Origin: Pseudobutyrivibrio sp.
GTDB taxonomy: Bacteria > Bacillota > Clostridia > Lachnospirales > Lachnospiraceae
NCBI RefSeq assembly: GCF_015057185.1
Contig: NZ_SVEV01000018.1
Span: 1-64,000 of the forward strand
DNA: 64,000 bases
Direction of reading: 5' to 3'
Made by a program: the position numbers and the translations under genes. The notes beneath the pieces were generated by a model, which was not told where the DNA came from, ran no database searches, and saw only the letters and a list, made by a program, of their open reading frames with translations. Positions 1 through 64,000 of the stretch are shown here, in pieces (the stretch's first letter is position 1; every line of letters starts with the position of its first letter).

Positions 1-12
1 GTCTTTAGACTC

Positions 13-75
13 CAGTGCCGGTAACAAGCCCTTATAGGGCTAGAACAAACCACCGGCTAAGCCGGTGGTTTTGAT
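13..75. other. Two adjacent hairpins at window edge
   Basis: Two inverted repeats follow each other: AGCCC-TTAT-AGGGCT (about 27-41) and a strong AACCACCGGC-TTA/TAA-GCCGGTGGTT dyad (about 48-71) followed by TTTTGATTTT. The second is terminator-like for a gene reaching in from the left, and it lies just downstream of the stop of the minus-strand GGDEF gene. Two consecutive subterminal hairpins also resemble the ends of IS200/IS605 elements; no transposase is inside the window, so that reading cannot be tested here. Confidence 0.45.
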
Positions 76-76
76 T

Positions 77-1684
77 TTAAGAAACTATCTTGATTATTTT
101 ATTATCAAGGTCTTTACGTTTATGAATAAGAGCAGCGCCAGCTTTGCCATTGTTTTTGACATGATAAAGGGCATAATCAGCAGAGTTAAGATAATCCCAA
201 GCTCTGTTAAGAGGTTCAGGAACACGGTTTACGATTCCTTGGGAAACGCTAAGGTTTTCAAGATTGAGCTCCTGACCAATTTTTGCAATACACTTTTGTA
301 TTTTTAATGCTACATCAAGGATTTCTTCGTCGGTCATATCATAGTAATAAACTACGAATTCATCTCCGCCATAACGAGCTATGAAAATTTTGTCGTCGAT
401 TAATTCTTTGAATTCACGTCCCATTGCAGACAGCAGTTCATCACCTTTCGAATGACCGTAGCAATCGTTAACTTGTTTGAAAAAGTCAACGTCCATCATT
501 TCTACGCCAAGTCGTTTTTTATCCTTGTCTGCCATAACGAACAATTCGTCGATTACCTTATTGAGCTTTGCTCTGTTTGATAAACCTGTGAGTGCATCAG
601 TCTCAGCTGCCTCCGTCAGGAATATGTTGGCAGTCTTTTGCTTTTCCAAATCAAGTCGGAGGTGAAGAGTAGTCAAAAATGATTTTTTAGAATCATCATT
701 CTTCATAGAAGAGTACTCGTAGTATTGGTAAGCAGCTTCCATCATCTTTTGAGCATTTCCAATTTTTTTGTACATGGATATTTTGAACTCGGCCATAATC
801 ATATGTAGATTGATTAATTCTCCGTCGATTTTCTTTTCATCCATTCTAGAGAAGGCTTTCTCTAATTCGTCGTACTCTTCATCGTTGAGCATCATTTCCA
901 CAAAATCTACAGCTTCTTCGTAGTAGGTGACGAGGTCATCACAGCTATAGAAAGCTTCTTTACAGAGCTCTTTGTATTTTAGTGTCTCTGTAGTATTTCC
1001 GATTTTGTTGTAGTAAACCCATAAGCTGATACGGACATCAAATCGATCTGCATAATGTGGGCATTTAGTAATTAGTCTTTTGAGATTAGCTACTGAATTA
1101 TCTGCCTTATCCTGTTCCTCTAGCATAAGAAAGAGCTTGGTGGTAAGTGTGTACACACATTGTAATAGTTCATCTTTAAACTCATCATCTTTGATACAAT
1201 CGCAACATTCTAATACTCTGTTGTGATATTGTACAGCCTCTCTGAGAGCGCCCATTTCGTGACACAATGATGCTAAATTTTCACAAGCTATAGCCTCTGG
1301 CAGATATAATCGATGCTCTCTTGCAACAGAAATTGCATTCATGAAATTCTCAAGGCTATATAAAAACTGACCCTGAGTACGGTAGATGATACCAAGCTCG
1401 TTATAAGAGCGGGCAATAAGCAAATGCTCATCAGTCTTAGCTAAATTCTGAATGCCTGATGATAGATAATATAAAGCCTGATAGTAATCGTCGCACATAC
1501 AATATGCATCACCAAGAATACAGTTAGCAAAGCTCTTTAAATCAGAGTTGCTTGAGTTAGCAGTTAAATCATATAATTTTTTTGCTAACTCCACGTGTGT
1601 TGCGTTATCTCGTTTTCTAATTGATTCGATTTTTTCTAGTATTTCAAGTACCTTCGGACTTTTGAAGCAACCAATATTATTCAT
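77..1684 (-). CDS. TPR-repeat protein with C-terminal GGDEF domain (probable diguanylate cyclase)
   Basis: The protein has 535 residues and no signal peptide or membrane segment, so it is probably cytosolic. About residues 1-350 are helical repeats of TPR type (recurring A/Y/G pairs such as ARSYNELGIIYRTQGQF), a usual protein-binding or sensory module. The C-terminal 170 residues form a GGDEF domain, starting at DALTGLSNR and carrying an intact YGGDEF active-site motif near residues 437-442, so synthesis of cyclic di-GMP from GTP is expected. The product-inhibition site (RxxD, nine residues before the motif) is absent: the matching residues are D and I, suggesting no feedback inhibition. The ATG at 1684 is preceded by a GAGGGAATT-type ribosome site. 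The gene stands alone, with its own terminator region to the left. Confidence 0.88.
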   Translation of the reverse strand: MNNIGCFKSPKVLEILEKIESIRKRDNATHVELAKKLYDLTANSSNSDLKSFANCILGDAYCMCDDYYQALYYLSSGIQNLAKTDEHLLIARSYNELGIIYRTQGQFLYSLENFMNAISVAREHRLYLPEAIACENLASLCHEMGALREAVQYHNRVLECCDCIKDDEFKDELLQCVYTLTTKLFLMLEEQDKADNSVANLKRLITKCPHYADRFDVRISLWVYYNKIGNTTETLKYKELCKEAFYSCDDLVTYYEEAVDFVEMMLNDEEYDELEKAFSRMDEKKIDGELINLHMIMAEFKISMYKKIGNAQKMMEAAYQYYEYSSMKNDDSKKSFLTTLHLRLDLEKQKTANIFLTEAAETDALTGLSNRAKLNKVIDELFVMADKDKKRLGVEMMDVDFFKQVNDCYGHSKGDELLSAMGREFKELIDDKIFIARYGGDEFVVYYYDMTDEEILDVALKIQKCIAKIGQELNLENLSVSQGIVNRVPEPLNRAWDYLNSADYALYHVKNNGKAGAALIHKRKDLDNKIIKIVS

Positions 1685-1850
1685 AATTCCCTCTTAATTA
1701 TTCTCACCCATTTGTTATGTGATTCACATAAAATACACATTTTGATAATTATATAATAAATGTATGCGTTATTCTATATGAAAATTATGGAATATGAGGA
1801 TTTTTTTAACATATTTCACAGAATGTAGTCGAACTTTAGTAGAGAAAAGC

Positions 1851-1880
1851 AAAAAAAAGCATCGACTCACATCGATGCTA
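1851..1880 (-). terminator. Rho-independent terminator of tRNA-Lys
   Basis: Read on the minus strand, AGCATCGA-TGTGAG-TCGATGCT is followed by eight T residues. It lies immediately downstream of the tRNA-Lys gene. Confidence 0.85.
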
Positions 1881-1886
1881 AGAAAA

Positions 1887-1959
1887 TGCGCGACCAGGGG
1901 TTCGAACCCTGGACACCCTGATTAAGAGTCAGGTGCTCTGCCAGCTGAGCTAGTCGCGC
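1887..1959 (-). tRNA. tRNA-Lys (anticodon CTT)
   Basis: The minus strand folds into a canonical cloverleaf of 73 nt. The seven-pair acceptor stem is GCGCGAC/GTCGCGC, the D arm is AGCTCAGCTGG, the anticodon loop is CTCTTAA with anticodon CTT, and the T arm is CAGGGGTTCGAACCCTG. The CCA end is not encoded. It is a single tRNA, not part of an array, and has its own terminator. Confidence 0.96.
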
Positions 1960-2149
1960 ATATGTGCTACTGAGAAACAGCAACGGAATATATTATATAT
2001 GGTTTTCAAAATTTTGCAAGCCCTATTAAGAAAAATGTATAAAAATTGGAAACTGTGGACATGCGTAGCAAAGCTTGATTAAATTGCACACAATTGATAT
2101 AATGCATCATAATGAAACTAGTAACAGTATTTTTTAGAGAGGTAAAAAA

Positions 2150-2968
2150 ATGGGAGACTTTTTAGATTTAGCAAAGGCTAGAAGAAGTGTACGCACTTTT
2201 GATGGTAATCAGGTTGATGAGCAAATTCTTGATCAGCTTAAGGCACATGCTGACAAGATTGAGAATCCATATGGTAAGAAAATTAGATTTGTCTTTTTAG
2301 ATGCAAAATCAAATAATCTTTCAAGCCCTGTTTTGTCAGGTGAAAAGCTATATGTAACTGCAGTGATGGAACCAGGCGAGAATGCTGAAGAAGCATATGG
2401 TTATGCCTTTGAGGATCTGTTAATGAAGGCTCATGAATTAGGACTTGGTACTGTTTGGATCGGTGGAACAATGCCTAGAGATAAGTTTGAGGCAGCCTCT
2501 AAGCTTGCGGAAAATGAAGTTATGCCATGTGTTAGTCCAATTGGTGTTGCTGCCAAGAGCATGTCGCTTAAAGAAGGTCTTATGAGAAAGGGTGTTAAAG
2601 CTGACAAGAGATTCGATTTTGACAAGCTATTCTTCGAAGGTAGTTTCGAGAATGGAATGTCCGAAGATAGAGCAGAAGAGCTTGGACTTAAGAGGGCGTT
2701 AGAGGCAGTGAGAATAGCTCCATCAGCTGTAAATAAGCAACCATGGAGAGTTGTAGTGATTGACGATGTTGCTCATTTCTTTATCAAGCATGACAGGGGC
2801 TATGATAATGGTACATATGATTTACAGAAGATTGACCTTGGAATTGGTATGTATCATTTTGAGTCTCAGCTTAAGTGCGAGGGTAAGAATGTAACATTAG
2901 AATTAAATAATCCAGGAATTGAGCTGGAAAAAGGCGTAGATTACGTTGCATCATTTAGAATTGCTTAA
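2150..2968 (+). CDS. Nitroreductase-family flavoprotein (TM1586 type)
   Basis: The 272-residue protein has the hallmarks of the nitroreductase superfamily: an N-terminal FMN-contacting ARRSVRTF segment at residues 9-16, a central LGLGTVWIGG stretch, and a C-terminal PSAVNKQPWRVV segment near residue 190 that usually contacts flavin and closes the active site. Its order and length fit the 'putative TM nitroreductase' subfamily, in which two half-domains lie in one chain. It probably binds FMN and reduces nitro compounds, quinones or similar acceptors with NAD(P)H; the substrate is unknown. AGAGAGGT lies 7 nt before the ATG. It is monocistronic, convergent with the LysR gene across a shared terminator. 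Confidence 0.87.
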   Translation: MGDFLDLAKARRSVRTFDGNQVDEQILDQLKAHADKIENPYGKKIRFVFLDAKSNNLSSPVLSGEKLYVTAVMEPGENAEEAYGYAFEDLLMKAHELGLGTVWIGGTMPRDKFEAASKLAENEVMPCVSPIGVAAKSMSLKEGLMRKGVKADKRFDFDKLFFEGSFENGMSEDRAEELGLKRALEAVRIAPSAVNKQPWRVVVIDDVAHFFIKHDRGYDNGTYDLQKIDLGIGMYHFESQLKCEGKNVTLELNNPGIELEKGVDYVASFRIA

Positions 2969-2983
2969 TAAGGATAATATGTT

Positions 2984-3016
2984 AAGGCAGGGCATTTGAA
3001 GTGCTCTGCCTTATTT
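2984..3016. terminator. Bidirectional terminator between nitroreductase and LysR genes
   Basis: AAGGCAG and CTGCCTT arms enclose an imperfect stem (GGGCA ... TGC) between two convergent genes, with T-rich flanks on both sides. Confidence 0.7.
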
Positions 3017-3017
3017 G

Positions 3018-3917
3018 TCATTTACAAAAATTCTTAAGAATATCTATGTAGTGCTGGGTAAGGGTGGATTGAGGTATACCCGAAGGTAAAATATAACCAA
3101 TTTCCATATAGTCGTTCACATCAAGAGGTTTGGAAATTATGTGTGGACCATTAAGCTCTTCACTGATAACACCGCTACAAATCGTGTAGCCATTTAGTCC
3201 AACTAGCAAATTGAAAAGAGTGGCACGGTCTCTTACGATGATTTCCTTATCTGAATCGATAGTGCTGAGTATTTCCTCTGAAAAATAAAAGGAATTGTGG
3301 CTACCTTGCTCATAGGCTAGTCTTGGGTATGTTACAAGATCATCTAAAGTGATAGTTTTTTTCTTTGCCAAAGGACTGTTTTTTCCAATGAAAACATGTG
3401 GCTTAGCCTTGAAAAGGGGATTAAATACTAGTCCATGATCTCTGAGGGTCTTACGAATAACAGTCTCATTAAATGTATTGAGATATAATACGCCAATTTC
3501 GCTACGGCGATGGGCAACATCGTCGATAATATCATAGGTTTGTGTTTCTCTCATATGGAATTCGTATTTATCACCGCCATAAGTTTTTAGCAACTCTACA
3601 AAAGCTTCAACAACGAAGGAATAATGCTGAGCTGATACGCAAAAGCGTTGTTTTCCATGGTCTGCACCAGCGTATCTCTCCTCGATAAGGTTGGCTTGTT
3701 CAAGAAGCTGCCTTGCATATCCTAAAAATTCATCCCCCTCTGGAGTAATCTCTATTCCCTTATTCGAACGATAGAAAATAGTAATGTTGTATTCCTTTTC
3801 TAAATCCTTAATTGCAGAGGTCAAACTTGGTTGGGCTATAAATAATTGCTTGGCAGCCTCTGTTATGTTGCCTGTTTTTGCTACTGTTACCGCATATTTT
3901 AGTTGTTTCAGTGTCAT
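3018..3917 (-). CDS. LysR-family transcriptional regulator
   Basis: The 299-residue protein starts with a classical LysR winged helix-turn-helix (MTLKQLKYAVTVAKTGNITE, then AAKQLFIAQPSLTSAIKDLE, residues 1-60), followed by a periplasmic-binding-protein-like effector domain (about 90-295). It is transcribed divergently from the MetE-like methyltransferase gene, with 148 bp between them holding a perfect T-N11-A dyad, so control of that gene and of itself is likely. By analogy with other LysR/MetE pairs the effector may be a methionine-pathway metabolite; this is not shown by the sequence. It ends in the terminator shared with the nitroreductase gene. Confidence 0.92.
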   Translation of the reverse strand: MTLKQLKYAVTVAKTGNITEAAKQLFIAQPSLTSAIKDLEKEYNITIFYRSNKGIEITPEGDEFLGYARQLLEQANLIEERYAGADHGKQRFCVSAQHYSFVVEAFVELLKTYGGDKYEFHMRETQTYDIIDDVAHRRSEIGVLYLNTFNETVIRKTLRDHGLVFNPLFKAKPHVFIGKNSPLAKKKTITLDDLVTYPRLAYEQGSHNSFYFSEEILSTIDSDKEIIVRDRATLFNLLVGLNGYTICSGVISEELNGPHIISKPLDVNDYMEIGYILPSGIPQSTLTQHYIDILKNFCK

Positions 3918-3961
3918 TTCTAAACCTCACTATAAATATTAGTTATTATTATAGCTATTGC

Positions 3962-4029
3962 CATAGAAAATATCTATGATGCAATGCTAGTTTTTTGTAT
4001 TTTGCCTATCTACTTAGTAGGCATATAAT
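3962..4029 (+). promoter_or_regulatory. LysR box and promoter of the MetE-like gene
   Basis: CATAGAAAATATCTATG (3962-3978) is a perfect dyad with T-N11-A spacing, the classical LysR-type binding pattern. It sits just upstream of a promoter with -35 TTGCCT (4002-4007), a 16-bp spacer and -10 TATAAT (4024-4029). A second dyad, GCCTA-N9-TAGGC (4004-4022), overlaps the promoter. This is the usual arrangement of recall and activation sites for a LysR activator. Confidence 0.65.
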
Positions 4030-4065
4030 TCTTCTCATAATTAGTAACAGAGAAGGAGAGAAAAT

Positions 4066-5178
4066 ATGAGCGTAGTTAATATTCCAGGGAAATATGATTT
4101 TGTAGGAAGTTTTTTAAGACCAGAGGCATTAAAGAATGCAAAGGCTTCATATGTGGCAGGCAAGCTTTCAGAAGAAGAATACAACAAGGTTATTGAGGAA
4201 GAAATCACAAAGGTTGTAGCAAAACAGAAGGAGCTAGGGTTTCACATCATCACAGATGGTGAGTTTAGAAGAAGCTTTTGGCATCTGGATTTTATGTGGG
4301 GACTTGAGGGAGTAGCTCATGAAAATAATGGAAGAGGTGTAAATTTTGATGCGGAATTAGCTCTTTTGGATGATACTTTCTTAGTGGGTAAGATTAAAGC
4401 TAAGGCGCATCCATTTGTAGAATATTTTAAGTTTTTAAAGCAGTTTGAGGACGAAAATACTATTGCTAAATATACTATTCCAGCACCTGCACAGACATAT
4501 CAGCAGATGATTGTGCCTGGAAATTATGAGGTAACACGAAAGTTCTATCCAACAAATGAAGAATTAATTCACGATATTGGGATTGCTTATCAGGACATTA
4601 TTAAGCAGTTTTATGAGGCAGGATGTAGAAATTTGCAGTTAGATGATTGTACTTGGGGTGCAATAGTTGGTGATGCGGCAAAGCAGAGATATAAGTCTCT
4701 TGGTGTAGATTTAGAAGAGGTAAAACAGCAGCTTTTAGATGTGAATAATCTTGCATTGGAAAATAAACCAGAAGATATGGTTATAACATCTCATATCTGC
4801 AGGGGAAATTATCACTCTACATTCTTCAATAGTGGAGCGTATGATTCTGTTGCGGACTATGTTTTTGCCCAGGAAAATGTAAATGCGTTATTCTTAGAGT
4901 ATGATGATGCTAGATCAGGTGGGTTCGCGCCACTTGCTAAGGTGTCAGAGGATAAAACCGTTGTGCTGGGATTGATAACTACAAAGACTCCAAAGCTAGA
5001 GGATAAGGAAGTAATAAAGAAACGTATTTATGAAGCGGCAAAATATATTCCACTTGAAAGATTATGTTTAAGCCCTCAGTGTGGTTTTGCATCTTGTGAA
5101 ATTGGAAATAAGCTCACAGAAGAAGAGCAGTGGGCAAAGCTTGCATTAGTAAAGGAAATTGCTGAGGAAGTATTTTAA
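4066..5178 (+). CDS. MetE-like cobalamin-independent methionine synthase family protein
   Basis: The protein has 370 residues, the length of the catalytic half of MetE (YxjG/YxjH type), not the 750-residue full enzyme. Zinc-site residues are in place: H243 and C245 in SHICRGN, an acidic residue in LEYDDARSG (E278) and C339 in SPQCGFAS. The N-terminal DFVGSFLRP and ITDGEFRR segments match the same family. Such short forms transfer methyl groups to thiols such as homocysteine; whether the donor is methyltetrahydrofolate or another methyl compound cannot be read from the sequence, since the N-terminal folate-binding half of MetE is missing. AGAAGGAGAG precedes the ATG. Divergent from a LysR regulator that probably controls it; no SAM or T-box riboswitch is seen in the leader. 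Confidence 0.88.
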   Translation: MSVVNIPGKYDFVGSFLRPEALKNAKASYVAGKLSEEEYNKVIEEEITKVVAKQKELGFHIITDGEFRRSFWHLDFMWGLEGVAHENNGRGVNFDAELALLDDTFLVGKIKAKAHPFVEYFKFLKQFEDENTIAKYTIPAPAQTYQQMIVPGNYEVTRKFYPTNEELIHDIGIAYQDIIKQFYEAGCRNLQLDDCTWGAIVGDAAKQRYKSLGVDLEEVKQQLLDVNNLALENKPEDMVITSHICRGNYHSTFFNSGAYDSVADYVFAQENVNALFLEYDDARSGGFAPLAKVSEDKTVVLGLITTKTPKLEDKEVIKKRIYEAAKYIPLERLCLSPQCGFASCEIGNKLTEEEQWAKLALVKEIAEEVF

Positions 5179-5190
5179 TAGAAATATAAT

Positions 5191-5223
5191 AGGGAGACCA
5201 TTTTTACATGGTCTCCCTATACT
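5191..5223. terminator. Bidirectional terminator
   Basis: AGGGAGACCAT-TTTTAC-ATGGTCTCCCT forms an 11-bp stem between the convergent MetE-like and phosphatase genes. T-rich tracts are modest on both sides. Confidence 0.75.
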
Positions 5224-5224
5224 G

Positions 5225-6007
5225 TTAATGACGTTGGTCTGTATTTTCGAAGGTTTCGCAAAATCTTGCAGAAAATGACGGTGATTCATTCCCAATAGAC
5301 AAGTGGCTAATGTCGCCGACTCGAAGTGTTCTAAAAATGGCGATTCCCTTCTGACGCTCCTCTGTTACGGCTTCTGTAATAGAGGTTGGAGCTAGTGCTG
5401 TGAATTGGAGAGGAACAAATGGGGATACATTCCATAGTCTCGAAAGAAGCACGCTTGTAATGCCGTAATGGCAGAAGAATGCAACTGTTTTTTCATTTCC
5501 GTGTTCAACTGAATAGGTTAAGCCATTTCTTTTGTAGCCATGCTGTGAAAGTAGTTCATCAAAATTGGCAATTACATTGTCATATATTGGTAGGACGTTG
5601 CTACCCTCAAATAGAGGAGAATCCTTCCAAGCATTTGTATCAAATAATTCTGGATGATTACCGTAATAGGATGGCAACATGTCCCACATGATACGTGGAT
5701 TATATTTACCAGTGGTTTCATCAATTACTAATTCTGTTTTGTAGGCTTCTCTGGCGGCTTCTGATATATTGGCATCGATTTTGCCAGGGAACTCTCTAAG
5801 CCAGTCTAAAGTGGTGCCAGTGATGCCAAGGGCATCTAGACAGTAGGATGCAGTGTCTTGTGCTCTGCCAAGTGGCGAAATGTATGCTTCATCAATGTGA
5901 TATCTCTTGATATAGTCTGCCAATAAACTAGCTTCTTTATGACCCTTTTCAGTAAGTGTGTCATTTACGTAGTCAGGATCGCCATGTCTTATAAATAAAA
6001 GTCTCAT
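5225..6007 (-). CDS. Histidine phosphatase superfamily protein
   Basis: The start used here is the ATG at 6007, giving MRLLFIRHGDPDY, because TAAGGAGA lies 5-8 nt before it; the longer frame from 6031 has no ribosome site. The 260-residue product opens with the RHG motif whose His becomes phosphorylated (residues 6-8), has the SPLGRAQDTA segment with the second catalytic Arg near residue 46, and a C-terminal FFCHYGI containing the second His. These define the phosphoglycerate-mutase-like branch 1. Substrate is not predictable. The C-terminal extension (after the FCHYG motif, about 80 residues) is longer than in small CobC-type enzymes. Convergent with the MetE-like gene. Confidence 0.88.
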   Translation of the reverse strand: MRLLFIRHGDPDYVNDTLTEKGHKEASLLADYIKRYHIDEAYISPLGRAQDTASYCLDALGITGTTLDWLREFPGKIDANISEAAREAYKTELVIDETTGKYNPRIMWDMLPSYYGNHPELFDTNAWKDSPLFEGSNVLPIYDNVIANFDELLSQHGYKRNGLTYSVEHGNEKTVAFFCHYGITSVLLSRLWNVSPFVPLQFTALAPTSITEAVTEERQKGIAIFRTLRVGDISHLSIGNESPSFSARFCETFENTDQRH

Positions 6008-6061
6008 ATCTGTCTCCTTATCGTCAACCAATTATAACATAAGGAAAACTGTAGAGTTGTA

Positions 6062-6805
6062 TTATTCTGTGATTGAATTTAGGTATTCAATAGGTGATAT
6101 TTTTTCAATTTTTTTGAAAAGGCGAGAAAAGTAATATGGATCCTTGAAACCACATTTTTCTGCTATTTCTTTTATGGTTAGTTCATCACCATGGCGACGC
6201 ATAAGGGCTTTTGCGTAATCTATCTTAAGATTATGCAGAAAGGTTATAGGTGTAACGCCTATGGTTTCCTTGAACAGCTTCCTAAAATGATTGATGCTGT
6301 AACCACTCTCCGAAATGAGACGGGTGTAATCATACTCAGGATTGGTATAGTTGCTTGTCATGTCATCAATAAAAGCGGATATGACTGGATTGACATCACT
6401 TACTATTAATCCCATGGAGGTGATAGTTTCAAAAATAAGGTGATTTAAGGCACTTTTTACTGCTGTTTTGCGAGGTAGCTGCATACCCTCGATATCCATA
6501 CCTAAATAGAATAGTCTTCGAATTAAATCTGATTGACTAGCAGGAAAGATTCCAGGTGTTGTTTGGGTAATAAGCATATCTCTAAGTTGCATAAGACCCA
6601 GCACGATGCCATTATCGCTTTCAACTAAAAGATCAGCCAGTTCCCCAGCGGGAAGTGACAGGATATTATGAGGTAAAAGAGCCAGTTCTGTTGTTCCGAT
6701 TTTAATTGTTCCTTTTCCGCTTATTACTAGTACATATTGAAAGTATTCTCTGTGAAAAATGTTTTGTCCATTAGCATAGTTAATAATATTGAAATCAATT
6801 ACCAT
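6062..6805 (-). CDS. AraC-family transcriptional regulator
   Basis: The 247-residue protein has an N-terminal cupin-like sensor (about residues 15-90; ISGKGTIKIG, LLPHNILSLPAGE) and a C-terminal pair of helix-turn-helix motifs (about 150-247). The signature GYSINHFRKLFKETIGVTP and the typical CGFKDPYYFSRLFKK close the domain. Such proteins normally sense sugars or related metabolites. It is divergent from the sialate O-acetylesterase gene with 160 bp between them, so it is the obvious candidate activator of that gene. Confidence 0.93.
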   Translation of the reverse strand: MVIDFNIINYANGQNIFHREYFQYVLVISGKGTIKIGTTELALLPHNILSLPAGELADLLVESDNGIVLGLMQLRDMLITQTTPGIFPASQSDLIRRLFYLGMDIEGMQLPRKTAVKSALNHLIFETITSMGLIVSDVNPVISAFIDDMTSNYTNPEYDYTRLISESGYSINHFRKLFKETIGVTPITFLHNLKIDYAKALMRRHGDELTIKEIAEKCGFKDPYYFSRLFKKIEKISPIEYLNSITE

Positions 6806-6889
6806 TTTATCCCCCTTAGAGTTGATCGTTCATGGATAATAATATGATTATACAAGTGAAATGTCCATCTAAATGAAGTGGTTTAAACA

Positions 6890-6944
6890 TTTTAATTATA
6901 TATCAATATTTATATAATTTCCGCAGAAATTCATTTGAAATGAA
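6890..6944 (+). promoter_or_regulatory. Promoter region of the esterase gene with a palindrome
   Basis: A -10 TATAAT (6913-6918) lacks a good -35, as expected for an AraC-activated promoter. TTCATTT-G-AAATGAA (6930-6944) is a perfect dyad just after the probable start site. The protein that binds it is unknown. Confidence 0.45.
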
Positions 6945-6965
6945 AAAGGATGAGGAGAAGGAGAG

Positions 6966-8489
6966 ATGGACAAAATGATTTTAAATGTTGCTTCAATATT
7001 TCAAAACGACATGATTTTGCAACGAAATAAACCTGTAGCAGTATGGGGAGAGGCTGGAGCTAAGTCAAAGGTAAAAGTCACAATACAAGGTCAGTCTGTA
7101 GAATGTATAAGCGATGAGAAGGGAAAATGGCTAGTAAATCTCTCAGATTTGAAGGCTTCTGTTAAAGAGGAATTAATTGTAGAGTCTGGGGATGAAAGAA
7201 TTGTTTTAACCGATATTGCAGTGGGAGAGGTGTGGCTTGCAGGTGGACAGTCAAACATGGAATTTTACATGTATTATGACAAGGATTATGAATCAGTATT
7301 GCCACTTTGTAATGATCAACTAATACGATTTTATGATGTCCCAAAAGTTGCATCTGATGAGCACAAGGCACGTTTTTCATACGATTTATTTGGAAAATGG
7401 AGAAAGGCTGATGAGGAGAATTTGAAATATTTTTCCGCTGTGGCTTATTATTTTGCCAAGTCTTTAAAGGACGATTTAAATGTACCAATAGGAATAATTG
7501 GTTGTAACTGGGGAGGCTCCCGTGCAGCATGTTGGATGGACAAGCAAACGGTTGAAAAATATGGTTCCGTATGGCTTCAGGATTATGAAAAGGGATTACT
7601 AGAAATCAAGGACATGGATAGTGAGAGAGAAGCATATTTTTCCTCAGACTTGTCTGATCCAATGAAGGTTTTTGATGATGAGATTAGAAATAAATTGCTG
7701 AGAGGTGTTCCTGAAGAGGAATTATTAAGAATTGTTGCACAATGGCAGGAAAATGGAAATGGACCTGTAATTGGACCATGGCATGAATGGAGACCAACAT
7801 GTCTCTATGAGTATATGATAAAAACCATTGTCCCATTCTCAATCAAAGGCGTAATTTACTATCAGGGAGAAAGCGATGAGAACCATCCAGATATTTATGA
7901 AAATATGTTGGAAGGACTCGTAGGTTGTTGGAGAAAGGCATTTAATCAGGATATACCTTTCATCATGACTATGCTAGCTCCATTTGAGGGAGGCGGAGAG
8001 AATTACGTTGTGCTACGTTCACAGCAGAAATTAGCTACTCAAAGAATCAGTAATTTATGGTGTGCTTCGATAGGTGATGTTGGAAATTCATATGATATTC
8101 ATCCAAAGGAAAAGAGACCAGTTGGAAAACGCTTGGCACTATTGGCAAGAGGTCATGTTTATAATGAGGATGTTTTGTGTGATGCACCTGTTGGTAAGGC
8201 GCTATCATTTGATGAGAACAGACTCATCATCGAATGCGAAAATGTTGATGGTGGGCTCTTCACAAAAGGGGATAGCCTTAATGGATTGCGCGTGTTTGAT
8301 GAGTTAAATAATGAAATTGACAAGAGTACGTACAAGACACTTATCGAAAATAATAAGGTAGAGATAACCTTTGATAAGAGTATAAAAGGAAAAAAGTGTA
8401 GAGTGGAGTATGCACAAGCTCCATATTATGAGGTAAATATTTATAACATGGCTGAAATACCAATGCTTCCATTCGTACTTGAAATATAA
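6966..8489 (+). CDS. Sialate O-acetylesterase / carbohydrate acetylesterase (SASA family)
   Basis: The 507-residue protein starts with a beta-rich segment (residues 1-85: FQNDMILQRNKPVAVWGEA), followed by an SGNH-hydrolase core. The nucleophile Ser is in AGGQSNMEF (S96); YYQGESDEN is the family's second conserved block; D-x-H of SYDIHPKEKRPVG places the catalytic His at 379. Family members remove O-acetyl groups from sialic acids or from plant polysaccharide sugars such as xylan. No signal peptide is visible, so it probably acts on imported oligosaccharides in the cytosol. GGAGAAGGAGAG gives a strong ribosome site. The divergent AraC protein is the likely regulator. Confidence 0.88.
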   Translation: MDKMILNVASIFQNDMILQRNKPVAVWGEAGAKSKVKVTIQGQSVECISDEKGKWLVNLSDLKASVKEELIVESGDERIVLTDIAVGEVWLAGGQSNMEFYMYYDKDYESVLPLCNDQLIRFYDVPKVASDEHKARFSYDLFGKWRKADEENLKYFSAVAYYFAKSLKDDLNVPIGIIGCNWGGSRAACWMDKQTVEKYGSVWLQDYEKGLLEIKDMDSEREAYFSSDLSDPMKVFDDEIRNKLLRGVPEEELLRIVAQWQENGNGPVIGPWHEWRPTCLYEYMIKTIVPFSIKGVIYYQGESDENHPDIYENMLEGLVGCWRKAFNQDIPFIMTMLAPFEGGGENYVVLRSQQKLATQRISNLWCASIGDVGNSYDIHPKEKRPVGKRLALLARGHVYNEDVLCDAPVGKALSFDENRLIIECENVDGGLFTKGDSLNGLRVFDELNNEIDKSTYKTLIENNKVEITFDKSIKGKKCRVEYAQAPYYEVNIYNMAEIPMLPFVLEI

Positions 8490-8612
8490 TAAGACCTTTC
8501 CAACATACTACGACTATATGTTTTTTCTCGTAAATCCATTACAAAAGCTGGAATCAATGGAGTTATCAAGATATAATTATAGTTGTAGTGTTGTTGGGGG
8601 AGGGCCATATTT

Positions 8613-9737
8613 ATGGTTATCAAACAAGCTAGTGAGTATGTTCAGGATGAATACGAGCCAATGGTTGGCTTATCAGCCTTGGACGTTTTCTTGGCGCGAG
8701 TTTATAGATTTGTAGTGCTTGCGCCTACTACTGTTGCGGCAACATCTGCTGTAGCATATACCATAACAAAGCTACTAGGGTACTATAAGGCTGTATCCTG
8801 GGTAAGTCTTGGTATTTTTGATCTGACTAATATCTTATATTTCATATTGGCATTGCATTTCTATCACACCGGTCTTAGAGGTGATAGCCTTGTTAAGCAA
8901 AAGAAACTCAAAAGCCATAAAATCGCAGTTGGAATAAGCATTCTTATTCAGTTTAACTTCACAATATATCTAATACCATATGGAGAATGGTGGGCATTTG
9001 CGCCATTTTTTATATTCTTTACCGTTTTCTTTTTTGATATGTTTCTTACAATGTGGGTGACTTTAGGTGTATTGGCATCCGTATTCCTTTCATGGTTTAT
9101 TTCCCCAGAGATTATGCGTGTTCCACCAGGACCAGACCAAGTGCCATTTTTCTTAATTCGAATTAGTTATTTGATTTTTTCCGCTGGATTGCTACTTAGT
9201 TTGACTCATTTAGGAAGTAAATACCTAATTGAAGAGTTGGAGAAATATGCGAACTATGATACTTTGACGCATCTCCTTAATAGAAAAAGTATGGATGGTT
9301 ACTTGCGTGAAGCTAGTAGGCAGGCTCAGAAAGGATATCCATTCTGCATAATTATGGCGGATATTGATGATTTTAAACATGTTAATGATACATATGGACA
9401 TGATTTTGGTGATGAAGTTCTAAAATACGTAGCCCACACTATTTTGACAGGTGTAAAGAAAACAGATTACGTTTTTCGATGGGGTGGTGAAGAGATTTGT
9501 ATTCTGCTAAAGGCAAATATTGAACAGGCAGAGGCAGCAGCAGAACGAATAAGAAAAGATATAGCCAGAGATTCTGTTAATTATAAAAACGAAGCTCAGG
9601 TTTCTGTTACGGTTACCATGGGTGTTTGTGAGTATGTTAATGGTATGACCATAAAGGATATGATGGAAGATGCTGATGCCAAATTGTATTGGGGCAAACG
9701 TAATGGTAAAAATCAGGTTGTAGTGAGGAAAGAGTAG
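8613..9737 (+). CDS. Membrane-bound GGDEF-domain diguanylate cyclase
   Basis: The 374-residue protein has about six hydrophobic segments in residues 40-215, with loops rich in Trp and Tyr, followed by a GGDEF domain (about 222-374). The domain begins YDTLTHLLNRKSMDGY and has RWGGEEI at residues 289-295, an accepted active variant. The inhibitory site reads K-K-T-D rather than RxxD, so feedback inhibition is uncertain. GGGGGAGGG lies 8-15 nt before the ATG. It is followed at 4 bp by a flavodoxin-fold reductase gene, so the two are probably cotranscribed; no functional link is known. Confidence 0.88.
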   Translation: MVIKQASEYVQDEYEPMVGLSALDVFLARVYRFVVLAPTTVAATSAVAYTITKLLGYYKAVSWVSLGIFDLTNILYFILALHFYHTGLRGDSLVKQKKLKSHKIAVGISILIQFNFTIYLIPYGEWWAFAPFFIFFTVFFFDMFLTMWVTLGVLASVFLSWFISPEIMRVPPGPDQVPFFLIRISYLIFSAGLLLSLTHLGSKYLIEELEKYANYDTLTHLLNRKSMDGYLREASRQAQKGYPFCIIMADIDDFKHVNDTYGHDFGDEVLKYVAHTILTGVKKTDYVFRWGGEEICILLKANIEQAEAAAERIRKDIARDSVNYKNEAQVSVTVTMGVCEYVNGMTIKDMMEDADAKLYWGKRNGKNQVVVRKE

Positions 9738-9740
9738 AAT

Positions 9741-10280
9741 ATGTCTGTATTATTCGTAAATGCTTGTGTAAGGAAAGAATCAAGAACAAAAAGATTGGCA
9801 GATAAGATATTGGCTGAGATTAATGAGCGTTATGATGAGGTGAAACTAGATGAAATAGTTTTTCCTATAGCCAATGAGGAGTTTTTAAGAAAGCGTGATG
9901 AGCTAATAGCTGCAGGGGATTTTGATAATCCATTGTTTGAGCTTGCTAATCAGTTCGCTGGGGCTGAAACAATTGTAATTGCTACACCATATTGGGATTT
10001 ATCCTTCCCAGCCGCACTAAAGCAATATTTTGAGCAAATTAATGTGGTAGGGATTACGTTTAAGTACAGTCAGGAAGGCATACCACAAGGACTTTGCAAG
10101 GCTAACAAAATCTATTATGTAACAACATCTGGTGGAGATTATGCACCAGATGACTTTGGATATGGTTATGTGAAGGCTCTCGCCCAGGGTTACTATGGTA
10201 TACAGGATATCTCTTTGACAAAGGCTACCGGTCTCGATATTATTGGGGCTGATGTAGATAGCATTTTAAATAGAGTGTAG
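9741..10280 (+). CDS. Flavodoxin-fold NAD(P)H oxidoreductase (azoreductase/quinone reductase type)
   Basis: The 179-residue protein fits the flavodoxin-like fold of PF02525. An N-terminal phosphate-loop segment (NACVRKESRTKRLA, residues 7-20) would bind FMN phosphate, and the conserved ATPYWDLSFPAALKQYFE block near residue 92 contacts the isoalloxazine ring. GLCKANKIYYVTTSGG is the second ring-contacting loop. It probably reduces quinones, azo dyes or flavins with NAD(P)H. A close paralogue lies at 56281-56784 and matches block by block, but lacks the last ten or so residues present here. No separate promoter is evident. Confidence 0.82.
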   Translation: MSVLFVNACVRKESRTKRLADKILAEINERYDEVKLDEIVFPIANEEFLRKRDELIAAGDFDNPLFELANQFAGAETIVIATPYWDLSFPAALKQYFEQINVVGITFKYSQEGIPQGLCKANKIYYVTTSGGDYAPDDFGYGYVKALAQGYYGIQDISLTKATGLDIIGADVDSILNRV

Positions 10281-10323
10281 CATGGGATTGTGGGATTAAA
10301 GCTACTTGGAAAGGAATTAAAAT

Positions 10324-10632
10324 ATGTTTAGAAAAATGAGACGCTTTAAACAGCAATTATCTGAGGAAGAGTGTATTGAGGTATTAAAGAATGAGCCAAG
10401 AGGCGTGTTATCACTTATAGGAGAAGATGGCTACCCTTATGGTATGCCTATTAATCAGTGGTATTGTGAGGAAGATGGAAAGATTTATTTCCACGGAGCA
10501 AAAGATTTAAATGTAATCATCCAAAGCATTAAAAATATGAGTCCGAAACCTGCAGCGTCGTATATTGTAAATTTGCTTTTAAGTACAAATGTAGATAGGA
10601 GCGCTGCAGTTATAGGCTCCGCAAAGCTATAG
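10324..10632 (+). pseudogene. Truncated pyridoxamine 5'-phosphate oxidase-like FMN-binding protein
   Basis: The first 59 or so residues match the start of the short PNPOx-like family (FRKMRRFKQQLSEEECIEVL, then GVLSLIGEDGYPYGMPINQW, then YFHGAK). Beyond about 10501 the frame no longer resembles the family, whose members run to about 150 residues with a C-terminal flavin-binding half. The point of loss coincides with the stop end of the convergent EamA gene (10485), so a rearrangement seems to have joined EamA to the middle of this gene. The remaining 43 residues are antisense to EamA. A ribosome site (GGAAAGGAA) is still present. Confidence 0.72.
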
Positions 10633-11384
10633 AGAATTGCCTTTTGAGGCCCGATTATAGATACACCGCTTATATAAAGAGTAAATGCGCAAATATTTCC
10701 AACGACTACCACAAATGCAATTCCCAATATTCCATAAATATTTGGAACATAGTGTATCTGCCATATTTTAAATGCAAGTCCTAAAAGAATTCCACCAAAT
10801 AAAAATGACCATCCCTGCGCAACTATAACAGGTATTTCTGTGGTTATCTTTTCAGCAAGAACATTGTAAATCATTACACAAAATGCGCTGCCGACACCTG
10901 CAAATAGAGCAGATACAGGCATTGATAGATGAGCAATATTTCCATGAGTTGTCAAAAGAAAAACACCTGATATTGCAAAGGCAATGGATATTATTTCTGA
11001 TATCTTTGGTGCTCTTTTCATACTAATACATGTAACAAGAAGTATGAAAATAGGGGCAAGGTCCTGCATGATTGTTCCTATTGCAGCATTGGAAAGCTCA
11101 ATAGTGAGAAAATACAGAAACTGACAGGTACTTACACCTGCGATTCCATAAACTAGCATCCAAAAAGCCATTTCTTTTGACTTCCATGGTTTTAGCACAG
11201 TATTTTTATGCCTAATAAGGGAATATGCTAGAATCAATATTCCTGAAAGCCCAAGTCTTATTGGCACAAGCCATCTACTGTCCATCTGTTGCACATCGAA
11301 TAGGTACTGACCCATGGTTCCAGAAAGTCCCCAGCAGGCAGCTCCAAGTATAGTAAAAAGAATTCCTTTAATATTTGTATTCAT
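10485..11384 (-). CDS. EamA-family (DMT) permease
   Basis: The 299-residue protein is made almost wholly of hydrophobic helices, about ten in two homologous halves (residues 5-145 and 155-292). ILFTILGAACWGLSGTMGQY at the N-terminus and FAEPITAALLSTFVL in the second half are typical of the drug/metabolite transporter family. It probably exports or imports a small metabolite across the membrane; the substrate cannot be predicted. Its last codons overlap the remains of the PNPOx-like gene. A 12-bp-arm inverted repeat lies 17 bp before the ATG. Confidence 0.88.
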   Translation of the reverse strand: MNTNIKGILFTILGAACWGLSGTMGQYLFDVQQMDSRWLVPIRLGLSGILILAYSLIRHKNTVLKPWKSKEMAFWMLVYGIAGVSTCQFLYFLTIELSNAAIGTIMQDLAPIFILLVTCISMKRAPKISEIISIAFAISGVFLLTTHGNIAHLSMPVSALFAGVGSAFCVMIYNVLAEKITTEIPVIVAQGWSFLFGGILLGLAFKIWQIHYVPNIYGILGIAFVVVVGNICAFTLYISGVSIIGPQKAILYSFAEPITAALLSTFVLKSKFTIYDAAGFGLIFLMLWMITFKSFAPWK

Positions 11385-11400
11385 AGCTTAAATTCATAGA

Positions 11401-11436
11401 TTCTTGCTGACAATTTCATTGTTCTGTCAGCAAGAA
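11401..11436. promoter_or_regulatory. Perfect inverted repeat upstream of the EamA gene
   Basis: TTCTTGCTGACA and TGTCAGCAAGAA are perfect 12-bp arms around a 12-nt loop. On the minus strand the repeat would sit in the 5' leader or promoter of the EamA gene. It could be an operator or an RNA hairpin; no U-tract follows on the minus strand. Confidence 0.45.
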
Positions 11437-11665
11437 GTCATAAGTTCTTTCTAAAATGAGATTACGATTTAATTATATAAAATCGCAATGAATATAATAA
11501 TTACTAGTAATGGAAATGTAAAGAGGGGCTTATTCTCTAGGGCAGGTTAAGTAATTTTGTGATAACTGCGGACTTAGTATTGAAAAACTTGAAGCTGCAA
11601 AGAAATTTAGATATTTTGTTGACAGGGATAGTGTGTTTTGTTAGTCTAGCTGTAACAATCGAATA
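11437..11665 (+). promoter_or_regulatory. Intergenic region with promoter of the FMN-riboswitch transcript
   Basis: No gene is supported here. TTGACA (11619-11624), a 17-bp spacer and TAGTCT (11642-11647) form a plausible promoter placed right before the riboswitch. A short frame around 11550-11640 contains CDNCGLSIEKLEAAKKF, which may be a remnant of a zinc-ribbon protein but is too short to judge. Confidence 0.5.
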
Positions 11666-11781
11666 ATTCTTCGGGGCAGGGTGAAATTCCCGACCGGCGG
11701 TGATAGTCCGCGACTCGCGAAAGCGACTGATTTGGTGAAATTCCAAAACCGACAGTACAGTCTGGATGGTAGTAGAAGTGA
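11666..11781 (+). ncRNA. FMN riboswitch (RFN element)
   Basis: The conserved RFN blocks are present in order: TTCGGGGCAGGGTGAAATTC, CCGACCGGCGGTGATAGTCC, CGCGA...AGCGACTGATTTGG, TGAAATTCCAAAACCGACAG and GTCTGGATGG..AGAAG. It is followed at 12 nt by an intrinsic terminator, so the switch most likely works by premature termination when FMN is bound. It controls the riboflavin transporter gene ribU and the gene coupled to it. Confidence 0.97.
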
Positions 11782-11793
11782 AATGGTATTATT

Positions 11794-11827
11794 AGGCAAA
11801 GCCCCACGTGGACTTTGCCTTTTTCAT
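11794..11827 (+). terminator. Expression-platform terminator of the FMN riboswitch
   Basis: AGGCAAAG-TCC/CCACGTGGA-CTTTGCCT followed by TTTTC. It lies between the aptamer and ribU and would stop transcription when flavin is plentiful. Confidence 0.88.
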
Positions 11828-11898
11828 TTTACTATTCGATTTATATCCCAAAGAATCCTTCGGTTCCAAAAATATTTTAGAACAGGGAGGAACAAATA

Positions 11899-12543
11899 AT
11901 GTTCAAAAAGAAATTCACAACAAATCAAATCGTACTTGTGGGGATGCTTGCTGCGTTAGCTGGTGTTCTAATGTCCTTGGAAATTTCAGTTCCAATGATG
12001 CCACCATTTTACAAATTCGACTTCAGCGATGTACCAGCAATAGTGGGCTTATTCTTGATGGGACCAGTTGAGGGGGCATTGATAGAAATAATCAAGCTCA
12101 TAATCAAGCTTATTCTATCAGGTACAAACTCAATGTATGTTGGTGAGGTTGTAAATTTAATGGCTATTATCCTATTCATAATTCCTACTTGGATTGTATA
12201 CAAAAGAATGGGACAGACCAAAAGAGCAGCTGCAGTTGCACTTGCTATAAGTGTAGTGATAAGAACAGCGGCAGCCTGCTTTTTAAATGCATTTGTGTCA
12301 TTACCTCTTTACGCAACTGCCATGGGCGTCTCTCTAGATGAGGTGGTTAGAATGGTTGGTGGAGTAAATGCAAAAATTACAAATTTACAAAGCTTTATCA
12401 TCTACGCGACAATACCATTTAATGTTTTGAAGCTATCTATTAATAGCTTTATCGGATATACGGTATATGATAGGGTTGTTGCACTTATGCCAGGCGCTAG
12501 AAACCTTAGAACGGATACAGCTACAGCAAAGGTGGAGGCATAA
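11899..12543 (+). CDS. ribU: Riboflavin ECF transporter substrate-binding component RibU
   Basis: The 214-residue membrane protein carries the RibU hallmarks: an N-terminal region with six predicted helices, and the conserved FYKFDFSDVPAIVGLFLMGP segment followed by a Glu/Lys-containing helix near residues 40-75. It is the S-component that captures riboflavin and works with shared ECF energizing proteins (EcfT, EcfA), which are not next to it. Control by the FMN riboswitch upstream confirms the assignment. The ATG at 11899 follows AGGGAGGAACAAATA. The TAA stop abuts the ATG of the creatininase-like gene, showing that the two form one operon. Confidence 0.95.
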   Translation: MFKKKFTTNQIVLVGMLAALAGVLMSLEISVPMMPPFYKFDFSDVPAIVGLFLMGPVEGALIEIIKLIIKLILSGTNSMYVGEVVNLMAIILFIIPTWIVYKRMGQTKRAAAVALAISVVIRTAAACFLNAFVSLPLYATAMGVSLDEVVRMVGGVNAKITNLQSFIIYATIPFNVLKLSINSFIGYTVYDRVVALMPGARNLRTDTATAKVEA

Positions 12544-13329
12544 ATGGTTGAGGAATATTGGAATCTGTCTAGAATGCAAATGGAGCATCTTGATAGAGAG
12601 AATACTTTGGTTGTTATTCCGCTAGGGGCAATAGAACAGCACGGCAATCAGGCTCCGTTGGGGACAGATAGTATGATTGCTACAGAAATGATAAATAGAG
12701 TGAAAACAGGGTTACAAATGCTGGAAAACCATTCAAAAAATGTTTTGACATTTCCTGTGATACCAGTGGGATTCAGTGTAGAGCATCTCAATTTTTGTGG
12801 TTCTATTTCATTTAAACCTGACACTTACTATAACCTGCTTTACGATATTGTAGAATCCATGAATACCCATGGATTTAAGCACATCGCATTCATGATTTGT
12901 CATGGTGGAAACAGGGCCACTGTTGAAATATTAAGCAGACAGATACGACATGACTTGGGAGTCCATGTTTATTTGCTTTCATCGGGGGCATTTAGTCATC
13001 CTAAGGTGAAGGCTACTATCTCTGAGGGAAACGAAGCAGATTTTCATGGGGGAGAAATGGAAACATCTATGGTTATGGCTATAAATGAAGATGTTGTTGA
13101 TTTGTCCGTCGCTGAGGCTGGTTATTACAGTATGAAAAATGGAAGGTTGAATTTCTTTGGAAGCGTTGCACTTCCATGGATGGGAGAGGATTTTGTAACT
13201 GCTGAGAAGAAGCCTATTGGAATAGGAGGAGACCCAAGTGGTGCAAGTGCAGAAAAAGGAGAAATAATACTTGAAGTAAGTGCAAATGAAATAATAGATG
13301 GGATTTTAGATATATTGGAGCAGATGTAA
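12544..13329 (+). CDS. Creatininase-family amidohydrolase, FMN-riboswitch regulated
   Basis: The 261-residue protein has the family metal-ligand pattern: E31 and H33 in GAIEQHGNQ, D42 in LGTDS, the MICHGGNRA loop near residue 120 and FHGGEMETS near residue 160. Family members are Zn/Mn hydrolases of cyclic or linear amides, including creatininase and the archaeal flavin-pathway formamide hydrolase ArfB. The start codon abuts the ribU stop, with GGTGGAGG inside ribU as ribosome site, so translation is coupled and expression falls under the FMN riboswitch. A flavin-related substrate is therefore likely but not shown; a role in sulfur- or nitrogen-compound use with the next operon is the alternative. 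Confidence 0.87.
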   Translation: MVEEYWNLSRMQMEHLDRENTLVVIPLGAIEQHGNQAPLGTDSMIATEMINRVKTGLQMLENHSKNVLTFPVIPVGFSVEHLNFCGSISFKPDTYYNLLYDIVESMNTHGFKHIAFMICHGGNRATVEILSRQIRHDLGVHVYLLSSGAFSHPKVKATISEGNEADFHGGEMETSMVMAINEDVVDLSVAEAGYYSMKNGRLNFFGSVALPWMGEDFVTAEKKPIGIGGDPSGASAEKGEIILEVSANEIIDGILDILEQM

Positions 13330-13400
13330 GAGTTGCTATCAAATTTATTTATTATTTGCTATTAGATTTACCAAATATGGATTCCATTGATTTTGCAGTC

Positions 13401-13530
13401 AAAAGGTTCTATACTGATAAAAATTTGAAGAGTGGTGAATATGTTCTCTTAAAAAAGTGCGGTTAGAACTGACTAGACAACTAGAGGTTCAAAATCACAG
13501 TTTTATTACTGTGATTTTGGCCTTTTTTTT
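13401..13530 (+). promoter_or_regulatory. Structured leader with terminator before the ABC/PLP-enzyme operon
   Basis: Between the creatininase gene and the next operon there is a region with mutually exclusive pairings. GTTCTA (13406-13411) can pair with TAGAAC (13464-13469), enclosing an AAGAG/CTCTT hairpin (13428-13432 with 13446-13450). Alternatively GAAC (13466-13469) pairs with GTTC (13487-13490) around a CTAG-N4-CTAG stem. A strong terminator follows: AAAATCACAG (13491-13500) pairs with CTGTGATTTT (13509-13518), then GGCC and eight T. I do not recognise it as a known riboswitch class; FMN, TPP, SAM, ykkC and T-box motifs were looked for and are absent. Confidence 0.6.
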
Positions 13531-13566
13531 ATGCATGCACCACAAATAATAGGAGGGAATCAGCAT

Positions 13567-14625
13567 ATGAAGAAAAAATTGTTAAAAAGCATTATTGCAT
13601 TGGCATTGGGAACAAGTTTGATAGCGGGGTTGGTCGGATGTGGTAGTAACGCATCTAGCAGCGAGACAGAGATTAAAGATGAACAGACTGCAACTGCCAA
13701 GGCAGAGGAAGATACAACTAGTGATAGTGGAGAAACTATTGAGGTACATTTGGGTGATCAACCATCATTCTTTATTTTAAAAATAGCAGAATACAATGGC
13801 TATTTTGAGGAAGAGTTTGCAGGAACAGGGGTAAACATCGTAGTAGATAATTTTGTAAATCAAGGCTCTGCGATTATTGAAGCCATGAATGCAGGGGATG
13901 TACAACTTGGAGTACTCGGTACTATGCCATTTGTAACAGCTGATGCTAATGGAAGTGGATTTGTTGGTATTTCTAGTGTCAATCTTTCAATTGATGGATT
14001 TAAGCTTTATGCAGGAAAGGACACAGGAATTAAGACAGTAAACGATTTTGCTGGTAAGAAAATTGCTGTAAAGTTTTCATCAAATGAGCACGAGATGCTT
14101 TTAACATTACTTGCAAATGCAGGGTTAACAGAGAACGATGTAGAAATTATCAATATGTCTGCAGCTGACAGTCTCAGCTCACTTATTTCAGGTGATGTTG
14201 ATGGAGCAATTTTAAAAGGGGATCAATTAGATGCAGCAAATGCGAGTGGGGCAACAATTGTAGCAGATAATAGTGAATCAGGAATCATCGAAAATCTTTT
14301 AATTGGAAGACCTGATTTTGTAGAAGAGCATCCAGAAGTAGTTGAGGGTGTATTAAGAGTTCTTGAGAGAACAAAGCAGTGGATTGATGAAAATCCAGAA
14401 GAGACAGTAAACATCTTTGTTGAATTGACAGATACAGATGCGACAACAGCTCAGACAAGCTTTGAATCACGTACACGTTCTATTAGTATTGATGACGACA
14501 AATTTGTAGCTCCTATCGAGAGAACAATTAATTTCTTAAAGGATCAGGGTGAAATCGATGATTCTGTACAGATTGAGGATATCATTGATAAGAGCTTTTA
14601 TGAGAATTCAGGAATATCAGAATAA
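13567..14625 (+). CDS. ABC transporter substrate-binding lipoprotein (SsuA/TauA/NrtA-like)
   Basis: The start at 13567 (MKKKLLKSIIALALG) follows TAGGAGGG; the in-frame ATG at 13531 directly follows the T-tract of the terminator and is not used. The 352-residue product has a lipoprotein signal with lipobox LVGC (Cys25), a Ser/Glu-rich linker, then a binding domain beginning IEVHLGDQPSFFILKIAEYN. That segment and LGVLGTMPFVTADANG are typical of the sulfonate/nitrate/taurine/thiamine-precursor class. It would capture a small ligand outside the cell for the permease at 15861 and ATPase at 17731. The ligand is unknown. Confidence 0.87.
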   Translation: MKKKLLKSIIALALGTSLIAGLVGCGSNASSSETEIKDEQTATAKAEEDTTSDSGETIEVHLGDQPSFFILKIAEYNGYFEEEFAGTGVNIVVDNFVNQGSAIIEAMNAGDVQLGVLGTMPFVTADANGSGFVGISSVNLSIDGFKLYAGKDTGIKTVNDFAGKKIAVKFSSNEHEMLLTLLANAGLTENDVEIINMSAADSLSSLISGDVDGAILKGDQLDAANASGATIVADNSESGIIENLLIGRPDFVEEHPEVVEGVLRVLERTKQWIDENPEETVNIFVELTDTDATTAQTSFESRTRSISIDDDKFVAPIERTINFLKDQGEIDDSVQIEDIIDKSFYENSGISE

Positions 14626-14652
14626 TAAGAATTGGAAAGTTGAGATAGAGTA

Positions 14653-15864
14653 ATGGCATTAACAAAAAGCACTATAAATAAGCTTTATTGCCCAAAATGC
14701 GGCAATACATATTCTGCAGATGAGGTTCACCAGTTGTGTGAATGTGGTTCTCCACTTTTAGTAGAGTACGATTTAGAGAAAGCTAAGGAGACATTAACTA
14801 AGGAGAATCTAAAGAATAGGTCAAAATCCTTATGGAGATATGAGGAACTTTTGCCTGTAAAGGATACAGAGAACATTGTCAGCTTAGGTGAAGGCTTCAC
14901 ACCTCTTATTCCATTACCAAATGTGGGCAGGAAAAATGATATTCCTAATCTCTTAATGAAGGATGAGGGAATAATACCGACAGGCACATTTAAAGCAAGA
15001 GGAGCTGCAGTTGGTGTATCGAAAGCTAAGGAATTAGGTGTGAAAGAGTTGGCTATGCCAACAAATGGAAATGCAGGAGCCGCTTGGTCTGTTTATAGTG
15101 CAAGAGCGGGAATTAAGGCAAATATTATTATGCCTGAGGATGCGCCTAAAATTACTAGAAATGAGTGCGCGGCAACAGGGGCTCAATTGTATTTAGTGAA
15201 GGGGTTAATTAGTGATTGCGGAAAAATAGTGGGAGCGTCTCTTAAATCTAATGGTTGGTTTGATGCTTCTACACTTAAAGAGCCATATCGAATTGAAGGC
15301 AAAAAGACAATGGGTCTAGAAATAGCGGAGCAATTGGAGTTTGAGTTGCCAGATGTAATTATATATCCAACAGGCGGAGGCGTAGGCATTATAGGAATCT
15401 ATAAGGCGTTAAACGAATTAAAGGAAATTGGGCTTGTGCAGGGTGAATTGCCTAGATTAGTTGCAGTTCAGGCAGAGCATTGTTCTCCTATCGTAAAGGC
15501 GTTTGAGGAGCATAAGGATGCATCGGAATTCTATGAGGATTCCCATACAATCGCTTTCGGTATTAATGTACCTAAGGCATTGGGAGACTTCCTTGTATTA
15601 AAGAGCATATATGAAACAAACGGAGCCGCTGTTGCTGTTACAGATGATGAAATTATAGAGTCTCTAAGAGAGTTGGCAACAGAGGAGGGGACATTTGTGT
15701 GTCCTGAAGGGGCAGCCACTTTTGCAGCTGCAAAGAAGCTTCGCCAGCAAGAATTCATAAAGGCTAATGATCGTGTTGTTCTTTTAAATACAGGGGCGGG
15801 GATTAAATATCCAGACACATTAAAGGTTGAAGTGCCTTACTTGGAAAAGGATGCTGTGTTATGA
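14653..15864 (+). CDS. Threonine-synthase-like PLP lyase (possible cysteate-synthase-type paralogue)
   Basis: The 403-residue protein has an N-terminal zinc ribbon (C13, C16, C29, C31) and a type-II PLP fold with the cofactor lysine at K114 in TGTFKARGAAV, the TNGNAGAAWSVY asparagine loop near residue 137 and the glycine-rich YPTGGGVGI phosphate loop near residue 237. These are the features of threonine synthase. It lies between the genes of an ABC importer, not among threonine-biosynthesis genes, so it may act on another substrate: related enzymes use phosphohomoserine, or phosphoserine plus sulfite (cysteate synthase). A beta- or gamma-replacement/elimination on an imported amino acid is the best guess. 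The stop overlaps the permease start by 4 bp. Confidence 0.82.
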   Translation: MALTKSTINKLYCPKCGNTYSADEVHQLCECGSPLLVEYDLEKAKETLTKENLKNRSKSLWRYEELLPVKDTENIVSLGEGFTPLIPLPNVGRKNDIPNLLMKDEGIIPTGTFKARGAAVGVSKAKELGVKELAMPTNGNAGAAWSVYSARAGIKANIIMPEDAPKITRNECAATGAQLYLVKGLISDCGKIVGASLKSNGWFDASTLKEPYRIEGKKTMGLEIAEQLEFELPDVIIYPTGGGVGIIGIYKALNELKEIGLVQGELPRLVAVQAEHCSPIVKAFEEHKDASEFYEDSHTIAFGINVPKALGDFLVLKSIYETNGAAVAVTDDEIIESLRELATEEGTFVCPEGAATFAAAKKLRQQEFIKANDRVVLLNTGAGIKYPDTLKVEVPYLEKDAVL

Positions 15865-16628
15865 AAAAGAATGTAAAAGTTCAAATGACTATAATCGCTT
15901 GGATAGTTCTGGTTTTAATACTCCTGCTTTGGCAGGTAGCTGGAAGCAAGGGATGGATTAGTATTGCAATTTTATCAAGTCCAACTCGTATATTTGAAAA
16001 ATTTATACAAATGCTTGGAGACGGGTCGCTGACGCGACACGTCTTCACTAGCCTTGGTCGTGTATTAAAGGGATTCTGTGTAGGTGCAGGTATAGGCTTG
16101 GTTTTAGGACTATTAATAGGATTAAGTAAAAGACTGGAAGCATTTTCGGATTTATTTATTGGTTTGCTCCGTCCAATCCCCCCAATAGCGTGGATTCCTT
16201 TATTAATTCTATGCTTAGGAATTGGCGAGGAGTCCAAGGTAACAGTTATTGCTATTGGAAGCTTCTGGCCAATGCTTTTGGATACGATTCATGGTGTTAA
16301 AAGCACAGATAAGGCTCTGCTAGAGCTAGGGAATGTATTAGAGAAAAAGAAGAAGACTGTAGTCTTAAAAATCATATTGCCATCAGCAGTACCAGCCATA
16401 TTTACAGGTGCAAGACAGGCTATTAGTAGAGCCTGGTCATGTGTTGTAACAGCTGAAATGATAGCGGCAAGTAGTGGTACAGGCTACCTGATTCAATATG
16501 CAAGAGAGCTGTCACAACCGGCTTTAATGTTTGTAGGTGTTGCTATGATAGGGCTGGTTGGGTTACTTATAGATTTAATTATGATGCAACTGGAAAAAAG
16601 ACTGTTGAGTTGGAATATTTCTAATTAG
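15861..16628 (+). CDS. ABC transporter permease (SsuC/TauC-like)
   Basis: The 255-residue protein has six hydrophobic helices and the EAA-type cytoplasmic loop near residues 155-175 (ALLELGNVLEKKKKTVVLKI followed by PSAVPAIFTGAR), which docks on the ATPase. It belongs to the binding-protein-dependent transport family with SsuC and TauC (LRPIPPIAWIPLLILCLG is a family hallmark). ATGA overlap with the preceding lyase gene shows translational coupling. It works with the lipoprotein at 13567 and the ATPase at 17731. Confidence 0.9.
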   Translation: MKKNVKVQMTIIAWIVLVLILLLWQVAGSKGWISIAILSSPTRIFEKFIQMLGDGSLTRHVFTSLGRVLKGFCVGAGIGLVLGLLIGLSKRLEAFSDLFIGLLRPIPPIAWIPLLILCLGIGEESKVTVIAIGSFWPMLLDTIHGVKSTDKALLELGNVLEKKKKTVVLKIILPSAVPAIFTGARQAISRAWSCVVTAEMIAASSGTGYLIQYARELSQPALMFVGVAMIGLVGLLIDLIMMQLEKRLLSWNISN

Positions 16629-16646
16629 CTAGAGTGAGGATAATAA

Positions 16647-17717
16647 ATGTTACTTAAGATAAAGACGCCTGAAGAATTTTATTGCGACAGGAATCTTATT
16701 TCAAAGGTTGGAGAGATTTGTTCGAGATATGGAAGGGGGGCATACATAATTGCCGGTAAAACGGCTTATTCTGCTGTTTTTGATGACCTGGAAGGGGGAC
16801 TTAAAGCCTATCACATTGATTATTCTGTAAATATTATGGAAGGTTACCCAACTTACGAAAAGGTCATTGCCAACTCAAGCAAGGCATACATAGAGAATGC
16901 AGATTTTGTAATTGGCATAGGAGGTGGCAAAATCTGTGATGTGGCAAAAGCTGTTGCAAATATGAGGAATATTCCGGTTGTAATGGTACCTACCGTAGCA
17001 GCAACATGCGCATGTTGGGCAGCAAGATCTGTTATTTACAAGGATGACGGTAACTTTGACCAGATTCTTTGGAATAAGAATAATCCTAATATAATTGTTG
17101 CAGATTTAGATGTGCTTACGAATGCACCTAAGAGATATTTGGCAGCCGGTATCCTTGATACTTTAGCTAAATGGTATGAGTTTAAGCCTTTAATAGATTC
17201 AGCTCCAGAGGATGTGGTTTTGCGCCAGGATGTGGCAATAGCAAAGCTAGCTTATGACATTATTTTGGAACATGGGCTGAAAACATATAAGGGGGATGCA
17301 ACACTTGAGGAATTTGACCAGGTAATAGAGGCAATATTCTTTTTGGCTGGTGCCAGCGGAAGCTTCGCAAATGGCAAAGCATTCAGAGGATTTGCTCATT
17401 CATATTATTATGCATCTACTCATATACCAAGTAGTAGGCACAGATTGCATGGTGAGAAGGTCGCATTTGGGCTTTTGGTTCAGGCTATTTTGAAAAAGGA
17501 CCAGGCGACAATAGAAGAATTGTTAGATTTACTACAGCAATATGACCTAAATGATACCCCTTATGATTGGGAGGATGCTAATATCGAAAATACGATTTTT
17601 GATATTAGCAATTATATTATTAAGGAATCGCCCGTTGTGGTGGAAAAAGGATTCGTAAAGTCGGTAGAGGAATGCGCAGATGCTATTGAAACAGCATCTA
17701 ATTACATTAGGGCATAA
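16647..17717 (+). CDS. GldA-type metal-dependent dehydrogenase (iron-containing alcohol dehydrogenase superfamily)
   Basis: The 356-residue protein has an N-terminal nucleotide-binding half with the FVIGIGGGKICDVAKAVA motif (near residue 89) and VPTVAATCACWA, and a C-terminal metal-binding half. Likely metal ligands are D in AAGILDTLAKWYEF and two His in the GFAHSYYYASTHIP...RLHGEKVAFG region. This is the glycerol-dehydrogenase branch, which uses NAD with Zn or Fe on polyols and hydroxy-ketones. Its place within the transporter operon suggests it reduces or oxidises an intermediate derived from the imported compound. The substrate is unknown; sequence alone does not support glycerol as the substrate. 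Confidence 0.83.
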   Translation: MLLKIKTPEEFYCDRNLISKVGEICSRYGRGAYIIAGKTAYSAVFDDLEGGLKAYHIDYSVNIMEGYPTYEKVIANSSKAYIENADFVIGIGGGKICDVAKAVANMRNIPVVMVPTVAATCACWAARSVIYKDDGNFDQILWNKNNPNIIVADLDVLTNAPKRYLAAGILDTLAKWYEFKPLIDSAPEDVVLRQDVAIAKLAYDIILEHGLKTYKGDATLEEFDQVIEAIFFLAGASGSFANGKAFRGFAHSYYYASTHIPSSRHRLHGEKVAFGLLVQAILKKDQATIEELLDLLQQYDLNDTPYDWEDANIENTIFDISNYIIKESPVVVEKGFVKSVEECADAIETASNYIRA

Positions 17718-17730
17718 TAAAAGGATATTT

Positions 17731-18522
17731 ATGGAACAATCAAATATTAAGGGAAAACACATTAGCATTAATCATGTAAAAAAAGAGTACAAGATAGAGA
17801 AGGATAATATTCAAGTGCTTAAGGATATAAATCTGGAAATAGAGTCTGGAGACATTGTTAGTATTATCGGAGGAAGTGGTTGTGGAAAGAGTACACTTCT
17901 TAGGTTGATAGCAGGACTAGAAAAACCAAGTGATGGTACTGTAAGTCTAGACAATGTTCAAGTTGAAAAACCATCATTGGATGTTGGCGTTTTATTTCAG
18001 GAATCTAGACTTTTGCCATGGGAAAGCGCATGGAAAAATATACTTTTTGGTCTTCCAGAGGGATTTGATAAAAAGCAAGGTAGAGAATTAGTGGACAGGT
18101 ATATAAAACTTGTTGGGTTGCAGGGCTTTGAAAAAGCTCTTCCTAGCCAATTGTCTGGAGGTATGCAAAAGCGTGTAGCTATTGCTAGAACACTTATCAA
18201 TAGCCCTCATGTATTGCTGTTAGATGAGCCATTTGGCGCGCTAGATGCCTTTACCAAGATGAATTTGCAGGAAGAGATAGTGCGAATTTGGAAAGAGCAG
18301 AAAATGACCACAGTGCTTGTTACTCACGATATAGATGAGGCAATTTTTATGGGAAATAAAGTCATAATAATGTCTGCAAAGCCAGGAGTTATTAAGACAG
18401 TTATCGATGTGGAATTACCTGAACCAAGAAGTAGGGTTGGTGATGACTTCGAATATATAAAGAAAAAAGTGTATAAAGAATTCTTTGGAGATAATCGAGT
18501 AGTGGAGGATTACGTGATTTGA
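17731..18522 (+). CDS. ABC transporter ATP-binding protein (SsuB/TauB-like)
   Basis: The start at 17731 (MEQSNIKGKHISINHVKK) has AAAAGGA 6-12 nt upstream; a longer frame from 17680 lies inside the preceding gene. The 263-residue protein has Walker A GGSGCGKST (K53), Q-loop in VLFQESRLLPWESA, signature LSGGMQKR, Walker B VLLLDEPFGALDA and the H-loop LVTHDIDEA. The RLLPWESAWKN Q-loop is characteristic of the nitrate/sulfonate/taurine subgroup. It powers import with the permease at 15861. Its TGA overlaps the TTG start of the next gene. Confidence 0.93.
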   Translation: MEQSNIKGKHISINHVKKEYKIEKDNIQVLKDINLEIESGDIVSIIGGSGCGKSTLLRLIAGLEKPSDGTVSLDNVQVEKPSLDVGVLFQESRLLPWESAWKNILFGLPEGFDKKQGRELVDRYIKLVGLQGFEKALPSQLSGGMQKRVAIARTLINSPHVLLLDEPFGALDAFTKMNLQEEIVRIWKEQKMTTVLVTHDIDEAIFMGNKVIIMSAKPGVIKTVIDVELPEPRSRVGDDFEYIKKKVYKEFFGDNRVVEDYVI

Positions 18523-19601
18523 GTATTGAAAATGCACAATACAAAAGAATTCCTGTGGAAGAATACATTCGACTATCGAATGATATTTTTATTACGTTAG
18601 GGTTTGATAAAAGTGATGCAGATAAAATTACAGATGTTCTTTTAAAAGCAGATTTATTTGGGGTTGAGAGTCATGGAATATCTCGAATCCAAAAATATAT
18701 AAAATTGATTTCCAATAATATAGTAGATATTCATGCTAATCCGGAATTAGTTTTTGAAACACCAACATCGGCGGTGTATGATGCTAAGTCAGCTATGGGG
18801 CAGTTGGTTTCCATTCAGGCGATGGATAAGGCTATATCTAAAGCTAAGGAACATGGGATTGGGCTGGTACAGGTTAGAAATTCTAATCATTTTGGAATCG
18901 CTGGATATTATGTTTTGAAAGCTCTTGAGGAGGGGTTAATTGGAATCTGTATGACAAATACAATGGCAATAATGGTTCCAACTTTTGCGGCAGAGGCACT
19001 TTTGGGCTCCAATCCTATAGCATTTGGCTTTCCTAGTGGGGGCAAGCCTTTTCTTTTTGATGGGGCTACTACAGTTATCACACGAGGAAAGGTAGAGTTG
19101 TATAAAAAGCTAAATAAGGAGCTTCCGTATGAATGGACAGTTGACTCAGTAGGAGAGGTTACATATACACCTGAAGTTGTGCTGGAAAATATTAGTGAGA
19201 AAAAGGGCGGAGGAATACTGCCTGTAGGTGGTGTTGGAGAGGAACAGGCAGGATATAAGGGCTATGGATTTGCCTATATATGCGAGCTTTTGACAAGCGT
19301 TCTCTCAGGTGGTGTTAATTCTATCCATAAACAGGACAAAGGTGATACAAGTCATGCTTTTTATGCTATTGACCCAGCGTTATTTGGAAATCCAGAAGAG
19401 ATTAAACTAAGAGCTAAGACATTGGCTGAGGAAATACATTCTTCTAAAAAGGCTAAGGGACAGCCCTATATTTTCATTGCTGGAGAGAAGGAATTTGAAA
19501 GAGAAGCATATGATAGAGAGCATGGGGTTGTACTCAGTAATGAAAGCATAGCAGAGCTAAATAAAATAGCCGAAGAATTAAAGATTAAGGGATTGAGCTA
19601 A
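18519..19601 (+). CDS. LDH2/MDH2-family NAD(P)-dependent 2-hydroxyacid dehydrogenase
   Basis: The 360-residue protein belongs to the malate/L-lactate/sulfolactate dehydrogenase family with the unusual non-Rossmann fold. Signatures are the DLFGVESHGISRI segment (residues 46-58, catalytic His in SHG), RNSNHFGIAGYY near residue 124 and LLGSNPIAFGFPS near residue 163. Family members interconvert 2-oxoacids and 2-hydroxyacids, or imino acids and amino acids; ComC sulfolactate dehydrogenase is one. The start is TTG, overlapping the ATPase stop (TTGA), with GTGGAGG at 18502-18508. The next gene's ATG directly abuts its stop. A 2-oxoacid made by that aminotransferase would be a natural substrate. Confidence 0.87.
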   Translation: MSIENAQYKRIPVEEYIRLSNDIFITLGFDKSDADKITDVLLKADLFGVESHGISRIQKYIKLISNNIVDIHANPELVFETPTSAVYDAKSAMGQLVSIQAMDKAISKAKEHGIGLVQVRNSNHFGIAGYYVLKALEEGLIGICMTNTMAIMVPTFAAEALLGSNPIAFGFPSGGKPFLFDGATTVITRGKVELYKKLNKELPYEWTVDSVGEVTYTPEVVLENISEKKGGGILPVGGVGEEQAGYKGYGFAYICELLTSVLSGGVNSIHKQDKGDTSHAFYAIDPALFGNPEEIKLRAKTLAEEIHSSKKAKGQPYIFIAGEKEFEREAYDREHGVVLSNESIAELNKIAEELKIKGLS

Positions 19602-20786
19602 ATGAGTATAAAATTTGCAAGTAGAATAAATGATTTGAAGCCCTCTGGAATAAGACTAATAAATGAAAAGGCTCTAAAATTGGAGCGTCAGGGAAAAAAG
19701 GTCTATCATTTTGAATTGGGAAGACCAGATTTTGATACACCGGATTATATAAAAAAGGCGTGTATTGCTAGTATAGAAAACGGAGATGTTTATTACACAT
19801 CAAATTTTGGAAAGCAGGATCTAAGACAAGAAATTGCTGACTATTTGAGTACCAAGAAAAATATACCAGCCGCTGCAGACAACATTCTTGTAACGGTTGG
19901 TCTTGCAGAGGCTATTTTTGATGTCTTCACAGTTTTGCTGGAAAAGGGTGATGAGATTCTTGTTCCAGATCCAGTGTGGATGAATTATATCAATATCCCT
20001 AAATTGCTAGGGGCAACGCCAGTCACATATAACCTTAAGGAAGAAAATGATTATCAACCAGACATTGAAGAAATCGAAAAGAAAATAACAATTAGAACTA
20101 AAGCAATTGTTATAGTTTCCCCACACAATCCAACTGGAAGCATGCTTAGAGAAGAAAATGTGAGAAAGATTGCTGAACTGGTAAGAAAATATGATTTGGT
20201 TGTAATTGATGATGAGGTATATGAGCGATTGACATATTCTGAGGAAAGACATATTAGCATTGCTTCTTTGCCAGAAATGTTTGAAAGAACAGTAACTTTA
20301 AATGGCTTTTCAAAAGCCTACTCCATGACAGGCTGGAGAATAGGCTATGTGGCTGCATCTTCGGAGTGGATTCAAGCGTTGAATAAGATTCATCAGATTA
20401 ATACAACAAGTGCTACATCATTTGTGCAGACGGCTGCAATCGTAGCATTGAGGGATGAAGATACAGAAGTTGAGGATATGCGCCTTGAATACCAAAAGAG
20501 ACGAGATTTTGTTTATGAGAGAATCAATCAGATTCAAGGAATTAGTTGTTCAAAGCCACAAGGAGCCTTTTACTCATTTATCAATATAAAGGAGTTGAAA
20601 GTATCAGCTGAAGAATTTGTACATTATCTTTTAGATAATTATGGGATTGCATTAGTCCCGGGAACTGTATTTGGAGACAATGGTAATGGATATATAAGGA
20701 TGTCTTTCGCCAACAGCCTGGAAGAAATTCAGGCGGGATTAGACTTGCTAGAAAAAGCTGTAAAAAATCTAGTTGTGCGCAATTAA
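19602..20786 (+). CDS. Class I/II PLP-dependent aminotransferase
   Basis: The 394-residue protein is an aspartate-aminotransferase-type enzyme. FELGRPDFDTPDYI at the N-terminus, YYTSNFGKQDLRQEI, VSPHNPTGSM (substrate carboxylate region), VIDDEVYERL, and the PLP lysine K238 in NGFSKAYSMTGWRIGY are all intact, as is the C-terminal YIRMSFANS containing the substrate-binding Arg. It would move an amino group between an amino acid and a 2-oxoacid. It follows the LDH2-type gene with no gap, which makes a two-step amino acid to 2-oxoacid to 2-hydroxyacid conversion likely. Last gene of the transporter operon as far as spacing shows. Confidence 0.9.
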   Translation: MSIKFASRINDLKPSGIRLINEKALKLERQGKKVYHFELGRPDFDTPDYIKKACIASIENGDVYYTSNFGKQDLRQEIADYLSTKKNIPAAADNILVTVGLAEAIFDVFTVLLEKGDEILVPDPVWMNYINIPKLLGATPVTYNLKEENDYQPDIEEIEKKITIRTKAIVIVSPHNPTGSMLREENVRKIAELVRKYDLVVIDDEVYERLTYSEERHISIASLPEMFERTVTLNGFSKAYSMTGWRIGYVAASSEWIQALNKIHQINTTSATSFVQTAAIVALRDEDTEVEDMRLEYQKRRDFVYERINQIQGISCSKPQGAFYSFINIKELKVSAEEFVHYLLDNYGIALVPGTVFGDNGNGYIRMSFANSLEEIQAGLDLLEKAVKNLVVRN

Positions 20787-20801
20787 ACACTAAGGTATAC
20801 T
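20773..20801 (+). promoter_or_regulatory. Probable promoter of the butanol dehydrogenase-like gene
   Basis: TTGTGC (20773-20778), a 17-bp spacer and TATACT (20796-20801) overlap the end of the aminotransferase gene. They offer an independent start for the next gene. Confidence 0.45.
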
Positions 20802-20829
20802 ATAGCCAAAAGGGAAAAGGAGGAGGACA

Positions 20830-22008
20830 ATGGAGAATTTTACATTTTATTCACCTACATATTTTGCATTTGGTAAGAATATGGAGAGTGAAGCTGGAAA
20901 ACTGGCTAAAAGATTCGGGGCAACTAAAATTTTAATTCATTACGGTGGTGGAAGTGTTGTTCGTTCTGGACTATTAGACAGAGTGAAAAAGGCATTAGAT
21001 TCAGAGGGGCTTGATTATGTAGAACTTGGTGGTGTACAGCCAAATCCTAGAAGCGGATTGGTTTACCAGGGAATTGACCTTTGCAAAAAAGAGAAGGTTG
21101 ATTTTGTTTTGGCCGTAGGCGGTGGTAGTGTTATTGATTCATCCAAGGCAATTGCTGCTGGTGTATGCTATGACGGTGATTTCTGGGATTTTTATTCTGG
21201 AAAATATATTGAGCAGGCACTTCCTATTGGAACAATTCTTACAATCTCTGCAGCCGGTAGTGAAGGAAGTCCAGATTCAGTTATCACAAACGAGGATGGA
21301 ATGTACAAGCGTGGCGCAACAGGGGATGCTATTAGACCAAAGTTTAGTATTCTTAATCCTGAATTGACTCAGACTTTACCAGCATATCAGACTGCTTGTG
21401 GTATCACAGATATTATGGCTCATCTTTATGAGAGATATTTGACTAACTCAAAGGAAGTTGAGGTTACAGACAGATTAATAGAGGCGCTTCTTTTGACAAT
21501 GGTACATGAAGGACCTAGAGTAATTGAAGATCCAAATAACTATGAGGCTAGAGCTAATATTATGTGGGCTGGAATGATGGCCCATAACAATGCTGTTGGT
21601 GTTGGAAGAAGCCAGGATTGGAATAGCCACAATATTGAGCATGAGCTTTCAGCTAAGTATGATTGTGCGCACGGAGCAGGTTTGGCGGTAACTCTTCCAG
21701 CGGTATTTACATATGTAATGAATCATGATGTCATGAGATTCGCAAAGGTTGCTACTCGCGTATGGGGATGTCAGATGGATTTTGATCATCCTGAGGTAAC
21801 TGCCAAAGCAGGAATCGAGGCACTTAGAAACTTCTTTATTTCTATTGGAATGCCAAAGAATTTTGAAGAGTTAGGTGCAAAGAAAGAGGATATTCCTGAA
21901 TTGGTTAGCGTACTCTGCGATGGTGATGGAAGACCTGGATATATAGAAGGTTTTGTAAAGCTTGATAAGACAGATTGCACTAAGATTTATGAGTTAATGG
22001 CAAACTAA
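20830..22008 (+). CDS. NADH-dependent butanol dehydrogenase-like iron-containing alcohol dehydrogenase
   Basis: The 392-residue protein is of the BdhA/YqhD type: ENFTFYSPTYFAFGKNME at the start, NAD(P)-binding VLAVGGGSVIDSSKAIAAG near residue 97, and metal-binding segments with D in TACGITDIMAHLYERY and two His in NIEHELSAKYDCAHGAG. It reduces aldehydes such as butyraldehyde to alcohols using NAD(P)H and a divalent metal. AAAGGAGGAGG precedes the ATG. It may belong to the operon before it (43-bp gap) but has its own promoter-like sequence, and its function as a general aldehyde reductase needs no link to that operon. Confidence 0.92.
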   Translation: MENFTFYSPTYFAFGKNMESEAGKLAKRFGATKILIHYGGGSVVRSGLLDRVKKALDSEGLDYVELGGVQPNPRSGLVYQGIDLCKKEKVDFVLAVGGGSVIDSSKAIAAGVCYDGDFWDFYSGKYIEQALPIGTILTISAAGSEGSPDSVITNEDGMYKRGATGDAIRPKFSILNPELTQTLPAYQTACGITDIMAHLYERYLTNSKEVEVTDRLIEALLLTMVHEGPRVIEDPNNYEARANIMWAGMMAHNNAVGVGRSQDWNSHNIEHELSAKYDCAHGAGLAVTLPAVFTYVMNHDVMRFAKVATRVWGCQMDFDHPEVTAKAGIEALRNFFISIGMPKNFEELGAKKEDIPELVSVLCDGDGRPGYIEGFVKLDKTDCTKIYELMAN

Positions 22009-22024
22009 TAAATATCGTATTATT

Positions 22025-22075
22025 AAATCCTAGGATTTTTGTGTGAAAAATTGCAAAGGTCCTAGGATTTTTGTT
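22025..22075 (+). terminator. Terminator after butanol dehydrogenase-like gene
   Basis: AAATCCTAGGA and TCCTAGGATTT (11-bp arms) enclose a 24-nt loop and are followed by TTGTTATCTT. A terminator of the same plan, including a similar AATTGC(A/G)AAG loop end, lies at 62260-62310. Confidence 0.75.
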
Positions 22076-22113
22076 ATCTTAAAAGAGTATATTTTAATGA
22101 AAGAAGGCCATGT

Positions 22114-22998
22114 ATGTCTATATTAGATAAGAAAATATATTATTTCATATCTGTTGTTGAAGAAGGTTCTTTTTCAGCGGCTGCCAAAAAGCAATTTGTT
22201 TCACAGGCTAATCTTTCAAAGCAAATTGCGCAATTGGAGAAAGAAATAGGTACAGAGCTTTTTGACAGAAATGGGTACAGACCTGTTTTAACAGATGCGG
22301 GAAAGTATTTTTATGATGAGCTTTGCGGCATTAAGAAAAAGGAAGATGAATTGTTTAATGGACTGAATAAATTTGTCCCAAGTGCTGTAAAAGCTGGCTT
22401 TACAGGTCTTTTTGAAAATAGAGAATTGATAGAGGCAATTCGCAAATATCAGGATGGAAAATCAGGTCATGAAATCGAATTGAACAGATACGATTTTGAG
22501 GGTTGTGCTAAAGCTCTTGTAGAGGAGCAGATAGATATAAGCTTTGGGCTTGAATCAATATTTAAGAGATATAGAAATGTTAAATATGAGATTTTACATG
22601 GGTATGATATTTGCTTTGTATGTACGGAAAAGCACCCGTTGGCTAAGGCAAAGTCTGTGACTGTTGATCAGATAAAGGATGAGGGCTTAGTCATTTTATC
22701 AAAAAAATTTAGCTCAGATTATTATAATGACTTTATGGAATCTTGTAAGAAGGATGGATATGTACCTAAAGTCAATGTGGAAGTAAACTCTTTTGATGAG
22801 TTGATTCTCTCAGTCTGCTTAGGCGAGGGTGTAGCTTTATGTGGTGAGAGCAGTATCAGAGAAGAGGGACTTATTGCCATACCTATTGAAAAAACAAATC
22901 ATTCGCCAAACTATGTTATGGCTTATAGAAATGAGCCACTGAAAACTAATGTAGAAAATTTTATAAAATATATAAGGGAATACTTTGCAACTCTATAA
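22114..22998 (+). CDS. LysR-family transcriptional regulator
   Basis: The 294-residue protein has an N-terminal LysR helix-turn-helix (YYFISVVEEGSFSAAAKKQF, then SQANLSKQIAQLEKEIGTEL, residues 9-55) and a periplasmic-binding-like effector domain (about 90-290). It lies between the butanol dehydrogenase-like gene and the two flavoenzyme genes, all on the same strand, with terminators on both sides, so it is a separate transcription unit. The flavoenzyme pair downstream is the likeliest target, though this is only positional evidence. The stop codon lies inside the stem of the following terminator. Confidence 0.92.
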   Translation: MSILDKKIYYFISVVEEGSFSAAAKKQFVSQANLSKQIAQLEKEIGTELFDRNGYRPVLTDAGKYFYDELCGIKKKEDELFNGLNKFVPSAVKAGFTGLFENRELIEAIRKYQDGKSGHEIELNRYDFEGCAKALVEEQIDISFGLESIFKRYRNVKYEILHGYDICFVCTEKHPLAKAKSVTVDQIKDEGLVILSKKFSSDYYNDFMESCKKDGYVPKVNVEVNSFDELILSVCLGEGVALCGESSIREEGLIAIPIEKTNHSPNYVMAYRNEPLKTNVENFIKYIREYFATL

Positions 22999-23026
22999 CT
23001 ATTAGTTATAGAGTTCTTTTCTTTTT
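22990..23026 (+). terminator. Terminator of the LysR gene
   Basis: ACTCTATAAC-TATTA-GTTATAGAGT followed by TCTTTTCTTTTTT. The arm on the left contains the TAA stop of the LysR gene. Confidence 0.85.
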
Positions 23027-23108
23027 TGGTCAGTATTATTTAAGTGTAGAGGAGCATATAATTTATATATAAAACATTGATAATTAATTAACAAAGAGAG
23101 GTAGTCTA

Positions 23109-25034
23109 ATGAGCTATGAACACGTAATGAGTCCAATACAGATTGGACCAATGTACCTGAAAAACAGAGTTTCTTTTACACCGGTTTGGCCTTCTTTTGC
23201 AACTGCTGATGGTCATGTAAACAGAGAACTCATGGAATGGGTTAGGGATATTGTAAAAGGCGGAGTTGCTTGTATCAATATCGGTTGTGGTTGTGTAAAC
23301 AGAAATCTTCCACCATACGTTACACATCTTCTTCGTATGAGTGATGAGAGCGTTGTTAATGAGATGACAATGCTTTCTGATTTATGTCATATGTACCAGT
23401 GTAAAATCGGTATGGAGCTTTTTGCTATTAATATTGATGGAGGAAGCTTTGAAGACAGAGAAACTGGCAAAGATAAAGTCGTTGTAGAGCTTGATCCTTC
23501 ATATATGACTAAGGAACAGATTAAGGACTATATTGAGGATTTTGCACTTGCTGCTGAAAGAGCAATGAGATGCGGTGTGGATAGTCTTGTAATTCATGGT
23601 GCACATGGACAGCTTCCAGGTTGTTTCTTAAATAAAGTAATTAATGAAAGAACTGACGAGTATAGTGCAGATACTATTGAGAATGCATCTCGTTTTACTG
23701 TAGAGCTTCTTACTGCAATCAGAGAAAAGGTTGGAAATAAGCTTGCAATTGAATATAGAATTAACGCCAACGATATGGTCCCAGGTTCTCCATCAGTTGA
23801 TGAGGTTATTGAGTTTGCAAAAATGATTGAGGACAAGATTGATCTTCTTCATGTGTCTAGAGGACTTCACTCTGTTCAGCACTTAGCACCATATATCAAC
23901 CAGCCTCTTTATATTCCACACGGAATTAATATTGAAGATGCTGCTAAGTTCAAGAAGGCTCTCAATATCCCAGTTACTGTAGTAGGTTCAGTAACACTTG
24001 ACCAAGCAGAGGAGTACATCAAGAATGGCGATGCAGATATGGTTTCTATGGCTAGAGGTCTTATGGCTGATCCAAATCTTGTAAAGAATGCAAAGAATGG
24101 TTGCGCAGATAAGACTCGTCCATGTATCAGATGTAATCAATGTATCCAGAGAACACATTACCTTCTTGCTCCAGTACGTTGCTCAGTAAATGCTGAAATG
24201 GGTATGGAAACTCTTTACATGAACATCGGCACAACAACACCTAAGAAGGTAGCAGTAATCGGTGGTGGTCCTGGCGGAATCGAAGCCGCAAGAACAGCAG
24301 CTGAAAGAGGACATTCCGTTGATCTTTATGAGAAGAGCGATATTCTCGGCGGTGTATTAAACATGGCAGCAGGTCCTGATTTTAAGGCAGATATTAAGAA
24401 CTATCTTGAGTGGACAATTCGTTCTATCAAGGAGCAGAAGAATGTAAATATTCACATGAACACAGAGGTTACTCCAGAAATGTTGGCTGGCAAGGGTTAT
24501 GATGTGGTTATTGTAGCTATCGGTTCTGAGCCAATCATTCCTGGATTTGTAAAGTCTAATTCAAAGGTTGTATGGGTTGGTGATGTTGAGTGTCATCGTG
24601 TAGAGGTTGGACAGAATGTTGTCATTGTTGGTGCAGGTCTTACAGGTTGTGAGTCAGCACTTGCACTTGCTAATGAAGGCAAGAATGTAACACTTATTGA
24701 TATGATTCCAGCCGACGATTTTGGTCGTGGTGGAGCTAAGTTTAACCAGATAGCTTTAATGAATCAGTTGAATGAGAAGAATATCACAAAGATTGGTGAA
24801 GTTAAGCTTGCTAGTGAAGGAGATACAGTTTCATTCGAGAAGCTTGATGGAACTAAGCTTGATATTGAATGCGACAATATTATTCTTTCTCTTGGTGTTA
24901 GACCAAATCAGGATAAGGTAAACGCATTTAATAGTTTAGATGCTGATGTTGTATTTATCGGTGATTGCAACACAAGAGTAGGTACATTGTTTAATGCGGT
25001 ACATACAGCTCATGAAGCAGCTTCTATCATCTAA
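23109..25034 (+). CDS. Old-Yellow-Enzyme-type FMN/FeS/FAD enoate reductase
   Basis: The 641-residue protein has three parts: an N-terminal OYE TIM barrel (about 1-335) binding FMN; a four-cysteine cluster motif for a 4Fe-4S centre (C339, C342, C345 and C358, in RPCIRCNQC...VRC); and C-terminal FAD and NAD(P) Rossmann domains (VAVIGGGPGGIEAA, about 385; VVIVGAGLTGCESA, about 510). This is the architecture of 2,4-dienoyl-CoA reductase, 2-enoate reductases (FldZ) and bile-acid BaiCD/BaiH. It probably reduces the double bond of an unsaturated acid or ketone with NAD(P)H, possibly as an electron sink. It is followed by a paralogue 13 bp away. Confidence 0.9.
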   Translation: MSYEHVMSPIQIGPMYLKNRVSFTPVWPSFATADGHVNRELMEWVRDIVKGGVACINIGCGCVNRNLPPYVTHLLRMSDESVVNEMTMLSDLCHMYQCKIGMELFAINIDGGSFEDRETGKDKVVVELDPSYMTKEQIKDYIEDFALAAERAMRCGVDSLVIHGAHGQLPGCFLNKVINERTDEYSADTIENASRFTVELLTAIREKVGNKLAIEYRINANDMVPGSPSVDEVIEFAKMIEDKIDLLHVSRGLHSVQHLAPYINQPLYIPHGINIEDAAKFKKALNIPVTVVGSVTLDQAEEYIKNGDADMVSMARGLMADPNLVKNAKNGCADKTRPCIRCNQCIQRTHYLLAPVRCSVNAEMGMETLYMNIGTTTPKKVAVIGGGPGGIEAARTAAERGHSVDLYEKSDILGGVLNMAAGPDFKADIKNYLEWTIRSIKEQKNVNIHMNTEVTPEMLAGKGYDVVIVAIGSEPIIPGFVKSNSKVVWVGDVECHRVEVGQNVVIVGAGLTGCESALALANEGKNVTLIDMIPADDFGRGGAKFNQIALMNQLNEKNITKIGEVKLASEGDTVSFEKLDGTKLDIECDNIILSLGVRPNQDKVNAFNSLDADVVFIGDCNTRVGTLFNAVHTAHEAASII

Positions 25035-25047
25035 AAAGGAGGAACAC

Positions 25048-26931
25048 ATGAGAAACGATTCAGTTATTTTTAGTCCAATGCAGATAGGACGTATGACAGT
25101 AAAAAATAGAATTGAGTGTGCACCTTATGGTAATGCGCTTTTTAGAATGGATGGAGCTTGTGACAACAAGCAGATGATGCATTTTAGAAATCTAGTGCAG
25201 GGCGGCGTTGGAATGGTTACTATTGGCTCAGCCAATTGTAACCTGGATTATGGTCCAGCTCCAGTGCCATATATGCATCATCCATTTTTACTTAGCAGCT
25301 ACAAAAATATGGTAGAGCTTGCTCATCAGTATGATGTAAAAATTGGATGGGAGCTTATCGGCGCTAAGGAAATGTTTATCCCGGCAGAGGTTCTTGTTAA
25401 TACATATACTATCGAAGATATCCACAACTATCAGAAGGGAATCATTGATGGTGCTGTAAATGCTCTTTCAATAGGCTCTGATTACGTTATGATTCACGGT
25501 GGACACGGTGTAGTACCAGCAGCATTCTATAGAGAATCAACTAATAAGAGAACTGATGAGTACGGTGGAAGCTTTGAGAACCGTACAAGACTCATCAGAG
25601 AAATACTTCAGGGAATCCGTGAGAAGGTAGGAGATAAGCTTGCTATCGAATATCGTATTTCCGGAGAGGAAATGCAAGAAGGAGGTCTTACTGTTGAGGA
25701 CCAGATTAAATTTGCTCAGGCTATCGAAGAGTATGTAGATATCTTTAATATTTCAAGAGGTGTTCTTGAAAATAATGATGATTTACCATACGTGTTCCCA
25801 ACAGTTTATGACTCTAAGAAGATAAATGTCGAGAATGCAGCAAAGTTTAAGGCAGCTCTTACAAAGCCTGTAAGTGTTGTTGGCGGAAACAACATGTTTG
25901 TGGCTGAGGAAATCATTGAGAGTGGTGCTGCAGATATGGTTGCATTAGTACGCCCTCTTATTGCTGATCCAGCTTGTGTAAACAAGTTCAGATGTGGTAA
26001 TGAGGATGAAATTCGTCCATGTATCAGATGCAACAACTGCATCAATCAGACACATGGAAAACTCCATGATTTGAGATGTACAGTAAATCCGCTTATCGGT
26101 AGAGAAGAGTACTTTGGCAGAATCGATAAAAAGGTTGATACTAAGAAGGTTCTTATTATCGGTGGTGGCCCTGCTGGACTCGAGGCCGCAAGAACTGCTG
26201 GTATGAGAGGTCACTCTGTAGTTCTCGTTGAAAAGACAGGAGAACTAGGTGGAAACTTCATTAGAGCTGCCAGAGAAGAGTTCAAGGAAGATTTGAAGAA
26301 TTATCTTGCTTGGTCTATCAGAACAGTTGAAAATGATAAAAATGTAGAAATCAGGATGAACACTGAGGCTACAGCTGAGCTAGTAAAGAAAGAAAATCCT
26401 GATGTTTTAATTACAGCAGTAGGAAGCAATCCTATCATTCCAAACTTCACTGCAACAGGAACAAAAAAGGTTCAGTGGGTTGGAGATGCTACAAATGATT
26501 CATTAGGTCAGAACGTTGTTATTGCTGGTGGCGGATTCACAGGTCTTGAAGCTGCTTATGCATACTCACTTGCTGGTAAAGAAGTTACAGTTGTGGATAT
26601 GATCCCTGAGTCAATGCTTGGCAATGGTGCTTCTATTATGAATAGTACATCACTTCTTCAGAAGCTCAATGCAAAGGGTGTAAAATTCATTTGTGAGAGC
26701 AAAGTTGAAGATGTTACAGCCGATGGCATTAAGATTTCTAACAAGGATGGAGAGACAGTTATCCCTTGTGACAATGTGGTTCTTTCATTTGGTCAGCGTA
26801 GGAATACAGCCGTTGTAGATGAACTAAAGAATATTGTTCCAAATACATACGTAATTGGTGATTGTTCAAATGTTGGTGGCACATTATGGCAGGCTGTTCG
26901 TTCAGGTTTTGAAATGGCATTTGAGATATAA
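25048..26931 (+). CDS. Second Old-Yellow-Enzyme-type FMN/FeS/FAD enoate reductase
   Basis: The start is taken at 25048 (MRNDSVIFSPMQIGRM) because AAAAAGGAGG lies 5-8 nt upstream; the longer frame from 24994 begins inside the previous gene. The 627-residue protein has the same architecture as its neighbour: OYE barrel, cysteine motif RPCIRCNNCINQ ... LRCTV, FAD motif VLIIGGGPAGLEAA, and NAD motif VVIAGGGFTGLEAA. The two differ clearly in the barrel (this one has the canonical STNKRTDEYGGSFENR; the first has a divergent version), so they may have different substrates or form a heteromer, as with BaiCD/BaiH. The operon ends in a terminator. Confidence 0.9.
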   Translation: MRNDSVIFSPMQIGRMTVKNRIECAPYGNALFRMDGACDNKQMMHFRNLVQGGVGMVTIGSANCNLDYGPAPVPYMHHPFLLSSYKNMVELAHQYDVKIGWELIGAKEMFIPAEVLVNTYTIEDIHNYQKGIIDGAVNALSIGSDYVMIHGGHGVVPAAFYRESTNKRTDEYGGSFENRTRLIREILQGIREKVGDKLAIEYRISGEEMQEGGLTVEDQIKFAQAIEEYVDIFNISRGVLENNDDLPYVFPTVYDSKKINVENAAKFKAALTKPVSVVGGNNMFVAEEIIESGAADMVALVRPLIADPACVNKFRCGNEDEIRPCIRCNNCINQTHGKLHDLRCTVNPLIGREEYFGRIDKKVDTKKVLIIGGGPAGLEAARTAGMRGHSVVLVEKTGELGGNFIRAAREEFKEDLKNYLAWSIRTVENDKNVEIRMNTEATAELVKKENPDVLITAVGSNPIIPNFTATGTKKVQWVGDATNDSLGQNVVIAGGGFTGLEAAYAYSLAGKEVTVVDMIPESMLGNGASIMNSTSLLQKLNAKGVKFICESKVEDVTADGIKISNKDGETVIPCDNVVLSFGQRRNTAVVDELKNIVPNTYVIGDCSNVGGTLWQAVRSGFEMAFEI

Positions 26932-26945
26932 TTAAGATTTATGAT

Positions 26946-26978
26946 GGGTGTAGCCAGATATTGGCTACACCCTTTTTG
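26946..26978. terminator. Terminator between enoate reductase and HD genes
   Basis: GGGTGTAGCCA-GATAT-TGGCTACACCC followed by TTTTTG. It serves the plus-strand flavoenzyme operon. Confidence 0.88.
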
Positions 26979-26996
26979 CATCAAAAATGCCGTGGG

Positions 26997-27764
26997 CTAC
27001 TGTCCCAAGGCGTTTTCTATTTCTGCTTTTATGTAGTCTATTTTATTTTGAGTTTCTTTGTCAGTAACTTCTAGTTCAAGAAGTTTGTTAAGGTAGCCTT
27101 GTTGGCGAGTTAGCTCTCGGCTGCCTGAATACACAAGCTCAAAAGCTAAAGCAAAATGTGCAACATAAAAATCGAGAGATGTTTTCTTGGTGCTGCTGAG
27201 AATTGCATGATGCTCTTTGAATTGACTAAAAACTTCTTCAGATAAAGGCTGGTTTTGAATATGTTCAAAAGGAACTCCATATATTCCTTCGATGGGTTCC
27301 TCTACTTGCACCCTAAAAATATCGATTTTATCAGCGTCTCTTATGATATTTGCAAATAATGTTTCTCTTTCGCTGAGTCCGCTAGATATTTTAAATTTAT
27401 TATGTTGTCTAATGGCGATTTCAATGAGTTCATCTAAATCTCTTGTACCTATATATTTATCAATTAAATGAGACTCTTTGAACAACAAATCTGCTCCAAA
27501 CTCGGCGTGATCAACGGATTTGGAGTCATTAAAAGTCTGATAAACTCGAATCTGCTCAAAGCGCCCAATGTCGTGCAGCATTCCTATTAACCAAGCAATT
27601 TCAATGTCTTCTTCTGAAAGGCCAAGACTTTCTACTATTATTTTTGAATTGCTAGCAACCTTGTATGTATGTACTATCTTCAGCGCGATTTTAGGATCCT
27701 GAGGATTGTAATTCTGGGTATAATTAGCAAATTCTTTAATTACGTCTTTTTCGTTGATTATCAT
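26997..27764 (-). CDS. HD-domain hydrolase
   Basis: The 255-residue protein has an HD phosphohydrolase domain in residues 25-150: H at KIVHTYKV, the metal-binding pair in GMLHDIGRFEQ, and D in IIRDADKIDIFR. Such enzymes hydrolyse phosphomonoesters or phosphodiesters of nucleotides or nucleotide second messengers. The remaining C-terminal third is helical and Glu-rich, of no assigned function. Divergent from the DUF4038-type gene. Substrate unknown; it has no GYP motif, so it is not a cyclic di-GMP phosphodiesterase of that class. Confidence 0.85.
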   Translation of the reverse strand: MIINEKDVIKEFANYTQNYNPQDPKIALKIVHTYKVASNSKIIVESLGLSEEDIEIAWLIGMLHDIGRFEQIRVYQTFNDSKSVDHAEFGADLLFKESHLIDKYIGTRDLDELIEIAIRQHNKFKISSGLSERETLFANIIRDADKIDIFRVQVEEPIEGIYGVPFEHIQNQPLSEEVFSQFKEHHAILSSTKKTSLDFYVAHFALAFELVYSGSRELTRQQGYLNKLLELEVTDKETQNKIDYIKAEIENALGQ

Positions 27765-27913
27765 GATGATGTCGAAACTTCCTTTCTCAAAATAGAATAA
27801 AGTAAAAATAAAGTATATTCAACTTAAATATTTATATAAATAAAGCTTTATGTAATTTATAATCACTCATAGATGATAGATATTATATCATGTCAGCAAA
27901 GGAGGAGCACAAA

Positions 27914-29209
27914 ATGAGCAAACATGGGATGGTAAAGACGGTTGGAACACATTTCGAATATGAGGACGGAACATATTTTTATCCTTTTGGAACAACTATA
28001 TATGCATTGGCACATCAGACACCAGAACTTATGGAGCAGACATTTCAAACACTTAAAAAATCACCTTTTAATAAGGTGCGTATGTGTGTGTTTCCAAAAC
28101 ATTATCAATATAACAATAATGAACCAAGATTTTATCCTTTTGAAAAAAGAGAGGATGGCTCTTGGAATCCAGAAAAACCTGTTAAAGAATATTGGGACAA
28201 TTTGGAGCAGGTTATAAGACGTTTGGATGCTTTAGAGATACAAGCAGATTTGGTACTATTTCATTCATATGATAATTGGGGCTTTGCAACTATGCCTCAA
28301 GAAGATAACTTGAAATACTTAGAGTATTGCTTACAGAGATTAGGTAATTTGGATAACGTATGGTGGTCTTTAGCCAACGAATATGATTTACTTTTATCAG
28401 AAATATCAATGGAAGAATGGTATGAAATAGAGGAGTTTGTAGCTAGTCACAATCCTAAGGGGCATCTTATTTCTAATCACAATTGCTTTAAGACATGGGA
28501 TATGGGAAGACCTAATATAACACATGGCTCATATCAGATTAAAAATTTATGTTATGTTGCTGACAGAATAGATAAGTATAAAAAACCTATTTGTATTGAT
28601 GAATGCTGCTATGAGGGAAATCTTCCTGAGGCTTGGGGAAATCTTTCAGCAGAAGAAATGACTGCAAGATTTTGGATGGCAATTTCAAGTGGTGCATATT
28701 GCACTCATGGTGAGACATTCCTTGATGATGAGGACATCGTTTGGTGGGCAAAGGGTGGTATATTAAAAGGAAAGTCACCTGAAAGAATAGGGTTTTTACG
28801 CGACATAGTAGAAAGTTTACCAAGTCCACTTGTAGCATACAAAGAAGCTCCATTTGAATTCATGGATAATTTGCCAGATGAAGTGAAAGAAATATTTACA
28901 AGTTCTCCAGCTGGTCGAAGCTTTCAGGCTGCAATAGCCCAAGCAGATCCAATGGAGATGACAGTAATGCAGACTTTCGAGCATGAGTATAAAGCATGCT
29001 GTGACGATAAGTCGGCAATTTTGAATTATTTATATCAGCGATGCCAAGCATATGCAAATTTAACACTTCCAGAAGATAAGACATATAAAGTAGAGGTAAT
29101 TGATACCTGGAATATGACAAGAAAAACAGTTTTAGACAATGCAAGTGGTAGAGTAAAGGTTGAGCTACCAGGACAACCATATATGGCTATTCTTGCTACT
29201 GCAAATTAA
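27914..29209 (+). CDS. DUF4038/DUF5605-type glycoside-hydrolase-like protein
   Basis: The start is set at 27914 (MSKHGMVKTVG) since GGAGGAG lies just upstream and the longer frame includes that site. The 431-residue protein looks like a TIM-barrel glycosidase of clan GH-A type: an N-terminal FPFGTTIYALAH-like strand, WWSLANEYDLL with the candidate acid/base Glu near residue 160, and ICIDECCYEGN with the candidate nucleophile Glu near residue 235, followed by a small beta domain. There is no signal peptide, so it probably acts on imported oligosaccharides. Related proteins act on apiose- or arabinose-containing plant glycans. The strong terminator after it is shared with the minus-strand gene. 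Confidence 0.78.
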   Translation: MSKHGMVKTVGTHFEYEDGTYFYPFGTTIYALAHQTPELMEQTFQTLKKSPFNKVRMCVFPKHYQYNNNEPRFYPFEKREDGSWNPEKPVKEYWDNLEQVIRRLDALEIQADLVLFHSYDNWGFATMPQEDNLKYLEYCLQRLGNLDNVWWSLANEYDLLLSEISMEEWYEIEEFVASHNPKGHLISNHNCFKTWDMGRPNITHGSYQIKNLCYVADRIDKYKKPICIDECCYEGNLPEAWGNLSAEEMTARFWMAISSGAYCTHGETFLDDEDIVWWAKGGILKGKSPERIGFLRDIVESLPSPLVAYKEAPFEFMDNLPDEVKEIFTSSPAGRSFQAAIAQADPMEMTVMQTFEHEYKACCDDKSAILNYLYQRCQAYANLTLPEDKTYKVEVIDTWNMTRKTVLDNASGRVKVELPGQPYMAILATAN

Positions 29210-29210
29210 A

Positions 29211-29247
29211 AAAAGGCGTCCTTGTGTGCAAGGGCGCCTTTTTTTTA
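29211..29247. terminator. Strong bidirectional terminator
   Basis: AAAAGGCGTCCTTG-TGTG-CAAGGGCGCCTTTT with T-tracts on both strands, between the glycosidase gene and the minus-strand small membrane protein gene. Confidence 0.9.
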
Positions 29248-29248
29248 G

Positions 29249-29486
29249 CTAACAAACAACTGTTATTATAGTCAATACAATAAATGGGATAAGGATGAAG
29301 TGCCAAACCAGTGACATCAACAAGGCTTCTTAGTGTAGGATTACTGTAGTCACTGCCAATTGAAACAATCATGTCAAATAGAATTGCAGCAAATCCTGAA
29401 GTGAGCATGGATACAAGTCCTGCAATGAGAAGTTTTGGATAAATAGAACATCTTTTTAAAAATTTAATTTGTTTAGTTTCTAACAT
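29249..29486 (-). pseudogene. Small membrane protein, apparently frameshifted
   Basis: From the ATG at 29486 (ribosome site AGAGGTAG) the frame encodes LKRCSIYPKLLIAGLVSMLT, one membrane helix, up to DVTG near 29305. That frame then reads a hydrophilic tail through the terminator (to 29196). One base over, the sequence instead encodes VWHFILIPFIVLTIITVVC and a TAG at 29249-29251, just before the terminator: a second membrane helix with a sensible end. A one-base frameshift near 29300 is the simplest reading. The intact protein would have about 78 residues and two helices. It is the last gene of an operon with the 165- and 316-residue membrane proteins. Confidence 0.62.
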
Positions 29487-29504
29487 AAGCTACCTCTTTT
29501 AGTC

Positions 29505-30002
29505 TTATTTATAAAATGATGCAAGGACTGCAATCATAAATACTAGTATTGGTATTGTTCCAATAAATATTAAACCATAAGCATTATTAGTAGAAGAAAG
29601 TAGATATCCATCCTCACTGAGTATTTCCTTTAACTCATCGAAATTTATAGTAATCTCGTTGGATTTTTTGGCTTGATTTTGAATATCTTTGTAGAAGACA
29701 TTGATAGCAGCCCATTGCCGTCCGGAGCGTGTAAGACCTGATACTCCGAATGCGATAAATGCAAAAAATATGCCAAAAGCTCCAAGTAAGGGAAAGCCTA
29801 TTATCATTCCTATAATAAATAGAACTATAAATGGTGTGGCAAAGCATGCAATCTGAGTGAGAGCAACAATGTTTTCTAATTTTTTGTAGGTAGCATATTC
29901 CTCTCTGGTGAGTGTGCCATTCTTATAGCAATTTCTAAAAAATATATTCTGTTTTTCTAGGAATTCGTTTTGTACATTGTCTATAGTGCCGTCATAATGC
30001 AT
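29505..30002 (-). CDS. Hypothetical membrane protein (165 aa)
   Basis: I do not recognise this family. Residues 1-45 are hydrophilic, with KNGTLTREEYATYKKLE, a short helical region. Two hydrophobic helices follow in about 50-95 (ACFATPFIVLFIIGMIIGF and GAFGIFFAFIAFGVSGL), then a soluble part, and one helix at the C-terminus (GLIFIGTIPILVFMIAVLAS). It lies 14 bp after the 316-residue membrane protein gene and 18 bp before the frameshifted small one, all on the minus strand, so the three are one operon. Confidence 0.72.
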   Translation of the reverse strand: MHYDGTIDNVQNEFLEKQNIFFRNCYKNGTLTREEYATYKKLENIVALTQIACFATPFIVLFIIGMIIGFPLLGAFGIFFAFIAFGVSGLTRSGRQWAAINVFYKDIQNQAKKSNEITINFDELKEILSEDGYLLSSTNNAYGLIFIGTIPILVFMIAVLASFYK

Positions 30003-30016
30003 AGAACAATTCTCCT

Positions 30017-30964
30017 TTACAATGAATGGAAGATAGTGTAGGTCTCTTCGAGGCGACCTGAACTGTACTCCATAGAAGTCCTCTTCATCAATCCACCACC
30101 ATCCGGATAGATTGTAAACTCTGATGCAGCACCTTCAGCAGTGGCTGCGGTCGTAAATTCATCATTAAACTGATAGCAGTTTAATATAGTCTCATTGTCG
30201 AAGATGCCTGCATTGAAAGCATCCTCTACAGCTGCATATAATGTCATAAAGCATTCATTTGCTGCAGCAAGATTCTCTTCCTCAGTCATATCATTGTCTA
30301 GGAGATAATCATAAGAAAGGCTCTTAAGATTACCGTTGGAATCAAATCCGAAATTAACTTCACGTGTATACAAATCATCTTTGTTTTCAGCAATATAGAC
30401 ATTGTAAGAATGTCCAGGATATTCAGGATGATAAGAGTTTGTAATTGCTAAATTATGAGACTTGGCAATCTCCTCTAGCTGTTCAATGGGCTCTGTATTG
30501 GTAACGGCATCAGAAAAACTGCTAGTTATACTGGTGTAATTATGCGTATCAGTAGATGCTACGGTAAACAGACTAAGACCAAGAGCTACAAACAAAGGAA
30601 TGATAAATATGATTCGAAACAACATAGGACTTGGCAAAAGTATTTTATTAGTTTTGGCAACGTCTTCTATTTCTTTATATGATGTACTGTCTAAAGTAAT
30701 ACCAAACATATCTAATTGTAATGTGTTCTTACTTGAGACAAAGCCAAGCATTCCAATAAAAAATGCTATTAAATATAAAATTAAAATGGCTATATATGGT
30801 TTGTTAGCTCGAATTTGAGCAATATATATATTTCCATCGGATTGGAGATACATATTAAATATAAGAAGTGCAAGATCAGCTATTGCGAAAATAATAGTGA
30901 TGCCCATAAGTTTTTTGAATATGTATAATCTTTTAATTAAAGACTTTTGTTCTTCTGTAAGCAT
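30017..30964 (-). CDS. Hypothetical membrane protein with extracytoplasmic domain (315 aa)
   Basis: The start is set at 30964 (MLTEEQKSLIKRLYIFKK) because TGGAGGACC lies directly upstream; the frame is open to 31024. Two helices near the N-terminus (LMGITIIFAIADLALLIFN and PYIAILILYLIAFFIGMLG) and one near residue 125 (MLFRIIFIIPLFVALGLSLF) anchor a C-terminal soluble domain of about 165 residues, rich in Glu and Thr. That domain has repeating beta-type segments (YNVYIAENKDDLYTREVNFG). Function unknown. The N-terminal EEQKSLIKRLYIFKK motif resembles TREEYATYKKLE in the neighbouring gene, suggesting related domains. Confidence 0.72.
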   Translation of the reverse strand: MLTEEQKSLIKRLYIFKKLMGITIIFAIADLALLIFNMYLQSDGNIYIAQIRANKPYIAILILYLIAFFIGMLGFVSSKNTLQLDMFGITLDSTSYKEIEDVAKTNKILLPSPMLFRIIFIIPLFVALGLSLFTVASTDTHNYTSITSSFSDAVTNTEPIEQLEEIAKSHNLAITNSYHPEYPGHSYNVYIAENKDDLYTREVNFGFDSNGNLKSLSYDYLLDNDMTEEENLAAANECFMTLYAAVEDAFNAGIFDNETILNCYQFNDEFTTAATAEGAASEFTIYPDGGGLMKRTSMEYSSGRLEETYTIFHSL

Positions 30965-31048
30965 AAGGTCCTCCAAATAATGCAATGGTAGTATTTTAAT
31001 ACTTAGACTAATGGCTGTCAACATGCTACGTAGAGGAAAATAAGAGGA

Positions 31049-31381
31049 CTAGGCGCTAACCAAGTCCTCGATTAACATATTGCGGTCATCAATATAGATA
31101 TCACAAGTAATTTTTCTGCTGTTTGTTCCTTAAAATGCGATAACCTCTGGAAGATTATCATTTACAGCATCAAAAGTAAGTCCCTGCCTTTCGCACCATG
31201 CTGTTGCATTATCAAGTGGTTTACCCACTCGGCAAGTCCATAATATGATTTTGTTCCCAAGTGATTTTTGTTGCTTAAGATATTTAATTAATGGAATATT
31301 AGGCTCTCCAAGATCAGGCCAATTGCTATAGCATAACGTGTTGTCAAAATCTACGGCGATGATTTTATTTGATAGTTCCAT
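31049..31381 (-). pseudogene. HAD-superfamily hydrolase interrupted by in-frame TAA
   Basis: The ATG at 31381 opens a frame with the HAD nucleophile motif AVDFDNTLC (residues 9-17), the second motif LWTCR, and NDNLPEVIAF, then a TAA at 31130-31132. Reading on in the same frame gives GTNSRKITCDIYIDDRNM and LIEDLVSA before a TAG at 31049-31051. The SRKI..D.YIDDR block with its acidic metal ligands is the normal third motif of this short HAD family, so the gene was 110 codons and is broken by one codon, probably a Tyr changed to TAA. The truncated 83-residue product would lack its metal site. Alternatively, a sequencing error. Confidence 0.78.
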
Positions 31382-31418
31382 AGGCTAATTCTCCATTTCA
31401 TTAGATTGTTGAGGAAGA

Positions 31419-31520
31419 TTACGCAGCCATATAATCGATGTAATCGTCCTCTGTTGCAAATAATTCGTATTCCCCATCTACATATCCCATATAACCTGCA
31501 TCAATAATATAACCCTTCAT
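31419..31520 (-). CDS. Small protein of 33 residues (conserved-looking, function unknown)
   Basis: A short frame reads MKGYIIDAGYMGYVDGEYEL then FATEDDYIDYMAA. It has a near-perfect ribosome site (AGGAGG) 6 nt before the ATG, and an aromatic, acidic composition that does not look random. It lies between the HAD remnant and the cysteine hydrolase remnant on the minus strand. From memory, very similar peptides occur in other Lachnospiraceae, but this needs a search. It has no membrane segment or signal peptide. Function unknown. Confidence 0.65.
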   Translation of the reverse strand: MKGYIIDAGYMGYVDGEYELFATEDDYIDYMAA

Positions 31521-31674
31521 AAAAATACCTCCTTTACTTGCATTCATTGTTACCTTTATTAACTGTTAAAATAATAAATCACAGAGGTGTCCCTATTTAA
31601 TCCCACTTAAAATCCAGGGAGCTTATGTAATATTATGTAGTTATAGAATTCGTATTCAGTAAAGGGGCAAATTG

Positions 31675-32111
31675 ATGGAAATACTTTTAGTTATTGACAT
31701 GCAAGAAAAATATATGAATAGTTATGATTCTGATTTAATTAATCGAGTGAATTTGCGTATTAGAGAGGCAAAAGAGAATGCGATGCCTGTTGTAGCAAGA
31801 TTGAGAGTATAGATAAATATAATTTATCAGAGGGGTTAGATTTAGTTTCAGAGTATAGCTTTACCAAAAGATGGCCGAGCGCTTTTTCCTCAGAGGAGTT
31901 TACTGCTTTTGTAAAAAACAACAGAGTAGATACTATAAATATGATAGGTGTAGATGGTAGATGTTGTGTAGCCCGCACAGCTATGGATGTAGTCAAAAGA
32001 GGATTAGCAGCTAGAATCTATTTAGATTCGGTAGCTGCTAAGAATGACAATTTTTATTTAAAAGAGCTTCCTGCAATGCAGGAGGCTGGGGTAGAGATTG
32101 TCGTTGACTAA
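31675..32111 (+). pseudogene. Isochorismatase-like cysteine hydrolase, frameshifted
   Basis: The frame from 31675 encodes MEILLVIDMQEKYM..., the usual start of the family with its catalytic Asp, but it ends at a TAG near 31810 (after PVVARLRV). Another frame resumes at about 31800 as ESIDKYNLSEGLDLVSEYSF, continues with KRWPSAFSSEEF and GVDGRCCVARTAMDVVKRG, and ends at TAA 32109-32111. GVDGRCC with its nucleophile Cys is the second conserved half of the same family. A small deletion near 31800 thus splits one gene of about 145 codons. It is convergent with the alpha/beta hydrolase gene at 32115. Confidence 0.8.
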
Positions 32112-32114
32112 AAA

Positions 32115-33020
32115 CTATTTCTTTAGAATTTCTGCAATTTCATCGAAGTCTTCTTTGGCTTCCTTGAAATATGGCAACATTGCATAGCAGTGGAAAAGTC
32201 CTTTGCGCTGACGGATAGTGTATTTTACATGGTATTTTTCGCAGGCATCTATAAAGTTTTGTTTTGCCCCATAGAGAACTTCGTTTTCACTATATACAAA
32301 ATGGATATTATCTACTCCAGAAAAATCACCTTTTGAAATATGAATCATATAATCAGGGATGTCATTTCTGCCCTTACGTTCAAATCGTTCAACACGCTCC
32401 ATGAAAGCATAATCTACCATATTGTCTGTAGGATTGTTGGCTTGCATAATTCTTTTTTCTTCCTCATTCCATGGGACTTCTCCAGGAGATACAGCAACAA
32501 TATGTCTAGGCATAGGAAGTTTTTCTGAAAGAGTGTTATTATAAGTGGCTACGCCAAGGGCTAAAGCACCGCCGGATGAAAATCCACAGGTACTGACGTT
32601 ATTGGCGCCATATTGATCAATCATTTGGCGATAACATTCAAAAATCATTTCAAAACTATCTGTTATGCAATGCTCGATACAAAGAGGATAGATAGGAAAC
32701 CAAACATCACAGCCTGTTTTATGGGCGAGTTTTACAATAACATCTATGTCACCTTTATCAGGACCAAGCATCATTCCGCCACCGAACATATATAAAATAG
32801 AACGTTCTGCAGGAGCTTCGTGAGGCTGAACTATTAGGCATTTACAGCCTAACACAGTGTGCTCTTTGTAAAAGGCCTTTTTATCTTTTGGCATATAGAA
32901 GCCCCTATTTTTGTTTAGAGTTTTAACCTTTTCAAGGAATTTATCATCAGGTAGATGGTACATTTTTTTAATTCCAGATAGTTTAAAAGAAACATTAATT
33001 AGATTTGCCGTAAGACTCAT
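32115..33020 (-). CDS. Alpha/beta hydrolase (hormone-sensitive-lipase-like)
   Basis: The start is set at 33020 (MSLTANLINVSFKLSG) because GGGAGGTAA is 6-9 nt upstream. The 301-residue protein has the oxyanion-hole motif in ILYMFGGGMMLGP, a variant of HGGG, and the nucleophile elbow GFSSGGALALG near residue 156. A C-terminal GLFHCYAMLPYF contains the likely catalytic His. Such enzymes hydrolyse short esters or lipids. It is divergent from a second alpha/beta hydrolase gene, and the region between them contains a GTTAG-N6-CTAAC dyad also found at the TetR and methyltransferase promoters. Confidence 0.85.
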   Translation of the reverse strand: MSLTANLINVSFKLSGIKKMYHLPDDKFLEKVKTLNKNRGFYMPKDKKAFYKEHTVLGCKCLIVQPHEAPAERSILYMFGGGMMLGPDKGDIDVIVKLAHKTGCDVWFPIYPLCIEHCITDSFEMIFECYRQMIDQYGANNVSTCGFSSGGALALGVATYNNTLSEKLPMPRHIVAVSPGEVPWNEEEKRIMQANNPTDNMVDYAFMERVERFERKGRNDIPDYMIHISKGDFSGVDNIHFVYSENEVLYGAKQNFIDACEKYHVKYTIRQRKGLFHCYAMLPYFKEAKEDFDEIAEILKK

Positions 33021-33065
33021 TTTAATTACCTCCCAATAATCTGTTCGTGTCAAATATATCACTTT

Positions 33066-33085
33066 GAGTTAGTAATGTCTAACTA
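33066..33085. promoter_or_regulatory. Operator-like dyad GTTAG-N6-CTAAC (site A)
   Basis: GAGTTAGTAATGTCTAACT contains GTTAG (33068-33072) and CTAAC (33079-33083), six bases apart. It lies in the divergent region between two alpha/beta hydrolase genes. The same spaced dyad occurs twice at the TetR promoter (35507 and 35529) and once before the methyltransferase gene (50990). Confidence 0.6.
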
Positions 33086-33137
33086 AAAGTAGTAATATAT
33101 ATCTGGTGTTAAAAACAAGATGACAGGAGAATTGATT

Positions 33138-33905
33138 ATGAAGTATGTTGAGATGGGCAATTTGAATGGAAAAACCCTTATGCTTTTACCAGGGACTTGT
33201 TGTGACTGGGAAACAAATTTTGGAACCGTAATAGATAGATTATCGGAAAAGTATCATTTGATTTGTGTAAACTATGACGGCTTTGACGGAAGTGATGATA
33301 TTTTTCCTGACATGATGACCGTTGTGGAGAAAATAGAGAATTACATTATAGAGAAACATAGTGGGAGAATTGATGGGGCTATTGGGTCCTCACTTGGATC
33401 TAGTTTTGTTGGGCAGCTAATTCAGCGGGAAAGAATACATATGGATCATGGTATATTTGGCAGTCCTGATTTGGATCAAAGTGGAAAAATTGCAGCAAAG
33501 TTGCAGTCGAAGCTGGTTGTGCCTCTTTTGACGAGCTTTACTAAAAATGAAAAGAAACGAAATAAGTCAAAGGAAATGCTGAAAAAATTCTTCTTGATGG
33601 ATGAAGAAAATGCCGAAAAGTTTATGACTTGCTTTTCGAAATTTAATCCGGAGTCAATAAAAAATGAGTATTATACTGACCTTTTGACACATTTAAGTAA
33701 TGACATAAATGTTGAACATACTCGAGCACATTTTATTTATGCTAATAAGATGGGGAAAAAATATCTGAAGCGATATAAAAAGTATTTTCATAATCCGGAT
33801 ATCAGAGAGTTTAATATGCAGCATGAACAATGGCTTTTTGGAGGGGAAGAGTTTGCAGTACCTGTTTTAAAAGCAATTGATGAGTTTATGGAAATGGTAG
33901 TTTAA
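33138..33905 (+). CDS. Alpha/beta hydrolase
   Basis: The start is set at 33138 (MKYVEMGNLNGKTLMLLPG) because ACAGGAGAA lies upstream; the frame from 33120 begins before it. The 255-residue protein has the LMLLPGTCCDWETNF oxyanion-hole strand and the nucleophile elbow GAIGSSLGSSFVG (Ser near residue 86), placing it in the alpha/beta hydrolase fold of the TIGR-like or 'haloperoxidase-type' group. The C-terminal EFNMQHEQWLFGG probably holds the catalytic His. It is the second gene next to operator site A. Substrate unknown. Confidence 0.82.
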   Translation: MKYVEMGNLNGKTLMLLPGTCCDWETNFGTVIDRLSEKYHLICVNYDGFDGSDDIFPDMMTVVEKIENYIIEKHSGRIDGAIGSSLGSSFVGQLIQRERIHMDHGIFGSPDLDQSGKIAAKLQSKLVVPLLTSFTKNEKKRNKSKEMLKKFFLMDEENAEKFMTCFSKFNPESIKNEYYTDLLTHLSNDINVEHTRAHFIYANKMGKKYLKRYKKYFHNPDIREFNMQHEQWLFGGEEFAVPVLKAIDEFMEMVV

Positions 33906-34060
33906 GGGTGATACTGTGAAATGTAAGATAAAGGAAATAGGAGAAATCGTAAATACGGTAGGCTAATAATCTTCACTGAGCTTGTAGATAGTAGTATAAT
34001 TGCACGTAAATAGACTTTGATTATATGTTTTGTTTCACTGCATAAAATAGGAGCAAGTTC

Positions 34061-34849
34061 ATGCAACAACATTATGATAAAAACACTGCAGCTTTATGGT
34101 GGCTGGGGCAAATGGGGCTCATGATTAAGATAGGAGATACATTACTTTGCATTGACTATTTTGCAACTGATGACCCGTCTAGGCAGACGCCTGTTCCTAT
34201 TCCAGTTGATGAAGTTCATGAGGTAGATGTTTTTCTTGGTACACACAACCATATTGACCATATTGATCATGACTCTTGGAGGATTTGGTCTAAGAGTAAT
34301 CCAGACGCCAAATTTGTTTTTCCTAGAATTCACATGGATTCCGTGTTATCAGATGGAGTAAAAAAAGAAAATGCAATAGGATTAAACGCCGGTGAATCCT
34401 ATACTGTAGGGGATGTTACTATACATGCCATAGCAGCAGCACACGAATTTTTTGAGATGGATGAGGAAACAGGGCTATATCCTCATTTGCAGTATATAAT
34501 TGAAGGTAATGGAATACTAATACATCACGCCGGAGATACAGTCCGATATGAGGGAATGTTAGGCGCGGTTAAATCATTTGGCGATATAGATATAGAGTTG
34601 CTACCAATAAATGGTCGTGATGCAATTCGTTATAAGGACAATTGTATTGGCAATATGACTTACCAAGAGGCAGCGGATTTTGCTGGTGAGGTAGGAACTA
34701 AGCTTGTTATCCCAGGACATTGGGATATGTTTGCTCATAACAGCGAAGATCCACATGCATTTAAAGACTATCTTTCAGTCAAATACCAAGACAAGATAGA
34801 ATGTAAAATTCCTAATTTGATGGAAAAAATAGTTTATTTTAAAAACTAA
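34061..34849 (+). CDS. UlaG-like metallo-beta-lactamase-fold hydrolase
   Basis: The 262-residue protein opens with ALWWLGQMGLMIKIGDTLLC and the metal site GTHNHIDHIDHDSW (H62, H64, D66, H67), followed by AAAHEFFEM and IHHAGDTVRY, the His and Asp ligands of the second half. This matches the L-ascorbate-6-phosphate lactonase (UlaG) branch of the MBL fold, which needs Mn or Zn. No ula transport genes are nearby, so the substrate may be another lactone or phosphate ester. GGAGCAAG lies before the ATG. Its stop overlaps the stop of the minus-strand SprT gene by four bases. Confidence 0.87.
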   Translation: MQQHYDKNTAALWWLGQMGLMIKIGDTLLCIDYFATDDPSRQTPVPIPVDEVHEVDVFLGTHNHIDHIDHDSWRIWSKSNPDAKFVFPRIHMDSVLSDGVKKENAIGLNAGESYTVGDVTIHAIAAAHEFFEMDEETGLYPHLQYIIEGNGILIHHAGDTVRYEGMLGAVKSFGDIDIELLPINGRDAIRYKDNCIGNMTYQEAADFAGEVGTKLVIPGHWDMFAHNSEDPHAFKDYLSVKYQDKIECKIPNLMEKIVYFKN

Positions 34850-35358
34850 CTAACAGTCTTTTTAGACCATGCGGCAGCACCGCATCTGGCACATCCATAA
34901 TATCTATAATTTCTAGTAAATTTTGAGTCTCGCTTGCGGTATATTGTGGCACCACAATTGCCACAATTGAAGACGTATTTTACGGTCATCTCTTGACCCT
35001 CGTAGTTTTCAACTCCCTTTTCTGACCCATTAGTTACGCGCTTGATATTGTAACCATAGACTTGATTAACTACATCAGCATAGTATTTCCATTTGCCAGT
35101 ATGGCGCATGCAGCCCTTGCAGGTGTGGAGTAGCTCATGAATGATGGTTTCCTTACAAGCCTGTTCTGAAATTCTGTCATCCTCCAAAAGTCTTGCTGCA
35201 ATTTCAATAGAATAGCTGCCGTCCTGATTTAGTTTGCACATGCCCCAGCGAGTTTTAGCTCTAGTATTTATTTCCCATGAAGATATATTCCCAAGCTTGA
35301 TACCTAGTCGGGTGACCTCTTGGATGCATATCTCTCTTAACAATTCAAAGTTTTTCAA
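34846..35358 (-). CDS. SprT-like zinc metalloprotease domain protein
   Basis: The 170-residue protein has the HELLH zinc motif (H74, E75, H78) in ETIIHELLHTCKG, with the third ligand likely in the following GCMRHTGKWKYY. A C-terminal zinc ribbon (NCGNCGATIY ... GCARCGAA) is typical of SprT-like proteins. Relatives cleave DNA-protein crosslinks or serve as stress proteases; bacterial members are little studied. It is convergent with the UlaG-like gene and diverges from the TetR gene, whose promoter is 140 bp away. Confidence 0.85.
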   Translation of the reverse strand: MKNFELLREICIQEVTRLGIKLGNISSWEINTRAKTRWGMCKLNQDGSYSIEIAARLLEDDRISEQACKETIIHELLHTCKGCMRHTGKWKYYADVVNQVYGYNIKRVTNGSEKGVENYEGQEMTVKYVFNCGNCGATIYRKRDSKFTRNYRYYGCARCGAAAWSKKTVS

Positions 35359-35454
35359 TGTGATTTGCCCTTTATTTTTAAATATTACTTGGTGATAATT
35401 CTAACATTTCTGTAATAATGAAGCTATTAATTATTATAATTGAAGAAAAATGTT

Positions 35455-35483
35455 GCGAGGCTTCGTGTCTCGCTATTTTTTTT
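35455..35483 (+). terminator. Terminator-like hairpin upstream of the TetR promoter
   Basis: GCGAG-N9-CTCGC followed by TATTTTTTTT, in the space between the divergent SprT and TetR genes. It may end a short leader or stray transcript on the plus strand; no gene is seen for it. Confidence 0.5.
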
Positions 35484-35499
35484 ACACAAAAATTAAGAA

Positions 35500-35565
35500 T
35501 TGACAAGTTAGATAAATCTAACTATAATGTTAGTCGGAACTAACAAGTTAACAGTGTTAACTTTG
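35500..35565 (+). promoter_or_regulatory. TetR promoter with two tandem GTTAG-N6-CTAAC operators
   Basis: The -35 TTGACA (35500-35505), a 17-bp spacer and -10 TATAAT (35523-35528) are both consensus. The spacer contains the dyad GTTAG-ATAAAT-CTAAC (35507-35522), and GTTAG-TCGGAA-CTAAC (35529-35544) follows the -10; the two are 22 bp apart, about two turns. A third dyad, GTTAAC-AGT-GTTAAC, is at 35547-35561. A repressor bound here would fully block the polymerase. The layout is that of autoregulation by the TetR protein that follows. Confidence 0.8.
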
Positions 35566-35577
35566 AAAGGAATTCAC

Positions 35578-36186
35578 GTGAAAACCAAAGAAACAAAAGA
35601 ACAAATTTTAAAAGCAGCTATGGAAGAATTCATGGAGAATGGTTATAAGGATGCCTCCATGAGAAAAATCGCAAGCAAAGTAGGGATTACAGCCACAGCT
35701 TTGTACAGGCATTATGGGGGCAAAGAGGAAATATTTGATGCTGTAGTAGAACCTGCTGTTAGTGCTTGGGAAGGTTTATGCCAGACAGAAGAGGCAAGGC
35801 AGGTGGGGACTGCCAGAGAGAATGGTGTAGAAGCCATGTGGGAGGATGAAGATCAGGCAAAGATTATCGTTAAGCTTATTTATGATAATTTTGACGCGCA
35901 CAAGCTTTTGTTCTGTAAAAGCGAAGGCACAAAATATGAGAACTATCTTCATACTATTGTCTCAAAGGTGCAGGAAGCTACATTGGCTTTCAAAGATGAG
36001 CTTGAAGCTGGTGGCATGCTGGTTAATTCAGTTGATGAAAACGAGATGCATTTGCTTTTAAGCGCTCAATACACAGCAATGCTAGAGATGGTGCATCACG
36101 ATTTCACATATGAGCAGGCGCTACATTATTGCGATACCATATCCAGATTCTTTAAGGAAGGTTGGAGGAAATTCTTAGGTTTCTAA
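35578..36186 (+). CDS. TetR-family repressor of the ABC/ECF operon
   Basis: The start is the GTG at 35578 (MKTKETKEQILKAAMEEF), preceded by GAAAGGAATT; the ATG at 35527 is inside the -10 box and cannot be used. The 202-residue protein has the TetR helix-turn-helix in residues 6-53 (ILKAAMEEFMENGYKDAS, then KVGITATALYRHYGGKEEIF) and a helical ligand-binding domain. It lies 31 bp before two ABC transporter genes, so it probably represses them and itself at the dyads described. The inducer would be a compound that the transporters carry. Confidence 0.9.
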   Translation: MKTKETKEQILKAAMEEFMENGYKDASMRKIASKVGITATALYRHYGGKEEIFDAVVEPAVSAWEGLCQTEEARQVGTARENGVEAMWEDEDQAKIIVKLIYDNFDAHKLLFCKSEGTKYENYLHTIVSKVQEATLAFKDELEAGGMLVNSVDENEMHLLLSAQYTAMLEMVHHDFTYEQALHYCDTISRFFKEGWRKFLGF

Positions 36187-36217
36187 ATTTGTTCTTGTAT
36201 GCCAAAAGGAGGAATTT

Positions 36218-38005
36218 ATGAAGAAAAGAAGTACGTTCTCCTGGGTTATTCATTTTGCAGGGAGAAAGAAAATCTATTACATCGGCAGTGTGTTGCTAGC
36301 TATTATCGGTGTTGCCATGTCATTTATTCCATATTTGATAATTGCAAAGGTAGTAGGCATGCTTTTGTCAAAGGATATGGATTTCAGCCATTACATGTCA
36401 CTGATTTTGATGATGGCGCTATGTTGGACTTTGAGAGTTGTATTTCATTCAACTTCTACAACATTATCCCACATTGCCACATTCAACGTATTAGGCGGGA
36501 TTAGAACTCAGCTTTGCAAGAAGCTTTCAACCATTCCACTTGGATCAGTTTTAGATGATAACAGTGGTGCCTACAAAAATATTATTGTAGAGCGCGTTGA
36601 TTCTATGGAAACAACTTTGGCTCATATTGTGCCTGAGTTTACAGCAAATATCTTGTTGCCTATAGTCATGTTCATTTACATTCTTGTTTTGGACTGGCGC
36701 ATGGGCTTAGCAAATCTCATTTCAGTTGCAATAGGTTTATGTTTTGTAGCTGGTATGATGACCCGAAGTCAGGGTGAATTCGAATATACGATACAAAAAA
36801 CTAAATATTTAAATGATACAGCTGTTGAATATATCAATGGTATTGAGGTTATCAAAGCCTTTGGTAAGACAGGAAGCTCCTATGAGAAATTCGTGCTTGC
36901 TGCAAAAGAGGGTGCAGATTGCTTTATTAACTGGATGAGAAAATGTATTTGGTTTCAAGCGGGAAGTTTTGCTTTCACACCAGCGACTTTCCTTGGAATT
37001 CTTCCAGTTGGTTTGCTTTTGGTGAAAAACAATAGCATGTCACCAGAAGATTTCATTACATCAGTAATTCTTTCAGCAGGTCTTATGGGACCATTGATGA
37101 TTGCCTTTTCATATATGGATGACATTATGAAAATGCAGGCAATCTTTGGAGAGGTAACTGAAATCATTGAAAGAGAAGATATGGTAAGACCTGACACACT
37201 TACAAAGCAACCTTGGGGCGCTGATATTACTCTTAGAAATGTGAGATTTTCTTATAAGGATAAGGAAATTTTGCATGGTCTGAATATGGATATCAAACAG
37301 GGAGAGTTTAATGCTTTTGTTGGACCATCTGGTTCAGGAAAGAGTACTATTGCAAGGCTTATTGATTCCCTGTGGGATGTGGATGAAGGCACTATCACAT
37401 TTGGAGGAGTGGATATTAAAGAACTTCCTCTGGAGTACTACACTAGCCAAATCGCTTATGTTGCCCAGGATAATTACCTGTTTGATATGTCTGTAATGGA
37501 AAATATCAGATTGGGTAAAGCAGGAGCTACTGATGAAGAGGTCATTGCCGCAGCGAAAGCCACTGGTTGTCATGAATTTATCTTAGGTCTTGAAAATGGT
37601 TACGATACTGTAGTTGGTGGCGCAGGCGGACATCTATCAGGGGGAGAGCGACAGAGAATATGCATAGCACGAGCGATGCTTAAAGATGCACCGGTTGTAA
37701 TTATGGACGAAGCTACCGCATATACGGACCCAGAAAATGAGGCTCTTGTACAGGAAAGTGTTGCAAAGTTGGTACAGTGTAAGACTCTTATCGTCATTGC
37801 TCATAGACTTTCTACTATCATGGATGCGGACAAGATTTTCGTTATAAATGATGGAAATATTGAGGCGGAAGGCACTCATGCGCAGCTTCTAGCTGATTGT
37901 CCTCTATATAGAAATATGTGGGAGGCACACACAATGTCAAAGGATGACGATAGTGTGGATTCAGTTGTGAGTTCTGAAGCTAGAAGGGAGGCCGCTCATG
38001 CTTAA
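36218..38005 (+). CDS. ABC half transporter, ATP-binding and permease (YbtP-like)
   Basis: The 595-residue protein has a six-helix transmembrane domain (about 15-300) and an ATPase domain (about 340-575) with Walker A GPSGSGKST, signature LSGGERQR, Walker B VVIMDEATAYTD and H-loop IAHRLST. The SWVIHFAGRKKIYYIGSV opening resembles the YbtP/YbtQ siderophore-importer branch rather than drug exporters. It overlaps the second half transporter by 8 bp, so they presumably form a heterodimer. The C-terminus has a Ser/Asp-rich tail (DDDSVDSVVSSEARREAA). GGAGGAATTT precedes the ATG. Confidence 0.88.
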   Translation: MKKRSTFSWVIHFAGRKKIYYIGSVLLAIIGVAMSFIPYLIIAKVVGMLLSKDMDFSHYMSLILMMALCWTLRVVFHSTSTTLSHIATFNVLGGIRTQLCKKLSTIPLGSVLDDNSGAYKNIIVERVDSMETTLAHIVPEFTANILLPIVMFIYILVLDWRMGLANLISVAIGLCFVAGMMTRSQGEFEYTIQKTKYLNDTAVEYINGIEVIKAFGKTGSSYEKFVLAAKEGADCFINWMRKCIWFQAGSFAFTPATFLGILPVGLLLVKNNSMSPEDFITSVILSAGLMGPLMIAFSYMDDIMKMQAIFGEVTEIIEREDMVRPDTLTKQPWGADITLRNVRFSYKDKEILHGLNMDIKQGEFNAFVGPSGSGKSTIARLIDSLWDVDEGTITFGGVDIKELPLEYYTSQIAYVAQDNYLFDMSVMENIRLGKAGATDEEVIAAAKATGCHEFILGLENGYDTVVGGAGGHLSGGERQRICIARAMLKDAPVVIMDEATAYTDPENEALVQESVAKLVQCKTLIVIAHRLSTIMDADKIFVINDGNIEAEGTHAQLLADCPLYRNMWEAHTMSKDDDSVDSVVSSEARREAAHA

Positions 38006-39734
38006 GATGCTTAGAAAATTCTTCAATTTCTGCAATGAAGAAAATAGAAATAAGTTTTATAAATCAGTTGCTTTAGGCGTTCTTGATGCAATATTTGCAG
38101 GCATGAAAATTCCTGCTGCCTATTTTGCAATTGATGCAATTATAAATAACAACATTACGACGAATACGTTTTTGCTTGTAATAGGATTTATGCTTTTAAG
38201 CACTGTTGGAAAAATGATTGTAAATAGATTTTATCAAATGCTTCTAACAGAAGGTGGCTACAATACTTGTGCTGGTAAGAGAATTGAAATTGGCGAACAT
38301 CTCAGATATTTGCCAATGGGATATTTTAATGACACAAGTCTAGGTCATATCACCTCTGTCACTACAAACACTTTGGAGCAGACAGGAGACATTGCAACTC
38401 GTGCAATAATATTAGTTATGCAGGGAACAATTACCACAGCCATTGTTAGTCTTGGCATGTTCATTTTCGACGTGCGCATTGGATTGATATGTATTGCTGT
38501 TATGGTGATTTTCTTCCTCTTCAATCAATTTACAAATAAAAGCGTAGAAAAGGTTGCTCCTGAGAAAATTGAATCTGATAAGGATATGGTGGGGGTAATC
38601 CTTGAGTTTATTCAGGGCATTGCGGAAATCAGAAATTACAATATCATCTCCGTGAATAGCGCAAGACTTAATAAAGCAATCGATAGAAAAACAAAGGCGG
38701 ATATTAAAGCGGAAATTGCAGCCATTCCTTTGGTGGGTGTACAGATGCTTATCTGCAAACTCGCAGGAGTAGTGATTGCAGGGGCATCTATTGCTTTTTA
38801 TTTGAATGGCACTATGAAGCTTACCTACTGTATCACAATGATGCTTTGTGCATTCATCATATTTGAGTCACTTGATTTGGCGGGAACATACACAGCTCTT
38901 TTAAAGATTATTGGAAGGGGTGTTGATATGGTAAATGAAATTATGGCTGTTAAACAGATGGATATTAATGGTGAGGAAATTCATCCTTCAAACCGCGACA
39001 TTCATCTTGATCATGTCAGCTTCGCCTATGAAGACAGGACTATTATCGACGATGTGACTCTTGATATTAAAGAGAAAACAACTACAGCTATCGTTGGCCC
39101 TTCTGGTGGAGGAAAGACTACATTGACATCCCTTATCGCAAGATTTTGGGATGTGAAATCTGGCAAGGTTACACTTGGCGGAAGAGATGTAAGGGACTAC
39201 AGTTTCGATTCTTTGATGGAGAATTTCAGCTTTGTGTTCCAGAAAGTTTATTTGTTTGAGGACACCATTGCAAACAACATAAGATTTGGTCGTCCAGAGG
39301 CTTCCATGGAGGATGTAATTGCTGCAGCCAAGAAAGCTTGTTGCCACGATTTCATCATGTCACTTCCAGATGGCTATGAGACGGTTGTTGGCGAAGGCGG
39401 CGCCACATTGTCAGGTGGTGAAAAACAGCGAATTGCCATTGCTAGAGCCATCATGAAGGATGCCCCAATAATCATCTTGGATGAGGCAACAGCCAATGTG
39501 GATCCAGAGAATGAGAAGGAATTAACTGAGGCAATTGAGAATCTTACAAGAGAAAAGACAATAATCATGATTGCCCACAGACTTAAAACAGTAAGGCATG
39601 CAGACCAAATTCTCGTTATCGACAAGGGTAAGATTGTCCAGAAAGGCAAGCATGATGAGCTCATGGCTGTGGACGGCATTTATAAGAATTTCGTTAGCGG
39701 ACGAAAGAAGGCTGTAAGCTGGAAGATTGCCTAA
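37998..39734 (+). CDS. ABC half transporter, ATP-binding and permease (YbtQ-like)
   Basis: The 578-residue protein is the partner of the preceding one: transmembrane domain (about 20-300) and ATPase (about 330-560) with Walker A GPSGGGKTT, signature LSGGEKQR, Walker B IIILDEATANVD and H-loop IAHRLKT. The helices contain AGMKIPAAYFAIDAI, typical of this pair. Both partners keep a complete Walker B Glu, so both sites may hydrolyse ATP. It is followed 18 bp later by an ECF S-component gene. The two half transporters plus the ECF module are a set seen together in gut clostridia. Confidence 0.88.
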   Translation: MLKMLRKFFNFCNEENRNKFYKSVALGVLDAIFAGMKIPAAYFAIDAIINNNITTNTFLLVIGFMLLSTVGKMIVNRFYQMLLTEGGYNTCAGKRIEIGEHLRYLPMGYFNDTSLGHITSVTTNTLEQTGDIATRAIILVMQGTITTAIVSLGMFIFDVRIGLICIAVMVIFFLFNQFTNKSVEKVAPEKIESDKDMVGVILEFIQGIAEIRNYNIISVNSARLNKAIDRKTKADIKAEIAAIPLVGVQMLICKLAGVVIAGASIAFYLNGTMKLTYCITMMLCAFIIFESLDLAGTYTALLKIIGRGVDMVNEIMAVKQMDINGEEIHPSNRDIHLDHVSFAYEDRTIIDDVTLDIKEKTTTAIVGPSGGGKTTLTSLIARFWDVKSGKVTLGGRDVRDYSFDSLMENFSFVFQKVYLFEDTIANNIRFGRPEASMEDVIAAAKKACCHDFIMSLPDGYETVVGEGGATLSGGEKQRIAIARAIMKDAPIIILDEATANVDPENEKELTEAIENLTREKTIIMIAHRLKTVRHADQILVIDKGKIVQKGKHDELMAVDGIYKNFVSGRKKAVSWKIA

Positions 39735-39752
39735 TAAATTTGGAGGAAGAAA

Positions 39753-40343
39753 ATGGATAAGAAAAAATTGACAGCAAAGGATTTTATTACAGTAGGAATA
39801 TTTACAGCAATTGTATTTGTGGTGGAGTTTGCATGCGGTATACTTGGCTTTATTCACCCTTACATAGTAGCGCCATATGTAGTTATGATTCCCATTGTTG
39901 CTTCTATTCCGATGATGCTTTTTTACAGCAAGGTTGATAAATTTGGAATGATTACAATCATGTCTGTATTAATTGCAATCATTATGTTTGTTACAGGTAT
40001 GGGGTTCTTAGGAGCACCACTTATTATCCTAGCTGGAGTAGTTGCTGACTTTATTGCAAAAGCTGGGGATTACAAACAATTCAAACTAATTTCAATTAGT
40101 TATGCAGTATTTTGTCTTTGGATTTGCGCAAATTATTTTCCAGTAATAGTTACTGCAAATTCTTATAAAGAATCTCTTTTAGAAGAGGGCTATTCAGCAG
40201 AATACACAGATAGTTTGTTTAGAGCAATCAACAGTAAAACAATTTGGGTTCTTTTAATCCTCTGCCTTATTTTTGGATATGTTGGTTCCTATATTGGAAA
40301 AGTAGTTGTAAAGAAACATTTTGAAAAGGCGGGAATTGTTTAA
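39753..40343 (+). CDS. ECF transporter S component (MptD/Trep_Strep family)
   Basis: The 196-residue protein is hydrophobic, with about six helices, beginning TAKDFITVGIFTAIVFVVEF. This is the MptD-like (Trep_Strep) group of putative ECF substrate-binding components. Its substrate is unknown; the link with YbtPQ-type transporters and a TetR gene suggests a metal complex or other chelator. Its TAA overlaps the ATG of the ECF T gene by one base, and a T and A gene follow, so the operon encodes a complete ECF importer. Confidence 0.83.
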   Translation: MDKKKLTAKDFITVGIFTAIVFVVEFACGILGFIHPYIVAPYVVMIPIVASIPMMLFYSKVDKFGMITIMSVLIAIIMFVTGMGFLGAPLIILAGVVADFIAKAGDYKQFKLISISYAVFCLWICANYFPVIVTANSYKESLLEEGYSAEYTDSLFRAINSKTIWVLLILCLIFGYVGSYIGKVVVKKHFEKAGIV

Positions 40344-41047
40344 TGAAAATTAAGCTAGATCCACGAACAAAAATTTATATGATATTTGTGGTATCTGCCA
40401 TTGTAATGATGAGTGCCACCACAACCTTTTTATGGGGACTTAAAATCTTAATTACAATGGTACCTATTGTGCTTCTTATTGCAGAGAAACGCTATGCTAG
40501 TGCATTGCGTTTCTTTGCGCTGTATATAAGTGCATTGATTCTGACCTTTTACTTCCTATCGTCAGAATCAACAGGGCTAATCAGAGCGTTATTGACAGGG
40601 TATTGTGGCATTATTGCCCAGTTTTTACCAGCATTCATTACTGCCTGGTATGTGATTCATTCTACAAAGATAGATGAATTTATGGCTGCAATGCAAAAAA
40701 TGCATGTTCCGGATGGCATCACTATTTCTCTTGCGGTGGTCATGAGATTTTTTCCAACTATCAAAGAGGAATATGGCTCCATAAGAGATGCAATGAAGAT
40801 GAGAGGAGTATCGCTGGCAGGTGGTAATGCAGCAAAAATGATTGAATATAGAATGATTCCACTATTATTTTCATGTGTTAATATCGGCGACGAATTGTCG
40901 GCAGCGGCCATCACCAGAGGACTTGGAGGGGAAGTTAAAAGAACCAGTGTTGTGGAACTTAAGTTGCACGTTTTTGACTGGATTTTGATACTCTTGTTTT
41001 CAATCGCAACAGTTATTTTTGTTTTGAATAAGTACATTTTATTATGA
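40343..41047 (+). CDS. ECF transporter T component (EcfT/CbiQ family)
   Basis: The 234-residue protein begins MKIKLDPRTKIYMIFVVSAI and has several hydrophobic helices. Two cytoplasmic coupling helices carry the short Ala-Arg-Gly-like motifs that dock on the ATPases: MKMRGVSLAGG near residue 152, and AITRGLGGEVKR near residue 191. It scaffolds the S component and the ATPase. It overlaps the downstream ATPase gene by 4 bp (ATGA). Confidence 0.9.
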   Translation: MKIKLDPRTKIYMIFVVSAIVMMSATTTFLWGLKILITMVPIVLLIAEKRYASALRFFALYISALILTFYFLSSESTGLIRALLTGYCGIIAQFLPAFITAWYVIHSTKIDEFMAAMQKMHVPDGITISLAVVMRFFPTIKEEYGSIRDAMKMRGVSLAGGNAAKMIEYRMIPLLFSCVNIGDELSAAAITRGLGGEVKRTSVVELKLHVFDWILILLFSIATVIFVLNKYILL

Positions 41048-42624
41048 AGAATATAATCGAAATTAAAGACGTAAGTTTTCAATATAAGGGGTCTGAGGAA
41101 GGACTTCTAAACAATGTTTCATTAAACATAGCGCAAGGAGAAACTGTGCTTTTGTGTGGAGCATCTGGCTCAGGAAAGACTACCATTATCAGGCTAATCA
41201 ATGGCTTGATCCCTCACTATTACCCAGGTGATTATAGTGGAACAGTTCTTGTGGATGGACATGATATCAAAAACACTGAGCTTTATGATTTGGCTGGTGT
41301 AGTGGGCACAGTTTTTCAAAATCCTAGGAGCCAGTTTTTCTCTGTTGATACTGATGGGGAGATAGTATTTGGACCTGAGAATATTGGGTTGAATCCTGAT
41401 GAAATCAGAAGACGTTACAACATGGTCGTAAATGACATGAACCTGGAAAATCTTATGGGGCGAAGTCTTTTTGATTTGTCAGGTGGAGAAAAACAAAAGA
41501 TAGCTTGCGGCTCTGTGTCGGCACTTTTGCCTAATGTTATTCTACTTGACGAACCCTCTTCTAATCTGGATTGGAAAGCCATTGAAGATTTGAGAAATGA
41601 AATTATCAAATGGAAGAGTGAAGGTAAGACTATTGTAATTTCGGAGCACAGATTGTGGTACTTAAAGGACTTACTTGACCGAGTTATCTACATGGAAAAT
41701 GGCAAGATTGCAGGGGATTACAATGGAGATGAATTCTTCGCATTTACTGATGAAAAAATTAGAAGTTTAAAATTAAGACCTGTGAAAATAGAAGAGAAAT
41801 ATATAGATAAGTTTAGTGACATATCTGTTGGTAAGACCGTACAGACAGATTTTGACGTCTATGGTGATTCCATTAAGCTAAAAAACTTCTATTTTACATA
41901 CAAAAGAAGACCATATATTATTCGAAAGAAAAAGCTGTCAGCAGATGATGCAGATATTTTAAATCTAAACATGCCTGAACTTAATTTGCCAAAGGGAAGT
42001 GTGATAGGTGTTATCGGAAGAAATGGCACAGGAAAATCCACATTTCTCAGATGTTTATGCGGCCTAGAGAAGGAATGCACAGGGGAAATTATTTATCGCA
42101 ATAAAAAGTATCATGGCAAAGAACTGACAAATATAAGTTATCTTGTGATGCAGGATGTAAATCATCAGCTTTTTACAGATAGCGTCGAAGCGGAAGTAAT
42201 GCTTTCAATGAAGGAAAAGGATACAGATAAATGTAATGACATTCTTGAGAGGCTTGGGTTGCTAGAATATAGAGATAAACATCCAATGGCTCTATCTGGA
42301 GGTCAAAAGCAGAGAGTTGCCATCGCATCTGCCATAGCCGAGGGGGCAAAGCTTCTATTGTTTGACGAGCCAACCTCTGGGCTGGATTATTCACATATGG
42401 TCAAGGTGGCGGAGCTGCTAAGGGAGTTGGCTGCCTCAGGAAGTACTGTTTTAGTATCCACCCACGATCCAGAGCTTATAGAGCTTTGCTGTAATCACAT
42501 TATCAGAATTGATGATGGCAAGGTTATCTCATCAGATTTCTGTGATTGCGCCATGGATTTACGCATTGATAAGGACTATAATCTAGATAATAGATTAGAG
42601 GAGGATAATGATAATGCAGTTTGA
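41044..42624 (+). CDS. ECF transporter double ATPase (EcfA1-EcfA2 type fusion)
   Basis: The 526-residue protein carries two ABC ATPase domains. The first (about 5-230) has Walker A GASGSGKTT, signature LSGGEKQK and Walker B VILLDEPSSNLD; the second (about 280-505) has Walker A GRNGTGKST, signature LSGGQKQR and Walker B LLLFDEPTSGLD. Such fused proteins replace the EcfA1/EcfA2 pair. It powers the S and T components encoded just before it. The end overlaps the start of the broken yqeY gene. Confidence 0.93.
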   Translation: MKNIIEIKDVSFQYKGSEEGLLNNVSLNIAQGETVLLCGASGSGKTTIIRLINGLIPHYYPGDYSGTVLVDGHDIKNTELYDLAGVVGTVFQNPRSQFFSVDTDGEIVFGPENIGLNPDEIRRRYNMVVNDMNLENLMGRSLFDLSGGEKQKIACGSVSALLPNVILLDEPSSNLDWKAIEDLRNEIIKWKSEGKTIVISEHRLWYLKDLLDRVIYMENGKIAGDYNGDEFFAFTDEKIRSLKLRPVKIEEKYIDKFSDISVGKTVQTDFDVYGDSIKLKNFYFTYKRRPYIIRKKKLSADDADILNLNMPELNLPKGSVIGVIGRNGTGKSTFLRCLCGLEKECTGEIIYRNKKYHGKELTNISYLVMQDVNHQLFTDSVEAEVMLSMKEKDTDKCNDILERLGLLEYRDKHPMALSGGQKQRVAIASAIAEGAKLLLFDEPTSGLDYSHMVKVAELLRELAASGSTVLVSTHDPELIELCCNHIIRIDDGKVISSDFCDCAMDLRIDKDYNLDNRLEEDNDNAV

Positions 42625-43051
42625 AACATTACAAAAAGACATGGTTGCAGCTATGAAGGCTAGAGATAAGGCAAGAAAAGATGCCATTTCTTCACTTGTT
42701 TCTGATGTGAAAAAGGCCGCTATTGATGCCGGTACTAGAGATAATATTGCAGATGATTTGGTAGATCAGGTTATTCTCAAGTCATTAAAGACTGCTAAGG
42801 AGCAGCTTGATACATGTCCAGCTGAGAGAACAGATTAAAAGGAAGAGTATCAGTTCAGATATGACGTAATCAAAGAGTATGCACCTGCAATGATGAGTGA
42901 GGACGAGATTCGCACATTCCTTCAGGAGAATTTTGCAGAGGTACTTGCTTCTAAGAACAAGGGCGCAATCATGAAGGAAGTTATGCCAGCTCTTAAGGGC
43001 AAGGCAGATGGCAAAGCAATCAATATGATTGTTGCTGAGCTTTGCAAATAG
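42614..43051 (+). pseudogene. yqeY: YqeY/GatB-domain protein broken by one nonsense codon
   Basis: The likely start is 42614 (MQFETLQKDMVAAMKARD), 9 nt after GAGGAGG. The protein runs normally to AERTD, then meets TAA (42836-42838). In the same frame the rest of a normal YqeY follows without any stop: KEEYQFRYDVIKEYAPAMMS, ..., NMIVAELCK, ending at TAG 43049-43051. The stop stands where relatives have Leu, so a single TTA to TAA change fits. Full length would be 145 residues, the normal size of this tRNA amidotransferase-related family. The downstream part looks unchanged, so decay is very recent or it is a sequence error. Confidence 0.85.
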
Positions 43052-43063
43052 TGTATGAGAGTC

Positions 43064-43095
43064 AAAGAGAGTTCACAGCGGACTCTCTTTTTTAA
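43064..43095 (+). terminator. Terminator of the TetR/ABC/ECF operon
   Basis: AAAGAGAGT-N9-ACTCTCTTT followed by TTTT, 13 bp after the original end of yqeY. Confidence 0.88.
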
Positions 43096-43212
43096 TTCCA
43101 ATAACGACTTAATTAACTAGCGAAACGGAATTGTTTATAGCCGACAAGGTATGTAAAATACTGTGCAAGGGTTGAATGATGTATCTTTGCGAAAGGAAGG
43201 TATAGGTATTCA
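43096..43212 (+). promoter_or_regulatory. Upstream region of tannase-like lipoprotein gene
   Basis: GACTTAATTAACTAGCGAAA-C-GGAATTGTTTATAG (43106-43140) closely resembles the block 46079-46112 before the second tannase-like gene, sharing GACTTAAT, CTA, and GAATTGTT-N2-TAG with one gap. Since a LysR dyad with GACTTAATAA half-sites lies within the second copy, this is probably a related LysR site. The rest, up to GAAAGGAAGG at the start codon, shows nothing else. Confidence 0.55.
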
Positions 43213-45060
43213 ATGAGAAGCAAGTATTTAAAAATGGCTTTAGCAGGGGTTCTTAGTGTTTCACTTGTGGCTTGTGGTCAAGCAGCTGAGACAACAACTA
43301 CTACAGCCGATGTTAGCAATACAGCTACGTCAACTGAGAGCACAGAGGTTATTACTAATTTAGATCAAATTGATAATACAAAGTGGCTCTATAATGAGGA
43401 AGATAATGTTTATTATCAGATTGGAATTCAATACTGTGAGAATCCAGCTGATTTAAACTATGAGACATTGGCAGTATATATTCCTGGTGAATATATGGAC
43501 GCAACTGACAATGGCGATGGAACATATACATGTGAAATAAATTATGAAAATACAGCTGGTAGCAGCAATTATACTGCAGCCACAGCACCTATTGCATTAC
43601 CAGTAAATACACCTGGTTACGCAGCAATGGATGCGACAACTGAGTATGATTCAAACTTTGGTTATGGCTCAGTTTCTGATTATACAAGCGAAGGTTTTAT
43701 TCTTGTAGTTGCTGGATGTAGAGGTCGAGATGCTGGAGCACCAGCAGGAGTTACTGATTTAAAGGCCGCTATAAGATACATCCGATATAATGATGGAAAT
43801 ATTGCTGGAAATATGGAGAGAGTTTTCACACTTGGTATGTCAGGTGGTGGAGCACAGTCAGCACTTTTGGGAATTACTGGAGACTCAGAGTTATATGACG
43901 CATATCTCGAAGAAATTGGTGCAGTAATGGGTGTATCAGACGCTGTTATGGGATCGCAGGCATGGTGTCCTATTACGAATCTTGATAGTGCAGATGCTGC
44001 ATACGAGTGGAACATGGGAAATACTCGTACAGATTTGACAGAAGAGGAACAGGAAATTTCTGATGAGTTAACAGCTTATTACGCAGATTATATTAATGCA
44101 CTTGGTCTTACTGATGAAGATGGAAATGTTCTTACACTAGAAGAATCAGAGGATGGCAGATATCAAGCTGGAAGCTATTATGAGTATATCAAGGAAGTTA
44201 TTGAAACATCTCTCAACAACTTCTTATCTGACACAGAGTTCCCATATGATTCAGATTCATCATCTTCACAAGGTGGTGGAATGGGAGGTCCAGGCGGTGG
44301 CATGGGCGACTTTGATCCAGCAAACGCACCAGAAGGAATGGGCGAAGGCGGTCCTGATGCAGAGGCTGCAGAAACAGCTGAGGGTGAGACAGATTACGCT
44401 GCGATTGATGATATTTCACGTACAGAGAACACTTCAGGTGTCACAATAAGTGGAACATATGAGACAGTTCAAGATTACATTGATGCCCTTAACGCTAACG
44501 GAACTTGGGTTGAATATGATGAGGAAACAAACACTGCTACCATCACAAGCATTGCTGATTTTGCAGCTGCAGTAAAGACTGCATCAAAAGAATTAGGTGC
44601 ATTTGATCAGTTAGATGAGAGTCAGGGCGAAAATACTCTCTTTGGATACGGTGATGGCGAGGGTGCTCACTTTGATTCGGCATTAGCAGAAATCCTAGAA
44701 GAGATTGGTTCTGAATATGCAGATGATTATGCGGAGGATTTAACAAAAACAGATTCAGTGGGAAATACTGTAGATGTTCGTTTGAATATGTACAGCCCTA
44801 TGTACTACTTAATGTCAGATTCTGAAGGCTATCAGACATCTTCAGTTGCTAGTTACTTTAGAATCAATACAGGCTTGTGGCAGAGTGATACTGCAGTTAG
44901 TACAGAGGCTAATCTAGCACTTGCACTTGAAAGTTATTCAGATGATATTGATGTAGACTTTACAACAGTATGGGGATTAGGACATACAGAGGCTGAACGT
45001 ACAGGAGATTCAACAACTAACTTTATCGAGTGGGTTAATGAATGTCTAGCAGGACAATAA
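43213..45060 (+). CDS. Secreted lipoprotein esterase, tannase subtype-B-like
   Basis: The 615-residue protein has a lipoprotein signal with lipobox LVAC (Cys21), then a Thr/Ser-rich linker and a large alpha/beta hydrolase domain. VAGCRGRDAGAP and the nucleophile elbow TLGMSGGGAQSA (S210), followed by SDAVMGSQAWCPITNLDSAD and a C-terminal TVWGLGHTEAER with the likely catalytic His, match subtype-B tannases and their relatives. A Gly/Met-rich stretch (GGGMGGPGGGMGDF, about residues 355-380) inserts into the domain. It probably cleaves esters of aromatic acids from plant tannin or cell-wall material at the cell surface. A cytosolic-type paralogue lies at 46186. Confidence 0.82.
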   Translation: MRSKYLKMALAGVLSVSLVACGQAAETTTTTADVSNTATSTESTEVITNLDQIDNTKWLYNEEDNVYYQIGIQYCENPADLNYETLAVYIPGEYMDATDNGDGTYTCEINYENTAGSSNYTAATAPIALPVNTPGYAAMDATTEYDSNFGYGSVSDYTSEGFILVVAGCRGRDAGAPAGVTDLKAAIRYIRYNDGNIAGNMERVFTLGMSGGGAQSALLGITGDSELYDAYLEEIGAVMGVSDAVMGSQAWCPITNLDSADAAYEWNMGNTRTDLTEEEQEISDELTAYYADYINALGLTDEDGNVLTLEESEDGRYQAGSYYEYIKEVIETSLNNFLSDTEFPYDSDSSSSQGGGMGGPGGGMGDFDPANAPEGMGEGGPDAEAAETAEGETDYAAIDDISRTENTSGVTISGTYETVQDYIDALNANGTWVEYDEETNTATITSIADFAAAVKTASKELGAFDQLDESQGENTLFGYGDGEGAHFDSALAEILEEIGSEYADDYAEDLTKTDSVGNTVDVRLNMYSPMYYLMSDSEGYQTSSVASYFRINTGLWQSDTAVSTEANLALALESYSDDIDVDFTTVWGLGHTEAERTGDSTTNFIEWVNECLAGQ

Positions 45061-45071
45061 AATAGTATAGT

Positions 45072-45106
45072 AAAGGCGGTCAGGCTGCTGACCGCCTTAT
45101 TTTTAG
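45072..45106. terminator. Bidirectional terminator
   Basis: AAGGCGGTCAG-GCTG-CTGACCGCCTT followed by ATTTTTAG, between the lipoprotein esterase and the convergent LysR gene. Confidence 0.88.
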
Positions 45107-46026
45107 TTAACAAGCTTGTTTGTACAGAAATCTATAAATAGCTGCGCTGTTTTGGATAATGGTTTATCTGCTCTGTAACAGATGGATATTTGTGATGAAA
45201 TAGTTGGTGATATAGGGATTGTGACCCATGGTGTTTTTATAGGCTTTGGTCCATTATCGGGTATTGCTAAGTGTTGGTTCATGAGCAGCGCAACGCAGTT
45301 TTGATTTGTGACCATATCTAAAATAGAATCAACACGATGACTTGTAAATATAATATTAGGAATAAAGCCTGCTTGTTGACAGGCATCCATCGCAATCTGA
45401 TACATCAATGAGCCTTCTTTGATAAGGCAAAACTGTTCATCCTTTAGCTGTGGTAATGAAATGCTATCAAGTTTGGCTAGAGGGTGATTTTTAGGCACAA
45501 GTGCAACCAAACTATCTGTCATATATGGGATGCGGTGTATGTGGTCGTCTTGTAAAATGTTTCTTTCAAAAGTTTGTTTATCTTCACGACTAAAGATAAT
45601 CTCACAGTTCTCGTTTTCAAGATACTTCATGAGATTAACAGGATCATCTTCTGTAAGTCTAACGGATACTTCAGGATAAGCAACTTGGAATTGTGCTAAC
45701 AGTTGAGTGACTTTATATTGTGGCATTGAAGGAAGAGTTCCAATTGTTAAAAGACCATTTTCAATATTGAGGAGATGTCTAATGGCGGTGGTGCCATCGA
45801 ACTCGGCTCTGGCTATTGATTGGGCAAATGGTAAAAAGGTTTTACCGTAATTAGTCAGCTCTACTTTTCTAGTGGTGCGATTGAAAAGCTGTACGCCCAA
45901 ATCATTCTCTAGGGATTTGATATGCTTAGATAGTGTTGATTGATTCATAAATAGGCGCTCAGAGGCCTCCCAGTAATTTTTTGTTTCCGCTAGAACCACA
46001 AATTCATGTACATATTCTGTATTCAT
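45103..46026 (-). CDS. LysR-family regulator of the tannase-like genes
   Basis: The 307-residue protein has a LysR helix-turn-helix (FVVLAETKNYWEASERLFMN and STLSKHIKSLENDLGV, residues 10-55) and an effector domain (about 90-300). It lies between two related esterase genes, one convergent and one divergent, and the divergent side carries a perfect dyad with GACTTAATAA arms. It is likely to sense an aromatic acid released by these esterases, but this is inference. Confidence 0.92.
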   Translation of the reverse strand: MNTEYVHEFVVLAETKNYWEASERLFMNQSTLSKHIKSLENDLGVQLFNRTTRKVELTNYGKTFLPFAQSIARAEFDGTTAIRHLLNIENGLLTIGTLPSMPQYKVTQLLAQFQVAYPEVSVRLTEDDPVNLMKYLENENCEIIFSREDKQTFERNILQDDHIHRIPYMTDSLVALVPKNHPLAKLDSISLPQLKDEQFCLIKEGSLMYQIAMDACQQAGFIPNIIFTSHRVDSILDMVTNQNCVALLMNQHLAIPDNGPKPIKTPWVTIPISPTISSQISICYRADKPLSKTAQLFIDFCTNKLVN

Positions 46027-46061
46027 AAAAGCCCTCCATTATTGATTGTGATTATAGCATA

Positions 46062-46122
46062 TTATTAAGTCGAATTATGACTTAATAAAGCTAAAACACG
46101 AATTGTTCGTAGTTTTTAGCTT
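46062..46122. promoter_or_regulatory. LysR operator and adjoining dyad before tannase-like gene
   Basis: TTATTAAGTC-N7-GACTTAATAA (46062-46088) is a perfect dyad with 10-bp arms, likely a LysR box. Next to it, AGCTAAAA...TTTTTAGCT (46089-46121) encloses ACGAA-TTG-TTCGT (46098-46110), a nested hairpin or second operator. The right part is shared with the upstream region of the lipoprotein esterase gene at 43106. Confidence 0.65.
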
Positions 46123-46185
46123 CTTTATAATTTACAAAGGAGAGTCACAGGGGTTGTAGGTGACTTAAAAAGAAGGAGAAATACT

Positions 46186-47664
46186 ATGGAAGACAAATTA
46201 TTATTCGATGAGAACAAATATGAAGTAAAAACATGCACATTAGACGGAAGAACAATCAAGTATAGAGCTTATATGGGGATTGATTACTGTGAGAAGCCCT
46301 TGGATGATATTCAGAAGCTAAATATATATGTACCGCAGGCATTTTATGAGAATGAAACGGTTAATGGATACACCTTAAAAACAGTTCCTATTTTTATGCC
46401 AAATACCGTTGGTGGATACATGGAAGGACCAGCAGATGAGCCGGGAAAGAATTTTTTAGGTATTATTAACGCAACATTTGAGGCAATTGAGCACGGATAT
46501 GTAGTAGTGTGCCCAGGAATCAGAGGAAGAAATACAGGGATGACCTCTAAGGAATTCTTTGTTGGAGGTAATGCAGGAAATGAAAAAAAGGCTACTGGAA
46601 AACTAGTAGGCAGGGCGCCTGCTCTCGTAGTAGATATGAAAGCTGCTATTAGATATCTGCGTCATAACAAGGATGTGATACCAGGGGATGTAGAGAAAAT
46701 CATTACAAGTGGTACATCTGCAGGTGGTGCACTTTCGGCGATAACAGGGGCGTCTGGTAACAGTGAAGACTATGAACCATATTTACAAGCCATTGGGGCA
46801 GCTGACGAGAGAGACGATATTTTTGCAGCTAATTGTTATTGTCCAATTCATAACTTAGAGCATGCTGATATGGCATATGAATGGCTATTTAACAAGGAAC
46901 ACGTTGCTCATATGTTAAAGTTTGAAGAAGTGGATGGTGGAGTTAAAATGACTCCTATTGAGTTTGAACTTACTGATGAGCAAAAGAAAATTAGCGATGA
47001 TTTGAAAAAATTGTTCCCGGATTATTTAAACAGTTTGGCTCTTAAGGATAAAACAGGAAAGCTGTTATCCTTGGATTCAAATGGCGAGGGAAGCTTTAAG
47101 GATTATATATTTAAGTTGGTTGTTAATTCTGCGGAAAAAGAACTGGAGAAACATGAGTCTTTACTCAGACATCCAGCTTTAAGGGTAGACGGATGCGACG
47201 TTGAAAAACAGGATTCATTAACTATAGAAGGAAAAAAGGTTACTGCTATAGATACAGACAAATACGTAAAGGCGATAACGAGAATGAAGCCGGCTCCAGC
47301 ATTTGACCATATAGATTTGAAAAGCCCTGAGAATGAAGTTTTCGGGGATGATGAGGTTTTCACAAGACATTTTACTGATTATTCTATGTCACATTCTTCC
47401 GAGGATGATGAAATGGCAGATGAGAAAATTATTAAAATGCTAAATCCTACTTGCTACATTGGAGAGGCAGCTACTGCAAAGCATTGGAGAATTCGTCACG
47501 GTGCCTTTGATAGAGATACATCATTGGCTATACCTACGATTCTTGCCCTAATGCTGGAAAATCATGGGTATGATGTAGATTTCTTTTTGCCATGGGGATT
47601 GCCTCATAGTGGAGATTATGATCTACCTGAATTATTTGCATGGATTGATAGTATAGCTAAGTAA
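46186..47664 (+). CDS. Tannase subtype-B-like esterase, cytosolic
   Basis: The 492-residue protein is related to the lipoprotein esterase at 43213 but has no signal peptide. It shows [15 protein letters not shown], the nucleophile elbow [11 protein letters not shown] (S178), [18 protein letters not shown], and [16 protein letters not shown] with the likely catalytic His. The pair of motifs CPIxNLxxADxAYEW and GxRGRxxG is shared with the first enzyme. It may split phenolic esters inside the cell, after uptake of small ones. AAGAAGGAGAAA precedes the ATG. Followed at 15 bp by a DUF554 gene. Confidence 0.83.
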
Positions 47665-47679
47665 TAGGAGTAATAGAGG

Positions 47680-48411
47680 ATGCCAATAGGTGTAATTATT
47701 AATACATTATCAGTTGTTGTAGGTGGTGCCGTTGGTGCAGTGGTAGGCAACAGACTATCTATGGATTTTAAAGAAAAGCTCAATATGATACTAGGAGTTT
47801 GCTCCATGGGAATGGGGATTAGTACCATTGTGCTTATGAAAAACATGCCTGCAGTTATTTTTTCAGTAATTCTCGGTACAGCCATAGGCTTGGCAATTCA
47901 TTTAGGGGACAAGATTAACAAGCTAGCTCAGGGAATGCAGAAGATTATCAGCAGGATTATTAAGGTTGATAATAGCAGTATTACTCAAGAAGACTATATT
48001 TCAACTCTTGTTACATGCATAGTTCTTTTCTGTGCATCTGGCACTGGTATCTATGGAGCTATTGTTTCAGGAATGACTGGGGACCATAGTATTTTGATTG
48101 CTAAATCAATTCTGGATCTTTTCACAGGGCTGATTTTCTCTTGTACCTTAGGACTAGTTGTGTGCATAGTGGCTATTCCCCAGTTCATCCTATTTTTGTT
48201 ACTTTTTTTGTTGGCGGGTTTTATTTATCCCATGACAAATGACACTATGATTTTAGATTTTAAGGCATGTGGTGGGTTTATTATGCTTGCAACTGGATTC
48301 AGAATGATAAAGGTTAAGATGTTTCCAGTGGCAGATATGATACCGGCTATGATAATAGTAATGCCTTTGAGTGCTTTTTGGGTAACCATAGTGCTCCCAT
48401 TGGTGTCCTGA
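47680..48411 (+). CDS. DUF554 family membrane protein
   Basis: The 243-residue protein has about seven membrane helices and starts MPIGVIINTLSVVVGGAVGA, the normal start of the DUF554 (YqgA-like) family. It has a glycine-rich first helix, LGTAIGLAIHLGDK, and a conserved CASGTGIYGAIVSGMTGDHS block near residue 110. Its function is unknown; it may transport a small compound. It probably lies in one operon with the tannase-like gene before it. Confidence 0.88.
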   Translation: MPIGVIINTLSVVVGGAVGAVVGNRLSMDFKEKLNMILGVCSMGMGISTIVLMKNMPAVIFSVILGTAIGLAIHLGDKINKLAQGMQKIISRIIKVDNSSITQEDYISTLVTCIVLFCASGTGIYGAIVSGMTGDHSILIAKSILDLFTGLIFSCTLGLVVCIVAIPQFILFLLLFLLAGFIYPMTNDTMILDFKACGGFIMLATGFRMIKVKMFPVADMIPAMIIVMPLSAFWVTIVLPLVS

Positions 48412-48615
48412 GACGAGATAGAACATCTGATTTTTACACATTATTTATAATATCAACACATACCATTCACATATAGAGCTTATAGTTTGAATTGTCAGCT
48501 CGGCAGCGAATGGTAGCTCGCTTTATAAAATACTCCAAATATGAAAAATTGTATTTCTTGAATGTTACCTAATTGGTATGTCATGAGAAAAATATTTATT
48601 TGGAGGAATTATAAA
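48412..48615 (+). other. Intergenic region before esterase lipoprotein gene
   Basis: This 204-bp stretch contains no gene. TCAGCTCGGCAGC and GGTAGCTCGC show short repeats of AGCTCG, and GGTATGTCATGAGAAAAATA leads to the ribosome site. No clear promoter or terminator could be assigned. Confidence 0.4.
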
Positions 48616-49758
48616 ATGAAGAAACTATTAGCTTTAATGGTATGTGGAGCCATGGGCTTATCAGCCGTTGCATGTGGTCAAACTGCAACAGAAACTACCA
48701 CAGAAACAAGTGAAAAGACGGAAACTGAGGAGACTACAGCAGAAGCTGAAACAACAGCTACAGCAAGTGTAGACAATAACTATGCTGAGGACACAGATGC
48801 GCTTGTTGAAGAATATGCTGATGAATTTGAACAGGTTGAGTACACAGATGATGAAACCGGTTTAACAGTAACTTACAATATCTATTTACCAGAGGATTAT
48901 GACGAAACAGAAGAGTATCCTATGGTAGTCTTTGTAGCTGATTCAAGCTGTGCTGGTGATGATGCAACAGCTTCTCTTACACAAGGACGTGGCGCCTTGG
49001 TGTGGGCTGCAGACCAGTGGCAATCAGCAAATCCTAGCATAGTATTAGTGCCAACATATCCAGAGACAATTTTAGATGACCAGAACGGCTATAGCACAAC
49101 TGAATATGTAGAGCTTACAAAGCGACTTATAGATGATGTATCAGAGGAGTACGCAGTTGATACTGATAGAATCTACGGTACAGGTCAATCTATGGGATGC
49201 ATGACCACTCTCATTTTAGCATCAGAATATCCTGATTTATATGCAGCATGTATGTTTGTTGATGGACAGTGGGATGTTAGTACACTTTCATCATTAGAAG
49301 ACCAGACATTTATATATTTTGCCGCTGAGGATGATCAGAATGCTTATAATGGAATGCAGGAAGTCATGGATATGTTCGACGAGGATGGTGTCGAGTATAC
49401 ATACGCCCAGTGGGATGGAACATGGACACCAGATGAACTTACAGATGCAACATCAGAATTAACATCAGGCAATACAAATGCCTACTTTGTATCATGGAAA
49501 TCTGGTACAATAGAGGCTAGTAGTGAAACTTCTTTTGCAGGTCCTAACAGCTCTACCGATGGTGGAGAAAAGCCAGCATTGGATTCAGAAAATGAGAAGC
49601 CTGCTATGTCAGAAGACTCCGAAGCCGGTGAAAAGCCAGAAGGTGGTATGAATGCAGGTGGAGATAATTCCATGATGGAAAGTGTACAATATCACATGGC
49701 ATCATTTGATTATGCATATAGATGTATATCTGTAATGGAATGGTTGTTTGAAAACTAG
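48616..49758 (+). CDS. Secreted lipoprotein alpha/beta hydrolase (esterase/peptidase-like)
   Basis: The start is set at 48616 (MKKLLALMVCGAMGLSAVAC) because TTTGGAGGAATT lies just upstream. The 380-residue protein has a lipobox (AVAC, Cys20), an acidic Thr/Glu linker, and an alpha/beta hydrolase domain of the prolyl-oligopeptidase-like type: nucleophile elbow GTGQSMGCMT (S192) and strand YPMVVFVAD. Toward the C-terminus is a low-complexity, Lys/Glu/Pro-rich stretch (repeats of EKPA: GGEKPALDSENEKPAMSEDS) followed by GGMNAGGDNSMM. The final segment, ending in SVMEWLFEN, has His in VQYHMASFDYAYR, the likely catalytic residue. Surface ester or peptide hydrolase; substrate unknown. Confidence 0.82.
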   Translation: MKKLLALMVCGAMGLSAVACGQTATETTTETSEKTETEETTAEAETTATASVDNNYAEDTDALVEEYADEFEQVEYTDDETGLTVTYNIYLPEDYDETEEYPMVVFVADSSCAGDDATASLTQGRGALVWAADQWQSANPSIVLVPTYPETILDDQNGYSTTEYVELTKRLIDDVSEEYAVDTDRIYGTGQSMGCMTTLILASEYPDLYAACMFVDGQWDVSTLSSLEDQTFIYFAAEDDQNAYNGMQEVMDMFDEDGVEYTYAQWDGTWTPDELTDATSELTSGNTNAYFVSWKSGTIEASSETSFAGPNSSTDGGEKPALDSENEKPAMSEDSEAGEKPEGGMNAGGDNSMMESVQYHMASFDYAYRCISVMEWLFEN

Positions 49759-49785
49759 CGGGATAAAAAAGGATGTATTTGAGTT

Positions 49786-50379
49786 ATGAACAAAAACGAG
49801 AGCAGGTACTTTAAATCAGCTGAAAAAATGCATACTGCACTTATTTCTCTAATAGAGAATAAGGATTTCGAACTGATTACAGTTAAGGAAATATGTGCAG
49901 AGGCTGGGGTTAACAGATCCACATTTTATCTTCATTATGATAATACCAACGATCTTCTTCGAGAAACAATAGAAGCGGCATATAAGGATTTCTTCAGTAG
50001 GTTTTCCGCTGATGGACCTAAAAAAATTGATATTGAGGATAAGAAGAATGAGGAATTGTTTTTAGTGACTCCAAAGTATCTTATGCCGTATCTGCAATTT
50101 GTGGAAGATAACCGCAAGCTCTTTTATATAATGTATGAGAAAAACGAGATGATGGGAGCTGAGAAAACATACGAGAAATGGTTTAAAGAGATATTTGGAC
50201 CAATACTTACCAGGTTTGGAGTATCTGAGACAGAACAACCATTTATTATGATTTTTTATCTTAACGGGATTATTGGTGTGGTAAATGAATGGATAGCCAG
50301 AGATTGTGCTGAATCAAAAGACGAGATCATTGGCATTATTCAGAAATGCATTTTGATGCCAATAAAAGAAACTAATTAA
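49786..50379 (+). CDS. TetR/AcrR-family transcriptional regulator
   Basis: The 197-residue protein has the TetR-type DNA-binding domain in residues 10-60 (KMHTALISLIENKDFELITV then KEICAEAGVNRSTFYLHY) and a helical C-terminal domain of the TetR_C_8 type, in which NEWIARDCAESKDE near the end is typical. It lies 27 bp after the esterase lipoprotein gene, so the two may be cotranscribed. Its terminator follows. Target unknown; the small membrane protein gene downstream is one candidate. Confidence 0.9.
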   Translation: MNKNESRYFKSAEKMHTALISLIENKDFELITVKEICAEAGVNRSTFYLHYDNTNDLLRETIEAAYKDFFSRFSADGPKKIDIEDKKNEELFLVTPKYLMPYLQFVEDNRKLFYIMYEKNEMMGAEKTYEKWFKEIFGPILTRFGVSETEQPFIMIFYLNGIIGVVNEWIARDCAESKDEIIGIIQKCILMPIKETN

Positions 50380-50436
50380 ATACGTAAAATTAATCCAACA
50401 CTTTTTATGAATCGTGTCGGGACTTTAAGTCCTGAA

Positions 50437-50471
50437 AACAACACTTTTCCTAAAAAGTGTTGTTCTGTTTA
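50437..50471 (+). terminator. Terminator after TetR gene
   Basis: AACAACACTTTT-CCTA-AAAAGTGTTGTT, then CTGTTT. A smaller dyad, GGACTTTAAGTCC, lies just before it. Confidence 0.82.
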
Positions 50472-50544
50472 TGGAAGTACTTTTCTATAATTACCTCAAG
50501 CTCAAAGCAGAGAGTTCAAAATCAAAAATGATGGAGGTAAAATA

Positions 50545-50904
50545 ATGAACAATTTAGACAAGGTATACGCAGAAAGTGTAGCAAAGGATTATATGCCAAA
50601 GGAGACTAGTAAAATTAGGCAGCTGAAAAAGCTTGATGAAAAAGCAAAGCTTCCAGCATTTGTAACAGCTATGTCTGTTGGAATAGTCGGAGCATTGATA
50701 TTTGGTTTAGGAATGTGCCTTTCTATGGGAATACTAGGAACTGGATTAGTAAGCATGATTTTTGGAATAATACTTGGGCTTTTAGGCGTTGCAATATGTG
50801 GTGTGAATTATCCACTATATAAGAAGCTCCTTAAAAAGGGAAAGGACATGTATGCATATGATATTCTTGAACTTGCAAAGGAAATAACAGCAGCTGAGAA
50901 CTAA
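50545..50904 (+). CDS. Small membrane protein (119 aa, unknown function)
   Basis: I do not recognise a named family. Residues 1-35 are charged (EKETSKIRQLKKLDEKAKL-like), two membrane helices follow (AFVTAMSVGIVGALIFGLGM and MGILGTGLVSMIFGIILGLL, then VAICGVNYPLYK), and the C-terminal 30 residues are again charged (KKLLKKGKDMYAYDILELAKEI). GGAGGTAAAATA precedes the ATG. It has its own terminator and lies between a TetR gene and a methyltransferase gene. Confidence 0.8.
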   Translation: MNNLDKVYAESVAKDYMPKETSKIRQLKKLDEKAKLPAFVTAMSVGIVGALIFGLGMCLSMGILGTGLVSMIFGIILGLLGVAICGVNYPLYKKLLKKGKDMYAYDILELAKEITAAEN

Positions 50905-50928
50905 GAGCAGTTTTTCATTAGTAGTAAG

Positions 50929-50962
50929 GTAGGAGGAACTTGATATTCCTCCTATTTTTTAT
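50929..50962 (+). terminator. Terminator of the small membrane protein gene
   Basis: TAGGAGGAA-CTTGATA-TTCCTCCTA followed by TTTTTTAT. Confidence 0.85.
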
Positions 50963-50988
50963 TCGCAAACTTAGCGAAATGCAACAAT

Positions 50989-51020
50989 GGTTAGCAATAA
51001 CTAACTAAATGTGATATTAT
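50989..51020 (+). promoter_or_regulatory. Operator-like dyad GTTAG-N6-CTAAC (site C) before methyltransferase
   Basis: GTTAG (50990-50994), CAATAA and CTAAC (51001-51005) repeat the dyad found at 33068, 35507 and 35529. TATTAT (51015-51020) could be the -10, placing the operator in the promoter spacer, as at the TetR promoter. Confidence 0.6.
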
Positions 51021-51082
51021 TACTATACCATAAGATGAAATATGTGGAATAATCGCAGTTTTAGAAAGAGAGGATAGTAATA

Positions 51083-51874
51083 ATGACAGTGGATTACAAG
51101 AATTGGATGCCTAAAGGCATGGTTAGCGGATTCGCTTTTGCAGGAGTCTTTTGTTTAGTAGCTTTTTGTGTTCTAAATACTTTCAAATTGATTGCTACAG
51201 GGTCGGCGAGAACTATTGTGAGTTCAGTATTTCTTGTACTTTGTGTGATGCTATTAATCATGTCACTATGGATGCTCCTTATGTACAGAGCTTTTTCCTA
51301 CAACGGTAAGCGCCAGATGTCTAAGCAAATAATAGAAGGGGTTGCCGAATATGTAAGTATTCCATATGAAGGAAAAGGTCTTGATATTGGCTGCGGAAGT
51401 GGAGCTCTTACTATTGCCTGTGCCAAAAGAAACCCAAATGTATCATTTATTGGAGTCGATAGATGGGGAAAAGAGTACGCATCTTTCAGCAGGAATTTAT
51501 GCGAAAATAATGCACAGGCTGAGGGTGTGAAAAATGTTAGCTTTAGACAGGGGGATGCGACTAAACTTCCATTTGAAGATGAGACTTTTGATGTTGTTAC
51601 AAGCAATTACGTTTATCACAATATACCAAGCTCAGATAGACAGGCTATTCTTTTGGAAACTCTAAGAACTTTAAAAAAGGGTGGAACATTTGCTATTCAT
51701 GACATTATGTCCAAGGGAAAATATGGAGACATGAAGGCATTTGAGAAGAAACTCAAAGAGATGGGATATGAGGACGTTAAGCTTATAGATACTACAAATG
51801 GAAAGTTTATGACTAAGTGGGAAGCTACTTGGATGGGACTTTCAGGTTCTACATTATTAGTAGGTAGAAAATAA
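51083..51874 (+). CDS. Membrane-anchored class I SAM methyltransferase
   Basis: The 263-residue protein has two membrane helices (about residues 11-32 and 43-73) followed by a methyltransferase domain (about 92-245). The SAM-binding motif GLDIGCGSGALTIAC is at about residue 96, then VSFIGVDRWGKEYASF, and DVVTSNYVYHNIP with the post-IV motif. This is the UbiE/COQ5-like type, anchored in the membrane, so the substrate may be a lipid or quinone-like compound. The promoter carries site C of the GTTAG-N6-CTAAC dyad, linking it to the TetR-controlled transporter operon at 35.6 kb. Confidence 0.88.
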   Translation: MTVDYKNWMPKGMVSGFAFAGVFCLVAFCVLNTFKLIATGSARTIVSSVFLVLCVMLLIMSLWMLLMYRAFSYNGKRQMSKQIIEGVAEYVSIPYEGKGLDIGCGSGALTIACAKRNPNVSFIGVDRWGKEYASFSRNLCENNAQAEGVKNVSFRQGDATKLPFEDETFDVVTSNYVYHNIPSSDRQAILLETLRTLKKGGTFAIHDIMSKGKYGDMKAFEKKLKEMGYEDVKLIDTTNGKFMTKWEATWMGLSGSTLLVGRK

Positions 51875-51910
51875 GATTAACGAAAATATAGGTATAGCAT
51901 GTGATTGTTT

Positions 51911-51948
51911 AAGAGGTTACTGCAATAGAGCAGTAACCTCTTTTTTCT
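51911..51948 (+). terminator. Terminator after methyltransferase gene
   Basis: AAGAGGTTACTGC-AATAGA-GCAGTAACCTCTT followed by TTTT. Confidence 0.9.
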
Positions 51949-51955
51949 ATGAAAA

Positions 51956-52156
51956 TTAATCTACATTTTTCGAAGAGTCCGCGGCTTCGTTTATCATTTC
52001 TTCATAGCCTGTGAGTGCAGCAAATGGCATGAATTGGGCTGCACGGTCATATAAGCTCATATGAGGGTGTTTATCTGACTGATGGTGGGGCATATCTATA
52101 ATGTCAGCATAGACTATTTGGGGATTAGGTTCTTTGCCTGTTATTCCTTTTGTCAT
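51956..52156 (-). CDS. Small YolD-like partner of the Y-family polymerase
   Basis: The 66-residue protein contains SLYDRAAQFMPFAALTGYEE, a signature of small proteins encoded next to Y-family polymerases in Firmicutes. Its ATG at 52156 follows TTGGAGAATA, 17 bp after the stop of the polymerase gene at 52174, on the same strand. By analogy with YolD/UvrX pairs it may assist or control the polymerase in the SOS response. It has no membrane segment. Confidence 0.78.
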   Translation of the reverse strand: MTKGITGKEPNPQIVYADIIDMPHHQSDKHPHMSLYDRAAQFMPFAALTGYEEMINEAADSSKNVD

Positions 52157-52173
52157 AATATATTCTCCAATTA

Positions 52174-53763
52174 TTACTCGCCAGATGAATGGCCACCAAT
52201 TTGTTTATTGCGCTTCATAGTCATGGCGCCCTCCTCAAGGTTCATTCCTTTTAAAAGAGCGTTTTTGCCAAATTTGTCCATGATTGACAAGGTCGCCTTT
52301 TGTAGGCTTTTTTCTTTCTCATCGGCTGCCTTTTGGGCCGCTTTTTCTTTTTCTAAGGCTTCATAGTCTGTAAATAAATCCATTTGATAGGGCGCTTCCT
52401 CAGGAATGTCTTCTGTTGGAATTAGATTACAAGCTACAACGTTGATTCTTCGAATTAGAAGGTCAGAATCTATTATTTCATCATAGAGTTTAACCATTGT
52501 ATCCATGATAGCCTTTGTGGAACTGGTCCAGTTATCAATATTCCCAGTGCCATGTGCATGATATGGGAGAGGTCTACCAAAACGATCTAAGGTAACTCTA
52601 CCTTTAAATAATTTATTAGTGCCTTGAATTTTAAATGTAGAGTCTGAGAGACCACGACCTTTGTGGGAATATTCTAGGCTGGAGCGGTCATAACCTATGG
52701 TCAGTTCAATTTTCTTCGTTACTAAGTCTTTTCGGACAAGGTCTAGAACTAGAAGTTCAGTCATTTCTTTTACGATTATTTTGGCTTTATCTGCTGTGTA
52801 AGGGCATTGGAGAACTTGGCCGCTAGATAGGCTATTAACTCTAGGACGATAGCTTTTGATTGTAGAAATCTCTGTCGGCTCCCAACCCCAAGCGTGGTCT
52901 ATTAATAGCTCTGCATTGACGCCGAATTCTTTGTATAGTAAGTCTTCGTTTTCAACACTTACTTGGGCAATATCACCCATTGTAAATATCCCATATTTGG
53001 TTAATCTTTTGGCAATACCAGCGCCAACTCTCCAGAAATCTGTTATAGGTTTATGGCTCCAAAGCAATTCTCTGTATGTACGTTCATTAAGCTCGGCAAT
53101 TCTCACGCCATCCTTGTCAGCTTTGACGTGCTTGGCAACAATATCCATTGCTATTTTTGCAAGGTACATATTCGTGCCAATACCTGCTGTTGCAGTGATA
53201 TTGGTTTCGTTTAATACGTCGCGTATCATTTTAATGGCCAGTTCACGAGCTGTGCAGGAATATGTATTTAGGTAAGCGGTAACATCGATAAAGCATTCAT
53301 CGATAGAATATACATGGATATCTTCTTCGGAAACATATCGAAGATATATGGAGAATATTTTGGTCGATACTTCTTCATATCGTTTCATTCGTGGTGGCGC
53401 AATAATATATTCCAGCTTTAAAGCTGGATCTGCTTTTAGCTCAATACTATCAGAAGATGCCCCTGAAAAATCATATTTTCCTGTTTCTTGGTTTAGCTGT
53501 AAAAGACCTTGTTTTTGGGCATAAGCAAATCTGGCTGCATTAATTTCTTTTACTCTTTGTACCACCTCAAATAGTCTAGCACGGCCAGAAATTCCATAAG
53601 CTTTTAGCGATGGACTCACAGCAAGACAGATAGTTTTTTCAGTACGAGAAGGGTCTGCTACAACAAGATTTGTGGTAAGTGCATTTAAATTTCTATCCAT
53701 CAATTCGCAGGAGGCATAGAAGGATTTAAGATCTATAGCTATATATGTTCGTTCACCTAGCAC
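52174..53763 (-). CDS. Y-family DNA polymerase (UmuC/DinB-like)
   Basis: The 529-residue protein starts at a GTG (53763), preceded by AAGGAGG. The palm has the catalytic DLKSFYASCE (residues 11-20) and SIDECFIDVT motifs, near residue 154, with the two Asp/Glu ligands of polymerase metals. The finger/thumb region has TAGIGTNMYLAKIAMD, and the C-terminal little-finger domain (about 370-450) is intact. It bypasses damaged bases during replication. A LexA-like box lies 33 bp upstream, so it is probably SOS-induced. The small YolD-like gene follows in the same operon. The C-terminal 60 residues are Lys/Glu/Ala-rich. Confidence 0.92.
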   Translation of the reverse strand: MLGERTYIAIDLKSFYASCELMDRNLNALTTNLVVADPSRTEKTICLAVSPSLKAYGISGRARLFEVVQRVKEINAARFAYAQKQGLLQLNQETGKYDFSGASSDSIELKADPALKLEYIIAPPRMKRYEEVSTKIFSIYLRYVSEEDIHVYSIDECFIDVTAYLNTYSCTARELAIKMIRDVLNETNITATAGIGTNMYLAKIAMDIVAKHVKADKDGVRIAELNERTYRELLWSHKPITDFWRVGAGIAKRLTKYGIFTMGDIAQVSVENEDLLYKEFGVNAELLIDHAWGWEPTEISTIKSYRPRVNSLSSGQVLQCPYTADKAKIIVKEMTELLVLDLVRKDLVTKKIELTIGYDRSSLEYSHKGRGLSDSTFKIQGTNKLFKGRVTLDRFGRPLPYHAHGTGNIDNWTSSTKAIMDTMVKLYDEIIDSDLLIRRINVVACNLIPTEDIPEEAPYQMDLFTDYEALEKEKAAQKAADEKEKSLQKATLSIMDKFGKNALLKGMNLEEGAMTMKRNKQIGGHSSGE

Positions 53764-54003
53764 TTATTAGAGCCTCCTTACTTAAATATTATTTACGAAA
53801 ATATGTTTGCATTATAATGATATACCCAGAGGGTATGGCTGTAAATCGAACAAATTATTAAATCTAAATAATTATTTCTATTATAAACAGTGCTTGATTG
53901 ATAATGAAAAGGTATACTGCGTGTTAAAGTGATATAATCAATAATTATCACAAATTGAAATGAAACCGAAGAATAGACAACAGTATGGAGTTTTTTAGTT
54001 TTA
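53764..54003. promoter_or_regulatory. Divergent region with LexA-like box
   Basis: CGAAAATATGTTTG (53796-53809) differs from the Bacillus-type LexA box CGAAC-N4-GTTYG at one position, and lies 33 bp before the polymerase gene. Further on, ATACCC-AGA-GGGTAT (53822-53836) is a perfect short dyad of the sort bound by copper-sensing CsoR proteins, but nothing nearby supports that. A TATAAT near 53933 could serve the J-domain gene. Confidence 0.55.
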
Positions 54004-54921
54004 ATGAATAAGAGTCAGGCCCGTAAAATCCTAGGGTTGGATGGTACGGAAGATGTAAAGGAAATAAAAAAGAAATATAGAAAACTGATGCATGAGAATC
54101 ATCCAGATAGTAGTGGTTTGGATGATGGTGAAGCTGCTGCCAAGATTAATATGGCATATGAGCTTATTATGAAAAGCTTTGATGGTGGCGTGAAGAAGAA
54201 ATCTGCTGTCAAGAAAAAGCCTAAAACTAAGACATGGAGTGCAAAAGAAAATAAGAATGCATATTGTGTAAGACCTATTTTTCATGAGGTTGAAGATTAT
54301 GATGGAAACAACATTGGGGTTATAGAGATTGCTAGGGGAAAATATGTGTGGTCTAAGGATGAGGAGTTTTCGCTATTCCTTAAGAGTCTATACGAAACAA
54401 GCAAGGATCTTTTGGACAATGCACGACCTTCATTGTTTTTTGAGGTGCCAGAGATTATCAAGCAGAAATATTTGGCTGATATCACATATCTTTTGACGGG
54501 GCAGTTTATAGATAGTTCTTTAACATTGAAGGAATTAGGTATATTGGATATAGATGCATACAAAATAAGTGCAATGGTAGAGTTAGTGGTAGGAGCCACT
54601 ACACCAAAAGTGGGCACAACACTATATCCTGCAGGAATATCTAATCATAAACTATATCTTAGAAATGGTACTGGGCAGATTATTGGATACTTAAGCTTTA
54701 AGGATGACAGATTGTACTATGTAATAATTCCACTTTTAGAACAAAAGAAAGCTCAGGTGAAGATGGTTGTTGCTGATAACACTCTTAAATCTAAAACAAG
54801 AAAGAAATATGTAGATCTAGATTTATGGATTCGGCTTTTAGATACCAATACCTCTGCAATAGAAAGTACAAACATTAAGATAGATGAGTTGTTAAAGAAA
54901 TATGCAAAAGAAGGATTCTAG
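54004..54921 (+). CDS. J-domain protein with unknown C-terminal domain
   Basis: The 305-residue protein starts with a short J domain (residues 3-50): QARKILGLDG, KEIKKKYRKLMHENHPD with the HPD motif at 33-35, and AAKINMAYELI. The J domain would stimulate an Hsp70. The rest lacks the Gly/Phe and zinc-finger regions of DnaJ. It has instead a Lys-rich linker and a domain of about 220 residues that I do not recognise (FEVPEIIKQKYLADITYLLT, GATTPKVGTTLYPAG). The Hsp70 client may be specified by that domain. The ribosome site (TATGGAG) is weak. Confidence 0.8.
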   Translation: MNKSQARKILGLDGTEDVKEIKKKYRKLMHENHPDSSGLDDGEAAAKINMAYELIMKSFDGGVKKKSAVKKKPKTKTWSAKENKNAYCVRPIFHEVEDYDGNNIGVIEIARGKYVWSKDEEFSLFLKSLYETSKDLLDNARPSLFFEVPEIIKQKYLADITYLLTGQFIDSSLTLKELGILDIDAYKISAMVELVVGATTPKVGTTLYPAGISNHKLYLRNGTGQIIGYLSFKDDRLYYVIIPLLEQKKAQVKMVVADNTLKSKTRKKYVDLDLWIRLLDTNTSAIESTNIKIDELLKKYAKEGF

Positions 54922-55012
54922 TTGGGTGCAAAATGTTTGTAACATTGGCTACTCCATTGAACAACACTCAGTAAAAAGTGTATAATAAACCATATAAGAG
55001 GGGGAACAAAAC

Positions 55013-55252
55013 ATGGAGTTTAAGCGAATCTGTAAAGAATTTGATTTAAAACTATTGCAATTAGATACATGGGGAATGCTTTCCTCGGAAGAAGTTGATT
55101 ACAAGGTGGCTCAAAAGAATAGCTTGTTAAAGGAATATGAGAATAACAATATTTCCTTGGACCAGTTTGAGTTTCAAGTAGAAAAGCTTACAGAAGGGTT
55201 AGATATTCCATCAAAAGAAGAAATGCTTTCTAGATGTAAGGCGCTATACTAA
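55013..55252 (+). CDS. Hypothetical protein of 79 residues
   Basis: Encodes MEFKRICKEFDLKLLQLDTW, GMLSSEEVDYKVAQKNSLLK, then EYENNNISLDQFEFQVEKLT and GLDIPSKEEMLSRCKALY. It is acidic and helical, with no membrane segment. AGAGGGGGAA lies before the ATG and a strong terminator follows, which supports a real gene. It does not match a family that I recognise. It lies 91 bp after the J-domain gene and could share its transcript. Confidence 0.65.
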   Translation: MEFKRICKEFDLKLLQLDTWGMLSSEEVDYKVAQKNSLLKEYENNNISLDQFEFQVEKLTEGLDIPSKEEMLSRCKALY

Positions 55253-55260
55253 AAAACGTA

Positions 55261-55293
55261 AACCTCTGCTATTTATATAGCAGAGGTTTTTTG
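55261..55293 (+). terminator. Terminator after the 79-aa protein gene
   Basis: AACCTCTGCTA-TTTATA-TAGCAGAGGTT followed by TTTT. Confidence 0.9.
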
Positions 55294-55404
55294 GTCATAT
55301 GGAATAGGGTGCAGCCTAGGGCTATTTTAGTATCCTTCAAAAGCGAAAACTGATAAAATTACAGTACAGAGTATAGTTGCCAATAAATAAGGAGTCAGCT
55401 AAAT

Positions 55405-56238
55405 ATGAAGAAAACACAAGGGATTTTGCAGTATATATTTATTATAGTTGGAGCCATTATGGCAAGTTTTTCAGTTGCGCTGATTATTTTACCCAATGAT
55501 GCCATAGATTACGGAACAGCAGGTGTTGCGATAATTATAAGCAAACTTACAGGTTTTTCTTTAGCACCTTGTGTATTTGCGGTTTTTATTCCTTTTATCA
55601 TTGCGGGATATATAGTGTTTGGGAGGAATTTTACAATAAAGGCGACCATAGGCTCATTAGTTTATACTCTAGGAATTCATTTCTTTGAGGAGATACCCTT
55701 TGAGCTCAATACAGAGCATTTCCTTGCAGTTGCATTTGGTGGTGCAATCCTTGGAGCTGGGCTATCACTTATCCTTAGAAATGGTGGATGTATAGATGGC
55801 TCTGAAATTCTAGCCAACATAGTTGTAAAACGTTTGTCTGACACTACAGGTAGAAACTACAGTATGACCCCCGTTTTGTTGATTTTTAACGCTGTAGTTT
55901 ATATTACAGTTTTCTTTACGATAGATATGACAGCCGCCTTGCTTAGTCTTTTGGTTTATGTGGTGGCGACTACAGTTATAGACCACTACACAGATCACTT
56001 TGAAGCGATTAAGCAGGTTACCATTATTACTCGGGATCCTGAGAATATTATCGCAGATATAAAAAAGAGGCTAAACAAAACTTGCACAATCATGGATTCC
56101 AGAGGAGCAATCGCGGGCGAGAACAATACATTGATTTGCTATATCAGTTATTTTGAATTACCAATCATGAAGGAGATTATTTCTGACCACTCAGGTAGTT
56201 TTAGTACAGTGTCTACTATTGATGAAATATTAAGATAG
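55405..56238 (+). CDS. YitT family membrane protein (DUF2179)
   Basis: The 277-residue protein has five or six helices in residues 1-190 (IIVGAIMASFSVALIILPND near the start and GGAILGAGLSLILRNGGCID-like block), and a soluble C-terminal DUF2179 domain from about 195 (AIKQVTIITRDPENIIADIK). Family YitT proteins are widespread in Firmicutes; some have been linked to export or import of small compounds, but function is mostly unknown. The NDAIDYGTAGVAIIISKLTG region is the usual second helix. Ribosome site AAGGAGTCAGC lies before the ATG. Confidence 0.9.
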   Translation: MKKTQGILQYIFIIVGAIMASFSVALIILPNDAIDYGTAGVAIIISKLTGFSLAPCVFAVFIPFIIAGYIVFGRNFTIKATIGSLVYTLGIHFFEEIPFELNTEHFLAVAFGGAILGAGLSLILRNGGCIDGSEILANIVVKRLSDTTGRNYSMTPVLLIFNAVVYITVFFTIDMTAALLSLLVYVVATTVIDHYTDHFEAIKQVTIITRDPENIIADIKKRLNKTCTIMDSRGAIAGENNTLICYISYFELPIMKEIISDHSGSFSTVSTIDEILR

Positions 56239-56280
56239 ATAACAAGAAGATTTGGAATCTTTTATGAAGGAGGCATGAGT

Positions 56281-56784
56281 ATGACTTTATATATTAATGC
56301 ATGTGTAAGAGAGAAATCACGAACTGAAATACTATCAAACGAGTTGCTTTCTAAATTAGGGGAATATGAAGAAGTAAAACTAGAAAATATTGATTTTCCG
56401 AAGACAAATGAAGCTTTTTTAAAGAAAAGAGATTCTCTTATAGCCTCTCGTACATTTGATGACCCTATGTTTGATTTGGCTCGCCAGTTTGCAAAGGCAG
56501 AAACAATTGTTATTGCTGCGCCATATTGGGATTTATCTTTTCCGGCTATGCTTAAACAGTATATAGAGCATATTAATGTACTGGGTATCACTTTCGAATA
56601 CACACCAGAAGGTATTCCAAAAGGATTATGTAGAGCTAGTAGGCTGTATTATGTAATGACAGCTGGTGGCACTTATGTCCCAGAAGAATTCGGCTTCGGA
56701 TACATAAAATCTCTTGCTGAAAATTTCTATGGAATTAGAGATATAAAATTAATAAAAGCCACAGGACTTGATATATATAGTTAA
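56281..56784 (+). CDS. Flavodoxin-fold NAD(P)H oxidoreductase (paralogue of 9741)
   Basis: The start is set at 56281 (MTLYINACVREKSRTEILSN), seven bases after AAGGAGG; the ATG at 56275 is too close to that site. The 167-residue protein closely resembles the one at 9741, sharing NACVR-KSRT, AETIVIA-PYWDLSFPA-LKQY and GITF-Y-PEGIP-GLC. It ends ten or so residues earlier (after ATGLDIYS), which may be natural. It is 42 bp after the YitT gene and may be cotranscribed. The role is as for its paralogue: FMN-dependent reduction of quinones or similar compounds. Confidence 0.82.
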   Translation: MTLYINACVREKSRTEILSNELLSKLGEYEEVKLENIDFPKTNEAFLKKRDSLIASRTFDDPMFDLARQFAKAETIVIAAPYWDLSFPAMLKQYIEHINVLGITFEYTPEGIPKGLCRASRLYYVMTAGGTYVPEEFGFGYIKSLAENFYGIRDIKLIKATGLDIYS

Positions 56785-56890
56785 TTAGGGCATTGGTATA
56801 TCAAATGAATCTTATGTGCAACCAAAGAGTAATTTTCAGGGTATTACTTATAAATAGTGGTAGAACGTATCTGTAAGGAGGAGGGTTTAT

Positions 56891-58969
56891 ATGTCTGATT
56901 TAAATAATATGGATGTTCAAGAAAATATGGAGCAGGGAATGGTAGTGTATGAGCCTAATCCTCAACCGGAGATACAAAACAAGCAGCAAAATATAGCATC
57001 AAAGGTCTCTGATGCTTCTAAAATCGACGACTATTTTGATAAATTGGATTATCATCTGAAAGCTGCTACAAAGTATGAGGACTTGACTAATATAACAGCT
57101 GTGATTTCGCGATCATTAAATAATGCTAGTGAGAATAACAATGTTCAAGATTTAAAGAATAAAATAGATGACTTTTCAAAAAGAACATTAAGAGAGGCAA
57201 ATGAGTTTTCTACTGCTAAGGCTAATGCTGTGTTAGAAGCACGTTCTAATGAAGGTGCCAATGATGTGGCAATGAATGCAGATAGCTTTGAGAAGGCAAA
57301 GTCTGAATATAATTCATTAATTAATCAGGTGAAGACTTTTATGCGTGAAAACCCTTCAAATCCAGCTGTGTCTCAAATCATAAGCAGAACGAACGGTTTG
57401 CTTTTAAGTAAAGCCCAAAAGCCATTACGTGATTATGAAGGAAAATCGGAATATAAGGCAGCGGAAGGACCAGCCAGAGACAATCGCGAGAAAATTTTGG
57501 ATGGATTGTCCAAATATATTGATTCTGTTAATGAAACTTCGGAAAACGAGTTTGTTGTAAAAAATGATAAGTCACCTGATGAGAGCACAAAGGATAGGTT
57601 GTTCGTAGTTGCTCATAATATTAAAAAAGAATTGGTCAAGTACGGTATTAATATAGAAGAATTAGGTGATAAGAATAACATACCAAATAACCTTAAGGAT
57701 CCAGAAGTTAAAAAGAATTATCTTAAGAGTATGGATGAGTACCTCCTTAGAATACCAGAAAAAAATGAGGCTTTATTTAGTTTTATTTTGAAAACTATGA
57801 ATACCTTTAATAAAACGGGTAATACTATAAAAGTTTCTGAGCTCCATTTACAGGACGTGAAGAAGGTAATACAAAATAAAACTGATAGCTGGGAGCATAA
57901 ACAGAAATACTTAAAAACAGTTCAAGCTGTGATAGACAGTTGTACGTCTACACCAGTCAATGTAAAAGACGTTGATACGTTTCTGGGTTCGGAAGAGGAT
58001 GCACTAAAATGGCTTAAAATGCTTGGCAAAGGTATTTACGTAAGAATCAATGAAGGTAAAGTTAAAAGCATCGATGATATGTTGAAACTATCCAATTCTT
58101 TATCCAAGATTGGCGAAAAACAAGTGAATCAGTTTCTTGAGCAGAATAAACAGAATGAACAGAAAAATAATGAGAAGGAAAAAAAGGAATTAAGGAATCA
58201 AGAAAAAGATCTTGTAAATGAAATAATAGAAAAAGGAGCTGAGACCTACAAGATAATTAAAGATGCAGATCCTGCATTAATGATTTCTTCAAGACAATAT
58301 AAAAATATGGTGTCCGCCTCAGATAATTTTACTAAGGGGGTAAGATTAATTAGAGATTCAAACGAATTAGAAGACCTATCTGAAGAGGATATTCAAAGAA
58401 TAATTAATCTTGCTACAGAGGTAAATACCACTTCACAGGAATACACAGCGTACAAGGTTAACGCCTTAGGAACAAAGACTCCAAATAGAACCGAGCTAAG
58501 CAGACTTAAGGCTGCGGCAAACGCCAGTGGAATGGCTGTTTCGGTTTTGAAGGATATACATAACATCACCGTCGAAAAGACTATTTTAGATGGTCCCGAT
58601 AAAGCAATTAAAGCAATTGAACAGCGCACATTTCATGGGCCGGTTACAGAGAGAAAATTAGCTGAGATGCTGTATCTTGAAATTGTAAAAAATGATTATA
58701 AAAGAACCAGTGATGCGGCTAAGGTAAAGACTGAATTAGATTACAATAAGATGAATGCAGGCATTAACAAGATTATGGTATCTCCTGAATTTAGAAGAGC
58801 ATCTAATAATATTATTGACGTACAGGGGGCTGAGGCACAGAAGCGTATATATACAGCATATATGGGAAATGCAGTAGACATGCACCCACAAGGAGAACAT
58901 CCGCAACGTCAACAGCAGCACGAACATGGGCAACAACTACCAAATCAGGATTCGCAACTGAAAATATAG
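56891..58969 (+). CDS. Large hypothetical helical protein (692 aa)
   Basis: I do not recognise this protein. It has no signal peptide or membrane segment and is highly charged, rich in Asn, Lys, Glu and Asp, with heptad-like spacing of Leu/Ile in several stretches (coiled coil likely near 60-120 and 410-450, where QNEQKNNEKEKKELRNQEKD lies). Residues 1-35 are Gln/Asn-rich, and the last 30 are Gln/His-rich with no stable fold. AAGGAGGAGGG precedes the ATG. It may be a structural or scaffolding protein. It stands alone before a receiver-domain gene, 69 bp apart on the same strand. Confidence 0.75.
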   Translation: MSDLNNMDVQENMEQGMVVYEPNPQPEIQNKQQNIASKVSDASKIDDYFDKLDYHLKAATKYEDLTNITAVISRSLNNASENNNVQDLKNKIDDFSKRTLREANEFSTAKANAVLEARSNEGANDVAMNADSFEKAKSEYNSLINQVKTFMRENPSNPAVSQIISRTNGLLLSKAQKPLRDYEGKSEYKAAEGPARDNREKILDGLSKYIDSVNETSENEFVVKNDKSPDESTKDRLFVVAHNIKKELVKYGINIEELGDKNNIPNNLKDPEVKKNYLKSMDEYLLRIPEKNEALFSFILKTMNTFNKTGNTIKVSELHLQDVKKVIQNKTDSWEHKQKYLKTVQAVIDSCTSTPVNVKDVDTFLGSEEDALKWLKMLGKGIYVRINEGKVKSIDDMLKLSNSLSKIGEKQVNQFLEQNKQNEQKNNEKEKKELRNQEKDLVNEIIEKGAETYKIIKDADPALMISSRQYKNMVSASDNFTKGVRLIRDSNELEDLSEEDIQRIINLATEVNTTSQEYTAYKVNALGTKTPNRTELSRLKAAANASGMAVSVLKDIHNITVEKTILDGPDKAIKAIEQRTFHGPVTERKLAEMLYLEIVKNDYKRTSDAAKVKTELDYNKMNAGINKIMVSPEFRRASNNIIDVQGAEAQKRIYTAYMGNAVDMHPQGEHPQRQQQHEHGQQLPNQDSQLKI

Positions 58970-59038
58970 GATGTAGTTGTAAATATTACAGGATAGTAAC
59001 AAAACTGAACGGGTTGTTAGAAAAAAGAGGAATTCAAA

Positions 59039-59422
59039 ATGAAGATACTAATTATAGAAGATACAGCCATGAAGTTCGCGTCAATTTGTAGAACTCTTAA
59101 AAATGCAGGTTTTACGGAGATTGATAATGAAAAGAACCTTGAAGCTGGGCTCAAGGCAATTGAATCAAGTGTACAATCCGATGATAAATATAATGTGATT
59201 ATCACAGATATGTGGTACCCAAGAGAAGATCGTGGTCCAGAGGAACAGTGTGGGTTGGAATTAGTGGACACTGTTAAAGAGCGTGGCTACAACATCCCAG
59301 TTATTATCTGTTCTAATCAGCAGTACAGGCATGAAAATGCTTTGGGGGAAGTCTTATACAAAGAAAATGGAGACTGGGATAAGGAATTACTTATCAGCCT
59401 TGTGAAGAAGGCTTGCAACTAA
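59039..59422 (+). CDS. Stand-alone response-regulator receiver domain
   Basis: The 127-residue protein is a single CheY-like domain: acidic pair E7-D8 in IIEDTAMKF, phosphoacceptor D57 in IITDMWYP, S92 in IICSNQ, and K108 in LYKENGD. It has no output domain. An insertion after the phosphoacceptor (WYPREDRGPEEQCGLE) is longer than in CheY and seems typical of a group of stand-alone receivers. No kinase gene is nearby. It may signal to the preceding large protein or to another partner. AAAGAGGAATTC precedes the ATG. Confidence 0.83.
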   Translation: MKILIIEDTAMKFASICRTLKNAGFTEIDNEKNLEAGLKAIESSVQSDDKYNVIITDMWYPREDRGPEEQCGLELVDTVKERGYNIPVIICSNQQYRHENALGEVLYKENGDWDKELLISLVKKACN

Positions 59423-59528
59423 AATATGGATACGACAATTTATGAAATGACTTATCAGTTTTTGAAATTGATTTTATAATGAGTTTAGAAAGAAGGAATT
59501 AATAAGAATCTGTGATTGGAGGTTTATG

Positions 59529-59858
59529 ATGAGCATTACAGTTAATTTACGTTATAAAGGAACAGATGGTGCTGCAAAAAGATTTGCAGAGGAAATGACA
59601 AAAAGCGGAACTGTTGAAAAAATACGAAACGAGGCAGGAAATCTCAGGTATGAGTACTATCAGTCATTCGATGATCCTGAGACTATCCTTCTGATAGACA
59701 GTTGGGAAGATCAGGAGTCTATTGACGTACATCATGCTTCACCTATGATGCAAACAATAATGGACCTTCGTGAAAAATATGATCTTCATATGACGGTGGA
59801 AAGATACGTATCTGATACAAGCATGCCAGACAAGGATGCTGATTTTATAAGAAAATAA
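59529..59858 (+). CDS. Antibiotic biosynthesis monooxygenase (ABM)-domain protein
   Basis: The start is put at 59529, the second of two adjacent ATG codons, since GGAGG is better spaced from it. The 109-residue protein has an ABM-like ferredoxin fold (residues 1-95): SITVNLRYKG, AGNLRYEYYQSFDDPETILL and SWEDQESIDVHHASPMMQTI, in which the conserved His and Trp near residues 57-68 appear. Family members are quinol monooxygenases or heme-degrading enzymes. It precedes the remnant of a flavodoxin gene, with which it may have formed an operon. Confidence 0.82.
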   Translation: MSITVNLRYKGTDGAAKRFAEEMTKSGTVEKIRNEAGNLRYEYYQSFDDPETILLIDSWEDQESIDVHHASPMMQTIMDLREKYDLHMTVERYVSDTSMPDKDADFIRK

Positions 59859-59863
59859 GAGAG

Positions 59864-59982
59864 GTGCAAAACCTTGTAGAAAAAGCTGGAGCATGAAACT
59901 GGCTATCAGGAAATAGATTTAGTGGAAGTGCTACAGATGATGAGATAAAAAATTGGGTAACAGGATTAGAAATTGATTCTTC
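59864..59982 (+). pseudogene. Remnant of a flavodoxin gene (C-terminal part)
   Basis: In one frame the sequence reads NLVEKAGA, then TGA, then NWLSGNRFSGSATDDEIKNW and VTGLEID. The block RFSGSATDDEIKNWVTGL matches the C-terminal end of short flavodoxins. The 5' part of the gene is missing and the remaining frame has an internal stop, so it is a decayed copy. It lies just after the ABM-domain gene. Confidence 0.62.
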
Positions 59983-60002
59983 CACTACGATGTTTATAGA
60001 AG

Positions 60003-60563
60003 TTACTGAATCAAATTGGCAATGTCATACTTCATGCATATATCTGACATTTCATCCGGACTTTCCTTCATTCCACGTTCAAACCAGTCAATAGTCACAG
60101 CCTTAAGGGCTCCCAGGCTTCCCACAATAAAGTAATGGAGAGTATCAGTATGTTTCCCCATCCAGTCCTCTATGATAAATGGAGCCTTAGAAAAAAGAAC
60201 ATCAGTCAGATTTGCTTTAATCAGTATAGCTATTAATTTTTCATTTTGTCTTAAACGAACAAAGAAGTCTTTAAACCAAAGATTTAAGTTATTCTTGTAT
60301 TTTTTATCATTTAGTGAATCAGAAAAAGCTTGCAATAATCTTTCTTCAATTTCTATTATAATGTCCTCTTTTGAAGTGTAGTTTCTGTAAAAAGACTGCC
60401 GTGAAACACCAGCTCTTTTTACAATCGACATAATGGTAATCTTGTCGAAATCCTGCTTTTCTAAAAGTTCAAGCATTGCGATATCAATCGCATCTCTCGT
60501 CACTTTATTAGATTCGCTATTGGACATGTACCTTACTTTATCTTTTTTTTCATTTAAATCCAT
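60003..60563 (-). CDS. TetR-family regulator divergent from radical SAM gene
   Basis: The 186-residue protein has a TetR-like helix-turn-helix (DAIDIAMLELLEKQDFDKIT then MSIVKRAGVSRQSFYRNY, residues 22-65) and a helical C-terminal domain. The start could also be the internal ATG at 60527 (MSNSESNK), preceded by AAGTAAGGTA. The promoter region toward the divergent radical SAM gene contains a perfect 16-bp-arm palindrome plus GTTACA/TGTAAC half-sites, a strong sign of autogenous and divergent control. Confidence 0.9.
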   Translation of the reverse strand: MDLNEKKDKVRYMSNSESNKVTRDAIDIAMLELLEKQDFDKITIMSIVKRAGVSRQSFYRNYTSKEDIIIEIEERLLQAFSDSLNDKKYKNNLNLWFKDFFVRLRQNEKLIAILIKANLTDVLFSKAPFIIEDWMGKHTDTLHYFIVGSLGALKAVTIDWFERGMKESPDEMSDICMKYDIANLIQ

Positions 60564-60593
60564 TTTTATACTACCTGTATTCTTACAAATTTG

Positions 60594-60694
60594 GCGTTAC
60601 ATATTGGGGCGTGAATGTAACAGTTGGTCCCTAAGTTATTGATTCCTTAAAATAGCGGTGTTACAGTTGTATCAACGATGATACAACTGTAACA
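60594..60694. promoter_or_regulatory. Divergent operator: long perfect palindrome and half-sites
   Basis: TGTTACAGTTGTATCA (60659-60674), ACGA, and TGATACAACTGTAACA (60679-60694) form a perfect palindrome with 16-bp arms. The core GTTACA recurs further left as GTTACA (60596-60601) and TGTAAC (60616-60621), 14 bp apart. The sites span the region between the TetR and radical SAM genes. The long palindrome may also form a strong hairpin in the leader of the radical SAM mRNA. Confidence 0.8.
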
Positions 60695-60728
60695 GCATGC
60701 TTTATATTTGTAAAGGGGGAAAATATGA

Positions 60729-62219
60729 ATGAATACAATCGAAAAGGCATCACATTCTGTACAAAGAAAGGTCTATAGTAAGCTTATAAATGATTTCCTT
60801 AATCATCTTGATAAATCAGATGAAAGGACAAAGATCTACCTTAAGCTGGTAGATGCTGCGAAAATTTTTTGGGGAGCTGAAAACACTGACTCAAAGTCTC
60901 TAGAATCCGTAAAAGCTGCCATTATGAATCCTAACAACCGTTGGATTAAATTTATAAATAGAGTTGTGGATGAAACCAATCCCAACGTAACCAGGATGAC
61001 AATGCTTAATCTTGGATATGAAGCTTTTTTCCGTGGAACAAAAATGATAAGAAAAAACAGGGAAAAATATCAGTGTAATGTTCCTTGGCTAATCCTATTT
61101 GATCCCACAACTGCATGTAATATGCACTGTGCAGGCTGTTGGTCAGGCACATATGGCGCCAAGCACAATCTTTCTTTTGAAGATATGGATAAGATTGTGA
61201 CCCAAGGCAAAGAGCTTGGAATATATTTGTACATGATGACGGGTGGTGAGCCACTTGTTAGGAAAAAAGATATATTAAAGCTTGCTAAAAAGCATAATGA
61301 TGTGCAGTTTGGTATATACAGCAACTCAACACTTATAGATGATGAACTGTGTAGAGAAATTGTAAAACTTGGAAATATAACCTTTATGCTTTCCATAGAA
61401 GGAACACCTGAAACCAACGATGCCAGAAGAGGCGATGGACATTATGAAGCAGTTATGAAGGCAATGGATTTGCTTAAGCAATATGGAATTCTTTTTGGTA
61501 CATCTATATGTTATACAAGAGAAAATATAGAGGCTGTAACAAATCCAGACTTCATACGTTTCATTTCAGAGAAAGGAGCAAGATTTGGATTTTTCTTCCA
61601 TTATATGCCTGTTGGAAATAATGCAGTTCCAGAACTTATGCCAACTGTAGAACAGAGAAAGAAAATGATAGAACGCATAAGGTGGATGAGATCTGATAAG
61701 TGTGATATAGAGTTCTTCCCTATGGATTTCCAGAATGATGGAGAGGCTGTTGGTGGCTGTATAGCTGGAGGTAGGAACTACTTCCACATAAATTCCAGCG
61801 GCGACGCAGAACCATGTGTATTTATACACTTTTCTAATACAAACATCCATGATAACTCCATTCTTGAGATGCTTCAGAGCCCACTGTTCATGGAATATCA
61901 TAAAGGTCAGCCTTTTAATGACAATCATTTAAGACCTTGTCCAATGCTTGAAAATCCAGACATTCTGAGAAAGATGGTAGAGCAGAGTGGCGCGCACGGA
62001 ACTAATGAAGAGTCTGAAGAAAGTGCTGAACATCTTTGTGCAAAATGCGATAAATATGCAAAAGAATGGGGAATGGTAGCCGATGAAATATGGAGAAGTC
62101 AGCCGCATAATAAGAAACCATATGAGAATTATGCAAAAGAAAACAGAACTGATACCAGGATATTGAGCCAAACAACATATGGCTCTTTTGAGAATGCTTG
62201 CGACGCCCCTGCACAATAG
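60729..62219 (+). CDS. Radical SAM protein with SPASM-like C-terminal cysteines
   Basis: The 496-residue protein has the radical SAM motif CNMHCAGC (C130, C134, C137) and the MMTGGEPL SAM-binding block. A first 110-residue N-terminal domain is helical and not typical of small members. The C-terminus has a second cysteine set: EPCVFIH, LRPCPMLEN and LCAKCDKYAK, which may hold auxiliary iron-sulfur clusters (SPASM-like). Such proteins often modify peptides or carry out other radical chemistry; no precursor peptide was found nearby. The ATG at 60729 has AAAGGGGGA upstream. Its expression is probably governed by the divergent TetR protein. Confidence 0.88.
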   Translation: MNTIEKASHSVQRKVYSKLINDFLNHLDKSDERTKIYLKLVDAAKIFWGAENTDSKSLESVKAAIMNPNNRWIKFINRVVDETNPNVTRMTMLNLGYEAFFRGTKMIRKNREKYQCNVPWLILFDPTTACNMHCAGCWSGTYGAKHNLSFEDMDKIVTQGKELGIYLYMMTGGEPLVRKKDILKLAKKHNDVQFGIYSNSTLIDDELCREIVKLGNITFMLSIEGTPETNDARRGDGHYEAVMKAMDLLKQYGILFGTSICYTRENIEAVTNPDFIRFISEKGARFGFFFHYMPVGNNAVPELMPTVEQRKKMIERIRWMRSDKCDIEFFPMDFQNDGEAVGGCIAGGRNYFHINSSGDAEPCVFIHFSNTNIHDNSILEMLQSPLFMEYHKGQPFNDNHLRPCPMLENPDILRKMVEQSGAHGTNEESEESAEHLCAKCDKYAKEWGMVADEIWRSQPHNKKPYENYAKENRTDTRILSQTTYGSFENACDAPAQ

Positions 62220-62259
62220 CCTTCTTGGACGTAGTTGGAAGGAATCTGAGAATCAGTAG

Positions 62260-62312
62260 AAGTCCTATGGATTTTGCAAATTAAATTGCGAAAGTCATAG
62301 GACTTTTGTTAT
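62260..62312 (+). terminator. Terminator after radical SAM gene
   Basis: AAGTCCTATG-N26-CATAGGACTT followed by TTGTT, with an inner ATTTTGCAAA/TTGCGAAAG-type complement. The architecture is similar to the terminator at 22025. Confidence 0.7.
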
Positions 62313-62317
62313 AATTA

Positions 62318-62611
62318 CAGATTTCATTCCCAGTTGGTAAGGTAAATCGCCTACAGCTTTATCCGATGAGTTTTAAGGAATTCATAATTGCAAATGATAG
62401 AGCAGACTTGATTGATACTTTTAAAGAGTGGCCAACAGATCGTGAAATACCTAAGTTATATACGACTCCAATGGAGGAATTGCTGTATCAACCAAAGAAA
62501 GGATTAAAGCTGTCTAGGAAAAATATTGCTGAGAATTTTTGCGAGGCAACCGCAACATTTAATATTCCTCTGTATTTAGAATGGAATATTGATAGTTACA
62601 TCAAGGCTTGA
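62318..62611 (+). pseudogene. Remnant of an AAA ATPase (AAA_14/DUF4143 type)
   Basis: The frame, open from before the ATG at 62366, reads LQISFPVGKVNRLQLYPMSF then KEFIIAND..., which matches the middle of AAA-family ATPases carrying DUF4143 (the typical SFPVGKVNxLxLYPMxFxEF block). The end, ATATFNIPLYLEWNIDSYIK, resembles the C-terminal end of the same family. The Walker motifs and most of the middle are absent, and there is no ribosome site, so this is a decayed fragment with a large deletion. Confidence 0.58.
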
Positions 62612-62667
62612 CAACCAAATAAAATTGGTGGTATGAAGTAATAATATAATCTAGGGGAGGATAGCAA

Positions 62668-63126
62668 ATGAGCAGATTAAAAACACTTCGTGAATACGTA
62701 GATAAAGAACTAAATCTTTTGGAAGAAGAGAAACGCACCAGTGCTACAGCACATCTTTACGGTGTATCTCTTGCAGCCACAATTCTAGCAAAGAAGCGTG
62801 GGCTAAATGAAGAACTTGCAGCAATGGCAGCAATGCTTCACGATATGCATGCATATAAGAGTGGCTCATATGATGATCATGCACATTTAGGCGCTGATTT
62901 AGCTAGAAAGATTCTTGATGAATTAGCTATAACTTCTGTAGAAGAAACAGATACCATTTGCTCTGCAATATATCATCATGATGACAAACTAGTAATAGAT
63001 TCGCCTATGGATGAACTACTAAAAGATGCTGATGTAATCGATCATTGCTTTAAAGATTCCTCTAAGCCTATCAAGGAAAAAGAGCAGAAGAGATATGAAA
63101 ATCTTTGTAAAGAATTAGGTTTGTAG
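62668..63126 (+). CDS. HD-domain protein (phosphohydrolase)
   Basis: The 152-residue protein is a small HD phosphohydrolase: H in TAHLYGVSLAA (near residue 30), the HD pair in AMLHDMHAYKSGS (near residue 55), the H in YDDHAHLGADLARK, and the D in LLKDADVIDHCF. Such enzymes hydrolyse nucleotides or similar phosphates. AGGGGAGGATAG precedes the ATG. It is 23 bp before an EamA transporter gene, with which it may form an operon; the pair could act on the same compound. Confidence 0.87.
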   Translation: MSRLKTLREYVDKELNLLEEEKRTSATAHLYGVSLAATILAKKRGLNEELAAMAAMLHDMHAYKSGSYDDHAHLGADLARKILDELAITSVEETDTICSAIYHHDDKLVIDSPMDELLKDADVIDHCFKDSSKPIKEKEQKRYENLCKELGL

Positions 63127-63149
63127 AAACGATATTGGGGAGGTCTAAC

Positions 63150-63563
63150 ATGTGGTTTGTATTTGCTTTATTATCAGCTATATTCGCAGCTCTAACTTCA
63201 ATCTTAGCTAAGATTGGTATTGAAGGTGTAAACTCAAACCTTGCAACAGCTATTCGTACTGTCGTTGTGGTTGCTATGGCCTGGATAATGGTGTTTATCA
63301 CAAATACTCAAAGTGGCGTATTTGCTATAAGCAAAAAGAGCTGGATTTTCTTAATATTATCAGGCTTGGCTACTGGTGCATCCTGGTTATGCTACTACAA
63401 GGCTTTGCAGATTGGTGATGCATCTAAAGTTGTTCCGATTGATAAGCTAAGTGTTGTTATCACTCTAGTTTTAGCTTTTGTATTTTTACATGAAGACTTT
63501 ACTATAAAATCACTTGCAGGATGCGCACTAATTGGTGCTGGAACCTTATTGTTGGTACTTTAA
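63150..63563 (+). CDS. EamA-family half-size permease
   Basis: The start is set at 63150 (MWFVFALLSAIFAALTSILA), since GGGGAGGT lies just before it. The 137-residue protein has five hydrophobic helices and corresponds to one half of a DMT transporter, with ATGASWLCYYKALQIGDASK VVPIDKLSVV-type motif. Half-size EamA proteins function as dimers. The substrate is unknown. It follows the HD gene at 23 bp. Confidence 0.87.
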   Translation: MWFVFALLSAIFAALTSILAKIGIEGVNSNLATAIRTVVVVAMAWIMVFITNTQSGVFAISKKSWIFLILSGLATGASWLCYYKALQIGDASKVVPIDKLSVVITLVLAFVFLHEDFTIKSLAGCALIGAGTLLLVL

Positions 63564-63666
63564 GGATATTATCGCAGACAGTACCTGCAGCTGCTTGGTA
63601 CAACAGATATTATGAAATCACAAAAGAGCAATATGATTCAAGACGCACATAAAAGTGAGGTTATTC

Positions 63667-64000
63667 ATGCATCACAGAATAATTGAACCGAAAGATGATT
63701 TAATTCTAGCGGACATAATAAGAACTAATTTAAAAGCCAATAACCTAGATATACCAGGGACAGTATACTTTGATGATAACCTAAATCACCTCAGTGATTA
63801 TTATCTTGCTTCTCCTAGAAGAACCTATTTTATTGCCCTTGATGACGCCGATAATATCATCGGTGGGATAGGATTAGCAGAGCTTGATTTTATGGATGGT
63901 ACTGCTGAGCTTCAAAAGCTATATCTAACTGATGCTGCTAAAGGTCAGGGACTTTCCTATAAACTCATGGAATTAGTTGAAAAGGCTGCTGTAGATAGAG
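63667..64000 (+). CDS. GNAT-family N-acetyltransferase (partial, runs off the window)
   Basis: The frame from the ATG at 63667 reads MHHRIIEPKDDLILADIIRT and remains open to the end of the window (111 codons). The acetyl-CoA-binding motif begins with LYLTDAAKGQGLSYKLMEL (residues 92-110), where R/Q-x-x-G-x-G/A is in KGQGLSYKL. GTGAGGTTATTC gives the ribosome site. The acceptor substrate is unknown; the C-terminal third is not in the window. Confidence 0.87.
   Translation, partial: MHHRIIEPKDDLILADIIRTNLKANNLDIPGTVYFDDNLNHLSDYYLASPRRTYFIALDDADNIIGGIGLAELDFMDGTAELQKLYLTDAAKGQGLSYKLMELVEKAAVDR

Follow-up and report, generated by a model that had tools for sequence, protein, structure and literature searches.

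A run of seven genes at 13567..20786 of a 64,000-nucleotide window (the whole stretch of Pseudobutyrivibrio sp. DNA that was analysed) would, on balance, serve the oxygen-free scavenging of sulfur, and of some carbon, from a C3 sulfonate, with substrates and a direction of flux that we infer from sequence. In the proposed scheme, an SsuABC-type importer would take up sulfolactate, cysteate or a related sulfonate; the LDH2-family dehydrogenase would convert sulfolactate to sulfopyruvate, the aminotransferase would turn sulfopyruvate into cysteate, and a threonine-synthase-like PLP lyase would cleave cysteate to pyruvate, ammonia and sulfite. The sulfite would then pass to the sulfite reductase-like and O-acetylhomoserine sulfhydrylase-like enzymes of a second gene run with the same leader. 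The GldA-like dehydrogenase and an iron-containing alcohol dehydrogenase (Fe-ADH) might provide a connection between the pathway and dihydroxypropanesulfonate or an aldehyde, at no clear step. The original prediction of a route combining 2-hydroxyacid oxidation, transamination and PLP chemistry is upheld at the level of putative function. In PMC11382572 the identical series, from sulfolactate through sulfopyruvate and cysteate to pyruvate, ammonia and sulfite, is the third pathway, that of the cysteate sulfo-lyase CuyA.

All seven genes lie on the plus strand according to the open reading frame list and profile scans, and the predicted tight run with its overlaps was confirmed when the junctions were read directly. 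The SBP start, ATG at 13567, is preceded by AGGAGGG; the lyase and permease share ATGA at 15861-15864, the ATPase and LDH2 share TTGA at 18519-18522 (the LDH2 start codon is TTG), and the aminotransferase ATG at 19602 follows directly on the LDH2 stop at 19601. The ATPase frame is open from 17680, within the GldA-like gene, and its start, inferred from the ribosome-binding site, is most likely at 17731. Since the Fe-ADH gene follows the aminotransferase after 43 bases and has a strong ribosome-binding site, the transcription unit may extend to 22008; the terminator scan also found an inverted repeat at 22025-22070, ahead of the LysR-type gene. The upstream ECF transporter and creatininase genes (11899-13329) were rejected as members, given their own FMN riboswitch at 11663-11781 and the leader terminator that separates them from the operon. 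Base composition gives no sign of foreign origin, and the host is probably an anaerobe.

Features of the proposed operon and its surroundings (scores in bits against the named models)
Feature	Position	Strand	Basis
Leader 17-mer GACTAGACAACTAGAGG	13471..13487	+	common to other sulfur operons of the genus
Intrinsic terminator hairpin, then T8	13489..13520	+	terminator scan; 46 bases before SBP start
SsuA-family substrate-binding lipoprotein (SBP)	13567..14625	+	TIGR01728 155.9, cut-off 163.5
PLP-dependent enzyme, PRK08197 'threonine synthase' family; proposed cysteate sulfo-lyase	14653..15864	+	NF006050 659, cut-off 303
SsuC/TauC-type permease	15861..16628	+	PF00528; SsuC, SaoP, TauC models top, all below cut-off
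GldA-like (Fe-ADH family) dehydrogenase	16647..17717	+	PF00465; glycerol dehydrogenase model 207, cut-off 336
SsuB/TauB/NrtD-type ABC ATPase	17731..18522	+	PF00005; ntrCD model 230, cut-off 292
LDH2-family 2-hydroxyacid dehydrogenase; proposed sulfolactate dehydrogenase	18519..19601	+	PF02615; L-sulfolactate dehydrogenase NF040650 226.6, cut-off 500
Class I aminotransferase; proposed sulfopyruvate/cysteate transaminase	19602..20786	+	PF00155; archaeal aspartate aminotransferase 375, cut-off 550
Fe-ADH, possible last gene of unit	20830..22008	+	PF00465
LysR-type regulator, candidate regulator	22114..22998	+	ORF; family named by eye

A gene order unique to this strain had been named beforehand as a ground for doubt. 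The complete seven-gene order was found in no second case among the genomes and loci searched, but three further loci (L062, L063 and L067) have the SBP-lyase-permease-ATPase core in the same order, which argues that the run is more than chance, and other subsets recur as well.

Judged from sequence comparison, the 'threonine synthase' of the operon is not ThrC. It shares the fold family and the PLP lysine with ThrC, reaching 154 bits against TIGR00260 (cut-off 167), but its clade stands apart from 23 of the 24 ThrC rows in the tree (SH-aLRT 100, stem 0.93), these rows being the alignable ones of 40 ThrC loci; the genome's own long-type ThrC gave no row. Positions that ThrC keeps invariant carry other residues in the lyase clade, as seen in 77 or more of 81 rows; the N-S-(V)-N that precedes P-x-R in 20 ThrC rows reads S-T-L-K-E in the lyase clade, and further differences lie at 135-137, 141-145, 242-245, 307-312 and 386. 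Ser155 of the Thermus threonine synthase binds phosphate. The outcome that had been set against the prediction, a lyase grouping with threonine synthases in a genome with no other thrC, is not borne out by this placement or by the canonical ThrC found elsewhere in the genome, nor by a separate ThrC in 41 of 43 other lyase-bearing genomes. Another threonine-synthase-like PALP is the archaeal cysteate synthase, which makes cysteate. The earlier hint at such an enzyme did not hold for the archaeal family, since the lyase scores 69.1 bits against TIGR03844, far under its cut-off of 324.9, and the context favours cysteate breakdown over synthesis. CuyA is of the D-cysteine desulfhydrase type, and no CuyA-named model appeared among the best 25 of 40 model matches; the proposed operon would differ from the CuyA pathway in that a threonine-synthase-like PALP would perform the cleavage, with SsuABC-type import. 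The clade is represented in eleven phyla. A class-wide search of 391 genomes with the lyase added one more member (58 per cent), the others matching at 31-37 per cent, and a scan of viral contigs returned no relative.

The gene neighbourhoods of the lyase tie it to sulfur. In a paired control, families within about 10 kb were counted by tblastn around 40 lyase loci and, in the same genomes, around 40 ThrC loci. As the original prediction had anticipated in linking a sulfonate-class importer to a threonine-synthase paralogue, an SsuC-type permease lies near the lyase in 12 of 40 loci and near ThrC in none, and SsuA gave 9 versus 0, the query-donor loci (L095 for SsuC, L133 for SsuA) matching themselves. 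Among families that, other than SsuABC and LDH2, were picked after the lyase loci had been seen, the counts were 4 versus 0 for the acidic-amino-acid symporter, 4 versus 0 for sulfite reductase and 6 versus 1 for RidA, with GlnP-type (4 versus 3) and MetY-type (2 versus 3) about equal. A genomic tie to the import of sulfonates and the use of sulfite is thus present, but in a minority of lyase loci; since 28 of the 40 have no SsuC-type permease nearby, the clade may not be uniform. On the tree, SsuABC linkage implies at least six gains or losses, with L083 and L086, whose SsuC-type genes lie some kilobases off, not counted as linked.

Also found near the lyase are SDF dicarboxylate/acidic amino acid symporters, an aspartate-type racemase, RidA and polar-amino-acid-type ABC permeases, and the transporters linked to it are importers by type. 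These lists cover 69 lyase genes, one from the window, one from L140 (which with L138 apparently represents one genome twice) and 67 from the 80 scan loci; they miss 13 loci, L063 among them, where longer antisense frames hid the lyase. The tblastn counts take in all 80. Louvain clustering split families poorly and another grouping was used. In Planomicrobium, PAPS reductase, CysJ-type and CysI-type genes precede the lyase, and the C. algifaecis lyase locus also holds NPN isomerase group 22 and an LDH2 protein that reaches 271.9 bits against NF040650 (cut-off 500). A racemase above the CuyB cut-off (NF052483) adjoins the lyase in four loci; however, this model is over-broad (76 of 398 genomes pass its cut-off), and the label 'cysteate racemase' therefore carries little weight as evidence. 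It was rejected as strong evidence after the reverse test, in which the lyase clade adjoined just one of the 30 best NF052483 loci (1.5 kb flanks), a second holding a 30 per cent PALP.

The importer resembles SsuABC/TauABC systems in having three subunits of the same type within the operon, and differs in that all of them fall below their model cut-offs. The SBP is termed SsuA-type only, because its score lies close below the cut-off; its four matches among solved chains are binding proteins of the TauA, SsuA or nitrate type. A domain scan found no SsuD- or TauD-like oxygenase among the genes of the unit. The LDH2 protein belongs to the same family as the sulfolactate dehydrogenase ComC, whose chain 2x06 it matched, but differs from ComC/SlcC in scoring under half of the NF040650 cut-off, although this was its top NCBIfam model, and in having a malate dehydrogenase (1v9n) as nearest solved chain; for a sulfolactate role this evidence is neutral. 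LDH2 failed as a guide to orthologous operons: across 145 genomes, its own among them, the other matches at E 1e-60 reached 49 per cent at most, and in 19 LDH2-match loci (about 4 kb each) and five larger neighbourhoods the sole further operon gene was a 28 per cent ATPase. Xsc was sought in the genome itself and rejected (best match 293 bits, cut-off 676).

With up to one mismatch allowed, the leader 17-mer has just two copies in the 3.25 Mb genome, both exact, and a reversed control gave none. The second heads a run of metK, the genome's one further set of SsuA-type importer genes, and then YeiH-, MetY- and AsrC-like (sulfite reductase-like) genes; for this reason, the operon is probably part of a sulfur regulon, as far as sequence can tell. 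Across the genus the leader is found upstream of metK, radical SAM and SBP genes and of one pyridoxamine-oxidase-like gene. The leader fold has a z-score of -3.24, and a stem covaries across 19 leaders (21 distinct leaders minus two with short stems). Its terminator is possibly an attenuator; a search of Rfam assigned the leader to no family, its two hits being at chance level. Mycobacteria possess cysteine-responsive attenuators with polycysteine leader peptides. Similarly, a terminator-bearing leader here precedes sulfur genes and some leader frames of the genus are rich in cysteine, whereas a fixed 18-mer between leader frame and terminator is particular to the present case.

Other readings of the operon were weighed against sulfonate scavenging. 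The substrate of the lyase could be a different acidic amino acid, for example 3-hydroxyaspartate, the operon then using a sulfur-free hydroxy- or oxo-acid, as the SDF symporters, aspartate-type racemase, RidA and polar-amino-acid-type permeases among its neighbours would allow; this we consider unlikely, since the linkage to SsuABC, sulfite reductase and sulfate assimilation, and the sulfur leader, would be left unexplained. Slightly less probable is an operon for a different organosulfur compound (for example a thioether, or a C2 or C4 sulfonate), in which the GldA-like enzyme would convert an aldehyde or a diol, in the manner of nitrogenase-like clusters in other genomes. Of the GldA-like relatives found, the two nearest do adjoin SsuABC-type and, by eye, nitrogenase-like genes, and in C. 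tyrobutyricum the lyase clade is linked to SsuABC, radical SAM and nitrogenase-like genes; the present unit, however, contains no nitrogenase-like or radical SAM gene, and LDH2 with an aminotransferase would best fit an alpha-hydroxy, alpha-oxo and alpha-amino series.

Synthesis in place of cleavage is slightly more doubtful again. The lyase would then join O-phosphoserine and sulfite into cysteate, from which the aminotransferase and LDH2 would form sulfopyruvate and sulfolactate for storage or for a sulfonated product. The kinship in type with the archaeal synthase and the weak 69-bit match to it agree with this, as do the sulfite-making sulfate-assimilation genes that adjoin the lyase in Planomicrobium and Planococcus. 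A bacterial cysteate synthase is moreover named in the sulfonolipid paper PMC11211663. Against it stand the distance of that match from the cut-off of 325, the importer type of the linked transporters and the RidA neighbours, which would fit an elimination releasing 2-aminoacrylate. That the lyase is an ordinary threonine synthase within an unrelated catabolic operon is highly improbable: the NCBIfam family name and its score well above cut-off speak for it, as does Tumebacillus avium, where a search for another ThrC over the cut-off matched none, but the separate clade, the changed residues and the further ThrC in the same genome and in 41 of 43 others oppose it.

Two further proposals can be made tentatively, somewhat short of even confidence: that the PRK08197 clade arose independently as a second class of cysteate sulfo-lyase, and that the 18-base leader with its terminator is an undescribed sulfur-responsive attenuator joining the metK and sulfonate-import operons of the genus. 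The known enzymes that scavenge sulfur from sulfonates, SsuD and TauD, need oxygen, so the supply of sulfonate sulfur in strict anaerobes is poorly understood; the operon offers a short, testable oxygen-free route to it. These data also suggest that the clade is misnamed by the widely used label 'threonine synthase' (PRK08197), and the leader motif provides a handle for finding the rest of the sulfur regulon.

The seven genes of the run encode, in order, an SsuA-type substrate-binding lipoprotein (SBP), a PALP enzyme (hereafter the lyase), an SsuC-type permease, a GldA-like dehydrogenase, an SsuB-type ATPase, an LDH2 dehydrogenase and a class I aminotransferase, and the gene overlaps given in the original prediction are exact on direct reading of the junctions. 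The 3.25 Mb genome is in 62 contigs, and the window corresponds to contig 50. The Fe-ADH gene, which starts 43 bases after the run, may also belong to the operon. Owing to the FMN riboswitch that precedes them, the ECF and creatininase genes are regarded as a unit separate from the operon; within that unit, the adjoining of a creatininase-family gene to a riboflavin-type importer is an odd pairing.

Features located in and around the gene run
Feature	Positions	Strand	Basis or setting
Similar small flavodoxin-like reductase genes (two)	9741-10280 and 56275-56784		family by eye
FMN riboswitch	11663-11781		5' of ECF and creatininase genes
Unit of FMN riboswitch, ECF S component and creatininase-family gene	11663-13329		S component of riboflavin type by context
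Terminator hairpin	13489-13520		5' of SBP, after the 17-mer
Seven-gene run	13567-20786	+	ORF, domain and NCBIfam searches
Fe-ADH	20830-22008	+	after the run
Long inverted repeat, arms AAATCCTAGGATTT	22025-22070		between Fe-ADH and LysR genes
Tandem old-yellow-enzyme/enoate-reductase-like genes (two)	23109-26931		3' of LysR gene; family by eye

The lyase exceeds the cut-off of a model named threonine synthase, NF006050 (PRK08197; 659 bits, cut-off 303), and remains below the cut-offs of both the TIGR00260 thrC model (154 bits against 167) and the cysteate synthase model (69 against 325). One refuting condition given with the original prediction included the lack of any other thrC in the genome; a single gene with a ThrC N-terminal domain was found in the whole genome, separately, on contig 14. 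When the genomes of 43 of the 80 lyase loci from the genome_contigs scan were searched, each gave a thrC match at E 1e-20, and row-by-row inspection showed that 41 had a match over the cut-off other than the lyase. The remaining two are a Pelotomaculum MAG, with only two adjacent thrC pieces (132 and 126 bits), and Tumebacillus avium, which among the 43 genomes searched had no match over the cut-off besides the lyase. The lyase gene of T. avium lies downstream of an open frame of 3299 codons, which may encode a non-ribosomal peptide synthetase.

Placement in a tree, which had also been proposed as a check, set the lyase outside the threonine synthases. A quick LG+G4 tree of 121 rows, built with a program warning that long branches may meet, places the window lyase and those of the 80 scan loci, 81 rows together, in a single clade (SH-aLRT 100; the stem measures 0.93). 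Of the 24 ThrC rows, 23 stand apart from this clade and L180 is placed among clostridial paralogues of roughly 35 per cent; these 24 rows are those alignable out of 40 ThrC loci, the long E. coli-like type, which includes the genome's own ThrC, having given none. The 81 lyase rows were then compared with the 20 ThrC rows left after removal of L180 and three long-branch rows. The PLP lysine K114 is conserved in all of them, whereas ThrC-conserved positions have other residues in 77 or more of the 81 lyase rows at 135-137, 141-145, 206-210 (S-T-L-K-E in the lyase clade, N-S-x-N in ThrC), 242-245 (G-G-V-G against N-A-G-N), 307-312 and 386. The 206-210 stretch includes Ser155 of the Thermus ThrC, which binds the substrate phosphate. 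Judged by its sequence, the window lyase is not a threonine synthase.

The gene neighbourhood, for which a survey had been proposed, recurs in its core: among the best 80 of 588 confirmed lyase loci, three from MAGs (L062, L063 and L067), one of them from goat rumen, have SBP, lyase, permease and ATPase genes arranged as in the window. In L062 and L063 the four genes are followed by an aspartate/cysteate-type racemase, and the L067 sequence stops before that position. The set in Clostridium algifaecis consists of permease, ATPase, lyase and SBP together with a nickel-pincer isomerase of group 22 (513 bits against a cut-off of 400) and an LDH2 that shares 44 per cent identity with that of the window; in Planomicrobium, PAPS reductase and CysJ- and CysI-type genes precede the lyase. 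Further direct neighbours are RidA, SDF symporters and polar-amino-acid-type ABC permeases. As a matched control, ThrC loci from 40 of the 43 genomes and the lyase loci of these genomes were searched with identical queries, the loci that supplied queries matching themselves. SsuC-type permeases were found at 12 lyase loci and SsuA at nine, against no ThrC locus for either. SsuABC had been named beforehand; most other families were picked after viewing the lyase loci, which makes the counts for them descriptive: racemase, SDF and sulfite reductase (each four against none), RidA (six against one), NPN isomerase (two against none), and the near-equal GlnP (four against three) and MetY (two against three). 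On the tree, the 12 SsuABC-labelled rows need eight changes, at least six by starred branches, which indicates that the link between lyase and SsuABC was gained or lost repeatedly.

Four lyase-adjacent racemases exceed the cut-off of 190 of the "cysteate racemase CuyB" model (283.8, 288.3, 212.9 and 193.1). In a reverse test on 398 genomes from the phylum of the window, the cut-off of this NCBIfam equivalog model (NF052483) was exceeded in 76; the lyase clade stood beside the racemase in only one of the best 30 loci. The model looks over-broad; the CuyB name was set aside as evidence for cysteate, and the racemase neighbours are consequently taken only as a sign of an aspartate-type amino acid racemase.

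Upstream of the SBP, the terminator hairpin is preceded by the 17-mer GACTAGACAACTAGAGG, which at up to one mismatch has two copies in the genome, both exact: the one in the window and another on contig 14 (22191-22207, minus strand), 5' of metK. The same-strand run after metK comprises genes judged by eye to be radical SAM, then an SsuA-type SBP with SsuC and SsuB. YeiH-, MetY- and AsrC-like genes come next, each scoring under the cut-off of its model, along with genes that look ThiF/JAMM-like by eye. The SsuA-family matches of the genome at E 1e-20 number exactly two, one in each leader-bearing run. Of 29 genomes from the genus, 16 carry a 15-mer core, at 24 places altogether (reversed control, none); the gene 3' of it, by eye and counting duplicates once, is metK, radical SAM, pyridoxamine-oxidase-like or SBP wherever one was seen, one locus having no visible downstream gene. 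An 18-mer with N at one position was found in four genomes out of 295 from the order, and all four belong to this genus. In the lyase-bearing cluster of C. tyrobutyricum, a copy with one mismatch and a terminator of its own stands before a NifH-like gene; as the reversed control gave four matches at up to two mismatches under a looser filter, it is the terminator and the position that support this copy. An alignment of 19 of the 21 distinct leaders shows covariation in the stem (both sides changed in 33 cells, a value reached in 0 of 500 shuffles); the 15-mer is necessarily constant in it, having served to find the leaders. The Rfam search of the leader gave weak matches only, with no family at gathering score.

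Some frames upstream in the leaders are cysteine-rich. In three loci of the genus (L221, L229 and L236), frames that precede the 17-mer contain runs of cysteine (CCQSLCCC, CMSLCCC) that would suit a cysteine-responsive attenuator. The leader is also present in three phage contigs (L214 at 9585, L215 at 4525 and L216 at 8185), with a terminator-like hairpin where read, directly 3' of a small ORF resembling the YezD/DUF2292-like protein encoded before metK in the genus.

As to the pathway, LDH2 would oxidise a 2-hydroxyacid to a 2-oxoacid, the aminotransferase would turn this into an amino acid, and the PLP lyase would end the chain. Applied to sulfonates, sulfolactate would be converted to sulfopyruvate, then cysteate, and finally pyruvate, ammonia and sulfite, a series already known (PMC11382572). 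Among the matches listed (titles and abstract beginnings, open-licence PMC literature), no paper assigns the lyase clade (PRK08197) to cysteate, and none in that literature joins cysteate, sulfo-lyase and threonine synthase. The LDH2 evidence is neutral on substrate: among NCBIfam models its top match is sulfolactate dehydrogenase, with a score under half of the cut-off, and its best PDB entry is a malate dehydrogenase. The GldA-like enzyme is unplaced in the series. It has matches at E 1e-40 in six other genomes among 391, and the two nearest (38 per cent), whose neighbourhoods were viewed, adjoin SsuABC-type genes and genes judged nitrogenase-like by eye, with an aminotransferase next to one of the two as well. 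Clusters in L138/L140 (apparently one genome retrieved twice), L033 and L034 combine SsuABC-type, radical SAM and nitrogenase-like genes with the lyase clade or the GldA-like clade, and an organosulfur role seems likely for them. For the operon itself, the sulfolactate series fits because a chain of LDH2, aminotransferase and PLP lyase is joined there to a sulfonate-class importer and a sulfur leader, and it is most likely by this series, ending in sulfite, that the operon works.
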